This document shows positions 1 through 64,000 of a stretch of 64,000 nucleotides of DNA, piece by piece. Within the stretch, counting starts at the first letter, position 1. The number at the start of each line of letters is the position of its first letter. Source of the stretch: Salvia splendens (lineage: Eukaryota; Streptophyta; Magnoliopsida; Lamiales; Lamiaceae); the NCBI RefSeq assembly GCF_004379255.2, contig NC_056049.1, positions 1,364,001-1,428,000 on the forward strand, read 5' to 3'. Under the pieces are notes generated by a model. The model worked only from the letters and a program-made list of their open reading frames with translations. It did not search any database and was not told the origin of the DNA. The translations under genes were made by a program, and so were the position numbers.

Positions 1-984
1 GTCAAAAGATGGTATTCATCTTCAAATTACAATCTTTCTTGGATTTAATTAATATACATATTTTTTGATGAATGGAAAAATGCTCTAGCCAAAGATTGAC
101 GAGCTAGTACATGGGCCTATTGGGCTCTCAACAAAGCCCGATTTAGCCTACTTTACACTTTATATCGAAAGCCAGGCTAAAAAACTGGTGGGCCTAACAT
201 AGCCCATATATACCCCTATTTTTTTTTCTTTAATCAGACACTAAAACTTGAGCCTATTGTTATACTTTATAGATACAAGATACTCCTACATATCATAAAT
301 TTCCAAATTAGTATATATACAAAGAATTTCAAATAATTGTCCAATAACTATAGAAACAAAATATTACATATAGTATGGATATTTAGGAATCAAACTCAAT
401 TAGATATATAAAGCGGCATAGCATATAATGGGCCTAATAACCAATAAGATGTTTCAATTATTATAGGTGATCATATGACAATTTAAATGAGTTTAATCAC
501 AATATTTCCACGTGGGCTCTTGTAATTGGGCAAATCATATTGTGAAACGAATTTTATACATGGGATTAGTTCGGCCGTGCTAATGATAGTCTAATGATAT
601 TTAGTTACTGAAGATTAACTTGTCAGATTAAATTGGCCAAATATCATCCAAAATTAATTTTATCATAAGGAAAGACTCATGCATGAAAACTATTATGAGT
701 GATATTGTTTCGAGATTAAGGACTAGTAAAACTCAATTTTACCTATAAGTACGGATGTACCTATAAGTACTTCATCCGTATCACATAAGTGAGATGTATT
801 TCTTTTTGGACCATCTTATTATAAGTGAGACTTTTCTTTTATGGCGAAAAAACAATACTTTCTCTCTCTCTCTTACTTTATTCTTTCTCGTACTTTTTCT
901 CTTTACTTTTTTCTCACTTCTACTTTATTTTCATTTCATTTAACCACTAAACACCATTACCTAAAAACATATGCTTAAAAGAAA
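1..984. other. AT-rich intergenic DNA, no gene seen
   Basis: No open frame with recognisable family features was seen on either strand. The stretch is AT-rich, with pyrimidine-rich runs around 855-930. It is distal upstream sequence of the ethylene receptor gene. Confidence 0.6.
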
Positions 985-986
985 TA

Positions 987-1250
987 CTCCCTCTGTTTCC
1001 TCATAATTGAGGAGAAACTTTTAGGCACAGAGTTTTAAAAAGGGATGTTGAGTGTGTTAAATAAATGTGTTAAAAAAGTAAGACATAGAAAAAGTAGAGA
1101 TAATAAAGTAAAAAGCGAATAAAGTAGAGAGAATAAAGTAAGAGAGAGTCAAATAAGAAAGAGAAAAAAGTTACTATATATGAAAATGACTCAACTATGA
1201 GGAACTTCCCGAAATGAAAAAATGGCTCAACTATAAAGAAATGTAGAGAG
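987..1250. mobile_element. Stowaway-like MITE
   Basis: A 264-bp element with imperfect terminal inverted repeats. The left end begins ctccctctgtttcctcat and the right end is a degenerate complement ending tgtagagag. Both ends are flanked by the dinucleotide TA (985-986 and 1251-1252), the Stowaway/Tc1-mariner target duplication. No coding capacity. It lies about 0.9 kb upstream of the inferred ethylene receptor leader. Confidence 0.65.
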
Positions 1251-3004
1251 TATGTCACATTAGATGGAATGAAGGGACTACTACTTTAGCATTATTTTCC
1301 AGAAGCATGTCTTATCTGAAGTGGAACACAGTGTTGTGTTGAGTTAAACAAGAAAAATAAAGTAAATGAGACAGTAGAGTAAAATTTTTATTTTAAAAAT
1401 TATGTCATTTTAATTGGGATGCTAAAAAATGAATCACCAATTAAAGAAATGCATAATTATGTAAAATAGATTGTACTACGGAGTATATATAAATATTAAG
1501 AAATTATAAAATTTGATAGTAGTGTGAGAAAATGTTAGAACTACAAGTGAAGTAAAGTTAAAATAAGAAAGTCATAATTAAATAGTTAGAATTACAAAAT
1601 TGAAAACATGAATAGAATAAAACAATAAATAACTATATAAAAGAAAACTTTTCAACACAAACAAATAGTAGTACTAAATAATTTTAAAAAGTCACCTAAC
1701 ATATCTGCCAATTATTTTTTTGCCATCTCCACTCGTGGAATAAAAATCTAGTAAGTGGAAATTAACTATTCCAAACTTTTCTATTTTTAAATACAACCAC
1801 CCAAACTTTTCCACATTTTTTTAGTACTATATTTTTTATATTTTTAAATACAACTATTGCAAACTGCTAACTACCCAAAAAGGAAACGGCGTAAAATCAA
1901 ATAATTCAGACACACCCACCTTATTTCGCTACCGTCACAACCCAGTCAATCACCTACCGTTTCGATCTCTCACTTCTAACAACAATCAACGGTGTTAAAT
2001 GACAGTCACGTAATAAAATATAACAGCACGGTCTGTTTATCATCCCCGGCAAATCCATGGTACGTGGACGCATTCTTTCTCTCTCCCTCTCTAAAAAAGA
2101 AGTTTTAAACAACAAGCCATTAAAGAAAAGCTTAAGATGCTGTTGCTGCGTTTAGCTAATAATGTAGATATGCTGCTAATATTTGACCACATTCATCCCC
2201 TCACTTCTCAATTGCCGGAGCTCATTCCGATCAATTCAGAGGCGGATTGTAGGCTCGGTGAGTTTGCTGCTTTGCTTATTCCCTTTTTACTTCGTTTTTA
2301 TTGAATTTGGATCGACTGTGTTGCTTGGATCTGAATCATGTTCATTGATCTCGGATTACAAAAATTAAGAGTGTGATTCGTGTATTGGTTGATGAGAATC
2401 GGAGTTGACTGTGGAAAATGCTGCAAATTTTAAATTGGGGGTAAAATTAAAAATGCGGATTTTGAATTGGGGATGATCAAATGTGTAGAAAGGTTTTGGA
2501 TGAGTTTCTGTTCATTTCCAACATTTGAAAGATGATATTTCGATTTAGTTGAGCTGATTTATTGGGTGTGATTGAGCTGTAATTTGACCTAATTAAGTTA
2601 CTTGTTTAAGCCAGCTAAAAGTAAGTACAGAGATGTGATCATAAGTTTGTTTGCTGGATTAAACGATTTTATCGACAACGGTTCTTCGTTTCCAGCATTT
2701 TCGTGTTTAGCTATCAGCAAAAGATGAAGATATTGATTTAGTTGATTGATTGGTTGTGATTGAGCAGTAATTTGACCTAGTAAAGTTACTTGTTAAATGT
2801 GGCAGTGCCAACTAAAAGTAAGTAGAGAGACGTGATCATAAGTTCGTTAGCTGGATTAAACGATTTCATCAGCGAAGGAGTAGTATTCGTTTCATAGTAT
2901 AGCACTGATTTTAGACTTCATTGAGCTTATATCCGTTTATGCTTTCTGTTTGCTGCTTCAGTTGCATTGAGAGAGGACTGAAAAGATTCCAGTAACTTCG
3001 AAAA

Positions 3005-5231
3005 ATGGATTGTAACTGCTTTGAGTCACCATGGCCACCGGATGACTTGTTGATGAAGTATCAGTATATATCTGATTTCTTCATTGCGTTGGCGTATTTC
3101 TCGATCCCTTTGGAGTTGATATACTTTGTCAAGAAATCTGCTGTTTTTCCTTATAGATGGGTGCTCGTGCAGTTTGGGGCTTTTATTGTTCTTTGTGGAG
3201 CGACGCACCTGATAAATTTATGGACGTTTAATATGCACACGAGGACTGTGGCACTTGTAATGACTACTGCCAAGATGTTGACGGCTGCTGTGTCGTGCGC
3301 GACAGCCCTTATGCTAGTGCATATCATCCCGGATCTGTTGAGTGTCAAAACGAGGGAGCTGATTTTGAAGAATAAGGCGGCGGAGCTGGATAGAGAGATG
3401 GGGTTGATTCGTACGCAGGAAGAGACAGGTAGGCATGTTCGGATGCTAACTCATGAAATCAGAAGCACTCTTGATAGGCATACGATACTGAAGACTACGC
3501 TTGTTGAGCTCGGGAGGATGTTGGGTTTGGAAGAGTGCGCTTTGTGGATGCCGACACGGACAGGGCTGGAGCTCCACCTTTCGTACACGCTCCGCCACCA
3601 GAATCCGGTTGGGTTGACCGTGCCGATACAGCTCCCTGTGATCAATCAAGTTTTCAATACGAGTCGTGCTGTGAAAATCTCTCCGAACTCGCCTGTTGCC
3701 CGGCTTCGACCTGCTGGACAATACATGCCAGGGGATGTGGTTGCTGTGCGCGTTCCGCTCCTTCATCTGTCCAATTTCCAGATCCATGATTGGCCGGAAC
3801 TGTCTACTAAAAGATACGCGTTGATGGTTTTGATGCTCCCTTCGGACAGTGCTAGGCAGTGGCACGCACATGAGTTGGAGCTTGTTGAAGTGGTGGCGGA
3901 CCAGGTTTGCCTCGTCTCTTCCTCTTAATATCTTAGGCTTACGATCATTTGATGAATGATGTCTCTCCGTATATCAGGTCGCTGTTGCTCTCTCCCACGC
4001 TGCAATTTTGGAAGAGTCGATGAGGGCAAGAGATCTTCTTATGGAACAGAATGTTGCCCTGGATCTGGCGAGAAGAGAAGCAGAGACCGCTGTGCGTGCC
4101 CGCAACGATTTCCTGGCCGTCATGAACCACGAAATGAGAACTCCTATTCATGCTATAATTGCTCTTTCATCCTTATTACTAGAAACCGAGCTCTCACCTG
4201 AGCAGCGTCTAATGGTTGAAACGGTCCTTAAGAGCAGTAACCTCTTGGCTACCCTTATCAACGACGTATTGGAACTCTCGAGGCTTGAAGATGGCAGCCT
4301 TCAACTTGAGATAGGGACGTTCAACCTTCATTCACTTTTTAGAGAGGTAGGTTTATTCACCATTTTGTAAATGGTATTAAAAAAACGTTCAATTTTTCAT
4401 GGTAACCGCTTCTTGTTGCAGGTCCTTAATTTGATAAAACCTATTGCTTCCGTGAAAAATTTACATGTTACGTTGAATTTGTCCCCTGATTTGATTGAAC
4501 ATGCCGTTGGTGATGAAAAACGGCTTATGCAAGTTCTTCTCAATGTCGTTGGGAATGCTATAAAGTTCACAAAAGAAGGAGGCATCTCAGTATCTGCTTT
4601 CGTTGCAAAGTCCGACTCTCTAAGAGATCCTCGAGCCCCGGACTTTTTCCCTGTACCTAGTGACAACCACTTCTATTTGCGTGTAGAGGTTGTTTCTGAT
4701 GGAAGTACTTAATTCTGTTTATTCTCCTGAGTGTTTAACAACTGGTTGTTCCTATTTTCAGGTGAAAGATACTGGTGCAGGAATCAACCCGCAAGATGTC
4801 CCTAAGCTATTCACAAAATTCGTGCAGAGCCAACCGCTTAGTACCAAAAATTCCGGCGGCAGTGGCATTGGCCTAGCCATTTGTAAGAGGTGATAACTTA
4901 TAGACTATAGTATTTCATAATCCTTCCACAACAATATTCGTTTTTTACCTAACTCATAAAACTCCGCCGTATTAACTGTCTGAAATTGGTTTGTTGTGTA
5001 ATCAGGTTTGTGAATCTCATGGAAGGGCACATTCGGGTGGAGAGTGAAGGTCTTGGCAGGGGCTCCACTGCGATCTTCATCGTTAAACTCGGAGTTCCTG
5101 GTCGCCTAAATGAGTCCAAGCTTCCGTTGTTGCACAAAGGCCCTGGGAATCAAGCGAAGCAAAACTTCTCGGGGGTTAAAGTTGTTGTGATGGATGATAA
5201 TAGGTTAGTAATACATGCACTCTTCGAGTAG
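3005..5231 (+). CDS. ETR1: Subfamily I ethylene receptor (ETR1-type) lacking most of the receiver domain
   Basis: Membrane ethylene receptor and negative regulator of ethylene signalling. Coding exons: 3005-3904, 3978-4346, 4422-4688, 4762-4889, 5006-5203; a 5'UTR intron is likely at 2258-2961. The predicted protein has about 620-629 residues. Visible parts: N-terminal Cys3/Cys5 for the disulfide dimer; three membrane helices with Cys64 and His68, the copper/ethylene-binding pair; a GAF region; and a histidine kinase core with H box ([12 protein letters not shown], His351), N box ([10 protein letters not shown]), G1 (DTGAGI), F (FTKF) and G2 (GSGIGLAI). The last exon enters the receiver domain (VKVVVMDDN) and then fails. 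Reading through the donor stops at 5229-5231; splicing to the AG at 5476 gives a stop after two codons. The phospho-accepting Asp region of ETR1 is not found downstream. ETR1 orthologues have about 738 residues, so this resembles the length of ERS1. The frame is otherwise intact, so an ERS-like function is plausible. Confidence 0.9.
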
Positions 5232-5370
5232 TCATATCTTCTTCGTCTTGCATTTTTGTCGATTTTTTTGTTCTAGCACCAATATGTCTCTTTCTGTTAG
5301 TTATCTCTGGTGCTTGTGGTTGTACAACACCATACTTGTGTCGTTTGGATGCAACATACTGCGCTGAACA

Positions 5371-5430
5371 ACACTGCATAAAATCTCGTACCAAACAAGA
5401 AGTGTGTCGCTTTGTGTGGGACGGACGGGG
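5371..5430. repeat. Right half of a Stowaway-like MITE in the receptor 3' region
   Basis: The stretch contains the usual right-half signature of the local Stowaway elements: an aaaatctcgtacc segment, a gtgtgtcgc segment, then tgggacggacgggg followed by TA at 5431-5432. No matching left terminus was seen upstream. It sits where the missing receiver exon of the ethylene receptor would be expected, so an insertion plus deletion may have removed that exon (inference). Confidence 0.45.
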
Positions 5431-5649
5431 TATTTTTTTGTATAGTCATTTTGATGTACATTTGATGTGTTTTCAGCTTATAGCATGGATACTGTCTTGA
5501 AACTCGATAACGGTAGAAAGGGGAAGTGCTGAGGTGTGGCGAAACGTGAAATATGTTGTGTGCCAATTGCAGCCTCTCGATGGTTGCAGCGGATTGATAG
5601 TCACACAAGCTCTCGAAGATGAGGATTGAGTTGCTTGTTGATGATGCAA

Positions 5650-8100
5650 AGAAAGGTAGATGAGCTCAGTTTGATTTTGTAAAGTTCTGTGTAATCCATG
5701 TTTAGTTATTTTCTTGATAATATGTTAGAATTTGATGGTTTGAGGAGTTTTAGTTATTGGGAAAATCAGGCCTGCATTTATTTATATCAAGTGATTAGAT
5801 TATGATTGTTTTGGCAAGTTTGGAATTTTCAGACTTGAGAGATCATTTTAGTGAGATATTATACCTTGCTATTTGGCTTTTATTTTTTGTACAATTTAGT
5901 GCCCATGTTATCGTGTGCATATGGCTGTAATTCTTTCATTATCATTGTTACTTTCATTTATAATAACTATCACTTTTTATATATTGCAATATTATTTGTT
6001 AAATGAACCATAGATTGATCTGAGTCATGGGATGTGTTTAGATCAAATTCGGGGCATGTTTGGGGCTGACTTGGGCTCGGGGGTGCTTGGACCGAGTTTG
6101 CTCTGGGTCGACCGAGCCCGGCCGACCCATAAGGGTGCGCACGTAGGAGTGTTTATCATCATTTTATAAGCTTAATTATAGTTGCTTTTAGCTCAATTAA
6201 TAAAATTGAATATTAAATTATAAATTTTCAGTTTCTCTTCATTGTTTTATCCGTGTATAAAATGATACTATTGATATTTTTGGTGATGCTGAAATAGTAT
6301 TTTTTTTCATTAAAATAAAAAAGAAATGAAACGAAAAAAAGAAAAAGATTTTAAATAATGGCGTTACATGTATCACCAGATATTGATCAAGTCGTTAAAT
6401 TTAAATAACTATTAGTATTAAACTTTGATACTACTATTAGTTATCCTGTCATTTGTATAGTTTTGACAAAATTTTCTATCTTGACTGTGGAATACTTCTT
6501 TCATAATTGCTTTAGTATTTAAATAAAACTAAGAGGACAAATACTATATATTAATTTCTTTGACCTTGAGAAATAATTTTGGCAGACATCCTACCAAATT
6601 TCTAAGTCAAAAGTTGGACTTTCTTGGAGTATAAAACACGCCATTGAGCAGTCACTAAATTAATAGTAGTAAATAAAATGGTTACAATTATACTTTAAAA
6701 AATAGTTTAATTTTATAAACTAGTCTAATTGGAATAGGACTTGGAAGTGTGTTCAAACTAACTATAAAATATTAACTTAGTCTCCTTGAGGTTTAAAGTT
6801 TATTAGTACTGATTTATTTGAGGTAATTTCTTCTAAATAAGAATAGTCTAAATGAAATATGTTGTGTGTAATTGTTGTTGACTGTAAGAAAATTAGAAAA
6901 TTTCTATATTTACATTCATCACATATGTAGATTCATAACATAATAGAACAGAACCCATCTACTAATTCGGATCTCAACCATCAAATGTAATCTGGGTTAG
7001 AGATAGTCTCATGTGATGACGTCGTCAAATAATCCAAGCACCAAAATATATAAAGGTAGTTGATAATTTTCTTTTAAAGATAGTCTACTCGCACCAAAAT
7101 AAATTTCTTTTGGCGATAATCTCTATGATGATAATTGATCATTTTAATAAAAGCTCATAAAGACTTGTGTAAGAGCGTGCGTACTGTATAACTGTTTCAA
7201 CGAGAATGTGTCAACGATCTTACGAATTTTTTTACAATAACAGATCTACGTCAGCGCAAAAACGTTATCGCTTGAGTACACATAAATTGATATTTATTAG
7301 TACTTTGTAGTACTAGTAATACCTACTCCATCTGTCCCATTAGAAATGCAACATTTTCCTTTTTAGATTGTCACACTAAAAATGAAATGTTTCCTAAAAT
7401 AGAAACAACGTCCTCTCTACTTTTTAATCTCTCTTACTTTACTCTCTCTTCATTAACTCACAAAACAACACTGCATAAAATCGCATGTGAGCATGCGATG
7501 AAGCTATATTTTTCCAAACTAGTTGCGCATGTCTATATGCTGAATTCTACATAATGAATTCTTCTTAATTAGTCGATAGATAAGCAGCAAATAAAACTTA
7601 GATACATAAAAAAACATACGTCAAAAATCCTGATCACCTTCTCATCACACTTTCATAGCCCATTATCCAATATCCTATTTAACAATACTTTCAAATCTCC
7701 TAGCTCATTTACCCTCACTTTCGCGACTTATTCAGTAGTAGAAGGAACGAAATTCAGTACTAGAAGGAACGAAACGAAAGTAATTCAACAGGGAATGAAA
7801 AAGACGAGAACAATAGACAAAATAGTCGGCACTCGAAATACTGCTAGGTGCACCACAGTCCATCGAAGTATACTCGACGACGACACGACACGACATAAAA
7901 CGACATCGACTATTCCCACTATATATTTTTGTCACAATCTCCAATAAAAAAATTTCCCGAATAAAAGTGGAGTGCACATCTATCATTTCATTACAACATC
8001 ATAATGAGATGCTTGTAAGGAAATGAAATTTATCAATCCCAATAAAAAGGAGTCAGTTATTAGTGATGAAAGCCATATCCTGTCACTCACAAAAACCAAT
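5650..8100. other. Intergenic region, no gene seen
   Basis: AT-rich spacer between the ethylene receptor and the PABP-interacting protein gene. A Stowaway-like left end (ctccatctgtcccatt) begins near 7325 without a convincing right end. The predicted ORFs are short and show no family features. Confidence 0.5.
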
Positions 8101-8113
8101 TTCCCTTTTAATT

Positions 8114-8115
<2 letters not shown>

Positions 8116-8155
<40 letters not shown>
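8116..8155 (+). repeat. (CT)n microsatellite upstream of the PAM2/RRM gene
   Basis: An uninterrupted CT run of about 40 bases, with a shorter CT run near 8320-8334. It lies about 370 bp upstream of the chosen ATG, so it is in the promoter or 5' leader. Pyrimidine-rich patches near plant transcription starts are common. A regulatory role is inference. Confidence 0.7.
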
Positions 8156-8158
<3 letters not shown>

Positions 8159-8526
8159 GTTAGCATGCACCGACTCTCTCTAACGAACAAGAATAACAAA
8201 AAGAAAAAAGCCAAAGCAAAGGGCCACCTGTTGATTCATTCCATAAACCACCATTGCCACTTGTGATCAAGAATTTTGCCTCAGAAAAAAAAACCCTTTA
8301 AAAACATTGCACCTCTCCCCCTCTCTCTCTCTCTCACCACATTCCTCCCATTGCCGCTCCATTCAATCGTGAGAGAATCTCTCTAGATAAGGGGGCTCTT
8401 TTTGATCGATCCCTATATTTAATTGGGAAACAATAAGATTGGGTTTTTATGAAGAGAGAAGTGAAAAAGGAGTGATCTTTAATCCTTTCCTCACTGCCCC
8501 TTTTTGATTCTTCAATTTTTTCGGAA

Positions 8527-11473
8527 ATGGAGTTAGCTGCTGTTGCTGTGGAGCCTTCATCAGTGGAGGATTTTGGGAATTCTAATTCGGAGGGCTCTGA
8601 TGGTGTGAACGAATCTGGTTTGAATCCGAATGTGGATTCGAAATCGGAGCTGGAAATGAAGGAGATTGTGGATATGTTGAAGAAGCTGGAGCTGAATCCC
8701 TTGGCGAAGGAGTTCTTTCCTTCTTCGTATCAACAGATTCACAATGGTGCTTACAATTTGCATATGGATTTTGGGAATGGGGGTTTCCCAAATCACAGAA
8801 GGGTATATGAATTTGATTCTTTAATTGGTTTTTGATGGTGTATTTTGCTTTTTTTTTTTGGTCTTTCTTAATATTGATTTTGAGTGGAATTTTTGTAGTT
8901 GATGGAATTCAGTTTTGTTGTTTATTTGATTTCTAGAAGAAAAGGAGAAATACCATTTTTGAGGTGTGTTGATTGAGAGTGGTTGAATTTGTGATGGGAT
9001 TCTTGAGTTCTTTTCCTTTAGCATTAATTTGGGGGCTGTTTCTCATTCTTGAAGAAGTGTTTTATGTTCTGATATCTTGTTGATGATCTTGTGTTGATAG
9101 TTCTGGTTTTTTTCCAGTAATTTGTTGGCCTATTTCTTGTTGTGGACTGTGATATTGGTTTCTTGTCTTTGTTCATTTTGATTTTGAGTGAAATTTTTAT
9201 AGTTGCTGGAATTCAGTTATGTTATTTCTTTGATTACTGAAAGAAAAGGAGAATTCTCATTTTGGGCTGTGGAATGAGAGTGATTGAATTTGTGATTAGA
9301 TTCTTTCCTTTTGGAATTTTTGGGCTGTGGAATGAGAGTGATTGAATTTGGTGGCCTTTTTTCTCATTCTTGAAGAAGTGTTTTATGTTCTGATATCTTG
9401 TATGTGGACGATTGTTTTGACCCAATTTTTTCCAGTAATTCTGTCAAGAAACAAACTTGTGGTTATTGAAGTGAATTTGGCAATTGGTCGTAACTATAAA
9501 GATGTATTTTAAACCAATTTTCATCATTTTATTGTTGTTATAGCTACCAAGGTTCGTTTATATGTCACTAGTCATAGCCAGTTGTTTGCTTGCCTATTTG
9601 AATATAGAGGTTATAGTGCTTCACTGTTGATTCGAACCTCCTTTCCCGTTGGATATGTTTCTTGATCATGATTTATGTAAAATTTAGTGATCGTATAGTT
9701 TCCTGATGTCTTAAGTAGTCCGAACCATTTATCAGCAGTCACCGAATTGCTACTTGTACATGTAGTGTTTCCTGATGATGTTTTGTTCTACTTTCTGTTG
9801 TCAGAGAAGAAATAACTACGACCAGGGTAAGAAGAGAATGAACGGCAGAGCTTTTAAAGCTCAAAGAGAAGAGAGTATTAGACGAACTGTTTATGTCTCA
9901 GACATTGATCACAATGTAAGTGAAGATACTAACTTCATCGTATTGCATCATTTTCGAAACTCTTGTTCATATGGTTTTCCTACATTCAGATCTCCGAGGA
10001 GCAGCTTGCTGCGTTATTCAGCAGCTTTGGACAGGTACGTTTCTCTGCTCGTTTGTTCTCTAATGTACCTATGGTGCTCGCTAAAGCATACAATGAATCT
10101 CCGTAGTTATATGCAACGAGGGCATTTTTAACTCAATCTTTGTATAATAAACGTCTGATATTTTTGATGGCTTTTATGAAAGTCACCGCGACGCCATATA
10201 CATGATTTACGGTTTGGAACTTTTGCTTCGGAACATGGATAAGTTCATGCTTCGATCCAATTTTATAATAGAAAAAGGAACAACGTGACCACCTCAACAT
10301 ATTAGAACTATGAGAAAGTATCTTGTTTATGATAAAATGTCCATCACGTCTGATATGTCGTTATGGGGATCTTGATATCTCCTCTTATCTGCTTTACAGG
10401 TGGCTGATTGTCGAGTTTGTGGTGATCCACACTCCAATCTTCGCTTTGCTTTTGTAGAATTTTCTGATCAGTGTAAGCTTTCAATTTTTCTTGTGGAGCA
10501 GCTTCATTCGCGTTTGATCTTGTAGACAATATTTATCGCTCATGTGATTGATTCCAACAGATTCCGCTCGAGCTGCTCTGGTTCTCAATGGTACGGTTTT
10601 GGGTTTCTCTACTGTCAAGGTTTTGCCTTCTAAAACGGCCATTCTTCCCGTGAACCCGACTTTCCTTCCCCAGGTAAGAAGCATTGTTAACTCTCGACAT
10701 CTCACTACCATCTTTCTCGCGTTACGTACTGAATTCATATTATAATAAATTCTGCCACACACACTTCAACAGTCGGAAGATGAGCTTGAGATGTGTGCCC
10801 GGACAGTCTACTGCACTAACATTGATAAGAAGGTAAACGTTCCACATTTCCTTCTCGACCGCCTCTTAGTTTCACTAATAATAGCACGTTGGGTTATGTC
10901 AACGGATGTCAAAAAATGAAATCATGTTTCGTAAATTCACACGATACATGTTTTCCTGAGCAGGTTACTCAAATTGACGTCAAGAATTTCTTTGAAGCAA
11001 GATGTGGTGAGGTATGCATACGAGTCACAGAACGAGCTGCGTTTTTGCATATGTTTTGGCTTGATGTCGTCTATTTATCAGATAATTCACTTCATTGCAG
11101 GTCTCCCGCTTAAGGCTCTTAGGCGATCAGATGCACTCTACTCGAATTGCTTTTGTCGAATTCAAAATGGTACATTGCCAGTGTTTCATTTCTATATCTC
11201 CATAGTCGACATGATTCAAATCGCCATATCTTATTGTGAGTGTTTCAAAATTTGCAGGCCGAGAGCGCTTTACTGGCCCTCGACTGTTGTGGTGAAATGC
11301 TGGGTTCTCAGCGGATCAGGTATGCATACGGCGTCTTTGTTCTAACTCGGGGCTTTGGAAAATTAGCAAACTGTTTTTTTATAGCAAGTTTGACAACATT
11401 TTGCAGGATTAGTCCTTCGAAAACACCTGTGAGGCCACGGCTCCCTCGCCCCGGGATGGAATACGCACACTAA
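8527..11473 (+). CDS. PAM2-motif, two-RRM PABP-interacting protein (CID8-13 group)
   Basis: Member of the CTC-interacting-domain family, RNA-binding proteins that contact the MLLE domain of poly(A)-binding protein. Coding exons: 8527-8802, 9805-9915, 9990-10034, 10400-10472, 10561-10673, 10773-10832, 10964-11011, 11101-11169, 11258-11319, 11407-11473. They total 924 nt and close in frame at 307 residues. The PAM2 motif (LNPLAKEFFPSS) is at about residues 56-67. A basic linker follows (QGKKRMNGRAFKAQRE). RRM1 starts near residue 118 (RTVYVSDID, RNP1-like LRFAFVEF) and RRM2 near 215 (RTVYCTNID, RNP1-like TRIAFVEF). The C-terminus is short (RLPRPGMEYAH). The start is the first ATG in frame with PAM2. 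Intron 1 is about 1 kb and the others are short. The gene appears intact; which CID paralogue it is cannot be settled here. Confidence 0.9.
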
Positions 11474-12090
11474 CTCGAGCTTCTCGTTTCAGATGGAAAA
11501 CCGGAATGCCGGTGTTGCTGGGACACATTAGTTTCTTCTTGCCAAATTTAGTTTCTTTGACAGTAGTTATTATGTTTTTGAGATGGAACTGTGCATACTA
11601 TAAAGAATTTGCCTGTGTTTTATTTTATGTGCATTTGCAATTTTTCATTCCAAATATCTTTTCATAAATGGTGATTAAATCTGATACGTGTGCAAATCAT
11701 ATTTCTCATATTATTTTCTTATCCAAATATAAATCATTTTATATGAAAAAATAGCATAGTAATTTTTATACTTTAAAAAAGTCAGTCAGTTATTTATGAT
11801 TTAATTATATAAACCAGAGTTTATCAGAATATCAAAATAAATTTAACTAAATTCGTCATGGTTTTTTTACAATGAACCATAATTTTACGAATAAAGCAAA
11901 AAACCAAAAAAACAAAAACAAATTCAGGTTCAATGGAGAAAAAACGTACTAGTAATAAAAAAAAAGAAATAAATGAAATTTTTTCTTGCATGGATTATGA
12001 CATGGTAATGGCGATAATATGCACGTGTGGCATTTCTCTCCTCTCTTCCTTAAATTCTCCGAACCCACAGAGAAAACGAGATCCGCCATC
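11474..12090. other. 3' UTR and intergenic spacer
   Basis: The first part is the 3' untranslated region of the PAM2/RRM gene. The rest is AT-rich and has no gene. It leads into the inferred 5' leader exon of the SCD2-like gene, which appears to end at a GT donor at 12164. Confidence 0.5.
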
Positions 12091-12996
12091 GTCCATCGAC
12101 ACACATAGATATATATATGAAAACACAAGAATTTTGATAATTTTCTCCCCAAATTTCCACAAGGTACGGTGTGTTTCACCTGCATCATAACGCATTCATT
12201 GTATTTGTCGAAATGCCAGAACCCTTTTGTAGGAAATCGAAGCTGAATTGATTCATTGTAGGTACCCACAAATGTGGATCTTTTCTTGATCAAAGATCGT
12301 TTTTTTATTCTGATTGATTTTATGGAAATGATGTGTTAAGAAATAGTGTCCCTTTGTTTGGCCTCCTAGCTAGATTTCCTCATTAGGGTTCGATTCTTCA
12401 CACATCACAAAATTAGTGAGTTTACTATTAACAATTAGTAGTTCTATAGCTTTCTTGAATCCAAGGTATTCTTTAGTTAGTTGAAAGAGAACAACATAGT
12501 CATTTGTAGTGAGAACTCACTTAAATATGACATCTTGGTTGATTTTATGTAAAATCTTGATGCATTAATCAGAGATATATTCGTGTTTATAGTAGAATTC
12601 TTTAATTTCATGGTAGAGATTGTGGGAATTTTTCGTTTTTGGTAGAATGTAGGTGTGCTATATGTATGTATCCGGCCTTTTCTAGACAACGATAGTGCAT
12701 TTTTTGTCGTTTTATTGCGAATCTGGTGTGGCTTTAGAAGTGAGAGAGCTCATAATGTTGCCTTTTAAAGGTAGTCTACTTATGAAAAAGTAATTGAATT
12801 CTTCAACTGGTGGAAATTAGTTAGATTCAATATGGTATAGACTAACTCATAATGAAATTAATCGAAGAAGCGCTGAAGATTGAGATAGTATATTCTAGGA
12901 TTGCGTTTAGGGGAGGTTTCGTTAGTATCATCGCTTTGTAATGCTTCGTCTGTTGTTTACAGACAGAGGAAAGGAGTCTTTTCGGGAGTTTCCATC

Positions 12997-15900
12997 ATGA
13001 CGTCGCCAAAGCATCAGCATACTCGTTCCACTTCGACTAGCCTTAGTATGAAGAAGCCACAGAACAAGGCAGCTGCTCAAAGGCTTGCGGAGGTTATGGC
13101 TCAGCAACCAGCAGATGACGAAGAGGAGGACGAACTGTATGATTTCAACTCAGGCGTTCCGTCAGCTGGTATAGGACTTGCTGGCGGAAGGCAAGCTCGA
13201 GGTCGTTCTCCAATGGTGAGTTATCTTGCATACATGGCAGTTTTGTGATTTTACGTCTGTGTTTTTTCGTATCCTGAACTTTTGTTACTTTCTAGCCAGT
13301 TCGTAACTCAGTAGATCAGCCTTTGTCAGCTCGTTATAATAGGCATGCTCGTTCCAAGCCTCTCGAGCCATCTTCAAGTGTCGAACATCAGCAGCCTTCC
13401 TCGGCTCGCTATTCTCGTCCCAAGCCGCTTGAACCATCTTTAGAACATCAGCAGCCTTCATCAGCTCGTCACCGACACTCAAAGCATGTTGAACCATCCC
13501 TGTCTCTTAATCACTCCACACATGTAAGATCATCTTCTTCTGTTCAAATGAACGCTTCGGAGGAACCACCACAACCAGCATCAGCTCGCTCCGTTGGAAG
13601 ATCATCCTCTTCTGCTAGTACCCTGGAACAGTCTTCCTCTGCTCGTTTAGTTGGCCGGCCAAATTTGAGGGTGAAGACAGTTGCCATGGTGCCATCAAGC
13701 GTGTCTCTGTCACTTAAGCCCGTGGCATCTGGAAATACGGTTGATTCTCAGCTCGATAAAGTCAGGGATAAAAAGTAGATGTCTTCTTTAACTTCCATTG
13801 TTTTCTTCAAGTAAATATTTGGTTTCACTCTTACCTCGCGCATTACTTTTCTGTCGATGTCCATTTCACAGGTTATCGCTCGATTTTGGAACTTTCAAGT
13901 TAAAAGAACAAGGTGGCCTGCAGTCTTCTTCTGCTCTACAAGACGAGGTACAATTTACAACATTAGGTTGATTTCTTCAACGGGACCATCTATCGTATGC
14001 GTTGTGTATCACACATATTCACAAAAAGAGAGGACTTAGAATGCATGATTTCCTTTCCAGTAATTGTAGCATTGGGTATTTCGTTTTATTTCATTTCATT
14101 TGATCACTGAAAATGCTGCTTCGAATTTGCAGCTTGACATGCTTCAAGAAGAAAACGAGAGCTTAGTGGAAAAGGTGATCCTTCTAGGCTCCTATTCGCA
14201 TTCACAACCTTTTCGTATCCAAGATATTGGTATCGAAAAGCCTAATTTCAGATTAAGTCTCCGCTTTTACCTGTTGGTTAGCATCGTAACGTGACCATCT
14301 CTTTCAGCTCAGGATAGCTGAAGAACGGCATGATGAAGCAGAAGCTAGAACCAGGCAGCTCGAAAAACAGGTAATCGTTTGAGTCTATAATACTCTTACC
14401 GATCCAAAAGAAAACGTTTACTAATGTGATGCGACAACGTTGATTTTTCTGGTTAATTTTCCAATTTCTGTGCATTTCTACACTAAAAATGTGGCTTTAT
14501 ACGCCATTTTTAATCTGCGCTCTTTCAGATCGAGTCTTTAGGCAATGGTGTGTCTTTAGAAGCTCGGCTTTTAAGCAGGTAGGTTATGATTTTCGGAACT
14601 CTTTCGCTAAAAATCATGATTTCTGTATGTAAACATCTCCTTGGCATGCTCACTCTTCAGGAAGGAAGCTGACCTTCAGAAACGAGAGGTATGTCGATCA
14701 TCCACTGGTTATTCCAGTTTTCCATCTGTTTCGACATCTCATCGATTTCAGTTGTGTAGCTCATTAGTCTTTGACATTTTGATAAATTAGTCTTTGCAGC
14801 GTGCAAGCTGAGAATCGTTTCTCTTTGCAGGCTGCTCTTAAGATCGCAGCAGATACTTATGGCGGTGGCAACGAGGAGCTTGCAGTCCTCCGAATGGAAA
14901 TTGAGGTATTTGGACTCACTGGATAAAAATATACACTATTTTTGTGAGTTTTTTATTATATTGAAATGTGACGATTCGTATGGTTTTTCTCTAAGGCGTC
15001 GAGGGAAGAAGCTAACTCTGCTCTGGATCAACTCCATGTCGCCATGCTAGAAGTTAAATCGCTTAAGATAACTACACAACGGATGATACTGACTCACGAC
15101 GAGATGGTATCTACCGGTTAAACCAGACCTCGCCTCCTTACAGCCTTTCGTTGTTTGTCCTTACTTATCTGATTGGCAGTCTAATACTTTAGGAAGAGGT
15201 TGTTCTCAAGAGGTGTTGGCTTGCTCGATGCTGGAGTTTGTGCATTCGCCACGGTAAATTTAGCACTAGAAGTTATGCATTCGTTTGAAGGCGCTCGTTT
15301 TTTTTTTGTGCCTCTGTAAGAGCATACTGCGAACGAAATCCATCTGCAGAGTTACATGTCATTCATTTTATGCAGGGATCCATGCTGAGATAGCCGAAGC
15401 AAGACATGAATATTGGTCGCATTTCGCTTCACGCCCTGTTGAAGTTATATTGGCAGCGGGGCGTAAAGCAAAAGATGCACATCATTCCGGTAGACATCAT
15501 TTTCACTGTTTAGTTAAAATATTTTCATTCCAACTGATTTTTTTTTTCTGTCAATTTGTCAGTGACCGATGGTTTAGACGAAAGGGAGAGAGTTCTGCTG
15601 CACAAGGAAGATCTTACAAAGAAGGTCGACTTGGAAAGCATGCTTATGGTCGAAAAAGGTCTCCGGGAACTGAGTGCCCTCAAGGTTCATTTCCCAATTC
15701 ACTGATTCTAGCAAATAATTCTTCTGGCTGCCTCGTTTGAATCACATTACTGCGTTGATTTTTTGCGCGTCTTTCCTTGAAAGGTAGAGGAGGCAATAGC
15801 TATGGCATTGGCCCAGAAACGTCGCCCGCGTATTCTAAAGTCTAATATTGGTATGTATGGATTCATCTCTTTAAGAGTCTCCTTTTTTTTCATCTATGTG

Positions 15901-16741
15901 CCATGTTGAGGTATGATCTTTCAAGCATTTCTAGGAGTAAACGACTAAACAAGCAGTTACTTTCGTTCGAATTGTGACTTTATAACGCCGTCTCAAATTC
16001 AATCTGCAGATGAAGTGAAGCTACCAGCTGAGAGCACCAATCAATCGGAAACATTTGGTATTTATCGTTCGTTCTGTAATATGGAAAGTCTGATATCTGA
16101 ATGTATTTATGTAATGTGCTTCGTTTCAGGATTGAGTCCGGAGGAGTGTGAAGACGTGCTTCTTAAGCAAGTAAGCCCGAATATCTTACTGTGTTTGTGT
16201 TTTGACAATGCCAGTAATCATATTGCTACCTCATAGATGATTGATCATATGATATGGCTAATAAAGTCGTATTCGTTGTGCATCAAGGCTTGGCTGTCGT
16301 ACTTCTGGAGACGAGCAAAAACTCAAGGGTTGGAACCGGATATCGCTGAAGATAGACTGCAATTCTGGATCAACCAAGGAAACCGGGCGCCTAATTCACA
16401 CGATGCCGTTGATGGTACTCTCTCTTTTGAACCACCAGCAATGCTAACATTAGTTCTAGGTCTAAACATCCTTCGTTGTTTTAGTCCACGACGTGCTAGC
16501 TAGGGCCGGCTTTTTATAGGCCGAAGTTTTTGAAAAACGACGCTGCATTGTCAAAATTCATTGTTGATGCACGACATAATGTTGAGTGTATATGTGTGAT
16601 TTTGTGGCAGTCGAGCGTGGTCTTTTGGAGCTCCGGAAACTGGGGACGGAGACGAAGCTGTGGGAGGAGTCACGGAGAATGATCGATCACAGCTCCTCCC
16701 ACAAGACTCTGCTGGAAACTGAGTATGAAATTTTGTCATGA
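12997..16741 (+). CDS. SCD2: SCD2-like coiled-coil vesicle-trafficking protein
   Basis: Homologue of STOMATAL CYTOKINESIS DEFECTIVE 2, partner of the DENN-domain protein SCD1 in post-Golgi and plasma-membrane traffic, cytokinesis and clathrin-linked endocytosis (family knowledge). Coding exons: 12997-13215, 13296-13774, 13872-13947, 14133-14174, 14308-14370, 14529-14578, 14661-14688, 14831-14905, 14996-15106, 15193-15253, 15376-15489, 15563-15684, 15784-15850, 16010-16057, 16130-16170, 16288-16414, 16611-16741. The sum is 1854 nt, 617 residues, all phases consistent. Features: conserved N-terminal block ([15 protein letters not shown], an acidic run, GIGLAGGR); a Ser-rich low-complexity region with repeated SSAR units; a long coiled coil from [14 protein letters not shown]; and conserved C-terminal blocks ([35 protein letters not shown]). 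A 5'UTR intron is likely at 12164-12962. Arabidopsis SCD2 has about 580 residues, so the length fits. Confidence 0.85.
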
Positions 16742-17480
16742 CCTTTTTTCTTCTTCCATCATTTTTCCCTTTTATTTCTTGCTACATTTTGGTGCAATAA
16801 ACTTTTTTCTCATTTAGCAATCTTGATTGAAGAAAGTTTTTTCATCAAATGTTTTCCCTTTCCATTATTATAAGTCCATAAGTATCAATTTTAGCTCGCT
16901 AGCAATTTACAGCATCGGAAAATCCAACTGGTTGTCGGATTTTACACATGGCATTTTTATTCGTACAAATTTCATAACGCGGAAAGACAACATCATATAT
17001 TATTTTAATTTTATTTTTGATTTTATAACGTACACATAAATGATGTTTTGCTAATGTGGAGAATTGGCAATCCCATAAATGCAAGCCATATGTCGCATCA
17101 TGGCTGACCACACGACCAACGTGCTTAGGCACGAATACGCGTGCATCGGTCGCGTGCTTAGGGATATGCAACGGCGTGCTTTTCCCTATCCCTAGACGCG
17201 GATGTGTAGTGTGCATATGAATGTGTAGCTTTTGGAGAAAAAAAAATTAAGTATTACAATTTGGATGCATATTTAAAGTCCAAAATCAGATCAGAGTTGG
17301 TGAAGATTTTAAACAATTAACCTATATAATGGATAATTTATTTTAAGCGTGAGAATCTAAATAATTGATTAGGATAAATAAATAATTTAACATCTCGATA
17401 GTTGGTGAGACCCTCGTGTTAAGTTGATGAACGCATACCTCTTAATAATATTTTTATACATATGGTGTTGATCAATAACG
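16742..17480. other. Intergenic spacer, no gene seen
   Basis: Holds the 3' UTR of the SCD2-like gene and AT-rich sequence. A slightly GC-richer patch at 17090-17210 has no recognised coding content. It runs up to the TTA flank of the next transposon. Confidence 0.5.
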
Positions 17481-17483
17481 TTA

Positions 17484-19108
17484 GAGCATCCACAACCGTG
17501 CTCTTGCCAGCGGCACGGTTGTGGGCCCGGGCGGTACTATTCATGCCTGCTCTCTGGCAAGAGCACAACACCCACAACTGTGCTCTTCCGCAAGGACGAG
17601 CACAATTAATATAAAATTCAATTACACAAAAACATTTTCATAATACTAAAATTCATTAAAAAAACCACAATAAAAATAACAAATTACAAATAAAATAAAA
17701 AGACATAATTAAAATCCTAAAAATTAAAAATTACATAATTAAAATACTAAAAATTAAAAATTACATAATTAAACTCCTAAAAATTAAAAATTACATAATT
17801 ATTGGCTAATATAACCCGAGGAAGACTACGCATCCGGCGGCACCAACCCCAATTGTTTTTGGAGACCCAATATCATGGACTCGTGCGTTTGAAGTTGCGT
17901 GGGGGTCATAGTTGACCTATCGGCCATATTGAGTTGGGCCAAAAGGGCTACCCAAGTTAGCTTCGGCGTCGGGAACCGCTTGGTTGGGCATCGGGGCTAC
18001 CCAAGTTAGCTTCGGCGAGTTGGCTAGCCACTTCTTCGCCGGCGTCGGATAGGGATGCCGACCGTGAGCGTTTGGAGGAGCCGCTAGAGGAGGATGTTAT
18101 GCCTCCCTTATACTTCGGGTGCGTCCGCGTCTCCTGCCAAACGTTAAGATATTTGAACGACTTACCGTTCATGGATTGGTAGGTGCTCAGCGAGGCGGTG
18201 ATGATGTCGACCTCGCTTCGGCCGCTCCCGGCATTCCGGGACTCCTGGATGAAATAGCCGTTGAACTTGCCAATTTTTTCGTTGGCTCGGCCGATGCAGT
18301 TGCGCACCATACTCTCGTTGCGCTCGATCGTTCCCGGCGGCCGGTGTGCATTGTACCGGCTAGAGACGCGCCACCAAAAGTGATTCGGCACCGGCGCGAC
18401 ACCGGCGCGAGATGGAGGATTCGGCATTTGGGAAGGGGCGCGAGGCCTAGGCTCCGGTGTCCACCCGTAGCGCCCATCGGAGGCACCTTGATCGTCGATT
18501 GGGTATGGCCGGTAGCCACTCGGAACGCCCGAATCTTGGGTGAGAGGAGGGGCCGAATATTCCGTTTCCGGACTATGAAACGGTTGCGAACCGAACCATT
18601 CGGGGTTCCAACCGTGAGAGCCGCTTGGGTTGTCGTCGTTACCGGACATAGTGGTGTTGTAGGGTGTGAGAGGAAGATGAAAATGGATATGAGAGATTGA
18701 TGATGAGAATTGTGTAGTGAAAGTGTGAATTTTTTGGAGTGAAATTGGGGGTATTTATAGATGAAAGTGTGTATTTTTGGTGTAAAAAAAATAAAAAAAA
18801 AATTAAAAAGTGGGGAAAAACGGTTATAAACGGATATAATTTTTTGGGGAAGTGAAATTTTTTTTTTTATTTTTTATCGATTTTTTTAATAAAAATCCGA
18901 TTTTTTAAAAAAAAAAATAAAAAAATGTTTGAAACCAACGGCTATGTCGTTGGCGAATGGGAGACCGCCACGTGTGCGTCCACTGGCACGGACGTGCTCG
19001 ATACATCGAGCAGCGCCGTGCCAGCGGCGCGGTTGCAGCGGTGGCGGTCCTTCTCCTTGCCGCTGGCACGGACGGCGGTGGCGCCAACCGCCACCGCTGC
19101 GGATGCTC
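17484..19108 (-). mobile_element. Non-autonomous PIF/Harbinger element with Myb-like ORF only
   Basis: A 1625-bp element with short terminal inverted repeats (left gagcatccac, right complement gagcatccgc) and a TTA direct duplication at 17481-17483 and 19109-19111, the 3-bp target site typical of PIF/Harbinger. Subterminal DNA is GC-rich with small repeated palindromes (caagagcac, ccagcggc). Inside is one reverse-strand ORF related to the Myb/SANT partner protein. No DDE transposase sequence was seen, so movement would need an enzyme supplied elsewhere. Confidence 0.8.
17957..18649 (-). CDS. Harbinger-associated Myb/SANT-like (ORF1-type) protein, probably truncated
   Basis: An uninterrupted 230-codon ORF inside the TIRs of the element at 17484-19108. 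The N-terminal half is Pro/Gly/Ser-rich low complexity. From about residue 88 it matches the pattern of plant Harbinger ORF1 proteins: FWWRVSSRYNAHRPP, then a Ser/Asn-rich linker, then GKSFKYLNVWQETRTHPKY near residues 160-185. The first helix of the trihelix/SANT fold seems absent, since the usual Trp-containing block before FWWRV is missing. The tail is Ser/Arg-rich with short basic clusters. In this superfamily ORF1 binds the transposon ends and recruits the transposase. Function of this copy is doubtful. Confidence 0.6.
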   Translation of the reverse strand: MSGNDDNPSGSHGWNPEWFGSQPFHSPETEYSAPPLTQDSGVPSGYRPYPIDDQGASDGRYGWTPEPRPRAPSQMPNPPSRAGVAPVPNHFWWRVSSRYNAHRPPGTIERNESMVRNCIGRANEKIGKFNGYFIQESRNAGSGRSEVDIITASLSTYQSMNGKSFKYLNVWQETRTHPKYKGGITSSSSGSSKRSRSASLSDAGEEVASQLAEANLGSPDAQPSGSRRRS

Positions 19109-19111
19109 TTA

Positions 19112-21649
19112 GGTCTATATTTTATTTATGTATGACAAGAGTCAAACCACATTTTGGTTCTAAGAGTGAATCTAATGATATGCAATTATAATAATAACAG
19201 ATCCAGAAAATGGAACTACTAGGATCAAACATAGTGAAGAAAGTCTAAAATATATCGGCAGGCAAATGAAGTGTGATGGTCATCACTAACAAGTGATGTC
19301 AGATAAAGAACAGAAGTGAACCCTAATCTAAGAGGATCGAGAGATCGGTGGCAACTTCGAAAGCTCAATTTAGTAAAAATTTTCAACCCAAAAGGTTAGG
19401 GCAGAGCTTCCGAACCATGTGATCGATGACAACTCCAAAAACTGAATTGTAGTGGAAGTTTTCCAACCTCTGTGGATCGGCAATGCAATCGATCAACCGT
19501 CCAACCCCACCTAAGTCAGCTTGGGTAAGAATTAAACATTAAATAGTGACATATTCACAATACGAACAATTGAACATGTAAAAAAACAAACCTACTTAGG
19601 TCATGTTCCATTAATCCTCATTTTAGTCGCAAATCAACAAAATTAAGTGAAAAGAAAACTTATTTAAAACCAACCATATCCCATTAATTATTTTCACTAC
19701 CTTAACCACTCTATCTACAATCCAACAGCTCACAAAATAGTTAAGCCCACTATTGAAAGAAATTAAACAAAATATCAATACTATTAATAATTTTGCTAAA
19801 GCAAACCAATTAGGTTCACAAGGTTAACCAACCTTAACAACAAATTGTCGGTCTTTTTTTAAATTTTGTAAAGAATCTAATATTCATGTACAATATCCTA
19901 TATGTCAGATAGTTTTACATTGAAAATGGTCGGAAAACAGCCAATTAATATCATGAGCATTTATTAATACTTATCCAAATCTTTTTTTAAAGATAGTTTT
20001 GTGTCACACCATTTATTACATGAAACTATACAATTATTCTTATAATTTATAATATGATATGGTATGTTGCACTTGCTATGTTGACACAACTAGGATATAT
20101 ATTAAAGCTTATTACATTAATTTTCTAGTAGTAGTTGAGAAAAAAAGATTAATAATATAGGTCTACATAATGATGAAAAGGCCTTATACAATTATTTTTA
20201 AATCAGTAATTAATAAAAAAACTATCATAATCTTGCACTATAGTACATAGACCCTAGCAAAAGTAGATTTATCAACATATATTTTCGTTGGTTAAGGACA
20301 TCCACACTCTGTAATTGTTACTAAAAATAAATATAAATAAACATTAATGTAGATAATGCTGACGGTGCGTTTTAGCATATTCTTAATTTTGCATAATTGA
20401 ATTTGTCGGTGTGTTTACTGATAATCCTTTAATTAACTCTCATAATTAAGCCCATATTAACAAGAAAATACTTTATAACAAAATAGTGATAATATTCATA
20501 TATTCTAATCGATAGATGAATTTTTATATGCTAAAAGGATGAAGGAAAACATGTATAGATTTTTTTACTTTTTTGGCACTAGCACTCTAATATCTCAATT
20601 AACTAGACCTATTTTTTTTTTTGTCTAACTCTACAAATGAACCTAGAGACATAAGGAAACATCCTAATTTTGGTTGTCTCACTAATCCAGATAAACCAAA
20701 TTGTACAATATTGTCCTACCATTCCCCAAAGATACATCAAGTTGATAAAATTAATCGATTTCATAATCATATGTTCATTATTTAGATTAAATAACATGTT
20801 CTCTGCTTAGTATTTTTTCATAAACATGAAAAATACATCGAACAAAATAAATCTCGCTCATAATATAATCCCTTGAAACACATGATCAAGAGAACTCAAA
20901 TCTCGATAACGCTGAAACTAATACTCGCTTTGCCCATAAAGATAAATAATGCGTTTTTTTATCGTGACGTTCCAAGTTAAATGATATTTCTTCTTTTTGA
21001 CAAAAATAATTCATATTCTCTTTTATTATTTTTTTTATTCATTCTTCGTGCATTATTTTTATTTTATATGTTAAAATAAAATGCATCAGGTAAACTAGGA
21101 TGAAGAGAGTAATAATTAGTACTACCATTCTTTCAACACTAGGTTATGATTGGAAACCTAAACATTTTTCATATTCATTGCAATCCTTTTTTCTTAGGAA
21201 TATGATTATATACTATTTCCACGCCCCTAGTCAAATTTTTTCAATGATGAAACCAAAAGTGAAATTAAAAGAAGAAAAAGAGCCAAAAGAAAAACATTGT
21301 ACGAACTACAAAACAAAAAATTGACAATGATAGTGTAGGACAATTTCTATACACACATCATACACTTCACTTTATTACATTTATAAATATAAAAATAAAA
21401 CTTTATCTCAACAAATTGATTTACTCTATTATTTTTTTTATCATCGAGTCCTCGATTCTTTCCGGATATTGCACTCCACCACCCATTTGATTTTCTCTAT
21501 TTCTCTCCAAATCATTAATTACGCATTAATCAGCACCATTAAGAAATTAATCTCTTTTTTTAAATTAGGACAATTGATTGGTTAAAAATCGAAACTTTTT
21601 GTTTTTGTTTGTGCAAAAATGGGGGCAATAAATTATTTTTAAATTTAAT

Positions 21650-21650
<1 letters not shown>
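19112..21650. other. Long intergenic region, no gene seen
   Basis: About 2.5 kb of AT-rich DNA. No ORF with family features and no clear TIR element was seen. It ends at AT-microsatellite DNA close to the leader of the DA2-like gene. Confidence 0.5.

Positions 21651-21682
<32 letters not shown>
21651..21682. repeat. (AT)n microsatellite
   Basis: An AT dinucleotide run of about 30 bases just before gtatgtat. It lies about 100 bp upstream of the CT run in the presumed DA2-like promoter or leader. It could include the TATA region, but this cannot be separated from the repeat by eye. Confidence 0.7.
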
Positions 21683-21690
<8 letters not shown>

Positions 21691-21781
21691 AGCCGTCTCT
21701 GTTCTATTCTTCTCTGTGGCAGTAGCTTCGATTTTTTTAATCCATGGCGTAAACACCGAATCTAGTAGATATATCTTGTTC

Positions 21782-21783
<2 letters not shown>

Positions 21784-21827
<44 letters not shown>
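21784..21827 (+). repeat. (CT)n microsatellite in the leader of the DA2-like gene
   Basis: A CT run of about 43 bases ending ctctcactc, roughly 250 bp upstream of the ATG at 22077. It is placed like the CT tract before the gene at 8527, in the likely 5' leader or core promoter. Confidence 0.7.
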
Positions 21828-21831
<4 letters not shown>

Positions 21832-22076
21832 TCGTTCGAATATACATATATATGTATATGTAGGATGTGTAAAGGCGCATAATTTACTTGTGTATAATTG
21901 CAATTGAATTCCAAGGTTTAGTTGAATTCCAATTTATTCCGAAAATCTGCGTTTATTTCGAGTGCAATTGGCGTTTCTTCTCCCATTTCTGTGTTTTACG
22001 AGATGTTTGTATGCGATTGAGTGAGAATTTTGGTGTGATTGTAAAACGTTTGGGATTTAATCGAGAGGTATTCGTG

Positions 22077-24731
22077 ATGGGGAATAAATTGGGGGTGAAG
22101 AGGAGGCAGGTGGTGGATGAGAAGTACACTAGGCCTCAGGGGTTGTACCAACACAGAGATGTGGATCATAAGAAGCTTCGGAAGCTGATTCTTGACTCCA
22201 AGTTGGCGCCTTGCTACCCTGGTGATGATGATACTGCCTGTGACCTTGAGGAGTGTCCTATTTGCTTCTTGGTTTGTACTCTTTTTTTTTTTAAATTTTT
22301 GCAAATTTAATTGAATCTTACTGTATTTTTTGTGCTTTGGTTCTATGAAATGAAAATGTGGTTGGTGAAGTTGTGTACAATTATGTTGGGAAGATGGGGA
22401 TTTAAGTATTTGGGAGAAGTTAATAATGTGCAATGGAGTAATTGAAATTGGATTGGAATAGTGTATTAGAATTGTTGTTGAGGAACTCGAATTTCATGGT
22501 TGTCTTTATTTATGGATTGATGATAACTTGAAGCAATGAGTGGATTGTGTTTCAAAAGTTGCTTTCATGTATCAATATGGAGTTACGTGGCTCTTGTTTT
22601 GTAGTCTTGATGATGGATAGTTTGTTTTATTTTTTGTGTAATGCGTATTAGGTTGTCTCTTTCAATGTGAGATGTTCATCATTTAATTTGTTTTGGATGT
22701 TTTCAGTACTATCCAAGTCTTAATCGATCGAGATGCTGCACGAAGGGCATTTGTACGGGTATTGATTCTTGCTGGTTTCTTAGTTAACTAAATGGTCTCG
22801 TGTTTGTGTTTTACTGAACTGCTCCCACTTTTAGAGTGTTTTGTACAGATGAAGACCCCCAATGCGACGCGGCCTACACAGTATCCTTATTTTAATGGAT
22901 TTGAATTTCATAGGAGTTGTTTGTGTTTGTTTCCTTTGAAACAGAGAAAAGAAAAGAAGAGATTGCATGTTGATGTGTTAGATTTTACTCATATACTGAT
23001 TCAAAAATGTACGGATGCTTCGAGGAAAATTGTGTTTGCATTTGTTACATGTCAAGTTTTCAGCTTGTGCTCGTCTTTAACTCTTAAAGGTGCCCGTTCT
23101 GTAAAACAGCAAATTATGCTGTGGAGTATCGAGGTTTTAAGACAAAGGAGGAGAAAATCATAGAGCAACTTGTGAGAGTGATTTTATCGTTATTTTGTAA
23201 CTTTTCTTTGTAGTCTTGAATATTCGTCACTGAAACGTGTACTATAATTTTCAACCACAGGAAGAACAACGAGTTATCGAGGCCAAAATAAGGATGAGGC
23301 ATCAAGAACTTCAGGATGAAGAAAAGTCGATAAAACTAAGAGAAATAAGCTCTTCTGCCAGTATGAGAGCACCAACTGAGGTTGACTATTTCTCAACCCA
23401 AGGTAACTAATCTGAGCCTCTCATTGTAGATATTGATTTCTTGCTCGTGTAATAATTGTGATTTGCCTGTATGCAGCGCCCACTTCCGTTTCTGCAATAG
23501 GAAGTGAAGAAATTGTTGCTTCAGATGAGTCCATTGAAACTTCAGTGATTAGACCACCTCCACGCCAAAGGCAGACTAGGTATGCCATTTTTCTTTAATT
23601 AGATTTGTTTATTTAGAAAATCCATTGATATTTTTGAGCTCTTTGCAAATCTAAAAGTTTCATCAAGTGTTCCCTGTGTATCACATGGCTATTGTTGTAG
23701 AAATGGTCGATTAATTAGGCCATTTTGTACTTGGCTTTGTGAGTATTGAAGATATCTATGGTGATTCTTCTTCATGTCGTCAAGTGGGATTCTCCTTTAG
23801 GTTATTTTCAGCATTAGTATAATATTTCTAACCTGTAACTAATTGAATTAGGGATTGCTACTTAGAGATTTAGTAGATGGTTGTTGAACATGTAACAGAC
23901 TTTTTATGTTAATTAATTTTGCTCTAAATGTAGGGAGGATGAATTTGACCTTGATCTTGAGGACATCATGGTTATGGAAGCGATCTGGCTGTCTATTCAG
24001 GTACTATTTTGCTAATATCCAACAGATCATCCTAATCTGTTCTCGGTTTTACACGAAAACCAATGTGTCCTTTACTTTCCATATGGATTGAATCCTCATT
24101 TGAAGAAGTTTTTGTGTAAGAATTAGTCATACTAACTTGATCTCTCAACTGTATGTCCTCGACAATTTTATAGGAAAATGGCGGGCGTCAAGATCAATCT
24201 TACAGTGAAGCAGCGCCGTCAGGAGAATACAACGTAGAAGATCACACCTCTTTAGCAGATACAGTTCCAGCAGCTGGATCATCATCGTCTCATTCTGGTG
24301 GTCTTGCTTGTGCAATCGCAACCCTTGCTGAACGTCAGCAGGTTAATGTATGGCCCCTAACCAACTACAGTGGTGACATATCTGGATACAGCGAGTATTC
24401 CAACGGGGAGGGGCAGGAATCTGAAAATTATTTTCCTGCAGAGAGCAGCACTGTGGCATCACCCGACATGACCGGGGATGCTGGAGAATGGGCTGATCAT
24501 CGATCTCAGATGGCTGAAATAGGAACTAGCTACGGAGGTTCTGATGAATTTGGGGATGCTATCAGTCTGGCTTCTATCCCACATGAGGACGAGAACCAGA
24601 GCAGCAGCAGTCAACCTGTCGCAGGATCAATAATGCCCGAGAGTTTTGAGGAGCAAATGATGCTAGCCATGACTGTTTCACTGGCTGAGGCTCGAGCAAG
24701 GACCAGTACTGTTGGAGTAGCTTGGCACTAG
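22077..24731 (+). CDS. DA2: DA2/GW2-type RING E3 ubiquitin ligase
   Basis: RING-type ubiquitin ligase of the DA2 (Arabidopsis) / GW2 (rice) family, which limits seed and organ size by restricting cell proliferation, with the DA1 peptidase among its targets (family knowledge). Coding exons: 22077-22271, 22707-22758, 22835-22880, 23090-23171, 23261-23402, 23477-23579, 23934-24000, 24174-24731. They sum to 1245 nt, 414 residues, all phases consistent. Visible parts: N-terminal MGNKLG, a possible myristoylation signal; the conserved [20 protein letters not shown] block; and a RING of unusual Cys spacing near residues 58-105 ([18 protein letters not shown], then GICTECF, then CPFCK). A helical block ([20 protein letters not shown]) follows. 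The C-terminus is variable and Ser-rich, with a conserved [19 protein letters not shown] motif. Length agrees with Arabidopsis DA2 (about 400). The gene appears intact. Confidence 0.9.
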
Positions 24732-25460
24732 CTCGTCAGGTCAGTCGTAGCTTCCTCATCGCTCCCCCCTATAGAATTTGTTTGCTGATTGCAGTTTTGA
24801 TAGGCTGAGACTGGAGCACGCCGGTCTGCATTTGTAATCTTGGCTGCGCTAATCACGAGTCATCAGACATTGGCTGCGAGTTCCTTGGACCTTGAGAAAG
24901 TATCTAGTGAGCGTCTTCGTGGTTGGCTGCACAGCTGAGGCTTCAACAGGGGAGGCCGTTGTGTATGGGTATCTGGCTGGAAACAACGCCACCTCGGCGA
25001 GGTAGGAAACCATGCAGTGATTGTACATATAGATTTATACAAACAATTATATCCTTTTTTTGCTTGAATTTATGTATGACAGTATGAGGAATAGTTTTTC
25101 TAGTAAAAAGATGCAAATTCTTTTTCTAGTTTTTCTTTGTTTGGTTCTTTTCCCTACCCCTAAAATTAATGTTATTCGGAAACCATGTTAATTTTTTTCT
25201 GCTTTGGTACACTTGGTCAAGAGAAGATGATGATTATAGTAGTTAATAAAATAAAAAAATACGTCGGTGCTAAAAATTTTATTTAAATAATTCTCAATTG
25301 TTCAATTTGCATGTAACATCATTACAAAAATTGTAACTGAGCATCATTAATTTCTCGTGTCCAAAACTCATAAAAATAAATACTATGCCGAATCGTGCTG
25401 GCTGCTCAATCTAATTTCGTCCTTTTTTTGGTGAGTCTCGTTAGTATATTTGTTAACTTA
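24732..25460. other. 3' UTR and intergenic spacer
   Basis: Sequence downstream of the DA2-like stop, including its 3' UTR. The first ~300 bases are less AT-rich and read like transcribed trailer. No further coding exon fits the model. The rest is AT-rich and runs up to the transposon at 25461. Confidence 0.5.
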
Positions 25461-26592
25461 GAGCATCCACGATAGGAAGGATTTCTCTACGGACTAGCAC
25501 TAGGACTTTTCAAAAACATCTTTTAACACGTCACTAGGACTTCCCACCTCACTGCCACATCACTAGGACATCCCATTGCACAATAGTGGACAACACTAGG
25601 ACTAGCCGACGCCCTAGCCAATAAAATAAATTGAAAAATACGATTAATTCATTTTAATTATTGGTTTATCAAATATAAAAAAAAGAAGTGCACTAAGTTG
25701 TAAATATTGAGTATAAATAAAAAAAAAGTAAAAAAAAAAATGGGACGTCCTACCACTTATCCGTCGCCTGCCCACAATAACGGACGAGCGCACGGACAAG
25801 GAGGCGGACGTCCGCCTTATCCGAAGGACTTTCCCACGGACTAGCACTAGGACTTCTCAAAAACACCTTCTGCCATGTCACTAGGACTTCCCACCCCACT
25901 GCCACATCACTAGGACATCCCACTGCACAATAGTGGACAAGCACTAGGACATCCCGGCAGACAAGCACAATAATAAAAATTCACAAATACGCAATTACGG
26001 AATTAAAATTTCGACACGAATACGGGCAGAGAAAGTGCAATAATAATTTTATTAAATAAAAAAAAATTAAAATAATACTCCCTCTATCCCATAGTAGATG
26101 TCACACTTTCCTTTTTAGTTTATCCCACAAAAGATGTCACATTTCCTCTTTTGGAAAAAGTTCCTTCTAACATCAATTATAAAATTATATTTTCTCTCAC
26201 CACTTAACACACAAAATAACATCTCTTAAAATCTCGTGTCATCTCCCAAGTGTGACATCTACTATGGGACAGAGGAAGTACAATGCAACAAAAAAACAAC
26301 AATTTAAACAAAGTTTAGTATGTCTTGAATCTTTATAGTTTGTCGCTAGCCGAACGGGGGTCTCGCTGGATATGAAGTGCAACGAGCTGGATATATAGAG
26401 TTGAAATTAAAAAAAAATATGAAAAATGCTCTCGTCCGTCGGGACGTCCGTCGAGCACCCACAATAGCGGACGAGACGAAAAATGAGAGGTCGTCCGTCT
26501 GGCTCGTCCGTCGCGCGCTTGTCCGCCCCAATAGTGGATGTCCCGGACGGAAGACTCGCTCACTGATCGGACGTCCGCTATTGTGGATGCTC
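25461..26592. mobile_element. Non-autonomous Harbinger-like element with internal duplication
   Basis: The left end gagcatccacgatag pairs with the right end ctattgtggatgctc, giving TIRs like those of the 17484 element. The left flank is TTA, but the right flank reads ATT, so the target duplication is not clean. Internally a segment is repeated: 25491-25612 and 25838-25953 share ggactagcactaggactt, then cactgccacatcactaggac. GC-rich cggacg-type motifs flank both halves. A Stowaway MITE (26078-26278) is nested inside. No transposase was seen. Confidence 0.6.
26078..26278. mobile_element. Stowaway-like MITE nested in the 25461 element
   Basis: About 201 bp. The left end ctccctctatcccatagtag is complementary to the right end ctactatgggacagaggaag, and both are flanked by TA (26076-26077 and 26279-26280). 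The good TIR match suggests a relatively recent insertion. Confidence 0.8.
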
Positions 26593-26834
26593 ATTTTGAT
26601 GATTTTTCATTGATCATACAGTTTTCATATTTACATGTAAAATCGGGGTGCAACATAGTACTGGGTTGTAATATAAGGATTGGGCTGTAATATAAAAAAT
26701 GGCCCAAATGATTCAGCTTTGGGCTGTAAGTAATAAAAATAAAGTAGGAAAAGGCCCAAACAGTGAAGCCCAATAGAGTAATAGGATTTCCTCTCAAAAT
26801 GGGCTCGTAATCTGATCTCAAATGCTCAGAAGTC

Positions 26835-26998
26835 AGAACTATGGTTGGTTATCAACGGGTTGTAATACAGATAACGCGAAACTATGGCGACCTTAAGATC
26901 TTGGGTCAAATCCTGTCGCATGTTGGAAGATTTTTTGGCTTAATCCGCAAATCCGGTCAAGCAGGATTAGTCGGATTCCGTCAAAAGCGTGTTCTGAA
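26835..26998 (+). repeat. tRNA-derived SINE-like repeat, copy 1
   Basis: The stretch contains a box-B-like gggtcaaatcc after gaccttaagatctt, and a tail with ggaaga, gcaaatccggtcaagca and ggattagtc. The same order of words recurs at 61790-61945. The layout (tRNA-like head, unrelated body) fits a plant SINE. Ends and target duplications could not be fixed by eye. Confidence 0.45.
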
Positions 26999-27222
26999 CT
27001 ACTCCCTCCGTCTCAATTAAGTTGAGTCAATTCTTTTGGGCACAGATATTAAAAATTTGTGTTAAAAAGTACGAGAAAAGAATAAAGTAGGAAAGATAAA
27101 GAGAGAGTAAAATAGGTGATGAAGTAAAGTAAGAGTGATTAAATGTTTTATTTTTAGTCAAAAGGGGAAATGACTCAATTTTATTGGGACGTCCAAAAAA
27201 GGAATACGACTCACCTTAGGTG

Positions 27223-27745
27223 TGTTAGAAATAATGGGAAGAAATTCTCAAGCCGTGTACAGGCGGTACTCTAACTATTACAATCGAAAGGAAACTTGCA
27301 GCAAATAGAGGAATGAAAATTACAACGAAAATAAAGCAAACCAAATTTATAAGTCGAGTCAAGGAAAGCCCTCTTTCCGCAAGACAAATTACGCCCCGGC
27401 TAGTGCTCACGGAATGACGTATTGCCCCCAAAGATAAAACGACTTCCTCCTAACGTGTAGAAGCACCTCAAACCCGCTAGGCACCGGCGAACTTGATGGA
27501 GTTCCGAGAATCGAGCTATGCAATGCTCCTATATGTGAACTAGGATGTAGAGAGCTAGAGAAGATGAAGCTTGTTGTGATGTTCGTTGTGTATTCTACTC
27601 TCCCAAGCTCCACCTATTTATAGGATGGGGAAGGCCACCTCAAAGGTCTTGGCATTAAGGGACACCATAAACCAAAATGAGGTGAAAGGCCAAAGGACTT
27701 GGAAATGAAAGGCTAAAAGCCATTTCATTTCACACGTTTCCAACA
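27223..27745 (-). repeat. 3' LTR of the Copia element
   Basis: 523 bp. In element orientation it starts TGTTGGAAACGTG and ends in TTTCTAACA. It differs from the other LTR by a few substitutions and by one base of length near 27563 (aagatgaag versus aagagagaag). Confidence 0.92.
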
Positions 27746-28329
27746 ATCCCCAACATTGGTTAGAGCGTTGCAAGCTCAAACCAACACACCAGACACAAAT
27801 GCATGTATGCAGACTCTTTGCTCAATTCTCGAGAAACAATATTGCATTTGGAATAGTAGCTTGGGGCTTTGAACTTTCCATAGTCAACACTATCGGGCAT
27901 ACCGGCGGCCTGGTGGACGTGATGCCTTGAACCATTCCTCCTTGGTGTATACCGAGACAATAATATTGACACAATATTATTTACAAACTCATCAGTTCTC
28001 ACGTTTGTGTCCTTTACTGGCCATGGAACACCACTTTGGATTCATAAGTGATTCACATGTTGAAGCGGCCCACACTTCTTCACTTACATAGGTGATTCTT
28101 TTCCAGGTATCCTGCAATACCCACCTCCTCGAGGTTTCTAAGAATCATTAAAAGTCAAAACTTAGCCTTTTACCACATGCAGGTTACAACACTCAATGCT
28201 TTCTAAAGAATGGACGAAGATTGAAAATCTTCCGAGTGTTACAACTAGATTCATATAGCTTCGTTTTCCCATTGAACCAAGCCCATGGGATCTCCAATCG
28301 TATGGTTGGGTTACCACTATAATCATCTT
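27746..28329 (-). other. Copia internal DNA between pol stop and 3' LTR
   Basis: About 580 bases of non-coding internal sequence downstream of the RNase H end. No ORF of note. The polypurine-like gttggggat abuts the LTR. Confidence 0.6.
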
Positions 28330-30282
28330 TTAAGATGTGGTTTTCAGTCCCATTCCTTTTAACAATTTATGCATTTGATCACGGTTTAAACCTTTTGTTA
28401 ACGGATCCGCTAAGTTATCAACTGACCTTACATAGTCAACTGTGATAACACCACTTGTGATCAATTGCCTGACGGTATTATGTCGCCGACGAATATGTCG
28501 AGACTTACCGTTGTATAAGCCACTATGTGCTATCCCTATAGCTGCTTGGCTATCACAGTATATCACTACTGTCGGCACTGGCTTCTTCCAACATGGAATA
28601 CATTCTAGGAAATTTCTGAGCCACTCGGCTTCTTCCCCTGCTTTATCCAATGCAATAAACTCAGATTCCATGGTGGAACGAGCAATACACGTCTGTTTCA
28701 TTGATTTCCACGAAACAGCACCACCCCCAACAATGAACACATAACCACTCGTCGAGAACGAGTCTTTTGAATCAGAGATCCAATTTGCATCACAATACCC
28801 TTCAAGTACCTGGGGATATCTTGTGTACTGCAGCTCAAAGTTAAGAGTATACTTCAAGTATCTCAAAACCCTACGCAGAGCTTTCCAATGTTCCTTGCTT
28901 GGGTTGCTCGTAAATCGGCTCAGCTTATTCACCGTACACGCAAGATCTGGTCGGGTGCAGTTTGTGATAAACATCAAACTCCCTATGATCCTTGCATATT
29001 CTTCTTGAGCTACAGGCTCACCCGTGTGCTTACTCAAATGCACGTTGGGTTCCAATGGAGTCTTAGCTGGCTCACAATCGAATGAGTGAAATTTCTTTAG
29101 CACTTTCTCAATATAATGAGATTGTGTCAGAGCAATTCCCTCATGATTCGTTTTAATTTTGATTCCGAGAATCACATCAGCTAAACCCATATCTTTCATG
29201 TCGAAATTTCTCTTCAACATGTTTTTGGTTTCATTGATAATGGCACTATTGCTGCCCGTAATCAACATATCATCTACATAAAGACACACAATAACGAAAC
29301 CGTTATCTGTGTTCTTAATGTAAACACACTTATCGCACTCATTGATAGTGAAACCATTTGCCAACATCACGTTGTCAAATTTTAAATGCCATTGTAATGG
29401 TGCTTGCTTCAACCCATATAATGACTTTACCAGTTTGCATACTTTACGCTCTTGCCCAGGCACAACAAACCCTTCGGGTTGTTCCATATATATTTCTTCT
29501 TCCAGATCACCATTCAGAAACGCAGTTTTCACATCCATTTGGTGAATCTCAAGATTGTGCAAAGCAGCAATCGCAAGAAGCACCCGAATGGAAGTGATTC
29601 TCGTAACAGGTGAATAGGTATCAAAAAAGTCATGCCCTTCTTTCTGCTTAAAGCCTTGGACAACTAGGCGAGCTTTGTACTTATCTATAGTACCATCGGG
29701 CTTATATTTCCTTTTCAGAATCCACTTGCACCCTAAAGTCTTACAGCCTTCAGGCAAGTCTACTAACACCCAGGTGTTATTTCTCATGATGGATTCAATC
29801 TCACTGTTGATAGCTTCTTGCCACCACGCTGCGTCTAGGCCAGACAAAGCTTCCGCCACTGACTTTGGTTCGTCATCCAACATAAAAGTTATGAAGTCGG
29901 GACCAAATGTCTTAGCAACTTTAACTCTTTTACCACGTCTTGGTTCAACATCCTCAGGACTTGACCTCGTCCTTTTTGGAGGATTAGAACTAGTGGATTC
30001 ATCCATCATTCTTTCACTAGAATGATCCTCTTGCCTCTTACAAGGGTAAACATTCTCAAAGAATATAGCATTCCTTGACTCAATCGTTGTTCCTTCAGCC
30101 ACGCCAGGCACAGCTGACCTATGGACTAGGAAACGATAGGCACTACTATTAAGCGCATGGCCAATAAAGATGCAATCGACTGTTTTAGGGCCTACTGCAA
30201 CTTGTTTCGGAGGTGGCACTTCTACCTTCGCTAAACACCCCACACTTTGAGGTATGAATACGAAGGTTTCTTCCCTTTTCAC
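28330..30282 (-). pseudogene. Copia pol, 3' part: reverse transcriptase and RNase H
   Basis: An open frame of 650 codons, the downstream part of a Copia polyprotein cut from its upstream half by a stop codon at 30279-30281. The start Met is only the first ATG after that stop, not a natural start. Contents: the end of integrase and a Pro/Ser-rich linker; the RT domain at about residues 170-410 ([17 protein letters not shown] block, [12 protein letters not shown], active-site YVDDMLI); and RNase H at about 500-640 ([31 protein letters not shown]). The frame is otherwise unbroken. Confidence 0.9.
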
Positions 30283-31649
30283 AACTCATAAGGAGTTACA
30301 TCCCTATTTTTTAGTGGAATTTTGTTCAGGATATGATTCGCTGTTAACACAGCCTTCCCCCACATGTTCTGGGGTAATCCTGAATTAATCAACAAAGCAT
30401 TCATCATCTCTTTTAGTGTTCGATTTTTGCGTTCAGCAACACCATTTGATTGAAGAGAATATGGAGTTGTGGTTTGGTGAAATATACCACTTGCATGACA
30501 TAATTCTGCAAACGGAGCTACATACTCACCACCTCTATCACTTCGAACACACTTAATTCGACAATTAAGTTGATTTTCGGCTTCATTTTTGAAGTCTTTA
30601 AACGCTTCAATTGCCTCATCTTTACTTCTTAATAAGTAAAGGTAACAATACCTTGCGCAATCATCTATAAATGTGATGAAGTACTTTTTACCACCTCTTG
30701 TTTGCACAAATTTTAAATCACATACGTCTGTATGGATCAATTCAAGAGGTTTTGTGCTTCGCTCTACCGAATGGAACGGCAGTTTAGCCATTTTGGCTTC
30801 AACACACACTTCACATCTTTCTTGTGAGTTAAATTTATCTACTTTTAGTAAATTAAGATTTACTAATCTTTTTATAGCATTTAGATTTACATGTCCCAAT
30901 CTATTGTGCCATAAGTCAGAGCTTTCAAGCAAATAAGAGGATGTGTCATTTTCCTTATTGCTTATTCCTTTTCCACGGTGAATGACCGTAACATTCAGCT
31001 CAAAAAGCCCATTCACTAGGTGACCTTCACCTATGAACTTTTCATACTTGGTCAATATAACCTTTTCACACTCAAATTCTAGTGAAAATCCATGATTTAC
31101 TAGAAGTGAGTCTGACACCAAATTATTTCGGATGTCTGGGACATGCAGTACATCCCTAAGGGTAAGAACTTTTCCAGATCCTACTTTTAGGAACACATTA
31201 CCCACACCAACCACCTTAGAAGAGGCTTGGTTTCCCATACGTACTTTTCTACCTCCAACAGATTTATAGGTAGAAAAAATGCTTCTTTCGGAGCACACAT
31301 GACATGTGGCACCTGTATCAACAAACCATTCATTTGGATTGTTACCATGGTTCACATCGGAGACCATTGCGATCACCTCGTGATCTTTGTTGTTTATAAC
31401 AACACGTTCAAATAATTTGCACAATATTGTCTCCAACAATAAGTACACAATTATATTGAACCATATGTGCATTGGTATGTTCAACAACTCATGCATCCCA
31501 ATTATTACTACCAAGTCTAAATTGGTCTTGCTTGTCAACTGACAAACGATAAACACAATTCTCAAGAGAATTGATCTCGGGGAATTAACCATTTCGTAGC
31601 CCATGAACATTGCGACTGTTCGTTTCTTCATTCCAGCTTTGGTGCTCAT
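30279..31649 (-). pseudogene. Copia pol, 5' part: protease and integrase with degraded gag region
   Basis: A 456-codon frame ending at a TGA where related proteins usually keep Trp. From about residue 105 it is normal Copia: aspartic protease ([15 protein letters not shown] at 111-113); GAG-pre-integrase ([11 protein letters not shown]); and integrase core with conserved TDVCDLK, SDRGGEY and [14 protein letters not shown], i.e. the D,D,E residues. The first ~100 residues are hydrophobic and unlike gag. A zinc knuckle is not in frame. The 63 bp between the 5' LTR and the ATG leaves no space for gag, so most of it is deleted or frameshifted. Confidence 0.88.
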
Positions 31650-31712
31650 GTTTCCTCCAACTTCAATTGGTATAATCCTGTCTTAGAAGAGTACACTAAT
31701 TTGTCTTGCGAT

Positions 31713-32236
31713 TGTTATAAATAATGGGAAGAAATTCCCAAGCCGTGTACAGGCGGTACTCTAACTATTACAATCGAAAGGAAACTTGCGGCAAATAGAG
31801 GAATGAAAATTACAACGAAAATAAAGCAAACCAAATTTATAAGTCGAGTCGAGGAAAACCCTCTTTCCGCAAGACAAATTACGCCCCGGCTAGTGCTCAC
31901 GGAATGGCGTATTGCCCCCAAAGATAAAACGACTTCCTCCTAACGTGTAGAAGCACCTCAAACCCGCTAGGCACCGGCGAACTTGATGGAGTTCCGAGAA
32001 TCGAGCTATGCAATGCTCCTATATGTGAACTAGGATGTAGAGAGCTAGAGAAGAGAGAAGCTTGTTGTGATGTTCGTTGTGTATTCTACTCTCCCAAGCT
32101 CCACCTATTTATAGGATGGGGAAGGCCACCTCAAAGGTCTTGGCATTAAGGGACACCATAAACCAAAATGAGGTGAAAGGCCAAAGGACTTGGAAATGAA
32201 AGGCTAAAAGCCATTCCATTTCACACGTTTCCAACA
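31713..32236 (-). repeat. 5' LTR of the Copia element
   Basis: 524 bp, near-identical to the LTR at 27223-27745. In element orientation it begins TGTTGGAAACGTG and ends TTATAACA. It is followed on its outer side by agttg, the probable target duplication. Confidence 0.92.
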
Positions 32237-32249
32237 AGTTGGGACAGAG

Positions 32250-33033
32250 TAAAATTTATCATTGTTTTTTTATTTCTATTTTGGAGTTGATCATTTTTTT
32301 TAAAGATTGTTTTTTCACATATTCCATATTTTTTCAAATTTTGAATTTCTGTAATAATCACGTTTAAACTTGTGAATACTTTTTCACATACTGACCAAGT
32401 GTTCGCAAGAAAGTAAATGCCGAAAGCAACATTGGAAGGCGTTTATGATGAATTTCATAATTTATAGCGTAATTAAAATAGCAAACAATCATTGTAAATT
32501 AATTTCCTAAAAATCATAAATAGTGCATGGTATATGTTGGCAAGTTTCGTTGTAAATTCTTGTTCTTTTCCTTTTTAATTTTGCCTTTTATATGTAAAAT
32601 TTATGGGAAGATGTGTGTGTGTGTTTATGATGAATATCCTAATTTATAGCGCACTCAAAATAGCAAACAGTCATTGGCTCAATGCAAATTAATTTCCTAG
32701 AAATCATAGATAGTGCATGTAGTATATGTTATTGAAAAGTAAGTTGAATTTCGTTGTAAATTCTTGCAATTTCCCTTTTTTAAAATCGCGTTATTTCGCA
32801 GAGGCAAGAACAGAGGCGGCGCAAGGAGATACTCTAATTTATTACTCATTTTTAAAATATAAACATATTAGTATTATTTTATAATTTAAAATATAATAAT
32901 TAAAATATAATTTGAGGTTGCGATCATATTATAAATATTTATACGAAATTGGAGAGGTTGGTATCGGGACGGCATAATTATACTACCTCGTCCATGAAAA
33001 TATAGTCTTTATAATAGATTGTATGAATTTTAA
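32250..33033. other. AT-rich intergenic DNA
   Basis: No gene. Two related segments are visible: tttatgatgaatttcataatttatagcg near 32440 and tttatgatgaatatcctaatttatagcg near 32620, each followed by similar words. This indicates an old local tandem duplication of about 185 bp. Confidence 0.55.
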
Positions 33034-33035
33034 TA

Positions 33036-33267
33036 CTCCCTCCGTCTTATAAAAATATGGGCAATGAGTATGACACGAGAATTAAGACAAAATTAGTAAA
33101 ATAAGAGAGAAAGAGGAGAAAGTGATAAGAAGAATGATAGTTAAAGTAGTGTTAGTAGATAATGAGACTTACATTATTAAATTAATATAACTTTCCAAAA
33201 ATGGAATGCACATATTTTTGTGGGATGAACAAAAATAGAAAGTGTACATACATTTATGGGATGATAG
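33036..33267. mobile_element. Degenerate Stowaway-like MITE
   Basis: The left end ctccctccgtcttataaaaa is preceded by TA. The right end (ttatgggatgatag, then TA) is a poor complement. About 232 bp, with internal words typical of the other copies (cacgagaattaagac, ggaatgcacat). Confidence 0.55.
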
Positions 33268-33436
33268 TACAAAATAAGTAAAAAGAGAAACTAAGAGAAA
33301 TATTATTAAAGTATTAATAGTAGAAAATTACTACTTAAAATAGAGACCAACTAATTATAATGAACAAATCCAAATGAAAAAAAAAAAGATTTTTGATAAA
33401 ACAAGATAGTAGCATTAAGTTTCGAAATAAATTAAA

Positions 33437-34549
33437 GACTAAAGGCCCATTTTGGTCCTTAACATATTGCGATTTTATGATTTTTGTCCAAAATATTATC
33501 TTTTAAATTATTCGGTCCCTCACAAATAAAAACGGGTCACATTTGGTCCGAATTTGACGGAACTGTTAAAATTTAACGGTCAACGAATCTTAATCCGATT
33601 TAGACCGGATTAAATTAATAATTATGTTTTATTAATGTCTAATATTTAATTAATCCAAAACTAAAAAATAAAAAAATTTAAGTTAATAATATTTATTACA
33701 AAAATAAATTAAAACATAAAATGATTTAACAAAATTAAAACAAATGAACCGACGCCTCTTTCTTCACAATTACTCATTCAATTTGTTAAACCAATTTGTT
33801 TACCATTCGTCATTAAAGAGAGCAGAAGCCACCATTCTTTTTGTTAAACCAATTTGTTTACCATCCGTCATTGAAGGTATACTTCATCCACCCAAATCCG
33901 AGTTCACACTGCATACACCACCATATACCACAATCTGTAATCAACCTACTAATCGAATAAATTGAAGCAACCCGAATTAAGAATCGGATATAAAAGAATC
34001 AAGAATTGACCCAGCGTCGACAGTGTCTTCGGGGTGGAATCAGGGCTGCTGCGGCGACAGCGTCGCATTTCCGGCATTGCGCGGACGCGGAGGACGGCCC
34101 TTACCGGCGACGATTGCCGCTTAAATCAGTCGACTGGTGCAATCACGAAGGCGATCCTGCAGCGGTGAATTGGGGATCTTGTTTGAGAGAGGTTGACAAT
34201 ACCTGAAGGAGAGGGAGCTCAAATTTCCTGTTCAATTTTATGTTGTGATTTTCTCTGAGGGCCGAGGGATCTGGGCATGTGTTTCAATTTGGGGGTGTAG
34301 TTCAATTGTTCCATTTTATTAAAAATAATTTCAAATAAAATTATAATTTTTTGGAAAAGAATAAAAATTCACTTAATCCGGTCAAAATCGAATTAAGATT
34401 CGTTGACATTTAAATTTGAACAGTTCCGTCAAATTCGGATCAAATGTGACCCGTTTTTATTTGTGAGGGACCGAATAATTCAAAAGATAATTTTTTGGAC
34501 CAAAATCATAAAATCGCCGTATATTAAGGACTAAAATGGACCTTTAGTC
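33437..34549. mobile_element. Non-autonomous Mutator-like element (MULE) with long TIRs
   Basis: An 1113-bp element flanked by a perfect 9-bp direct repeat taaattaaa (33428-33436 and 34550-34558), the hallmark of Mutator insertion. TIRs are about 170-200 bp: the left end gactaaaggcccattttgg matches the complement of the right end (gactaaaggtccattttag). Both arms share cacaaataaaaacgggtcac and ttgacggaactgtt. No transposase was seen. The core around 33990-34210 is clearly GC-richer than the arms and may be captured host sequence. Confidence 0.85.
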
Positions 34550-34801
34550 TAAATTAAAATTTGTATATTTCGAAATATATAAATTTCATCACGCGGAGCT
34601 TATGACTTACGCTTTCCTTCTCCTGTCTTTACCAGTCAATTCTATGTGAAGTTTTCCTTACATTTTCTTGCTGAAGCTGTTAAATTTAACATTAAAAATA
34701 GCAAATCTGTCCATGAATTAAAAATAGATACTACTCCACTATCTATCTTCATATACAGTGATTAGTTTGAAAATTAAAAATAATTAATAATCAAACACCT
34801 C

Positions 34802-34809
34802 TATATAAA
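34802..34809 (+). promoter_or_regulatory. TATA box of the first small secreted peptide gene
   Basis: tatataaa follows an AT-rich stretch and precedes a CA-rich leader. The ATG at 35096 is about 290 bp downstream, probably because a 5'UTR intron lies between (possible donor near 34916; acceptor AG before ggcaattgatag near 35070). Confidence 0.5.
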
Positions 34810-35095
34810 TCAAACTATCCCACTCCTCAAATTCACAAATTCAGATATCACTTCTCCATAAACTCAAACTGCAGCCTTCTCTCAAATTCCCAATTCAGAC
34901 TTCACTTCAAATTTTGTAGGAATTTGATCCTCATTCTCTGTTTACCACTTCAACTTTGTTTTATATTTTCATTTTAGATTTATTTTTTTCATGCAAAATT
35001 GTACTATAATTTTCTACTATAAATACATATATATATCTAGCTTAACACTTGTTTTTGTTTTATAAATGCAGGGCAATTGATAGTGAGAAGTTGCA

Positions 35096-35338
35096 ATGAC
35101 TCTGTTTTGGAAGTTATTGTTGGTGTTTATGAATGTAGTGATTCTCTCACAATGTTTGAGAGATCCATTCTCTGCTAATGGCGTGAAGCCATTATTTTCT
35201 CCAACAAATGAGAATTATCCAACTGCACCGGCGCCGCCGACTCCTCTGAAGAACCGTTCGATGCTGACTGTATATGAACCGGAATCGGATCCGCCACCTA
35301 AGCCAACTTCTAAATCTTGTAAACCAGGTTGTAAGTAG
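35096..35338 (+). CDS. Small secreted peptide precursor, copy 1 (family not recognised)
   Basis: An 80-residue ORF. Residues 1-20 form a signal peptide (charged start, then LLLVFMNVVILSQC). The mature part is polar and Pro-rich (PTAPAPPTP), with a C-terminal EPESDPPPKP block followed by two closing cysteines in CKPGC. The same plan is found at 41608: signal peptide ending LSQC, an Arg shortly after, an N-x-PTAP segment, then EPESDPPPKP and CxPxC. The bases around both ATGs are also alike (gttgcaatga). Likely an apoplastic peptide. I cannot assign a known hormone or defence-peptide family. Only three cysteines are present, one at the predicted cleavage site, so it is not a defensin or snakin. 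The coding exon ends in frame with a normal stop. Confidence 0.7.
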   Translation: MTLFWKLLLVFMNVVILSQCLRDPFSANGVKPLFSPTNENYPTAPAPPTPLKNRSMLTVYEPESDPPPKPTSKSCKPGCK

Positions 35339-35999
35339 TCACTTATAAATGATGTCCTGTTTATTTAAATTAATGTAATCATAATATAAGAGTATTTTCT
35401 AATTGTTCACTTCTCGGATCGTAAAAACCACATTTATGGGTTTTCTAACTATTCTTTCCCGAATTACAAAAAAGAGAATCAGATCTCACACGGTAACTTT
35501 TAGAAAATAAAAAATTGGTTGCATCAATATAGTTCAAAATTTTCACGAATTTAAGCTCTTCTAACTCATGAATTGTAATTCATGCGTGAATTTGATGAGC
35601 AAAATTCGTGAATTTAACACGTATGGACTTACTACAACGTGAGACATTATCCATTCTGATGTTGGATCGATCACGAGAATGCATGAGCATATGTGAAAAC
35701 GAAACCATGGATCGCTCAAGTTTCTAAATCTCACTTATTAAATTATCCAAAAGCTACCACTCAACTAACAATAAAGTCTATATATACGCAATAAAATCCT
35801 ATTACAAATTGAAAGCGAAAAGATAAATTCAAATGTGTAAGGAGCTTGGATTATATGCAAACTCAACCTCTAATCCTAACTAAAACGACTGTAAACAAAT
35901 CCAATCTCTTAATCTTCATCTCAAGAGGCCTAACACCAATACATTGTATGTGTGTTGGAATGATGCATCCAAATCGAGGGATGGAATCAAGACGATGAC
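35339..35999. other. 3' flank of the peptide gene, no further gene
   Basis: AT-rich trailer and spacer between the peptide stop and the TAA flank of the Harbinger element. No coding features were recognised. An ORF that starts here at 35944 runs into the transposon only by chance. Confidence 0.5.
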
Positions 36000-36002
36000 T
36001 AA

Positions 36003-37346
36003 GAGCATCCGCATCGGCGTCTCGAAGGGGGCTCGATCTCGTCCCAGCGAGACGAGACCGCATCGAGACGCCGATGTGGAGGCTCCGTCTCGTCGCTTAG
36101 CCCAGGGGAAGGGGGGGTGGCAGGCTGTCTCCCCACGCGCCAGCGCCACGTGCACATTGGGGAACTTGTTCGACAAGTACCTGCACATTGGGGAAAACAC
36201 TAGGAGACTGTGTTTGATGAACTTCTGCAAAGGCGTCCGGGTAGCCTTCACCGACGAATTTCTCCTGAACCCAAGCCACGTAGATTGTCAGTTTCTGCTC
36301 CGACTTCACGAACAAGTGCACGGATTCCCCGGGATGCTTGGCAGCGTCGATTGCATGCATTGGCAATGGAAGAATTGCCATGTGGCGTGGAGGGGATCAT
36401 ACACGAGCGGCCACAAAGGCACCCACCCCACCGTTATACTCGAGGCCGTTGCTGACTACCGGCTATGGATTTGGCATGCGTTTTTCGGGGTCCCCAGATT
36501 TCGCAGGCCATCAACTTCACCGCTAACAACCGCCAGTTTAAAATGGGGTACTATCTTGCCGACGACATCTATCCGAAGTGGCCAACCTTCGTGAAGACGT
36601 TCAACAGGCCGATAGACGACAAACAAGCTCTTTTGGCGCAGAAGCAAGAGGCTGCTCGCAAGGATGTGGAGAGAGCATTCGGGGTTCTACAAGCTCGATT
36701 CCACATTATCAAATCTCTGGCTCGTATGTGATTTATGGAGAATATGGTCGACATCATGTATACGTGCATAATCTTGCACAACATGATTGTCACCGACGAA
36801 GGACCTGCACCGGGAAATTGGTTCGACCCTGAAACCCCGGGAAGCTCTTCCGCAAGTAGTCCGCCTCGCAGTGGAGTGCATCCTTCTTTGCAAGAGCGGT
36901 TGTGTGTTCGGGCAAGGACACGTGATTCTATTGCCCACGCCCAACTCCAGGAGGATCTAATGGAGCATATTTGGGCAAAATTTGGCAACCGTTAGATGAT
37001 CACCGCATCACTTTCCATGATTATGCGGATTTCAATAAATTGTAATATTAGGATTTCAATTATGTATTTTCGTATTTTCGGATAATGTAATTTTCATGAT
37101 TTTTAATGCTTTTATGAATTATTAGTATTAATTTAATATTTCAATGAGATGTTAATTGAATTTGTTGGAAATAAAAATAAAAATAAAATTGAATGAATAG
37201 TTAAGGGATGAGATGGTTAAGAGATGGAGACGGATGCAGGTGTTGTCTCTTAGTTAAGAGATGTGGTAAAAAGTGCATTGGGGCCCATGAATAGTTAAAG
37301 GATGAGACAGTTAAGAGAGAGTATTGAGACATGGATGTGAATGGCC
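36003..37346 (+). mobile_element. Decayed PIF/Harbinger element with transposase remnants
   Basis: 1344 bp between TAA direct repeats (36000-36002 and 37347-37349). TIRs are imperfect: left gagcatccgcatcggcgtc, right complement ggccattcacatccatgtc. Near the left end the motif gcatcggcgtctcg is followed by its complement cgagacgccgatg, a subterminal hairpin. Transposase homology fills 36160-36995 but is interrupted. It lies between the two related secreted peptide genes. Confidence 0.8.
36160..36995 (+). pseudogene. PIF/Harbinger DDE transposase, broken
   Basis: Pieces in two frames. The first frame (about 36160-36500) has LFDKYLHIGENTR, GFPGMLGSVDCMHWQW with the first catalytic Asp, and LWIWHAFFGV. 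After a shift and a small deletion near 36500 the second frame gives NFTANNRQFKMGYYLADDIY and KDVERAFGVLQARF with the catalytic Glu, then a TGA at 36729-36731 where Trp is usual. The C-terminal part (YTCIILHNMIV) continues to 36995. The segment with the second catalytic Asp is lost and the N-terminus is missing, so this is non-functional. Confidence 0.8.
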
Positions 37347-37483
37347 TAAGGGGATGAACGAGGAAAGATCAAGCCAATGACAGATTTTGTGGATTGTCAT
37401 TTTCTTTGTACTTTCATTCTGTTTTCTTTGGGTTCGGTCATTCTTGTAAGGCTGCTGCTGCTGCATCGCACTATATATAGTCG

Positions 37484-37488
<5 letters not shown>

Positions 37489-37556
<68 letters not shown>
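37489..37556. repeat. (TA)n microsatellite
   Basis: A pure TA run of about 68 bases. Likely unstable in length between individuals and hard to assemble. ORFs rich in Tyr-Ile across it are artefacts. Confidence 0.9.
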
Positions 37557-37558
<2 letters not shown>

Positions 37559-39980
37559 CAATATACTCCATCAATTCATTATTATTAAATGAAGAAAACT
37601 TATATTCTCTCCGTTCAATGTTAATAGAGTTATTTTTCTATTTTGGGAAGTTATAAGATAATTGAGTCATTTCTATTTTTGACAAAAAATTTTCCTTTTA
37701 TTTTATTATCTCTTACTTTATTCACCATTCATTTAACATATTATTCTTAAACTCAGCGTCAACGTCAGAAAGAAATACATCTATTAATAAGAAATGGAGA
37801 GAGTACTACTAAATAATTTACTCAAAGGAATACATTTCGACATACTTGAAACTATATGTTCTTCCATGTGTGACAGTGTGAACTTATACAGTCATCAATG
37901 CTGACATTGCCATGCGCTTACATATAAAATATAATTTCTTCATTCCCTAAAAATAAACTCTTTTCTTTTCTTTTTATCTGTTGCTAAAAATAGAAACTTT
38001 TTATTTTATGAAATTTCTTTTTCTTTGATGACGTGAGATTTATTTTCCATTAGCACACTTTTTTTTATCTACTTTTACTTTACCAATTTTGCATTAAAAT
38101 CTGTGTCGTTTCAAAAGTTTCTATATCTGGAGGACGAAGGGAGTATGTATATATATTCAAAACATGTTTTTTTTTATCAATTTCTTTTTTATTGGAGAAT
38201 AAGTACAATTATAGATATGTAAGTAAATTAAATTTAGACATAAGATAATGTATATGGCCCATTGAAGCCCATCAAATGTAGCCCAGTTTTATCCTACAAA
38301 AGGAGCCCACCAAGTTCTGGCCCAATATGTTTCTATTGCATTTAAATGTCTTCGTGCTTTAATTTCATATTATAGTTATTAATTAGGATCTATCAAACTA
38401 TTCAAGTAGAGATTATAATTATTTTTTCGTATTTACTAATTTTTATCTTAAATTAGTATAATTGTTTAGTACGATCGATTATTCTATAACTATAGCATAT
38501 AGTTTTTGAAGGTTAAGTTTTTATAATCAATGGTAATTAGATATGACGAAGTGATACAAGATTTTGATATAAATTCGATCACAATTGTTTTCTCGGAATC
38601 CTCTATCCATTTATAAATCAATCTTCCTTGGGACGAATGGAGTATCATCTTAACCGAGACGAAGGGAGTACTACTTTAATTAATGATTCAATATCATTTC
38701 AGGCATCCTCTAAATAGTACTGCTACATGTTAGTATTTACTTAATAGACAAAATTATTATTCATATAAAAATTAAAAAAGAGAAAAATATTAATTAACAA
38801 CCCCATGTGATACCTATGGTTTATGAAGTTTGATCAAATTTTGGTTTGTCTCGCACTGTTTTCAAATTTAAATGACAAATCATTAAGTTTGAAAAATTCT
38901 TAAATATAATCATGATAACTTTTTGAGCGTAAGCCGATTTTAAATTGGTGCACACATGTAAACTTTTTATGATGTCTATGAATATTGCCGTACATGTGTA
39001 CTAATGACACGATGCATACGACTAAATAATATCGTTTTAAGCCTAAAAACTGAAAACTAAAAAAATAATAAAATTTGGTCAAATGGAATAATTGAAAATT
39101 CTAAAACTTTATAATTTATCATTTAAATTTTAAAAGGTGCTAGACAAATCTGAATTTAACCAAATTTTATAATTTTATAATTAACTATTCATAAAAGTTA
39201 CTGGAAATCACGAATGCGCAAACTGTATTATTGAAAGTATTTTTTGTAATTCACTCATTAACTAAACCAATCATTTTCTGTACCAAACACCAATGAGTCC
39301 GTGACACTTCTGCTAAAGGTAAAAAAGTTATCACACTTTGTAATATACTAAAAACGTTAAGAGATAGTCCAAAAAGGACAACTTCCCATCAATATTATAC
39401 AACCACCAATTTCACAACAATTCATATCTTCCCCACCCTCCACAACCACCACCTCCGATCGCATCCCACCGGCGACTCGAATGACTGAATTTAAAAGAAT
39501 TTGTTAGTGGACCGAGGCCGAGATGAGCCCACTATTGTCCGGCCCTCTACACCGGCCCCATACTTGGACAATGGCAGCGCTGTCTCCGATGATCTCTCGT
39601 TGCAGACCTAATATATTCATTGCTTCGAGGTATGTCGATTTTGTCAAGATCAACACATAAAAATTTAGTGATCAAAACATATTCGCATTATGTGTCTATA
39701 TTACAGAAATATTGTTATGTCTATCTTTTCTTTCTCACTTTAAACAATTGTTTGTAATAATACGGATGGAGAGAGTTTTTTGAAAGACAATGCTAAAGTA
39801 ATAAAACGAAATATTATAGGAAAACAAAGCAAAGTTCTAAAACAATATAAAAATTAATCAGACAGGAGATAAAGGAGTACAACGTTTCAAAATAAAAAAT
39901 GAAGGGAGCCAAATATGTACCGCTTAATGTTTAGAGATATACGTTTTTTCAATATTAGAAGTAGATCTGAATATTTTTTT
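37557..39980. other. AT-rich intergenic DNA with MITE fragments
   Basis: No gene seen. Stowaway-like ends occur as fragments, for example ctccgttcaatgttaata near 37609, ggagagagta near 37796-37805 and gaggacgaagggagta near 38130. A GC-richer patch at 39430-39635 holds short open stretches in both directions with a GT donor-like site at 39630, perhaps an old gene fragment of unknown origin. Confidence 0.45.
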
Positions 39981-40461
39981 GATCCACCAACTTTACTAAA
40001 GTATCAATTTTGGTTTGTAACATTCGATAATATCTTCTGAAGTTCATTAACTTTGATATAATATCGTTTGGGCTACTTTTTTACTGTTTTAAACTTTTTT
40101 AGATGAAAAAACCCTGAAGGACATTTCAGTCTATTTATTCACTTTTCTTTACAAAAATATTTAATTTATCTCTTAATTTTTCCTCTTTATAATAAGAGAG
40201 AGGGACAAAATGAGAAGAAAAGAGAAAAAAAGAAGGAAGAAAGGGGAAAAAAAATTAAGAGAGATAAATTAAATATTTTAATAAAGAAAATAGATCAAAT
40301 CGATTGATATGTTCTTTATGGATTTGAGGGTATTTTTGTCCAAAAAAGTTTGAAACAGTGAAAAAGTAGCTCAAACGATATTACATTGAAGTTAATAAAC
40401 TTAAAAAGATATTTTCAAATGTAAAGAACCAAAATTGATATCTTGGCAAAGTTTGCGGACC
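39981..40461. repeat. Long foldback (inverted repeat) element
   Basis: About 480 bp that is nearly self-complementary end to end. The left arm has gatccaccaactttac and gtatcaattttggtttg; the right arm has caaaattgatatcttgg and caaagtttgcggacc. Inner arms also pair (cgtttgggctactttttta with aaaaagtagctcaaacg; tttaatttatctcttaa with ttaagagagataaatta). A transcript would form a long hairpin. Likely a foldback MITE. Family and target duplication not determined. Confidence 0.75.
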
Positions 40462-41226
40462 TAAATAAATGTTCGCTCTTATTTTTAATAATTGTTATTT
40501 ATAATATATAAATATTTATTGTAATTATCATTCTTTACATTCTAATTATATCAAATCCACCAAATTTATGGGATAACTTTTCCACCAAAATGAGTTTGAT
40601 TTTCGGGGCCCAAACGGGCTTTGTTTTTTATTACGGGCTTCAAATGAGTAATTTATCGACAGTCAAACAAACATACAAAAACTTTGATCAGTGTGCTTAT
40701 CCATCATTATCTTATTATTTCCGTATCCATCATTTTCTTATTATTTCCAAATTCCAGCCAATCAAACAAGGGTACAAAGAGAAGAGGGAGATATGATATG
40801 CCAAAAAAATTCCTTTATATTTTACATGCTATACATGCATTCGGTTCATTTCAATGTTTTCGTACTTTAATTTATTGTTGTATAAAAATTAATTTGAATT
40901 TATTACATCCAGGCTGCAAAGTTTATAATTTGAAATATATTAAAAATGGAGTATATTTTATTAGGATAGATTCAGGGCTTGATGGATGTCCATGAAATTG
41001 GAGGTCACGTGCAGCTTAATATAACTTGAAAAGATGATTTAAAGCACGTGCAGCTTAATATACACGCTACTAGATTACTAATAATCTAGATCCTTCTACA
41101 TTTTCAGAGACGGCGCAGAACGAGATGCCGACATATTATTTTTTTATTAAAGTAATAATACAATATTGTAATTGGATATTGAAACTATGCTTTAGTTAAC
41201 TAAAAGGTTGGTTACTAAACATAGTA
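40462..41226. other. AT-rich intergenic DNA, no gene seen
   Basis: Short ORFs only, no family features. An agcacgtgcagcttaatata word is repeated near 41006 and 41044 (local duplication of about 38 bp). Confidence 0.5.
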
Positions 41227-41404
41227 CTCCCCCGTCTCGCACTACTTGCACTTATTTCCTTTCTGAGCGTCCCAAGTTATTTGCACTCTTTCCATTTTTA
41301 GTAACAATTTATACCTACAGCCGTAATTGTTGACTTTGTCTATCACTCATTCCTTAATCTCCGTGCCCAAAAGGAAATGTGCGAGTAGTGCGGGACGGAG
41401 GGAG
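41227..41404. mobile_element. Stowaway-like MITE
   Basis: A 178-bp element with TA on both sides (41225-41226, 41405-41406). The left ctcccccgtctcgcactact is complementary to the right agtagtgcgggacggaggg. It lies about 105 bp upstream of the TATA box of the second secreted peptide gene, so it is part of that gene's promoter region. Confidence 0.85.
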
Positions 41405-41509
41405 TATAATTAAACCTTTTTCCTTTTTTTCTAAATTTCCTTTCGTGGCTTACGGGCGAAGCTAGGTTAACCCAAGTGGTGGGCAGCCAATATTCAAATT
41501 GCTCTTCAC

Positions 41510-41517
41510 TATATAAG
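41510..41517 (+). promoter_or_regulatory. TATA box of the second small secreted peptide gene
   Basis: tatataag about 98 bp before the ATG at 41608, giving a leader of roughly 65-70 nt without need for an intron. Confidence 0.55.
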
Positions 41518-41607
41518 TAGCTCACAAATTCACTTTATTCTTCTGATTGTTGAATTTGCTAACCACTTCTTTTCTTCTTCTATAAAGATACTCACTCGGG
41601 AGTTGCA

Positions 41608-41868
41608 ATGAAATCGAGTTGGGTAAAATTGGCGGTGATTTTGCATTTACTGATTCTCTCGCAATGCATGCGGCATCCGAATGGTATTTCTGTTTCGGAT
41701 CAAAGGAAGCCCTCTTTCTCTGGAATAAATGACAATCATCCGACAGCGCCGCCGGAAGCAAAGACAGGAGGCAATCGTTGGTCTGCCGCACCGCTGGAGA
41801 CAGTGTTTGAGCCAGAATCAGATCCACCACCTAAGCCACCTCCTCCCACTTGCTTACCTTTTTGTTGA
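41608..41868 (+). CDS. Small secreted peptide precursor, copy 2 (family not recognised)
   Basis: An 86-residue ORF related to the peptide at 35096. Residues 1-20 form a signal peptide (KLAVILHLLILSQC). The mature chain carries a short basic segment (DQRKPSFSG), NDNHPTAPP, and the family C-terminal block EPESDPPPKP followed by CLPFC. Cysteines are again few: the one at the predicted cleavage edge and two near the C-terminus. Compared with copy 1 the middle is divergent while the tail is almost fixed, a pattern seen when the tail is the functional part (inference). Single exon, own TATA box, same orientation as copy 1, about 6.5 kb away. Confidence 0.7.
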   Translation: MKSSWVKLAVILHLLILSQCMRHPNGISVSDQRKPSFSGINDNHPTAPPEAKTGGNRWSAAPLETVFEPESDPPPKPPPPTCLPFC

Positions 41869-42970
41869 TGGTTAGCCAATCTTTTTATAATATACTCTCT
41901 CTCTCTCTCTCTCTCATATGCCAACAACTGTCTACAATTTTCTTGGATTTGCTGCATTATGTGAAGAGATTCTGTTGAATTTAAGTGGTAGTGAAGCAAA
42001 TCCCAAGATCTAGTGATGATTGGAGATGAAAAGGGTGATTGTAATTGAATTGTTCCTTTCTGCTGTGGGGGTATAAATGTGTCTGAATTGTTCCATTGAA
42101 TTTACTTCCTCTTCTGTCCGCGAATTTTAAGAAATGTAAGTGGAACATGGATCTCACTTGTATATATTACTTTTAAATGATATACGAGTGAAATGAGTTA
42201 GTCGAATATGGAGACCTCTTTACCTTTATAGTAATTATAAACAGGAACTCATATTTGCGGATAGAAGGATTAGATATAAGAGTATTTATTTTATTTGATG
42301 GTGAAATTGAAGATGAATTTGGGGTTTATGCGTTGGATTTGATGATGTAGTATTTGTCTGTTTTATGATCAATTGTTTTGGTTTTTCATGGTGCAGAGTT
42401 TTGAAGATGTAGGAGAGCAGCAGATATAGGGTTTGGAAGGAAAACAACACAATAAAGAGGAAGATACCCACACAAATAAGATATAGGTTAATTGTTTGGA
42501 TGCAACAGTTTTGTGATGTTCTTTTATTTAAGGTTATATCAATTCAACACCTAGAACAGAAATAAAGATTTGTTTTCCAACGTTGCTAATCTTTCTCTCT
42601 CCGCTAATGCTTTTCTCTCCATTTACCAGTCAAATTTGTCAACAATCATTTTCCAACCTTATCTGAACTGCAATAAAAGAATATCATAAAAGCAATAATT
42701 AATTAATGTGTCGTTTAATGCTCAATACGCTTTACTAACCATTTGTTTTAAAGGCATATAGGAATTTTATAAAATCTGAAAACATAAAATTAATTCAATA
42801 ATTAGAGTTTTCCATTGATTTTATAGTTGACTAAATTATTTGGAATTCAATACGAAAATTTCATTGTGATTCAAGTCAATAGTTAGAATTCTCATTCAAA
42901 TTTGATTGACTGATAGCAAATTAAATATTTCAGTTGACTTAAATATTGACCGATCAAATATGTTTAAAAC
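41869..42970. other. 3' flank and intergenic DNA
   Basis: Begins with the trailer of the second peptide gene, including a CT microsatellite at 41894-41915. No other gene was recognised. Confidence 0.5.
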
Positions 42971-42971
42971 T

Positions 42972-45492
42972 TCACACACTACACACATTTCACGCACTAC
43001 ACATTTAACACACTACACACTACACATTTCACAAACTACACACTTCACACAATTCACACACTACAAACACTACTCACATTTCACACATTTCAAGCATCAT
43101 ATTTTTGAGTTTTTTTAGCTTTTAGATTTTTTTTTAGATCCTAACCTAACCGAATAAAAAAAATGAAATTTTTCAAAAGCTTAAACTGCATCAAACCGAA
43201 AAACTGAACTAAAATTAAATTTTAGATTGTGTGAAGTGTGTGTAGAGTGTGTATTTCGTGTAAAATTTGTAAGTGTGTGTAATGTGTGTACAATGTGTAT
43301 ATTTTGTGTAGTGTGTTTATTTTGTGTGCAATGTGTGTATTTTTTGTGTATAGTGTGTGAAATGTGTGTAGTGTGTGAAGTGTGTGTAGTGTGTGAAATG
43401 TGTGAAGTGTGTGAACTGTAACGCCCCGACTTTTCGCATCTTTTATTTTGATTATTCTAGAAAGAGCGTCAAACTTTAAGTCGAACGCCGTCCTTATTAT
43501 ATTTCGAGAATTTATGGAGTTGTTATCCAAGAGCCTAATTTCTATTTTGCTATTTATGAATCAAAAGCCCAAGTCTTTCCATGTTTTATTTTCGATTACT
43601 CGATCAAAGTGAAGAAAGTTTCGATAGAACTAGACGATTAAAGGAGCATTGGATATTAAAGGAGCATTGGATGTTTACGACCGATCAAGAGAATTTTCGA
43701 TTTTCATTTAGTACAAAAGAATTCTAGTCCAAATAAGCAATCAAGTCCATAACGATCTAAAATACAAGTGTTGGGCTATGTCTTTTTTTTTTCTCTCGAG
43801 TCCAAGTTCTTTTATGCTCTGCCCAATAGTGGAAGATCAGCCACTTGAAGCCAACCTATCTCTTTCCCGCTTCCTGCAGTGAGCAAACAAAGCCATTTAA
43901 TACCAAGACCTGTGCAACCACCGTATTAGTAGAAATGAGACAGCCATGCTTTTCCAACAGCCTACAAACCTGAAGCATTCAAAGAAGGAGGAGTTATTAA
44001 AGTTAAGTACATCTACACAAAATGTCAAAACCTGACTGTCCCTAATCAAAATCTTGACCAAATCCCAATAAGTTATAGGAGCTGCAACAAGAACACAATC
44101 TCCATGTAAGTCCTTGGAGTACAATCTGCACCGAAGTACTACTCAATTAATGATAAAGTAATAAGCAACAACTAAAAAGGAGAGCCAACAAGATTATACC
44201 AAATCAGCTCCAATAAAGCCACGAGTATACACTACAAAGGCTGTCACAACAGCTAGCAAGAAGCTAAGAGGGGGCAGACTTCCTTGGCCATACCGGAAAC
44301 AACCAACAAAGACCAAAGGGACAGGATCCTTTGGCAGAGATTAAGGCAGACCCAATCCCAACAAGCTGCAATCCCTCTGCCAAAATCCCAACAACAAGCA
44401 GATTTTCAGCCTATATATATGTGCCTCCATCCAGTCCCAACTCTTTCTCACACCAATTGCAAAATCTCAAAATCATAATCAAAGTAGCAGTAGCTTGAGT
44501 ATGCAGCAAGAGAAACACAACTGATCAGAGGACAATCTCCGCGAGTTAAAGTCGGAGAGAAAAATTCAAGTTTGGGAAATTAAACAAACGAGGTGGGCTT
44601 TTCTAACTAAAGTATTTTATGGGCTTTCTTATGTGCAAGTTTTCTATTTAAGATATGATATGCTTTCAGTTATTTACGTTTCAAGTATGTTTGCTCTCAG
44701 TTATTTACGTTCCCAATATGTATGCTTTGAGTTATTTAAGTTATCAGTATGTTTTGTCTTGCCTAGTTTTGTTTTGAACTTTGCCTATCTCTTTGTCTAG
44801 CAAGGGAGATGTCCCTCTAGACCAATTCAGTTTAAGCGAATCCGGGTCTGTAAGTGGGATGAACCCATACATTCTCAATTCACACAGTTTCAGATATGAC
44901 ATTAGTTCAAGGAAAATAGATCGCTATCACAGATTTTTACTATAGAAATGATTTAGTGTCCTCGGGTCTTTTAAGCGAAAACCCCGAGTTCACTCAATAG
45001 TGGCTTGACAAAATCAGTTTCTTTTCACTAAAATATATTTCGGCACGTGTCCACTGAGTACACTAAGTACTCAGCCCTGCATATGTTTAAAAAATGTACA
45101 GGTTGAGCAGTGATGACAATGGGCGGTGTTGAGCACAGACAACAAAGATCTTTCGATAGAGTAGTACTTGGATGCATTGTGTCTCCATACACGGTGTCAT
45201 TCGCTCTTGAACACTTCCGCACATGTCTAGTTCAATTTCAGTTTTGTTAGTCCGAATTAATGATATTCCTAATATGTTCGCACTCTGATACATTTTGAAT
45301 ATTTTTAGTTTTCCAAAGTTTATGTTCAGTTGTCCAAAAGTTTTTTCTCCTTTCTTCCCCGCTTCTTTCACCCTCACTTGGTCGCAGTAAACCGAACTTT
45401 CTATCCCTAGAAAGTGCGGTCGTGACTTGAACTGTGTGAAATGTGTGTATTGTGTGAAATTTGTGAAATGTGTGTAGTATGTAAAGTGTGTG
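42972..45492. repeat. CA/GT-rich inverted arms, interrupted by an LTR
   Basis: 42972-43095 is made of degenerate units such as cacactacacatttcaca. 43226-43416 plus 45433-45492 is the complement type, gtgtgaagtgtgtgtagtg. Between the arms lies 43096-43225, an A/T-rich loop. The two arms are inverted relative to each other, so a transcript or single strand could fold. The right arm is split by the solo LTR. ORFs across it (Cys-Val or His-Thr repeats) are not genes. Confidence 0.65.
43417..45427 (+). mobile_element. Solo LTR of a Ty3/gypsy chromovirus (Tekay-like)
   Basis: About 2.0 kb flanked by the 5-bp direct repeat tgaac (43412-43416 and 45428-45432). It starts TGTAACGCCCCGAC and ends GGTCGTGACT, close to the usual chromovirus termini. 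A late segment has actaagtactcagccctgca and acaggttgagcag, words typical of Tekay-type LTRs. No internal protein domains were found and only one LTR is present, so recombination between two LTRs probably removed the rest. Confidence 0.75.
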
Positions 45493-47130
45493 TGGAATTT
45501 TCAATTATTAAAATTTTTAAAATTTTAATTTTATTATAAAATTGTGATGATATTAAATTTAAATATAATATAAAATAATATTTATATAATTTAGTTAAAA
45601 TTTAAAATAAGAAGAAAGGAATATGAAATGGAATGGAATAGTCATTCCTTAGCTAAATGGATGGAATGTCTATTCCCATATGGAATGGAATGACAAGTCC
45701 AAATCGAATGGTGATTCCTAAGAAAAAAATTTACCAAGCAAAGGAATAGAATGAAGGTAGGAATGTCATTCTATTCCATCATACCAAGTACAGCTCATCT
45801 AAGCCCATGTATATATTTCGTTTCGCCTGTAATAGGATTTACCCATATGGTAAAGCCCACATAACAATAATGCAGCAAATAACCCATTAAAATTGTCATA
45901 TGTATAACATTTGAAACATACTATTGCTTATTTTGGCCCATTATATGCAAAGTCTAAGACTTGTCTTTTAAAAATAGAAACTATTTTTAATTTGGATCAT
46001 CTTTTTAAATAGAAACTTTCTTAATTTTTTATTTTAGGAAGTGCACCCCCAATCCACTAACTCTATTTCCACTATATTTTCTCTTACTCTCTCTTATTTT
46101 ATTCATTTTTCTCTTCCTCTCTCTTAAATTACCACTTTTTTCAAGAATAGAATTTATGTTATATTAACTTTTTCGAACTCATTTTGTTTTTTGTTTTATT
46201 TCTTAGAAGTCCGTTTCAAGTCAAATAGAAACTCCTATACTATGACGGGGGGAGTATATACACACCCAACAAATCTTATTTCATCATAAAATAATCCATA
46301 TATAATATATCAAAGATAAACAATATTTGTGAATATCCAAAGCAAAAAATTAGCGAGCAAATATAATTATATAATACTTCATTCGTTTCACAAGAATATA
46401 AACTCTTTCTCTTTTAGTTCATTCCATAAGAATATGCACTTTCTAATTTTGGAAACTCTTTTTTCTGTAATAAGGTGAGATTCACTCTCTATTAACCGTA
46501 CTTTAATTATTTATTATTTTTATTTTATTAATTTTGTATTAAAACTCATGCCAAATTCAAAGTGTCTATTCTTTTGGAAGAAAGGAGTAAGAAATATGAA
46601 CAATGACCATACAAATAATAAAAAGTTTAACTCAAAAGCAAAAGAGCATTAACGGATTAATAAAATCTAACATTAGTGTTACACAATAATGTGATCATCC
46701 ACACAAGCGGCACCGACACAGCAACTGCTACGAACTTCTGAAACTGAGATCTGAAGATAACTGGGTGTGTATTGTAATGTCAATGGTTGTGAAATTAGTA
46801 CTATAGTCTTTTCTAAAATTTATGTCTAACCGAATTTTTAATGGCACTATCTACCCCTATTATTCATCCATTTTGTCTTACCTTCTTTAACATATGGACA
46901 CGTATTGCACTCAACCTATAGCATTGGCTCTTTACTGTCAATAACTACTAATTTCTGTAACTAATTAACAATATTTACATCCACATGGTTGTATTTTGTA
47001 CTATTCCCATTTCAAAAGTTCATAGGTGAATAGGAGAGAGAATTCACGAATTCAACTCATTAAAGAACCTAATTGAATGAAAGAAGACTTTACATATTAA
47101 CTTAAATCACTACTTAACTTAAAATTCCCT
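45493..47130. other. Intergenic DNA upstream of PPO
   Basis: AT-rich. A segment at 45625-45785 is built from ggaatggaat / attccattc words in opposing directions and looks like a small inverted-repeat element. A Stowaway-like fragment spans roughly 46375-46590 (cattcgtttcacaag to aagaaaggagta). No gene seen. Confidence 0.5.
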
Positions 47131-47138
47131 ATATAAAG
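47131..47138 (+). promoter_or_regulatory. TATA box of the polyphenol oxidase gene
   Basis: tatataaa 37 bp before the ATG at 47175, so the transcript leader would be very short (about 10-15 nt). Confidence 0.55.
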
Positions 47139-47174
47139 GTGGATGTAGCACACTAAGAAGTCACACCAAAAAAC

Positions 47175-48846
47175 ATGGCTTCATTTCAATCCTCCTTAAT
47201 GGTGCTCTCCACCAATCACAAACCACCCTCCGCCTCTGCAAGACGCTTCCATGTGTCATGCATCGGCGGGGGCGGAGGCGGTGTAGACCGCAGAGACCTG
47301 CTTTTAGGATTGGGAGGTCTCTATGGTGCTACAGCTGCCAACCACAATGCCCGGGCCAATCCGATCCAACCGCCGGACCTGAATGTTTGTGGGGTCCCCA
47401 AAGCCAACGGGGAGCCTCTGGATGTGAACTGCTGCCAACCCGTGTCGAACGCTATCAAAACTACGTGCTGCCGACGGTGGGGACCCTGCGCGTGAGGCCG
47501 GCCGCGCACAGGCTCCCCGAGCACCACCATGGGTACCTAGCCAAGTACGAGGAAGCCGTGAGACAGATGAAGGCGTTGGACAAGACCGACCCGGACGACC
47601 CCCGGGGCTTCACGCAGCAGGCCAACGTCCACTGCGCTTACTGCAACAACGCCTACTACCAGGTCGGGACCGAACTTCCCATCTCCGTCCACTTCTCGTG
47701 GTTGTTCTTCCCTTGGCATAGATGGTACTTGTATTTTCATGAAAGGATCTTGGGGAAATTGATCGATGACCCGACCTTCGCCTTGCCCTTCTGGAACTGG
47801 GACAACCCGTGCGGTATGCATCTACCGTCGATCTATGACAAGGAGAGCTCCCCTCTTTACGACGCCAACCGTAACCCTCTCCACCGCCCTCCCGCCATCG
47901 TTGACCTGCAGTACAAAACCGGAGCGGAGGAACCGACCGACAATGGGTTGCTGGTGAGGAGCAATCTACGTACAATGTATACTGAAATGATGAAGATCAA
48001 CAAAACTGAAGATTTTATGGGGCAGAGATATGTGGCAGGGGAAGAAGCCCCACCCTCTGCCAATGCAGGGAGAGTGGAGATAGGGTCCCACACCAGCATG
48101 CACATCTGGGTGGGGGACCCCAAGAATCCCTACCATGAAGACCTAGGGAACTTCTACTCTGCAGGGCGGGACCCAGTTTTCTACTCCCATCACGCCAATG
48201 TTGACCGACTGTGGACTATCTGGAGAGGCCTCAAGACTAAAGTTAAAAAATCCATCCGGACTACCTCAACGCGACCTTCTTGTTCTACGACGAGAACAAG
48301 GAGCTCGTGCGCGTCAGGGCCGGGGACGCCCTGGACAACGAGAAAATGGGGTACGAGTACGAGGACGCCGACATCCCCTGGGTGCACTTCCGGCCGCCCA
48401 AGAGGGCGGCCGGGGTTAAAATCCAGGACATCTCGCAAAACGCGCAGAGGCCGGAGAAGGTGTTCCCGCTCAAACTCGGCAGGATTGCTAGGATTTTGGT
48501 GTCGAAAACCGCCCCGGGCGCGGCCGACGAGAATTTATTGGTGGAGCACATACACGTCCACTCGGACAAATTCGTGAAGTTCGACGTCTACGTCAACAGC
48601 GAAGAAGACGAGCCAAAAGGCGTTGAAAACGCGGAGTACGTGGGAACCTTCGCGAAGCTTCCGCATAAGGGCGGCCACGGCGAACACTCGCTTGAAAAGG
48701 GGAAAGGAACGATTAGGTTTAGCCTGAAGGAACTGTACGAGGACATTAATATCGTTAGCGACGACGAGGAGATCGTCGTCACCATCGTTCCTCGGGCTAA
48801 CGGCCACAGCGTGACCATTGGTGGTATCAAAGTCGTCAAGGCTTGA
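47175..48846 (+). pseudogene. PPO: Polyphenol oxidase (catechol oxidase), intronless, two frameshifts
   Basis: Type-3 copper enzyme that oxidises o-diphenols to quinones in the thylakoid lumen. The N-terminus has a Ser-rich chloroplast transit region and a twin-arginine lumen signal (RRDLLLGLGGLYGA). CuA shows HCAYC and FSWLFFPWHRWYLYFHE. CuB shows HTSMHIW and FYSAGRDPVFYSHHANVDRLW. After these come the DWL-type domain (DYLNATFLFYDENKELV) and KFDV domain (KFVKFDVYVN). The frame changes twice: at or just after the A run 47457-47460, before the tyrosinase domain, and at the A run 48245-48250, between CuB and the DWL domain. Each looks like loss of one base. All copper ligands and the C-terminal domains are otherwise well kept and there are no other lesions. 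Homopolymer error in the assembly is therefore a real alternative to a recent pseudogene. Confidence 0.88.
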
Positions 48847-50017
48847 ACTCTGATGATGCTTGTGTGTGTTGTTAGTATGCAATAATTTGATTCTTCAATT
48901 ACTTGTGGTGACAAGTGTTGGGAATTTCTTGTGTGATTTTACCTTTCTGTTGTAATAATTCCGCTTTTCCGGCGGTTCACCGTTCATGTGTTGGGAATTT
49001 GTTTGCAATGTAATGCTTTTGTCTTGATATTTATCTATTTTAGTAATGTTTTATTTTGTTCATCATAATTTTTTTAATTTCTTAGATTATTTTAAGAAAT
49101 ACTACTAGTTTTCAATATTATTCAAGATTTATATTCTCATAAATCAAATTATCAGTACTAGAAATAATAATTTCAATAATCCAAATCAAGAAATCATATT
49201 TCTAGGAATTGAATAATTTAACCTTGATAACTTTAGATAATCAAATATGACTTACTGTTTATAATTAATAAATACACTATACATAAAGTTAAAGTTATTA
49301 ATTAAGAATAGTAGCCAACTTACTATTGTAAAAATAAAAATAGACTCTTTGTGTTATATTATGAATATGCATCAACAAAATATCCTCCAGCCTAACGTTT
49401 CCGGTGAATTTCCGGGAACTTTATGGTGGTAAGGACTACATGATCGCGTGAAATTAAACGATTTTTACTAATTAAACATTATCAAGTTATTTTCAAATTT
49501 TATTATAAGCATTTTGACAATATTTTACTATATATTTAAATTTGGATTACTATGTTATAATAATATATGAAACTTATTTATCATCTACTATAAAAACCAA
49601 ATGTAATTTTGATTATCAAATTAAACGAATCAAAAATAAAATGAGACTCATATACAGTGTATTTTTTAACTTTGTACAAACGGACAAACAATAAGCAAGG
49701 GGAGTAATAATAAACAAATTAACCAAATTATTTATTTCATACAACCCATAATAACGTGTCAACTTGTGATAAAATAAATTAAAGAATGCACATGGTCAAC
49801 TGAGACTATTAAAACGTACGTATTCTAATATTCAAGCTATATATCATTTGAATCTAGTAACAACTTTATCTATACAAGAGCAATTTAGCTAATTTGAATG
49901 TTTGTATAAAAAAATCAAGAAACTAACATGTTGGTGTTTGTATAATTTTGTTGAAGCAAGTCTTCTCCTATAAAACAACACAAAAAATGTTGGAAAGTAG
50001 CCATCAATTATCAAATC
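48847..50017. other. Intergenic DNA between PPO and the BBE-like pseudogene
   Basis: PPO trailer, then AT-rich spacer with no gene. A TATA-like ctataaaac near 49970 precedes the BBE-like frame. Confidence 0.5.
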
Positions 50018-51621
<1,604 letters not shown>

Positions 51622-51932
51622 GGGGGACACGGAGAAACAAACGTACCGTCTCATGCATGTACTCGAGTTTGAGCCCAGCGGGACATGCTAGTTTTTCTTA
51701 TTTTCTAACTATCGAGTTGTGCTTTCATTGATGCTTTCGTTGTGATGCATATAGTTAAGAATTGTAATATGAGTTGCTGCTATCGCTACATGTTAAGTGA
51801 TGCTTTAATTAAAATAAAAAAGGTGTAGTATTTAAATCGTGTTATTCTATTCTACTGAAATTATGGATCTGGCCACTTTAGCAAAAGTATTTTATCAGGA
51901 GTTGCATATTGCAAAGTGAAGAATACAAAATA

Positions 51933-52420
51933 CTCCGTGCGTCCCACAATAAGAGTCATGTTTTGACATTTTGGTATGCCTCATAATAAGAGTTCTGTTT
52001 CACTTTTATTATAAATGGTAAGACGCATTTCACCAATTTATTATATTCACATTTTATTATAAAATTAATACTCCCTCCGTCCCAAGTTACTTGAGTCGTA
52101 TTCCTTTTTGGGTTGTCCCGAGTTACTTGAGTCATTTCTCTTTTTAGCTAAAAACAAAACATCTAATCACACCTACTTTATTCTTTTTTTTACTTTACTC
52201 TCTCTTATTTCTCTTACTTTATTCCCTCATCTACTTTATTTAACTCACTAAACACAACTTTCTTAAATCTCGTGCCGAAAAGAAACGCCTCAAGTAACAT
52301 GGGACGGAGGGAGTATATATAATTGAGACTCATATTCAACTAATTTACTCAATCTACTTTTTTACATTTCTTAAAATCTGTGTCATAACTAAATATGACT
52401 CTTACTGTGGGCGGAGGGAG
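51933..52420. mobile_element. Stowaway-like MITE carrying a nested Stowaway MITE
   Basis: The outer element starts ctccgtgcgtcccacaataa after TA and ends cttactgtgggcggagggag before TA (52421-52422). Removing the inner element (52071-52313) and one TA leaves about 243 bp, a normal size. Confidence 0.8.
52071..52313. mobile_element. Inner Stowaway-like MITE
   Basis: The left ctccctccgtcccaagttac and the right catgggacggagggag are complementary at the ends, TA on both sides. It is inserted into the MITE at 51933-52420 and is therefore younger. Confidence 0.85.
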
Positions 52421-53682
52421 TATGAAAGATGTCGAATGAGGTAGAGGTGGTGTTGTTGGAGGAGAATTTGTTTCACGTGGTGCTCCACCATGGTCAATGA
52501 TGGCGCCACCTCCTATCCTCTTTTAAGTTTAGGGCTTGTTCTGTTTGTCATATAGAGGTCATTTAAATTATGTATCTGTGCCTATCATGTGTTCTATTTG
52601 ACATACACCATAAATGCACAGCCCTACAAATGGGCTTTGGCCCGTTTCTTTTTGGCCATATAATGGCGTTAGTGTATCGGGGTCTGGCCCTACGATACAT
52701 ATTAGGCTCTAATCAGGGTTTGAGGTAAACCAATAACATTTGCTTTGAACATGCATAGAAAATTGGGGGAATCGTAGCATAACATTCCCAAACCAACACA
52801 AGCCCTTTGAACAAATCTGTGCAGAAGAGAAGCGACACTCACCGCAACGAGAGATTTCAGGTGAGTCTGTTCTTTGTTTTGTTTGCATTGATTAATTTTT
52901 TCGAAGGCTACAAACCCAATTCGAATTTGTAATTTTGAATTAATCCTCCTACCGGTTCATTCCCTATTTTTTTTTCGAAATCTACAAAACCCATGGAATC
53001 TCCCTTTCTAATTGAATAATTTGAATTTGTAATTTTGAATCCAACCCAAGTTTACAATTGAATTGATTAATTCATTTGAATTTGAATTTTTTTGGAGGCT
53101 AAAAAACCCTAGATCGTATTGTGGGGAATCTGCCTTTCAGTTAATGTAGCAAACGAATTTATTAATTCATTTGGCCGTTTTCGAATGCAATCCGGTGTTA
53201 TAGGTTATATGGATTGTAGAATTACGTGGCTGATTCGTTTTGTGCGTCTCGACGTGTGATTTGGGGTTTTTGAATGCAAATGAAACCGCGTAATAGATGT
53301 TAATTAAGATGTCTGGTTTAATGATAAAGAATTAAAGATGCTGAATTTTGGTTGAACTCAGTGAGAAAAATGGGAATTTTGAAGTTTTCCACTGCAATGG
53401 TGCATAGTTTAATTTTTTCTCATCCAATTGCTTACTTTGAATTTGTAATGTTGAATCCAATCGATTCAAAATATAGTGTGAGAAATATACCAGTATTTCA
53501 GCAACTTGTTGTGTGAAAAAAATTAATATTGATGTTGCATCGTGCTAATTGTGATGTAGAGAATTCACAGCTTTGTGGTTATTATTTGAATAATGAAAGG
53601 GTAGTTGAATAGTTTAAGCTTCCTTTATTTGAATGATGAAAGATTAGTTGGAATTGAAACTTATTTGTATATCTATGCACAG

Positions 53683-55215
53683 ATGAGGGAACATAAGAAG
53701 CAAAATGCTTATGTGAGGCAAATAATTGAGGACATAATTTGGACTCAAACCGTGGCGCGAATTTGTATACTGCACATGATTTTTAGCAAAGTTTCGAAGA
53801 AAAGGAGGCGAGCTGAATTTGCGTTGGCTTACGACATTCTGAATCGAGTACCGATGCAGATTCAACGTTTAAACAGACTCGTTGGGGTAACTGACACAGA
53901 TTGTTTAGTTAATTGTAGGATGGACCGGAATACGTTTGGAAGGTTGTGTTCATTGTTTACAGAGTTGGGAATGTTACGCGTCCGGCGGTTCGTAGGGATA
54001 GAAGAGCAAGTCGCCATTTTTCTAGGTGTCATAGCACATCACAAGAAAAACCGTGTTGTTCGATTTGATCATTGGCGATCAGGGAACACAGTTTCATTCT
54101 ACGTTCATGAGGTCCTTGCAGCAGTATTAAAGTTGCATTCCTTGTTCTTGGTCAAACCCGAGCCTATTCGCGAAGATTGTGTAGATTGGCGATGGAAATG
54201 TTTTCAGGTATGTTTTATATTTTAGTAGCGAAGACTATTCTTTTTGGAATAAACTATATATTCAGCATTTCACTACGTGAGTGTGTGGCTACTTCTTGTG
54301 CATACAGGGGTGTCTTGGTGCTCTTGATGGCACCTACATTGACGTTTTAGTACCAAACGAGGACAAACCACGGTTTAGGAATAGGAAGGGTCAGATAACA
54401 ACCAACACTTTGGCCGCTTGCGACAGGCACATGCGTTTCACATACATATTACCCGGCTGGGAGGGATCAGCTGGCGATGCTCGAGTGCTTCGCGATGCCG
54501 TAACTCGTCCTCATGGGTTGCGAGTCCCAATAGGTAAATTGACTAGCTTTGAATAAGTTACAATATTCAGCAACATATATCAATTCAAATGGAAAATTTA
54601 TATTTGGTTAGTTTTTACTAAACTGATGTTGAGTTTTGTCTGGTCTAGGTAATTATTATTTGTGTGATAATGGATATGCGAACAGTGAAGGTTTTCTAAC
54701 CCCTTACAAGGGGGTGAGGTATCACCTCCAAGATTGGGGTCCTGATGCGCAAATTCCACAAAATGCTGTAGAGCTCTTCAACATGCGTCATACCAAAGCT
54801 AGGAATGTAATTGAGAGAGCATTCGCGGTACTGAAGATGCGGTGGGGTATTTTGCGCAGTGCCTCCTTCTATCCCCTCAAAGTTCAAATAAATTTAATTA
54901 TAGCATGCTTCCTTCTCCATAACTACGTTCGGTCTGAGATGCCAATTGATCCACTCGATGACCTTTTGGACTGCATGCCTGAGAGCCAAGGGGCTGAGGC
55001 CGAGGGAGATCATAGGGACAGTGAATACGTTGACTACGTTGAGGCAACGTCATCTTGGAATCAGCGTCGCGATGATCTGGCAAACTCGATGTGGGCTGAA
55101 GTGAGTACACCTACATGCAAATCTGTTCTTTTTTTACATGTTTCAATGCTTACATATACTGAAATGGATTCATTGCTTTATTCCATTGTCACAGCGCATA
55201 TCCACAATGCAGTGA
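53683..55215 (+). CDS. PIF/Harbinger DDE transposase (ALP1-like), apparently intact
   Basis: Nuclease of the DDE_Tnp_4 / ALP1-like family that cuts and joins Harbinger elements with the help of a Myb/SANT partner. Coding exons 53683-54207, 54308-54533, 54649-55100, 55195-55215: 1224 nt, 407 residues, phases consistent. Catalytic residues are present: Asp182 in [10 protein letters not shown], Asp232 in [12 protein letters not shown], Glu306 in [15 protein letters not shown]. The N-terminal helix-turn-helix region ([26 protein letters not shown]) is also kept. The ATG chosen follows directly on an AG acceptor. An upstream non-coding exon and an intron of about 820 bp are likely. Host-domesticated ALP1/HARBI1-type genes look similar, but here intact TIRs and a TTA duplication argue for a mobile, possibly autonomous element. 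Confidence 0.85.
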
Positions 55216-55635
55216 TTGCTTATGCGAGTTGCAAGAAGGATAGCTGCTAGCAATGTATTTCGTGTTTGGCAATATCATGTGGGACTATCAAACTTTATCA
55301 AATGTTTTCTCTAGTAATCATTAGACTTGTACACCTTCCTTCTGATTAGAAACTTGGTCAGCTTAATATGTCATTAATCTGAACTGATTTTTTTGTGTTT
55401 AATAATGTTTTCAACTTGGAACCCTTGTGGGAGTATTTATGTTTTTGTTAGTATAGTCGTTGTTTTTGGGCCAGCCTTAGAGAGTATTTGACTCCAACAT
55501 ATATAAATTTGTCTGAAAAAAAAACAAAAACAAAAAATATGTTCGCTTAAACTACAGGCAACATCCACATACTGAAATACATTCTGATTTGGGTCCACTT
55601 TGTACAATTATTTAAAAGTTACATAGGTTCCATAA

Positions 55636-56782
55636 CTAAAAAGATACCCGAAATTTTGTGACTTCAGCCGGTAACAACTCGAACTTGCACATGCTCCCTA
55701 CGGCGAGATTGTTGTCTGCTACAAATTTGTTCCAACCGTGAATTATTTTCACGTTATCATTTTGAATCTTGACGTAGACATTCCATGAATGATCACCAAC
55801 CAAAAGATTCACAGATTGAATTTTGTTATGGTCAGCAATGTGGGTTTTCCACCAAATTTCAGGCAAGCACTGCGTCAGAATTTGCAAATGAATATGATTA
55901 CTTTTTGAAAATGTACAAGTTTTATGCTTCCACAATTGAAATGAGGACAATACCATGATCCGGTCCAGTTGCGACGCAAGAAGGATAATGGTAAAAGAGG
56001 GAAGGGTCGGCACCTCCTCAACCCGTCTAACCGGACATCCCGTGTCGTCGTCGTCAGTGGATTCTGATTCACTAAATTCCTCATAGTATGATTTGTCCTT
56101 ACGCTTGGGATTGTACTCCCAATCTGGAAAGTCTAGAATAAAAAATATACATTATCGCAACCAGATAGTTGAGGACATAAGATCAAAAAGTATTCTAAAT
56201 AATTTAAAATTCATTTAATAAGCATAGAAACACTTCTAAGATTATGCACCATTAGTTTGAACGAAGATATCGGTCGATGGCATACAACCACTTGCATTGA
56301 ACCTCATGACCTTGAATTCGCCTTCACCGTGGTAACTGAAAACAACGACGTGTTTCATCCCGAGACTATTAGCAGATACAAATGCATTCCAGTTTTGATC
56401 AAAGTAGCTCTCACGACCATCCCTTGTTACGCCCACCACCCATTCAAGGCCATTGAGCATTTGGAGTCTGCAGAGATTAGGTAAGCTACCTCCATGCTCG
56501 CACATCCATTCATAAGGAATAACCTTCATGTCAAAAAAGTATGTGTCGTTGTTAGTTTGGAAAGCAAGCCTCGCATGTAAAATACATATGAATTTTCCAA
56601 CTTACCATGCGGTACAAGCATGACCGTGTAGTCAATGTCCGACAAAACGATGGTTTAATGTGCCTAGGAACCGGAAAGTTAGTGGTTATATGCAAAATAA
56701 AAATGTTCGATAATCGACAACAATAAATTACTTACTCCGGCAGCAGTGGCGGAGGAGCTGATGCTGATGCCATTGCATACAT
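55636..56782 (-). CDS. Two-B3-domain DNA-binding protein inside the transposon
   Basis: REM-like plant B3 protein on the minus strand. Coding exons 56782-56736, 56663-56606, 56523-56250, 56132-55636: 876 nt, 291 residues, all phases close. First B3 (about residues 18-115): KPSFCRTL, an IPYEW block, then LEWVVGVTRDG, NWNAFVSANSL and VVFSYHGEGEFKV, the strands and DNA-contact loops in family order. A linker with an acidic run (SESESTDDDD) follows. Second B3 (from about 210): QCLPEIWW, SWNVYVKIQ, GWNKFVADNNLAVGSMCKFELL. Exons 1 and 2 are small and depend on by-eye splicing; a second in-frame ATG lies three codons in (56773). It keeps introns, so it was not acquired as a cDNA. It sits wholly between the TIRs, facing away from the transposase gene. 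No standard Harbinger gene has B3 domains, so this is cargo or a new accessory function (inference). Confidence 0.78.
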
Positions 56783-57183
56783 GATGTGATTAGAGAATAC
56801 AGTTTGGTTCCGAAGAGTGATACTTTGGGGGCTTGTACAACATAAGCTCTTCAATATAGCTTTGTGGAGGCTACATCTTACCCGTGAGCTGATTTGACAA
56901 AGCATTTTCCAAACAAAATAAATCTGCTCCACCCATCACTATATGAAAGACAACACAGTAGCAACAATGAGCTGTAAAATCATGCAGGAATCTCCTATTA
57001 TCATGCAGGAATCTACTCTAAACAAGGCTGCGATGGCAGATATGCCCCTCACGAGTCTGATTTGTCTAGTCATTCACGGGCATACAATTGCTTGGGATGG
57101 TGATGAAATAACTCATATTTAGCTGACCCTTCAATTGAAGCTTGGACCCAGCAACTTTGGCTTCTTTCATTCCTTCACTTGAA

Positions 57184-58009
57184 ATGGGAACAAAAATCCC
57201 TCAACAAGGCTTTTTCTTTTACAAATCAAGCTGGACAGCTGAGGTAGATTCACTGCTGCTATCCTTGATAATCAAAACCAAAGAAATGAACAAGTGGAGC
57301 GGTTCCGTGATCCCCATACCCATCCTCGAAGAAGTGGCGGAGGTGCTCACCAAAGAAGTGGGGGTGCCATTCACATGGCCACAATTGTACGAGAGATTTC
57401 AGAACCTTGAAGAGAGACACATACTTTTCGACAAGGTAGTCAAAACCAACGGTGTGTATTGGAATGCTAACACCAACGTGGTCATGGCACCGGAGCAAGT
57501 ATGGAAACCCATTTTGAAGGTAGGTGGATACAATGTTTGTTTTATGTCAGCTTGTTCATTGTAACTCCATGGCTCCGTTGTTCTTGTAGGAAAATAAATT
57601 GGCTGCAGCTTATTACTATTGTGGGGACCCCGAATTTCCAAGATTGAGGTTGCTGTTCGGACCGCAAGATATTAAGCAGGAGAGTGCACCACTGATATTC
57701 AATATTTCTGACACTACCGTGCCCGTAGAGGATCTCAATCTGATGTTTAAGCCATTAGATGGAGTTGGAATGGCGCCGACCGTGGAGCTAAGCGTGTCCG
57801 TCTCTTCTCCTCCCATGCCCAAAGTGCCAAAGATGAAACGCAATTTGTTTGGAGACGGGTTCACGAATGTGGGTAGTCAGTCCAATAACGAGGATATGGA
57901 CCCGCGTATCGGGAAGAAATACCCCCCAAAGCCGAAGAAATTTCCTCCAAGCAATTTAGGTTCGCCACATGGAAGTTCATGTGGCTCTTCGAACACCCAC
58001 AAGTATTGA
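57184..58009 (+). CDS. Myb/SANT-like protein A (Myb_DNA-bind_3 type)
   Basis: Coding exons 57184-57519 and 57590-58009: 756 nt, 251 residues. The N-terminal domain follows the plant Myb/SANT-like pattern: SSWTAEVDSLLLSLI, then TWPQLYERFQNLEERHILFD, VYWNANTNVVMAPEQVWKPI, then AAAYYYCGDPEFPRLRLLFG. The C-terminal half is polar with a Lys/Pro-rich stretch (GKKYPPKPKKFPPSN) and a Ser-rich tail. The upstream frame stays open before the ATG, so an earlier start is possible only with an extra exon. Proteins of this type act as the DNA-binding partner in Harbinger transposition or occur as host regulators. It is distinct from protein B in the same element. Confidence 0.72.
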
Positions 58010-58375
58010 CGTTTTATGTTGTATTTGTCTTCCTTCTACTCTATTAAGCTAGGTTGTGTATGTGATCTATCTCGTGTACGTTTTGCTGGAATATCTATGT
58101 GGAAATTCAATCAATGAGATCAATATTTGCTGATTAAGGTTTTCCTTCAAATGCAGCTGATTAAGGAATACTAGGAAATCGTTTACTGATTAAGGCAACA
58201 TAATCCTTCCTACAAAAGATGATAGATAATAATATAATCTACAGACAATTGCAACAAGCCAATGTTGAAGAGGGGCTTCCAAAAAAAAAGTTTCAGACAG
58301 AAAATAGGCTTTATAAATTATATCAGGCAAGCCATCGACCTACGCCACCCCTTCACCCGTTGTAGATTCCCCCAT

Positions 58376-59681
58376 CTATCCCGAACCATATTTCGCAAGC
58401 ACACGAAGCACGAACGCGATACGGTCATCATCCGGCATCCCAAGAAAGAAATCCAACCTTTCCACCTTCTCCAGAATAATCTCCCCTGCATCAAACTTTT
58501 GCTCCCTTGTCAGTCCAGGCAAGCGACCTAGTTCAGCAAATACTTCCTTCCGTGCTTTGCTCAGATCGAACTCATAACCAATGCGGAGGGATAAAGAATC
58601 CAACCTCACGTTGGTGGCGTCATTGATTTTCCCCAGCAGTTCAATGAGACCATCTATAGAATGGTCAGCCTTTCTCTTTTTCCCACCCGCAGGCCGAGCA
58701 GCTTTCTCACGGTTAGTGTTGCCTGAGCTTTCAACCGGAGCATCGGGAGGAGTGCTGGTCTGACTCAGTGGATGAGAAGTGGGCACATCAGTAGAGCCAA
58801 CAGAGTTGCCAACCTCACCTCCATCGCTTGAGCCTGAGCCGGTGTCCTGAGTGTAAAGCCCATTGACCGCATCCATCAAACCAGTAGCTGATCCCCCAGC
58901 AGCCCTATCCTTACCAAAGATGACCTGCCAATGGTCCCAGAATGGCCAGCTCTTATCCCTCATGTAGCGAGCATGAGGGTCTTGCTGTACATACGAATTC
59001 GTAACATAACACACACCATCAGAATTGCCAATGTGAAGCAAACATATTGAGTATTATTTTTAAAACTAACTTGAAAACATGATGATATCCATTAGAACGA
59101 GATTTGGTACCTTGACAATTTGCGACCACTGATCGTCGTCGCAATCTATCTTGTAGTCGTCGTGGAGGTTGAACCCCACACCGCTACGACTTAAGATGCC
59201 ACGCAAAGAATTGTAGCATCTTTTCCAGGAAGTGAGCTTCGAGTTAATATGAGGAGTTGCTTTGATGTCAGTGTTGGGGTAATGCTTCTTCAGGGCTTCC
59301 TCGAGTCTGCCAAGGTAGCCTGTCCGAAATCCATTATCGGCTTTCCATCCGGTGACAACAAGGTCCTTCAGCGCAACCACAAGAATCTCCTCCTCACGGT
59401 ATGACCAGGTTCGGCGGGTTCGGTCACCGTTGCCTCTCCTTGACCGTCCAAGGCGGGAATTCACTGAACCACAACAAAATCACCCAATTAAAACTGTAAA
59501 GCACTGCAAGATCTAAGAACGAAATGCGAATTCACTGGTGCTTTCAAATAAATTACCAAACGAAATGATGTTGAACCATACGAAAATAAACTCTCTTTTA
59601 TTCAATTCTGAGATAGCTATATGTACCTTGCGAACTCGGCACATCAGGGGAAGTGAACCTTGAACGCATGTAGTCAGACAT
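58376..59681 (-). CDS. Myb/SANT-like protein B, probable transposase partner
   Basis: Coding exons 59681-59627, 59463-59111, 58984-58376: 1017 nt, 338 residues, phases consistent. After a short leader (MSDYMRSRF) and a basic segment (RSRRGNGDRTRR) comes the Myb_DNA-bind_3 domain: TWSYREEEILVVALKDLV, KATPHINSKLTSWKRCYN, GVGFNLHDDYKID, QWSQIV, then SWPFWDHWQVIFG. A Ser/Gly/Thr-rich linker and a basic cluster (GGKKRKAD, a likely nuclear signal) follow. The C-terminal helix-rich block (EFDLSKARKEVFAELGRL, EKVERLDFFLGMPDDDRIAFV) is seen in the plant Harbinger-associated family. It is convergent with the transposase gene at the opposite end of the element, the usual layout for the two essential Harbinger genes. 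Confidence 0.82.
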
Positions 59682-59970
59682 CTTCAACTGGACAAAGTGA
59701 AAATAGCTTCTGCGGAATTTGCGAGGCGATTCTGGAACACTGAAATGGAAGAGCGGCGGAAGAGAGTTGTAATATATATTCTCCAATTTAGGTTTGGGTA
59801 TTGTGGTATTTGATTTACAGCAAACCAAACACACGATATATATCACTTGTGCTTTATATAGTGCAAACCAAACAGCTGAAATGAATAACCCAACTTCTAA
59901 TTTGTGTCATATTTATCTGGCCTCTCCTTATCTACCCTAAATCCTATTGGACAAACAGAACAAGCCCTTA

Positions 59971-61780
59971 ACATTACAATTTTAGACAAATCATACACAA
60001 ATTATAAATGCATGTAAAACTGAAGAATTTTAAATTCTAAAATTTTAATATTGCATACAATATTTGCAAATGTGTGTTCGATTTAAGATTCTAAAACTAG
60101 AATATTGCATATAAAACTTATTAATTTGGATGAAATAAGTATTCTTGTTTATTTTACAAACAATATAAATCAACAAATCCAACAAATCGCAGCAGAAGCG
60201 TGGTGGGCCTAAAGATTTTCACAAGCTAAATAGATGGTCATGATTAATTTTCACTTGTAAATCATATAAAAACCAACCGTACACATTAATTGTTAGTGGC
60301 GTACGTGATAAAAGTATTAATTTATCATAGTTTGGTGTACATCAAAATATCCTCAAATTATATCCTTGGCATTACAATTTGATTATTTTTTTAATTATAA
60401 AAAATGCAGGTGTGCATCGACATTTCTTTTCAAGATTCTCTATGAAAACCATACTACTTTAAAAGGCAAAAAAACGATAGTTATCCGAACGTGCTAATTT
60501 TGTCAACTTATTAATCAATTTTTTTGTTTTATAGTAATATGTTTCGACTAGATTTGGTCGTATAAGTTAGGTACAAGTAAATGTGACAAGCTGTAGGAAT
60601 GGAGTAGTTGAGTTTATACTTGATCTTCACATGCCTTTCTCTACTCTTCTATAAAAATAAAAACATGTCCAACATTTTTGGTGTTTTAGTTCGTCACTTC
60701 TCGTTGTGAATATGTGATCCTCGTTGCTTGCCTTAATCTTAGGCACTGATAGTGAATTTACTAAAAATCTCCTGCTTTTTAAATTCTCTAATATTTGCCA
60801 ACCAGTGAAACATAAGACACATTTAAATTCTCGATGACACAATTCAGGGCTATGATTTAGCTCTCGTTTACATTTTTGGATTCAATGTTTCTTGTTAGTT
60901 GTGGTTATCTAATCTCTCTCTAATGAATAGGATGATAAATAATGTCTAGACGTGACTATGTGTTTAGATGTGACTGTGTGACTCATTTACTTCTATTTTA
61001 ATATATTTTCTCTTAATTTTCTTTTCTATTGTATCGGAATGTACCCATCTTCAATTTGGTTGGATATATATTACATTATATGGCATAATAATAAATTAAC
61101 AACCACGTTATAATATTTGTCGCAATCTAATTAACAACTCTTGAAACAAACTAGTCTACCATTGCATATTTGTACTAATAATTGTTTTCCTCAATTAATA
61201 TTCCAATAAACCTTTCACCAAATAATGAATTTATAAAGTATCGTTTAATAAATGCGTGTAAATTAATAAAAGTACTTGAAAATAATTATACTTGTATAAT
61301 GAGTTAATTCGAAACTTAAATCTTCACTATCCATAATTCTTTCATTATTATTACCACTATTATTTTATCTTTTAGACCTACACCATTTGCTATTGGTTTC
61401 AACTTTTAAAGCTTCCATATTATCAATTACAAATGTTAAAAATCATTTATTGAAAATAATGCGGCATACATAATTAAATCCACTTAAATTTATAATCCAT
61501 CAATTAAACATAATCGTACTAGCATTTATAATAGTTTTGTACATGTCCCTTTTTTTGTTGGCTAAAAACAAATCCAGTAAATTATTAACTTGCACTTTCA
61601 TTTTTGTTTAGACATAAATCCCACGTTTTTAAAGGGGTAATCTAGTTACGCGTTTAACAAAAATAATATTTTTATTATTAATTCGGTAAATTACTTTTAC
61701 TTTTGTCAAATTGTAGTATTTTGGAAAATTCAACTTTGTTTGAAAAATCTGACGAACACATGTGAAAATCTAACCAGTGG
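59971..61780. other. AT-rich intergenic DNA, no gene seen
   Basis: About 1.8 kb right of the Harbinger element. Short ORFs only, without family features. Polyadenylation-like and AT-rich words are frequent but not assignable. Confidence 0.5.
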
Positions 61781-61784
61781 ATTG

Positions 61785-61945
61785 TATCACAAGGTAGTGC
61801 AGAGATGTGGTGACTTTAAGATTATGAGTTCAAAACCTGACAATCGTTGGAAGACATTTTGATGTAATCTGCAAATCCGGTTAAGCAAAATTAGCCAGAT
61901 CGCACTAAAGACAGATTCGAATATTTCCCGGTTTTCCACCCCTAG
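61785..61945 (+). repeat. tRNA-derived SINE-like repeat, copy 2
   Basis: Contains an A-box-like tagtgcagagatgtgg, a B-box-like gttcaaaac 25-30 bases later, then ttggaagacatttt and gcaaatccggttaagcaaaa. The copy at 26835 has the same words in the same order. No clear poly-A tail or target duplication could be set. Confidence 0.5.
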
Positions 61946-62191
61946 TTACAAGCCACCACATTATGACCGTTGGATTCCCTCCATCCAATATTTTTGAAAT
62001 GACTCTCTTGTCCTTACCTTCCAATTATTCCAAATATTCAATTTTCGAAATTATTTAATTCGAATTTTCAAACTTCCTCTCTCTCTCTACCCGTCTCGTG
62101 TCCCAAGAAGAGCTGTCACATACACACGAAGGCAAGTAAAGTGCACAATTGCTCTCATAAATGCCGCACAGCGGTTTCAAATTCAATGCCG

Positions 62192-62220
62192 ATTTCCATT
62201 TCCATTTCCATTTCCATTTC
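62192..62220 (+). repeat. (CCATTT)n short tandem repeat
   Basis: Four to five units of a 6-base repeat in the leader of the ROP-interactor gene, followed by a GAA run at 62287-62309. An open frame across it (alternating Phe-His) is not considered a gene. Confidence 0.7.
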
Positions 62221-62931
62221 TACGCTACTCTGCTCCAAATCACCATTCACCTCTGCTATTTAACAATTAGCTCCTCACCACGGCTTGAAGAAGAAGAAGA
62301 AGAAGAAGACTACAACACCTTCTGTAGGTGTGATTTTGTCACAGTACTATGTTTTGTTCATATCGATTAATAATTGCGATTTTCTTTTGGAATAGATTAT
62401 TCAATTCGTTGTGTATGCTTTTTAATTGAGCTTTTTCCCCTGCCAAATGATTTGGCGGCATTTAATTTCAATTGAAGTACTGTTTGTAGATCCAGCTGAT
62501 ATGAGTTTATGTAGTTTTACACACGGCTGAATCCGTTGAAATCGTGAAGTTATGAATTCTGTAGAGTGGTGAAGCAATTAATAGAATTGAAGCTCCTAAT
62601 AGTTGCATTTTGATCGACTTCAGCTGTTTATTAGAACCATTGTATGATTGCTGAAGAAATTAGAGAAATCGGAAATTAGAAATCATAGTGAAATGCTGGT
62701 GTTAGTTAGGTTTGATTTGTGGCAAATTGTCTGAGAAAACTGCAATTTGATTTAGCTTATTGAATCTAAGTGATGTATTTTACAGTGTTGAATTTTGTAG
62801 TATGTGAATATGCTGAGCTTCATTTTCCAACTGAATTATCTAATGTTCTCATTCGATTAAGCAGATCAAAGTTTGAAGAACAGTTGATTTTGCTGTTAGA
62901 GATAATTGAGTTTCCCTCGAAGAAGAGAGAA

Positions 62932-64000
62932 ATGCCAAGAACAAGGTATTTGGAATCTAATGCCTAGTGTATTCCCAAGTTATTCTGTTTTGTGTTTGGT
63001 TTTAATTTGATCTTTTTATGATCATAGTAGAACAGCAGAAGTAGCTGCACGGCCATCTCTTCGAGGGCCTGCTAATCAGAGGACGTCCAGCGCTGATTCT
63101 GATCCAACACATGTTCGTCCGAAGACGGAGAGGAGCCCCAAAATCGCTGAAGGTCGGACACAGAGAGGGACGCTGTCTAACCCCTTGCACCAAAAGAAAC
63201 TAAGAACTCGCATTGCAGATTTGGAATCTCAACTCGGCCTTGCTCAGGAGGAGCTCAAGAGTCTGAAGGGTCATTTAGTCTCGACCGGGACTGCTAAAAA
63301 GGCAGTGCAGGATCAACTTGAGAGGAAACCTAAGAAATCGCAGAGGGCTCCCGAGCCGTTTGAAATCGAAGAAAAGCACTTAACTCCAGCTGAGGCCCGA
63401 AAACTGAGCAAGAAGGATAGTACTAAAATGTATGAAGCATCTGAGGAAATCCAGGAGGAAACTGATGTTTTCGAAGTTCCTAACGAGAAGACAACGTTGG
63501 AGCCTAAGGCTGAACCAGAAGATGATGAACTCAAGGCTAAGTCTGTCTCTTTGTCAGCTGAATCACCAGTCACTGCTGAGCCGGAGAGTCCATGTGATGA
63601 GTTGGCTTCAAAGGAAGAGGAGATAAACTTGCTGAAAGCCCGTTTAGAAGAAAAGGGGAAAGAACTGGAGGTGTTTCGTCAAGAAAATGAGAGCATAAAG
63701 AGCCAGCTCGATGAAAAATCGCTGAAGATATCATCAGCTCAATCTGAGATCAATAGCCTGAACAAAAGGTTAACTTTGGCTAGTGAAGAGCTGGAGAAGA
63801 GTAAAAGCAGCTCTTCCCAGATGAATGAGAAGTTAGAAGCGACAGAAAAGGAGAAAGAGTTGCTAGAAAATGAGATGAAGATGCTTCGTGTACAAACTGA
63901 GCAATGGCGAAAAGCAGCGGATGCAGCAGCTTCTGTTCTGGCTGGGGATGCGGAGGCGAACGGCAGGAGGATATCGGAGAGATGTGGATCCATGGATAAA
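62932..64000 (+). CDS. Interactor of constitutive active ROPs (ICR/RIP), 5' part
   Basis: Coiled-coil scaffold that binds active ROP GTPases and links them to exocyst, microtubules or kinesin to set cell polarity (family knowledge). Coding exon 1 is 62932-62945 (MPRT plus two bases), then exon 2 from 63028 or 63031 to beyond the window end. A 5'UTR intron is likely at 62328-62864. Family marks: N-terminal MPRTR; SLRGPANQRTSSADSD; LHQKKLRTRIADLESQLG; alternating acidic and heptad segments (EEINLLKARLEEKGKELEVF); and the conserved QWRKAADAAASVLAG near the current end. The usual C-terminal ROP-binding part lies past 64000. No breaks in the visible part. Which ICR paralogue cannot be told. Confidence 0.87.

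Follow-up and report, generated by a model that had tools for sequence, protein, structure and literature searches.

Structure and Gene Content of the Element

The window analyzed here, a 64-kb stretch of the Salvia splendens genome, contains at positions 52532–59967 a PIF/Harbinger DNA transposon of 7,436 bp with four intact spliced genes (table 1). An earlier sequence-only reading of this DNA had described identical 18-bp inverted ends (TIRs) flanked by TTA, and we indeed observed an 18/18 match between the ends and TTA on both sides. With up to three mismatches allowed, the two TIRs were the only matches to GGGCTTGTTCTGTTTGTC in the 64-kb window (expected number, 0.05). The same reading had proposed an intact DDE transposase, two Myb/SANT-like genes and a B3 gene; Pfam searches and splice models, which are in frame throughout with GT...AG introns, agree with this proposal.

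Table 1. Features of the PIF/Harbinger element and its target site (window coordinates)
Feature	Position	Strand	Exons	Basis
Left target-site duplication, TTA	52529..52531	.
Left TIR, GGGCTTGTTCTGTTTGTC	52532..52549	+
PIF/Harbinger DDE transposase (TPase), 407 aa	53683..55215	+	53683-54207, 54308-54533, 54649-55100, 55195-55215	Splice model, DDE_Tnp_4
Two-B3-domain REM/VRN1-like protein, 263 aa	55636..56782	-	56782-56736, 56663-56606, 56523-56250, 56132-55954, 55869-55636	Splice model, Pfam B3
SANT2, second Myb/SANT-like protein, 251 aa	57184..58009	+	57184-57519, 57590-58009	Splice model, Myb_DNA-bind_3
SANT1, canonical PIF ORF1-type Myb/SANT protein, 338 aa	58376..59681	-	59681-59627, 59463-59111, 58984-58376	Splice model, Myb_DNA-bind_3
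Right TIR, same as left (18/18 identical)	59950..59967	-
Right target-site duplication, TTA	59968..59970	.

Two of the four genes are those expected of the PIF/Harbinger superfamily: a transposase with a DDE_Tnp_4 domain (E = 4.4e-21; 75.6 bits for a Pfam cut-off of 24.8), and a separate Myb/SANT-like ORF1 gene, SANT1, whose long exon matches Myb_DNA-bind_3 (PF12776; E = 2.5e-6; 28.8 bits for a cut-off of 23.6). The other two, B3 and SANT2, are arranged head-to-head. The Pfam B3 domain (PF02362) was recognized on both open frames of the B3 gene and in two stretches of the public S. splendens protein P0001, which corresponds to our model from its own third residue on (228/230). Among solved structures, the best sequence match of the B3 protein is the B3 domain of VRN1 (E = 2.4e-6), and by sequence its B3 domains are those of a REM/VRN1-like protein. 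Proteins of the REM/VRN1 type likewise have two B3 domains, but the gene described here lies inside a transposon. The B3 gene has one atypical acceptor, ACATGAAG, and its public model begins in the intron preceding this acceptor; a single-sequence structure model of P0001 has a pLDDT of 37. SANT2 is identical to the public S. splendens protein P0003 (251/251), on which Myb_DNA-bind_3 was detected with an E-value of 1.2e-8.

Copies of the Element in the Genome

A search of the whole genome for the exact 18-bp TIR returned 25 matches (none for the reversed control), which delimit ten complete copies. All ten have matching 3-bp flanks (seven TTA, two TAA, and one TGA), so that short TIRs with the TTA/TAA duplication typical of PIF/Harbinger elements are found in nine of them. 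The window element and four other copies are letter-identical across 7,436 bp, a sixth full-length copy has a single 1-bp difference, located in the first B3 intron, and the remaining four carry internal deletions. The six full-length, near-identical copies sit at unrelated loci and are all intact. The matching site on contig C17, which is presumably homeologous to the insertion site in the window, is empty and holds a single TTA. Both observations had been suggested as checks by the sequence-only reading: copies with the same TIRs exist and include the B3 and second SANT genes, which excludes that family members always lack them, and an empty TTA site is present within the same genome at the presumed homeologous locus. 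The family has moved very recently, and the element is probably autonomous. A 6.08-kb derivative in which B3 is broken is present at four loci; because this derivative spread, B3 is not needed in cis.

Protein P0006, in which the start of the transposase is joined to the end of SANT2, was considered as a possible mis-spliced model; this was rejected, the C16 copy having a genomic deletion there. A pattern search of viral contigs gave 45 and 22 matches, none of which is a relative, and two exact TIR 18-mers occur in IMG/VR contigs.

Diverged Relatives and the B3/SANT2 Pair

The four-gene structure is also found outside the family. At C3:18942604-18949787, a diverged element with its own TIRs and TAA on both sides contains all four genes in the order and orientation seen in the window, and its transposase is only 48% identical to that of the window. 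The C8 locus shows matches to the four genes, again in the window's order; no TIRs were found in the 9.9 kb read, a stretch that stops short of the C8 SANT1 match. The C8 transposase contains a stop; the aligned B3 (174 codons) and the first part of SANT2 (88 codons) are free of stops; the rest of SANT2 beyond these 88 codons was not found at C8. Differences from the window genes at second and third codon positions amount to 0.37 and 0.63 for B3, and to 0.23 and 0.68 for SANT2, dS being saturated and not computable. Of the three genes compared, B3 changes fastest and is conserved least, and SANT2 has a dN/dS near 1 relative to an older copy on C16, over only 93 codons. A second related copy, at C1:34.85 Mb, has a B3 gene with stops. 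With members of the family set aside, the ten best B3 matches show 37–47% identity, and no close host parent of B3 was found among the matches listed.

Among the matches listed, a SANT2 lies within 5 kb of 36 of the 93 extra-family B3 loci (48/105 with the family included), and the pair is head-to-head in every case (36/36 and 48/48, respectively); random rotations of all loci gave a mean of 0.22 and a maximum of 3. A SANT1 or transposase match lies within 8 kb of 28/93 B3 and 45/114 SANT2 loci outside the family, again among the matches listed (rotations, about 0.47; maximum 3). Such a neighbor was listed for 16 of the 36 extra-family pairs, and each of these 16 shows one of two arrangements: that of the window in 7 cases, and one with transposase and SANT1 swapped in 9. 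The B3-side flanks of three of the 36 pairs, picked before the transposase and SANT1 matches were known, all contained a Harbinger gene (one transposase, two SANT1). Among the same matches, no transposase or SANT1 was listed within 8 kb of the other 20/36 pairs, neither B3 nor SANT2 was listed within 8 kb of 51/80 extra-family transposase loci, and 45/93 extra-family B3 loci lack a listed SANT2 or Harbinger neighbor. These partnerless loci may be under-counts, two-gene elements, decayed elements, or host genes.

Comparison with Known Transposons

The plant PIF-like elements PePIF1, DcMaster-a, AtPIF2, and OsPIF2 have TIRs of 14–22 bp with a G-rich start, a 3-bp duplication (TTA in two of the four), a transposase of 399–427 aa, and a Myb/SANT ORF1 protein of 272–353 aa (PMC6327408). 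The window element resembles them in TIRs, target-site duplication, and protein sizes (407 and 338 aa), whereas they are 4.2–5.1 kb long with two ORFs and it is 7.4 kb long with two more genes. Rice Ping/Pong and zebrafish Harbinger3_DR encode a transposase and a Myb-like ORF1 protein, both required, and the latter, in Harbinger3_DR, binds the TIRs and localizes the transposase (PMC2836001). The window element shares this gene pair, but Ping/Pong and Harbinger3_DR are described with two genes and without B3 or a second SANT, where it has four. A content of two genes only, as in the characterized PIF/Harbinger members, describes the known members and is not a criterion for membership. In the superfamily, transposition depends on both transposase and ORF1, and excision is usually precise. 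In the open-licence literature, searches for B3 in Harbinger or other transposons yielded only a red-clover mapping paper, and among the papers listed by these and further searches no title or abstract opening mentions a Harbinger with four genes.

Pack-TYPE transposons, including Pack-PIF, contain host-gene-like coding DNA inside their TIRs (PMC8903248). The window element shares this feature; however, Pack-TYPE elements are non-autonomous and lack a transposase, whereas the present element has an intact one, and its additional genes are found again at diverged loci. We rejected assignment to Pack-TYPE or Pack-PIF on the intact transposase and the absence of a close host parent among the listed B3 matches. 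VANDAL elements, of the Mutator superfamily, encode the anti-silencing protein VANC besides their transposase. They likewise place an accessory DNA-binding gene beside the transposase, but the comparison concerns role only, since they belong to another superfamily and VANC is an unrelated protein.

Origin and Possible Roles of B3 and SANT2

We consider it highly probable that Salvia has an old PIF/Harbinger lineage with four genes, of which the element is a very recently mobile and probably autonomous member. Because distant relatives in the same plant carry both genes as well, B3 and SANT2 appear to be regular components of the lineage rather than an accidental capture. The sequence-only reading had left a choice between host-gene capture and a Harbinger lineage that uses B3 proteins, putatively as accessory DNA-binding factors; the four-gene copies with the same TIRs, the empty site on C17, and the head-to-head recurrence of the pair, in part beside diverged Harbinger genes and once in the C3 element bounded by TIRs and target-site duplications, favor the latter. 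A recent capture, in which a two-gene Harbinger took up host B3 and SANT passengers in the Pack-TYPE fashion, could account for the REM/VRN1 kind of the B3 protein, for the spread of the B3-less derivative, and for the 45 partnerless B3 loci, which may be host genes. It was nevertheless set aside as the principal explanation, since strongly diverged loci show the two genes in the same layout, as does the C3 element, and the identities of the best B3 matches listed point to no close host parent; we regard it as very improbable indeed. Nearly as improbable is that head-to-head B3/SANT genes are a host arrangement near which Harbinger elements insert, or which they repeatedly capture. The 20 pairs without a listed Harbinger gene are consistent with this, but the window and C3 elements hold the pair between transposase and SANT1 within one pair of TIRs and one target-site duplication, only two layouts occur among the 16 pairs with a listed neighbor, and a Harbinger gene was present in all three flanks picked beforehand.

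It is also unlikely that the lineage has long carried B3 and SANT2 as passengers without a function, although B3-less copies amplified, B3 changes fastest, and the short SANT2 comparison with C16 gave a dN/dS near 1. Against this, both genes at C8 are stop-free where aligned, with fewer second- than third-position differences despite saturated dS. The stops in B3 at C1:34.85 Mb qualify this evidence, and the six intact full-length copies are not independent evidence of function, because they are too young.

By analogy with Ping/Pong and Harbinger3_DR, the transposase of the four-gene lineage would cut and paste the element, and SANT1 would bind its ends and bring the transposase into the nucleus. 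On weaker grounds, B3 and SANT2 may be co-expressed, with divergent transcription from the intergenic stretch that they share, and their products are probably DNA-binding cofactors that work in trans on the DNA of the element itself. For the pair, a regulatory or anti-silencing role is a reasonable, if tentative, suggestion; participation in the transposition complex or in target choice is a somewhat more speculative one, and it is rather doubtful that the two are passengers or serve another role. More broadly, it is conceivable that in an old Harbinger lineage of plants four proteins act together, co-expressed B3 and SANT2 forming a second DNA-recognition or anti-silencing module that is obligatory; the two-protein rule would then not be universal, and some REM-type B3 genes may be transposon-derived.

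A recently mobile four-gene family, together with the same pair in diverged relatives, would offer a natural system for the study of accessory transposon proteins, and the role of B3 is directly testable with the six full-length copies and the natural B3-less derivative. It would also be a caution that transposon genes can hide among the B3 and Myb/SANT genes that are annotated as plant proteins. S. divinorum, too, has relatives of B3 and SANT2.

Structure of the Element

The sequence-only reading had described a PIF/Harbinger transposon bounded by inverted ends (TIRs) and carrying four genes, and this description holds. The TIRs match each other at 18 of 18 positions, with no other site within three mismatches in the 64-kb window, TTA is found on either side, and the splice models of the DDE transposase (TPase, +), the two-B3-domain protein (B3, −), a second Myb/SANT protein (SANT2, +), and the canonical Myb/SANT ORF1 (SANT1, −), which follow one another in this order, all close in frame with GT...AG introns, one B3 intron having an atypical acceptor (ACATGAAG). 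Each gene is supported by Pfam, and the top protein matches are from Salvia splendens: P0001 corresponds to the B3 model from residue 3 onward (228/230) and P0003 to SANT2 (identity 251/251). A near-repeat of the TIR core at element position 59 and two copies of TGTTTGGTTTG at the 3′ end are putative binding sites.

According to PMC2836001, the PIF/Harbinger elements characterized up to then have two genes, both required, whereas the window element has four; ORF1 of Harbinger3_DR is described there as acting in TIR binding and TPase localization. The elements compared from PMC6327408 (Table 2) measure 1.5–5.1 kb, and those with both ORFs 4.2–5.1 kb, versus 7,436 bp here. We found no description of a B3 gene inside a Harbinger element in the open-licence literature searched.

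Features of the window, related loci in S. splendens, and gene layouts
Feature	Position	Strand	Size	Remarks
Four-gene Harbinger element	window 52532–59967		7,436 bp	TIRs and TTA flanks
Four-gene element on contig C3			7,184 bp	TIRs GGGCGTGCTTGATTGC/GGGTGCGTTTGATTGC; TAA on both sides; full locus read
Empty site	C17:1478892–1479148			aligned as ...AAGTTTAACATTA...
Polyphenol-oxidase-like open frame (by eye)	window 47123–48843	+		upstream of element
Berberine-bridge-enzyme-like open frame (by eye)	window 49927–51327	+		upstream; element beyond its end
Open frame like Pong/Harbinger-type transposase fragment (by eye)	window 35884–36591	+		motif LGSVDCMHWQWKNC
Open frame like Pong-type ORF1 or NAM-associated transposon protein (by eye)	window 17960–18754	−
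Copia-type retrotransposon polyprotein (by eye)	window 28333–31682	−		two long open frames
Layout 1, window type				TPase+ B3− SANT2+ SANT1−; 7 of 16 pairs
Layout 2				SANT1+ B3− SANT2+ TPase−; 9 of 16 pairs

Copies of the Element and Recent Movement

Copies with the same TIRs, for which a search had been suggested, do occur elsewhere in the genome. The exact TIR is present at 25 sites in the 806-Mb assembly (0 for the reversed control), in which the window is C18:1364001–1428000. These sites make up ten complete pairs, and the other five are single ends; the 3-bp flanks agree in every pair (7 TTA, 2 TAA, and 1 TGA). Because the 500-bp flanks of these ten copies have only a 90-bp stretch at 73% in common, they are separate insertions. 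Five copies (the window, C1:14.92 Mb, C12, C18:10.65 Mb, and C620) are letter-identical, and the C21 copy has one base fewer in an A run of B3 intron 1. At a neutral substitution rate, the absence of substitutions among five 7.4-kb copies suggests that the element moved during about the past ten thousand years; their identity could also come from assembly polishing that homogenized the copies. The copies show the window family to be a four-gene family that was mobile very recently. The exact TIR 18-mer is also found in two contigs of the IMG/VR viral collection, L001 and L002, possibly by chance.

An empty TTA site, a check suggested for the orthologous locus, exists in the same genome, on C17, presumably the homeologous chromosome of the window contig: the joined flanks matched at 77% over query positions 157–429, with a single TTA at the insertion point and gaps in the left flank near it.

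Deleted derivatives were also identified. The C1:5.10 Mb copy lacks element positions 5838–6568 (SANT1 3′ end), with AGATT microhomology at the deletion. The C5:37.88, C7, C11, and C13 copies have in common one deletion (about 2526–3884), a substitution (position 2490), and a junction difference, indicating that one deleted copy spread. Because of this deletion, B3 is destroyed and TPase is cut short by about 21 residues, while SANT1 and SANT2 remain; the C7 copy has an additional 1-bp deletion inside SANT2, and the C13 copy a broken 3′ end. C14 contains a 6,016-bp left part, identical to the element, and C4 only a 176-bp left end (95%). The C5:22.29 Mb and C16 copies are older (77–96% by segment) and internally deleted; P0006 (LOC121771880), a TPase start fused to a SANT2 end, matches the latter.

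Capture of Host Genes or a Harbinger Lineage with B3 Proteins

Genome searches gave at least 185 matches for B3 (145 of 400 candidates scored), 174 for SANT2 (150 of 519), 217 for TPase (102 of 7,726), and 219 for SANT1 (119 of 1,323). TPase-like sequences may thus be very abundant, given the 7,726 candidates of the first search. Among the matches listed, the full B3 gene is found at eight places, followed by four remnants and relatives at 25–47%, and the loci number at least 105 for B3 and 127 for SANT2.

The sequence-only reading left two options, capture of host genes or a Harbinger lineage using B3 proteins, and the recurrence of the genes outside the window family supports the latter. Among the matches listed, SANT2 lies within 5 kb of 48 of the 105 B3 loci, and of 36 of the 93 outside the family, always head-to-head (48/48 and 36/36); random rotations of all loci gave a mean of 0.22 and a maximum of 3. 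A listed SANT1 or TPase match lies within 8 kb of 28/93 B3 and 45/114 SANT2 loci outside the family (about 0.47 each under rotation, maximum 3), and 16 of the 36 pairs have such a neighbor, two layouts covering all 16. Against a lineage, 51 of 80 TPase loci have no B3 or SANT2 within 8 kb, 20 of the 36 pairs no Harbinger gene, and 45 of the 93 B3 loci no partner, all among the matches listed; at C12:9282414, SANT1 was found by direct comparison although absent from these matches. The B3-side flank, fetched for three of the 36 pairs, contained a Harbinger gene in each (one TPase, 48%, E = 3e-125; two SANT1). In the C3 element, sequences for TPase, for two B3 domains, for SANT2, and for SANT1 follow one another as in the window element, each domain type being confirmed by Pfam. 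Its TIRs agree at 13/16 positions (18/21 when extended); among 60 model sequences, 2 gave an equally good pair that also had matching flanks. These data show an old Harbinger lineage in which B3 and SANT2 are recurring parts.

Four B3 neighborhoods of 9.9 kb each were also read. C8 has the window's layout, with SANT2 (52%, first part), B3 (34–45%), TPase (57–86%, one stop), and a SANT1 match just beyond the stretch, within which no TIR pair with matching flanks was found. At C1:34.85 Mb, SANT2 accompanies a B3 gene interrupted by stops; C20 and C11:9.89 Mb contain B3 alone of the element genes.

In the suggested comparison of synonymous and nonsynonymous change, differences between C8 and the window are fewer at second than at third codon positions in TPase (0.16/0.60), SANT2 (0.23/0.68), and B3 (0.37/0.63), B3 being the least constrained of the three; dS was saturated, so that no value could be computed. 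SANT2 shows a dN/dS near 1 against the older C16 copy (93 codons).

In a limited protein search, S. divinorum relatives were found for SANT2 (P0004 and P0007–P0009, 41–47%) and B3 (P0010, 42%), the P0009 and P0010 genes probably lying on one chromosome, since their contigs are given the same length; the sole other B3 relative, P0002, is on a 704-bp contig. Within S. splendens, several B3 matches follow one another on one strand at C5:39359272–39362553, C10:9300024–9301918, and C19:21272453–21274379, which may reflect amplification of B3 genes within some units; some of these matches adjoin SANT2, SANT1, or TPase matches.
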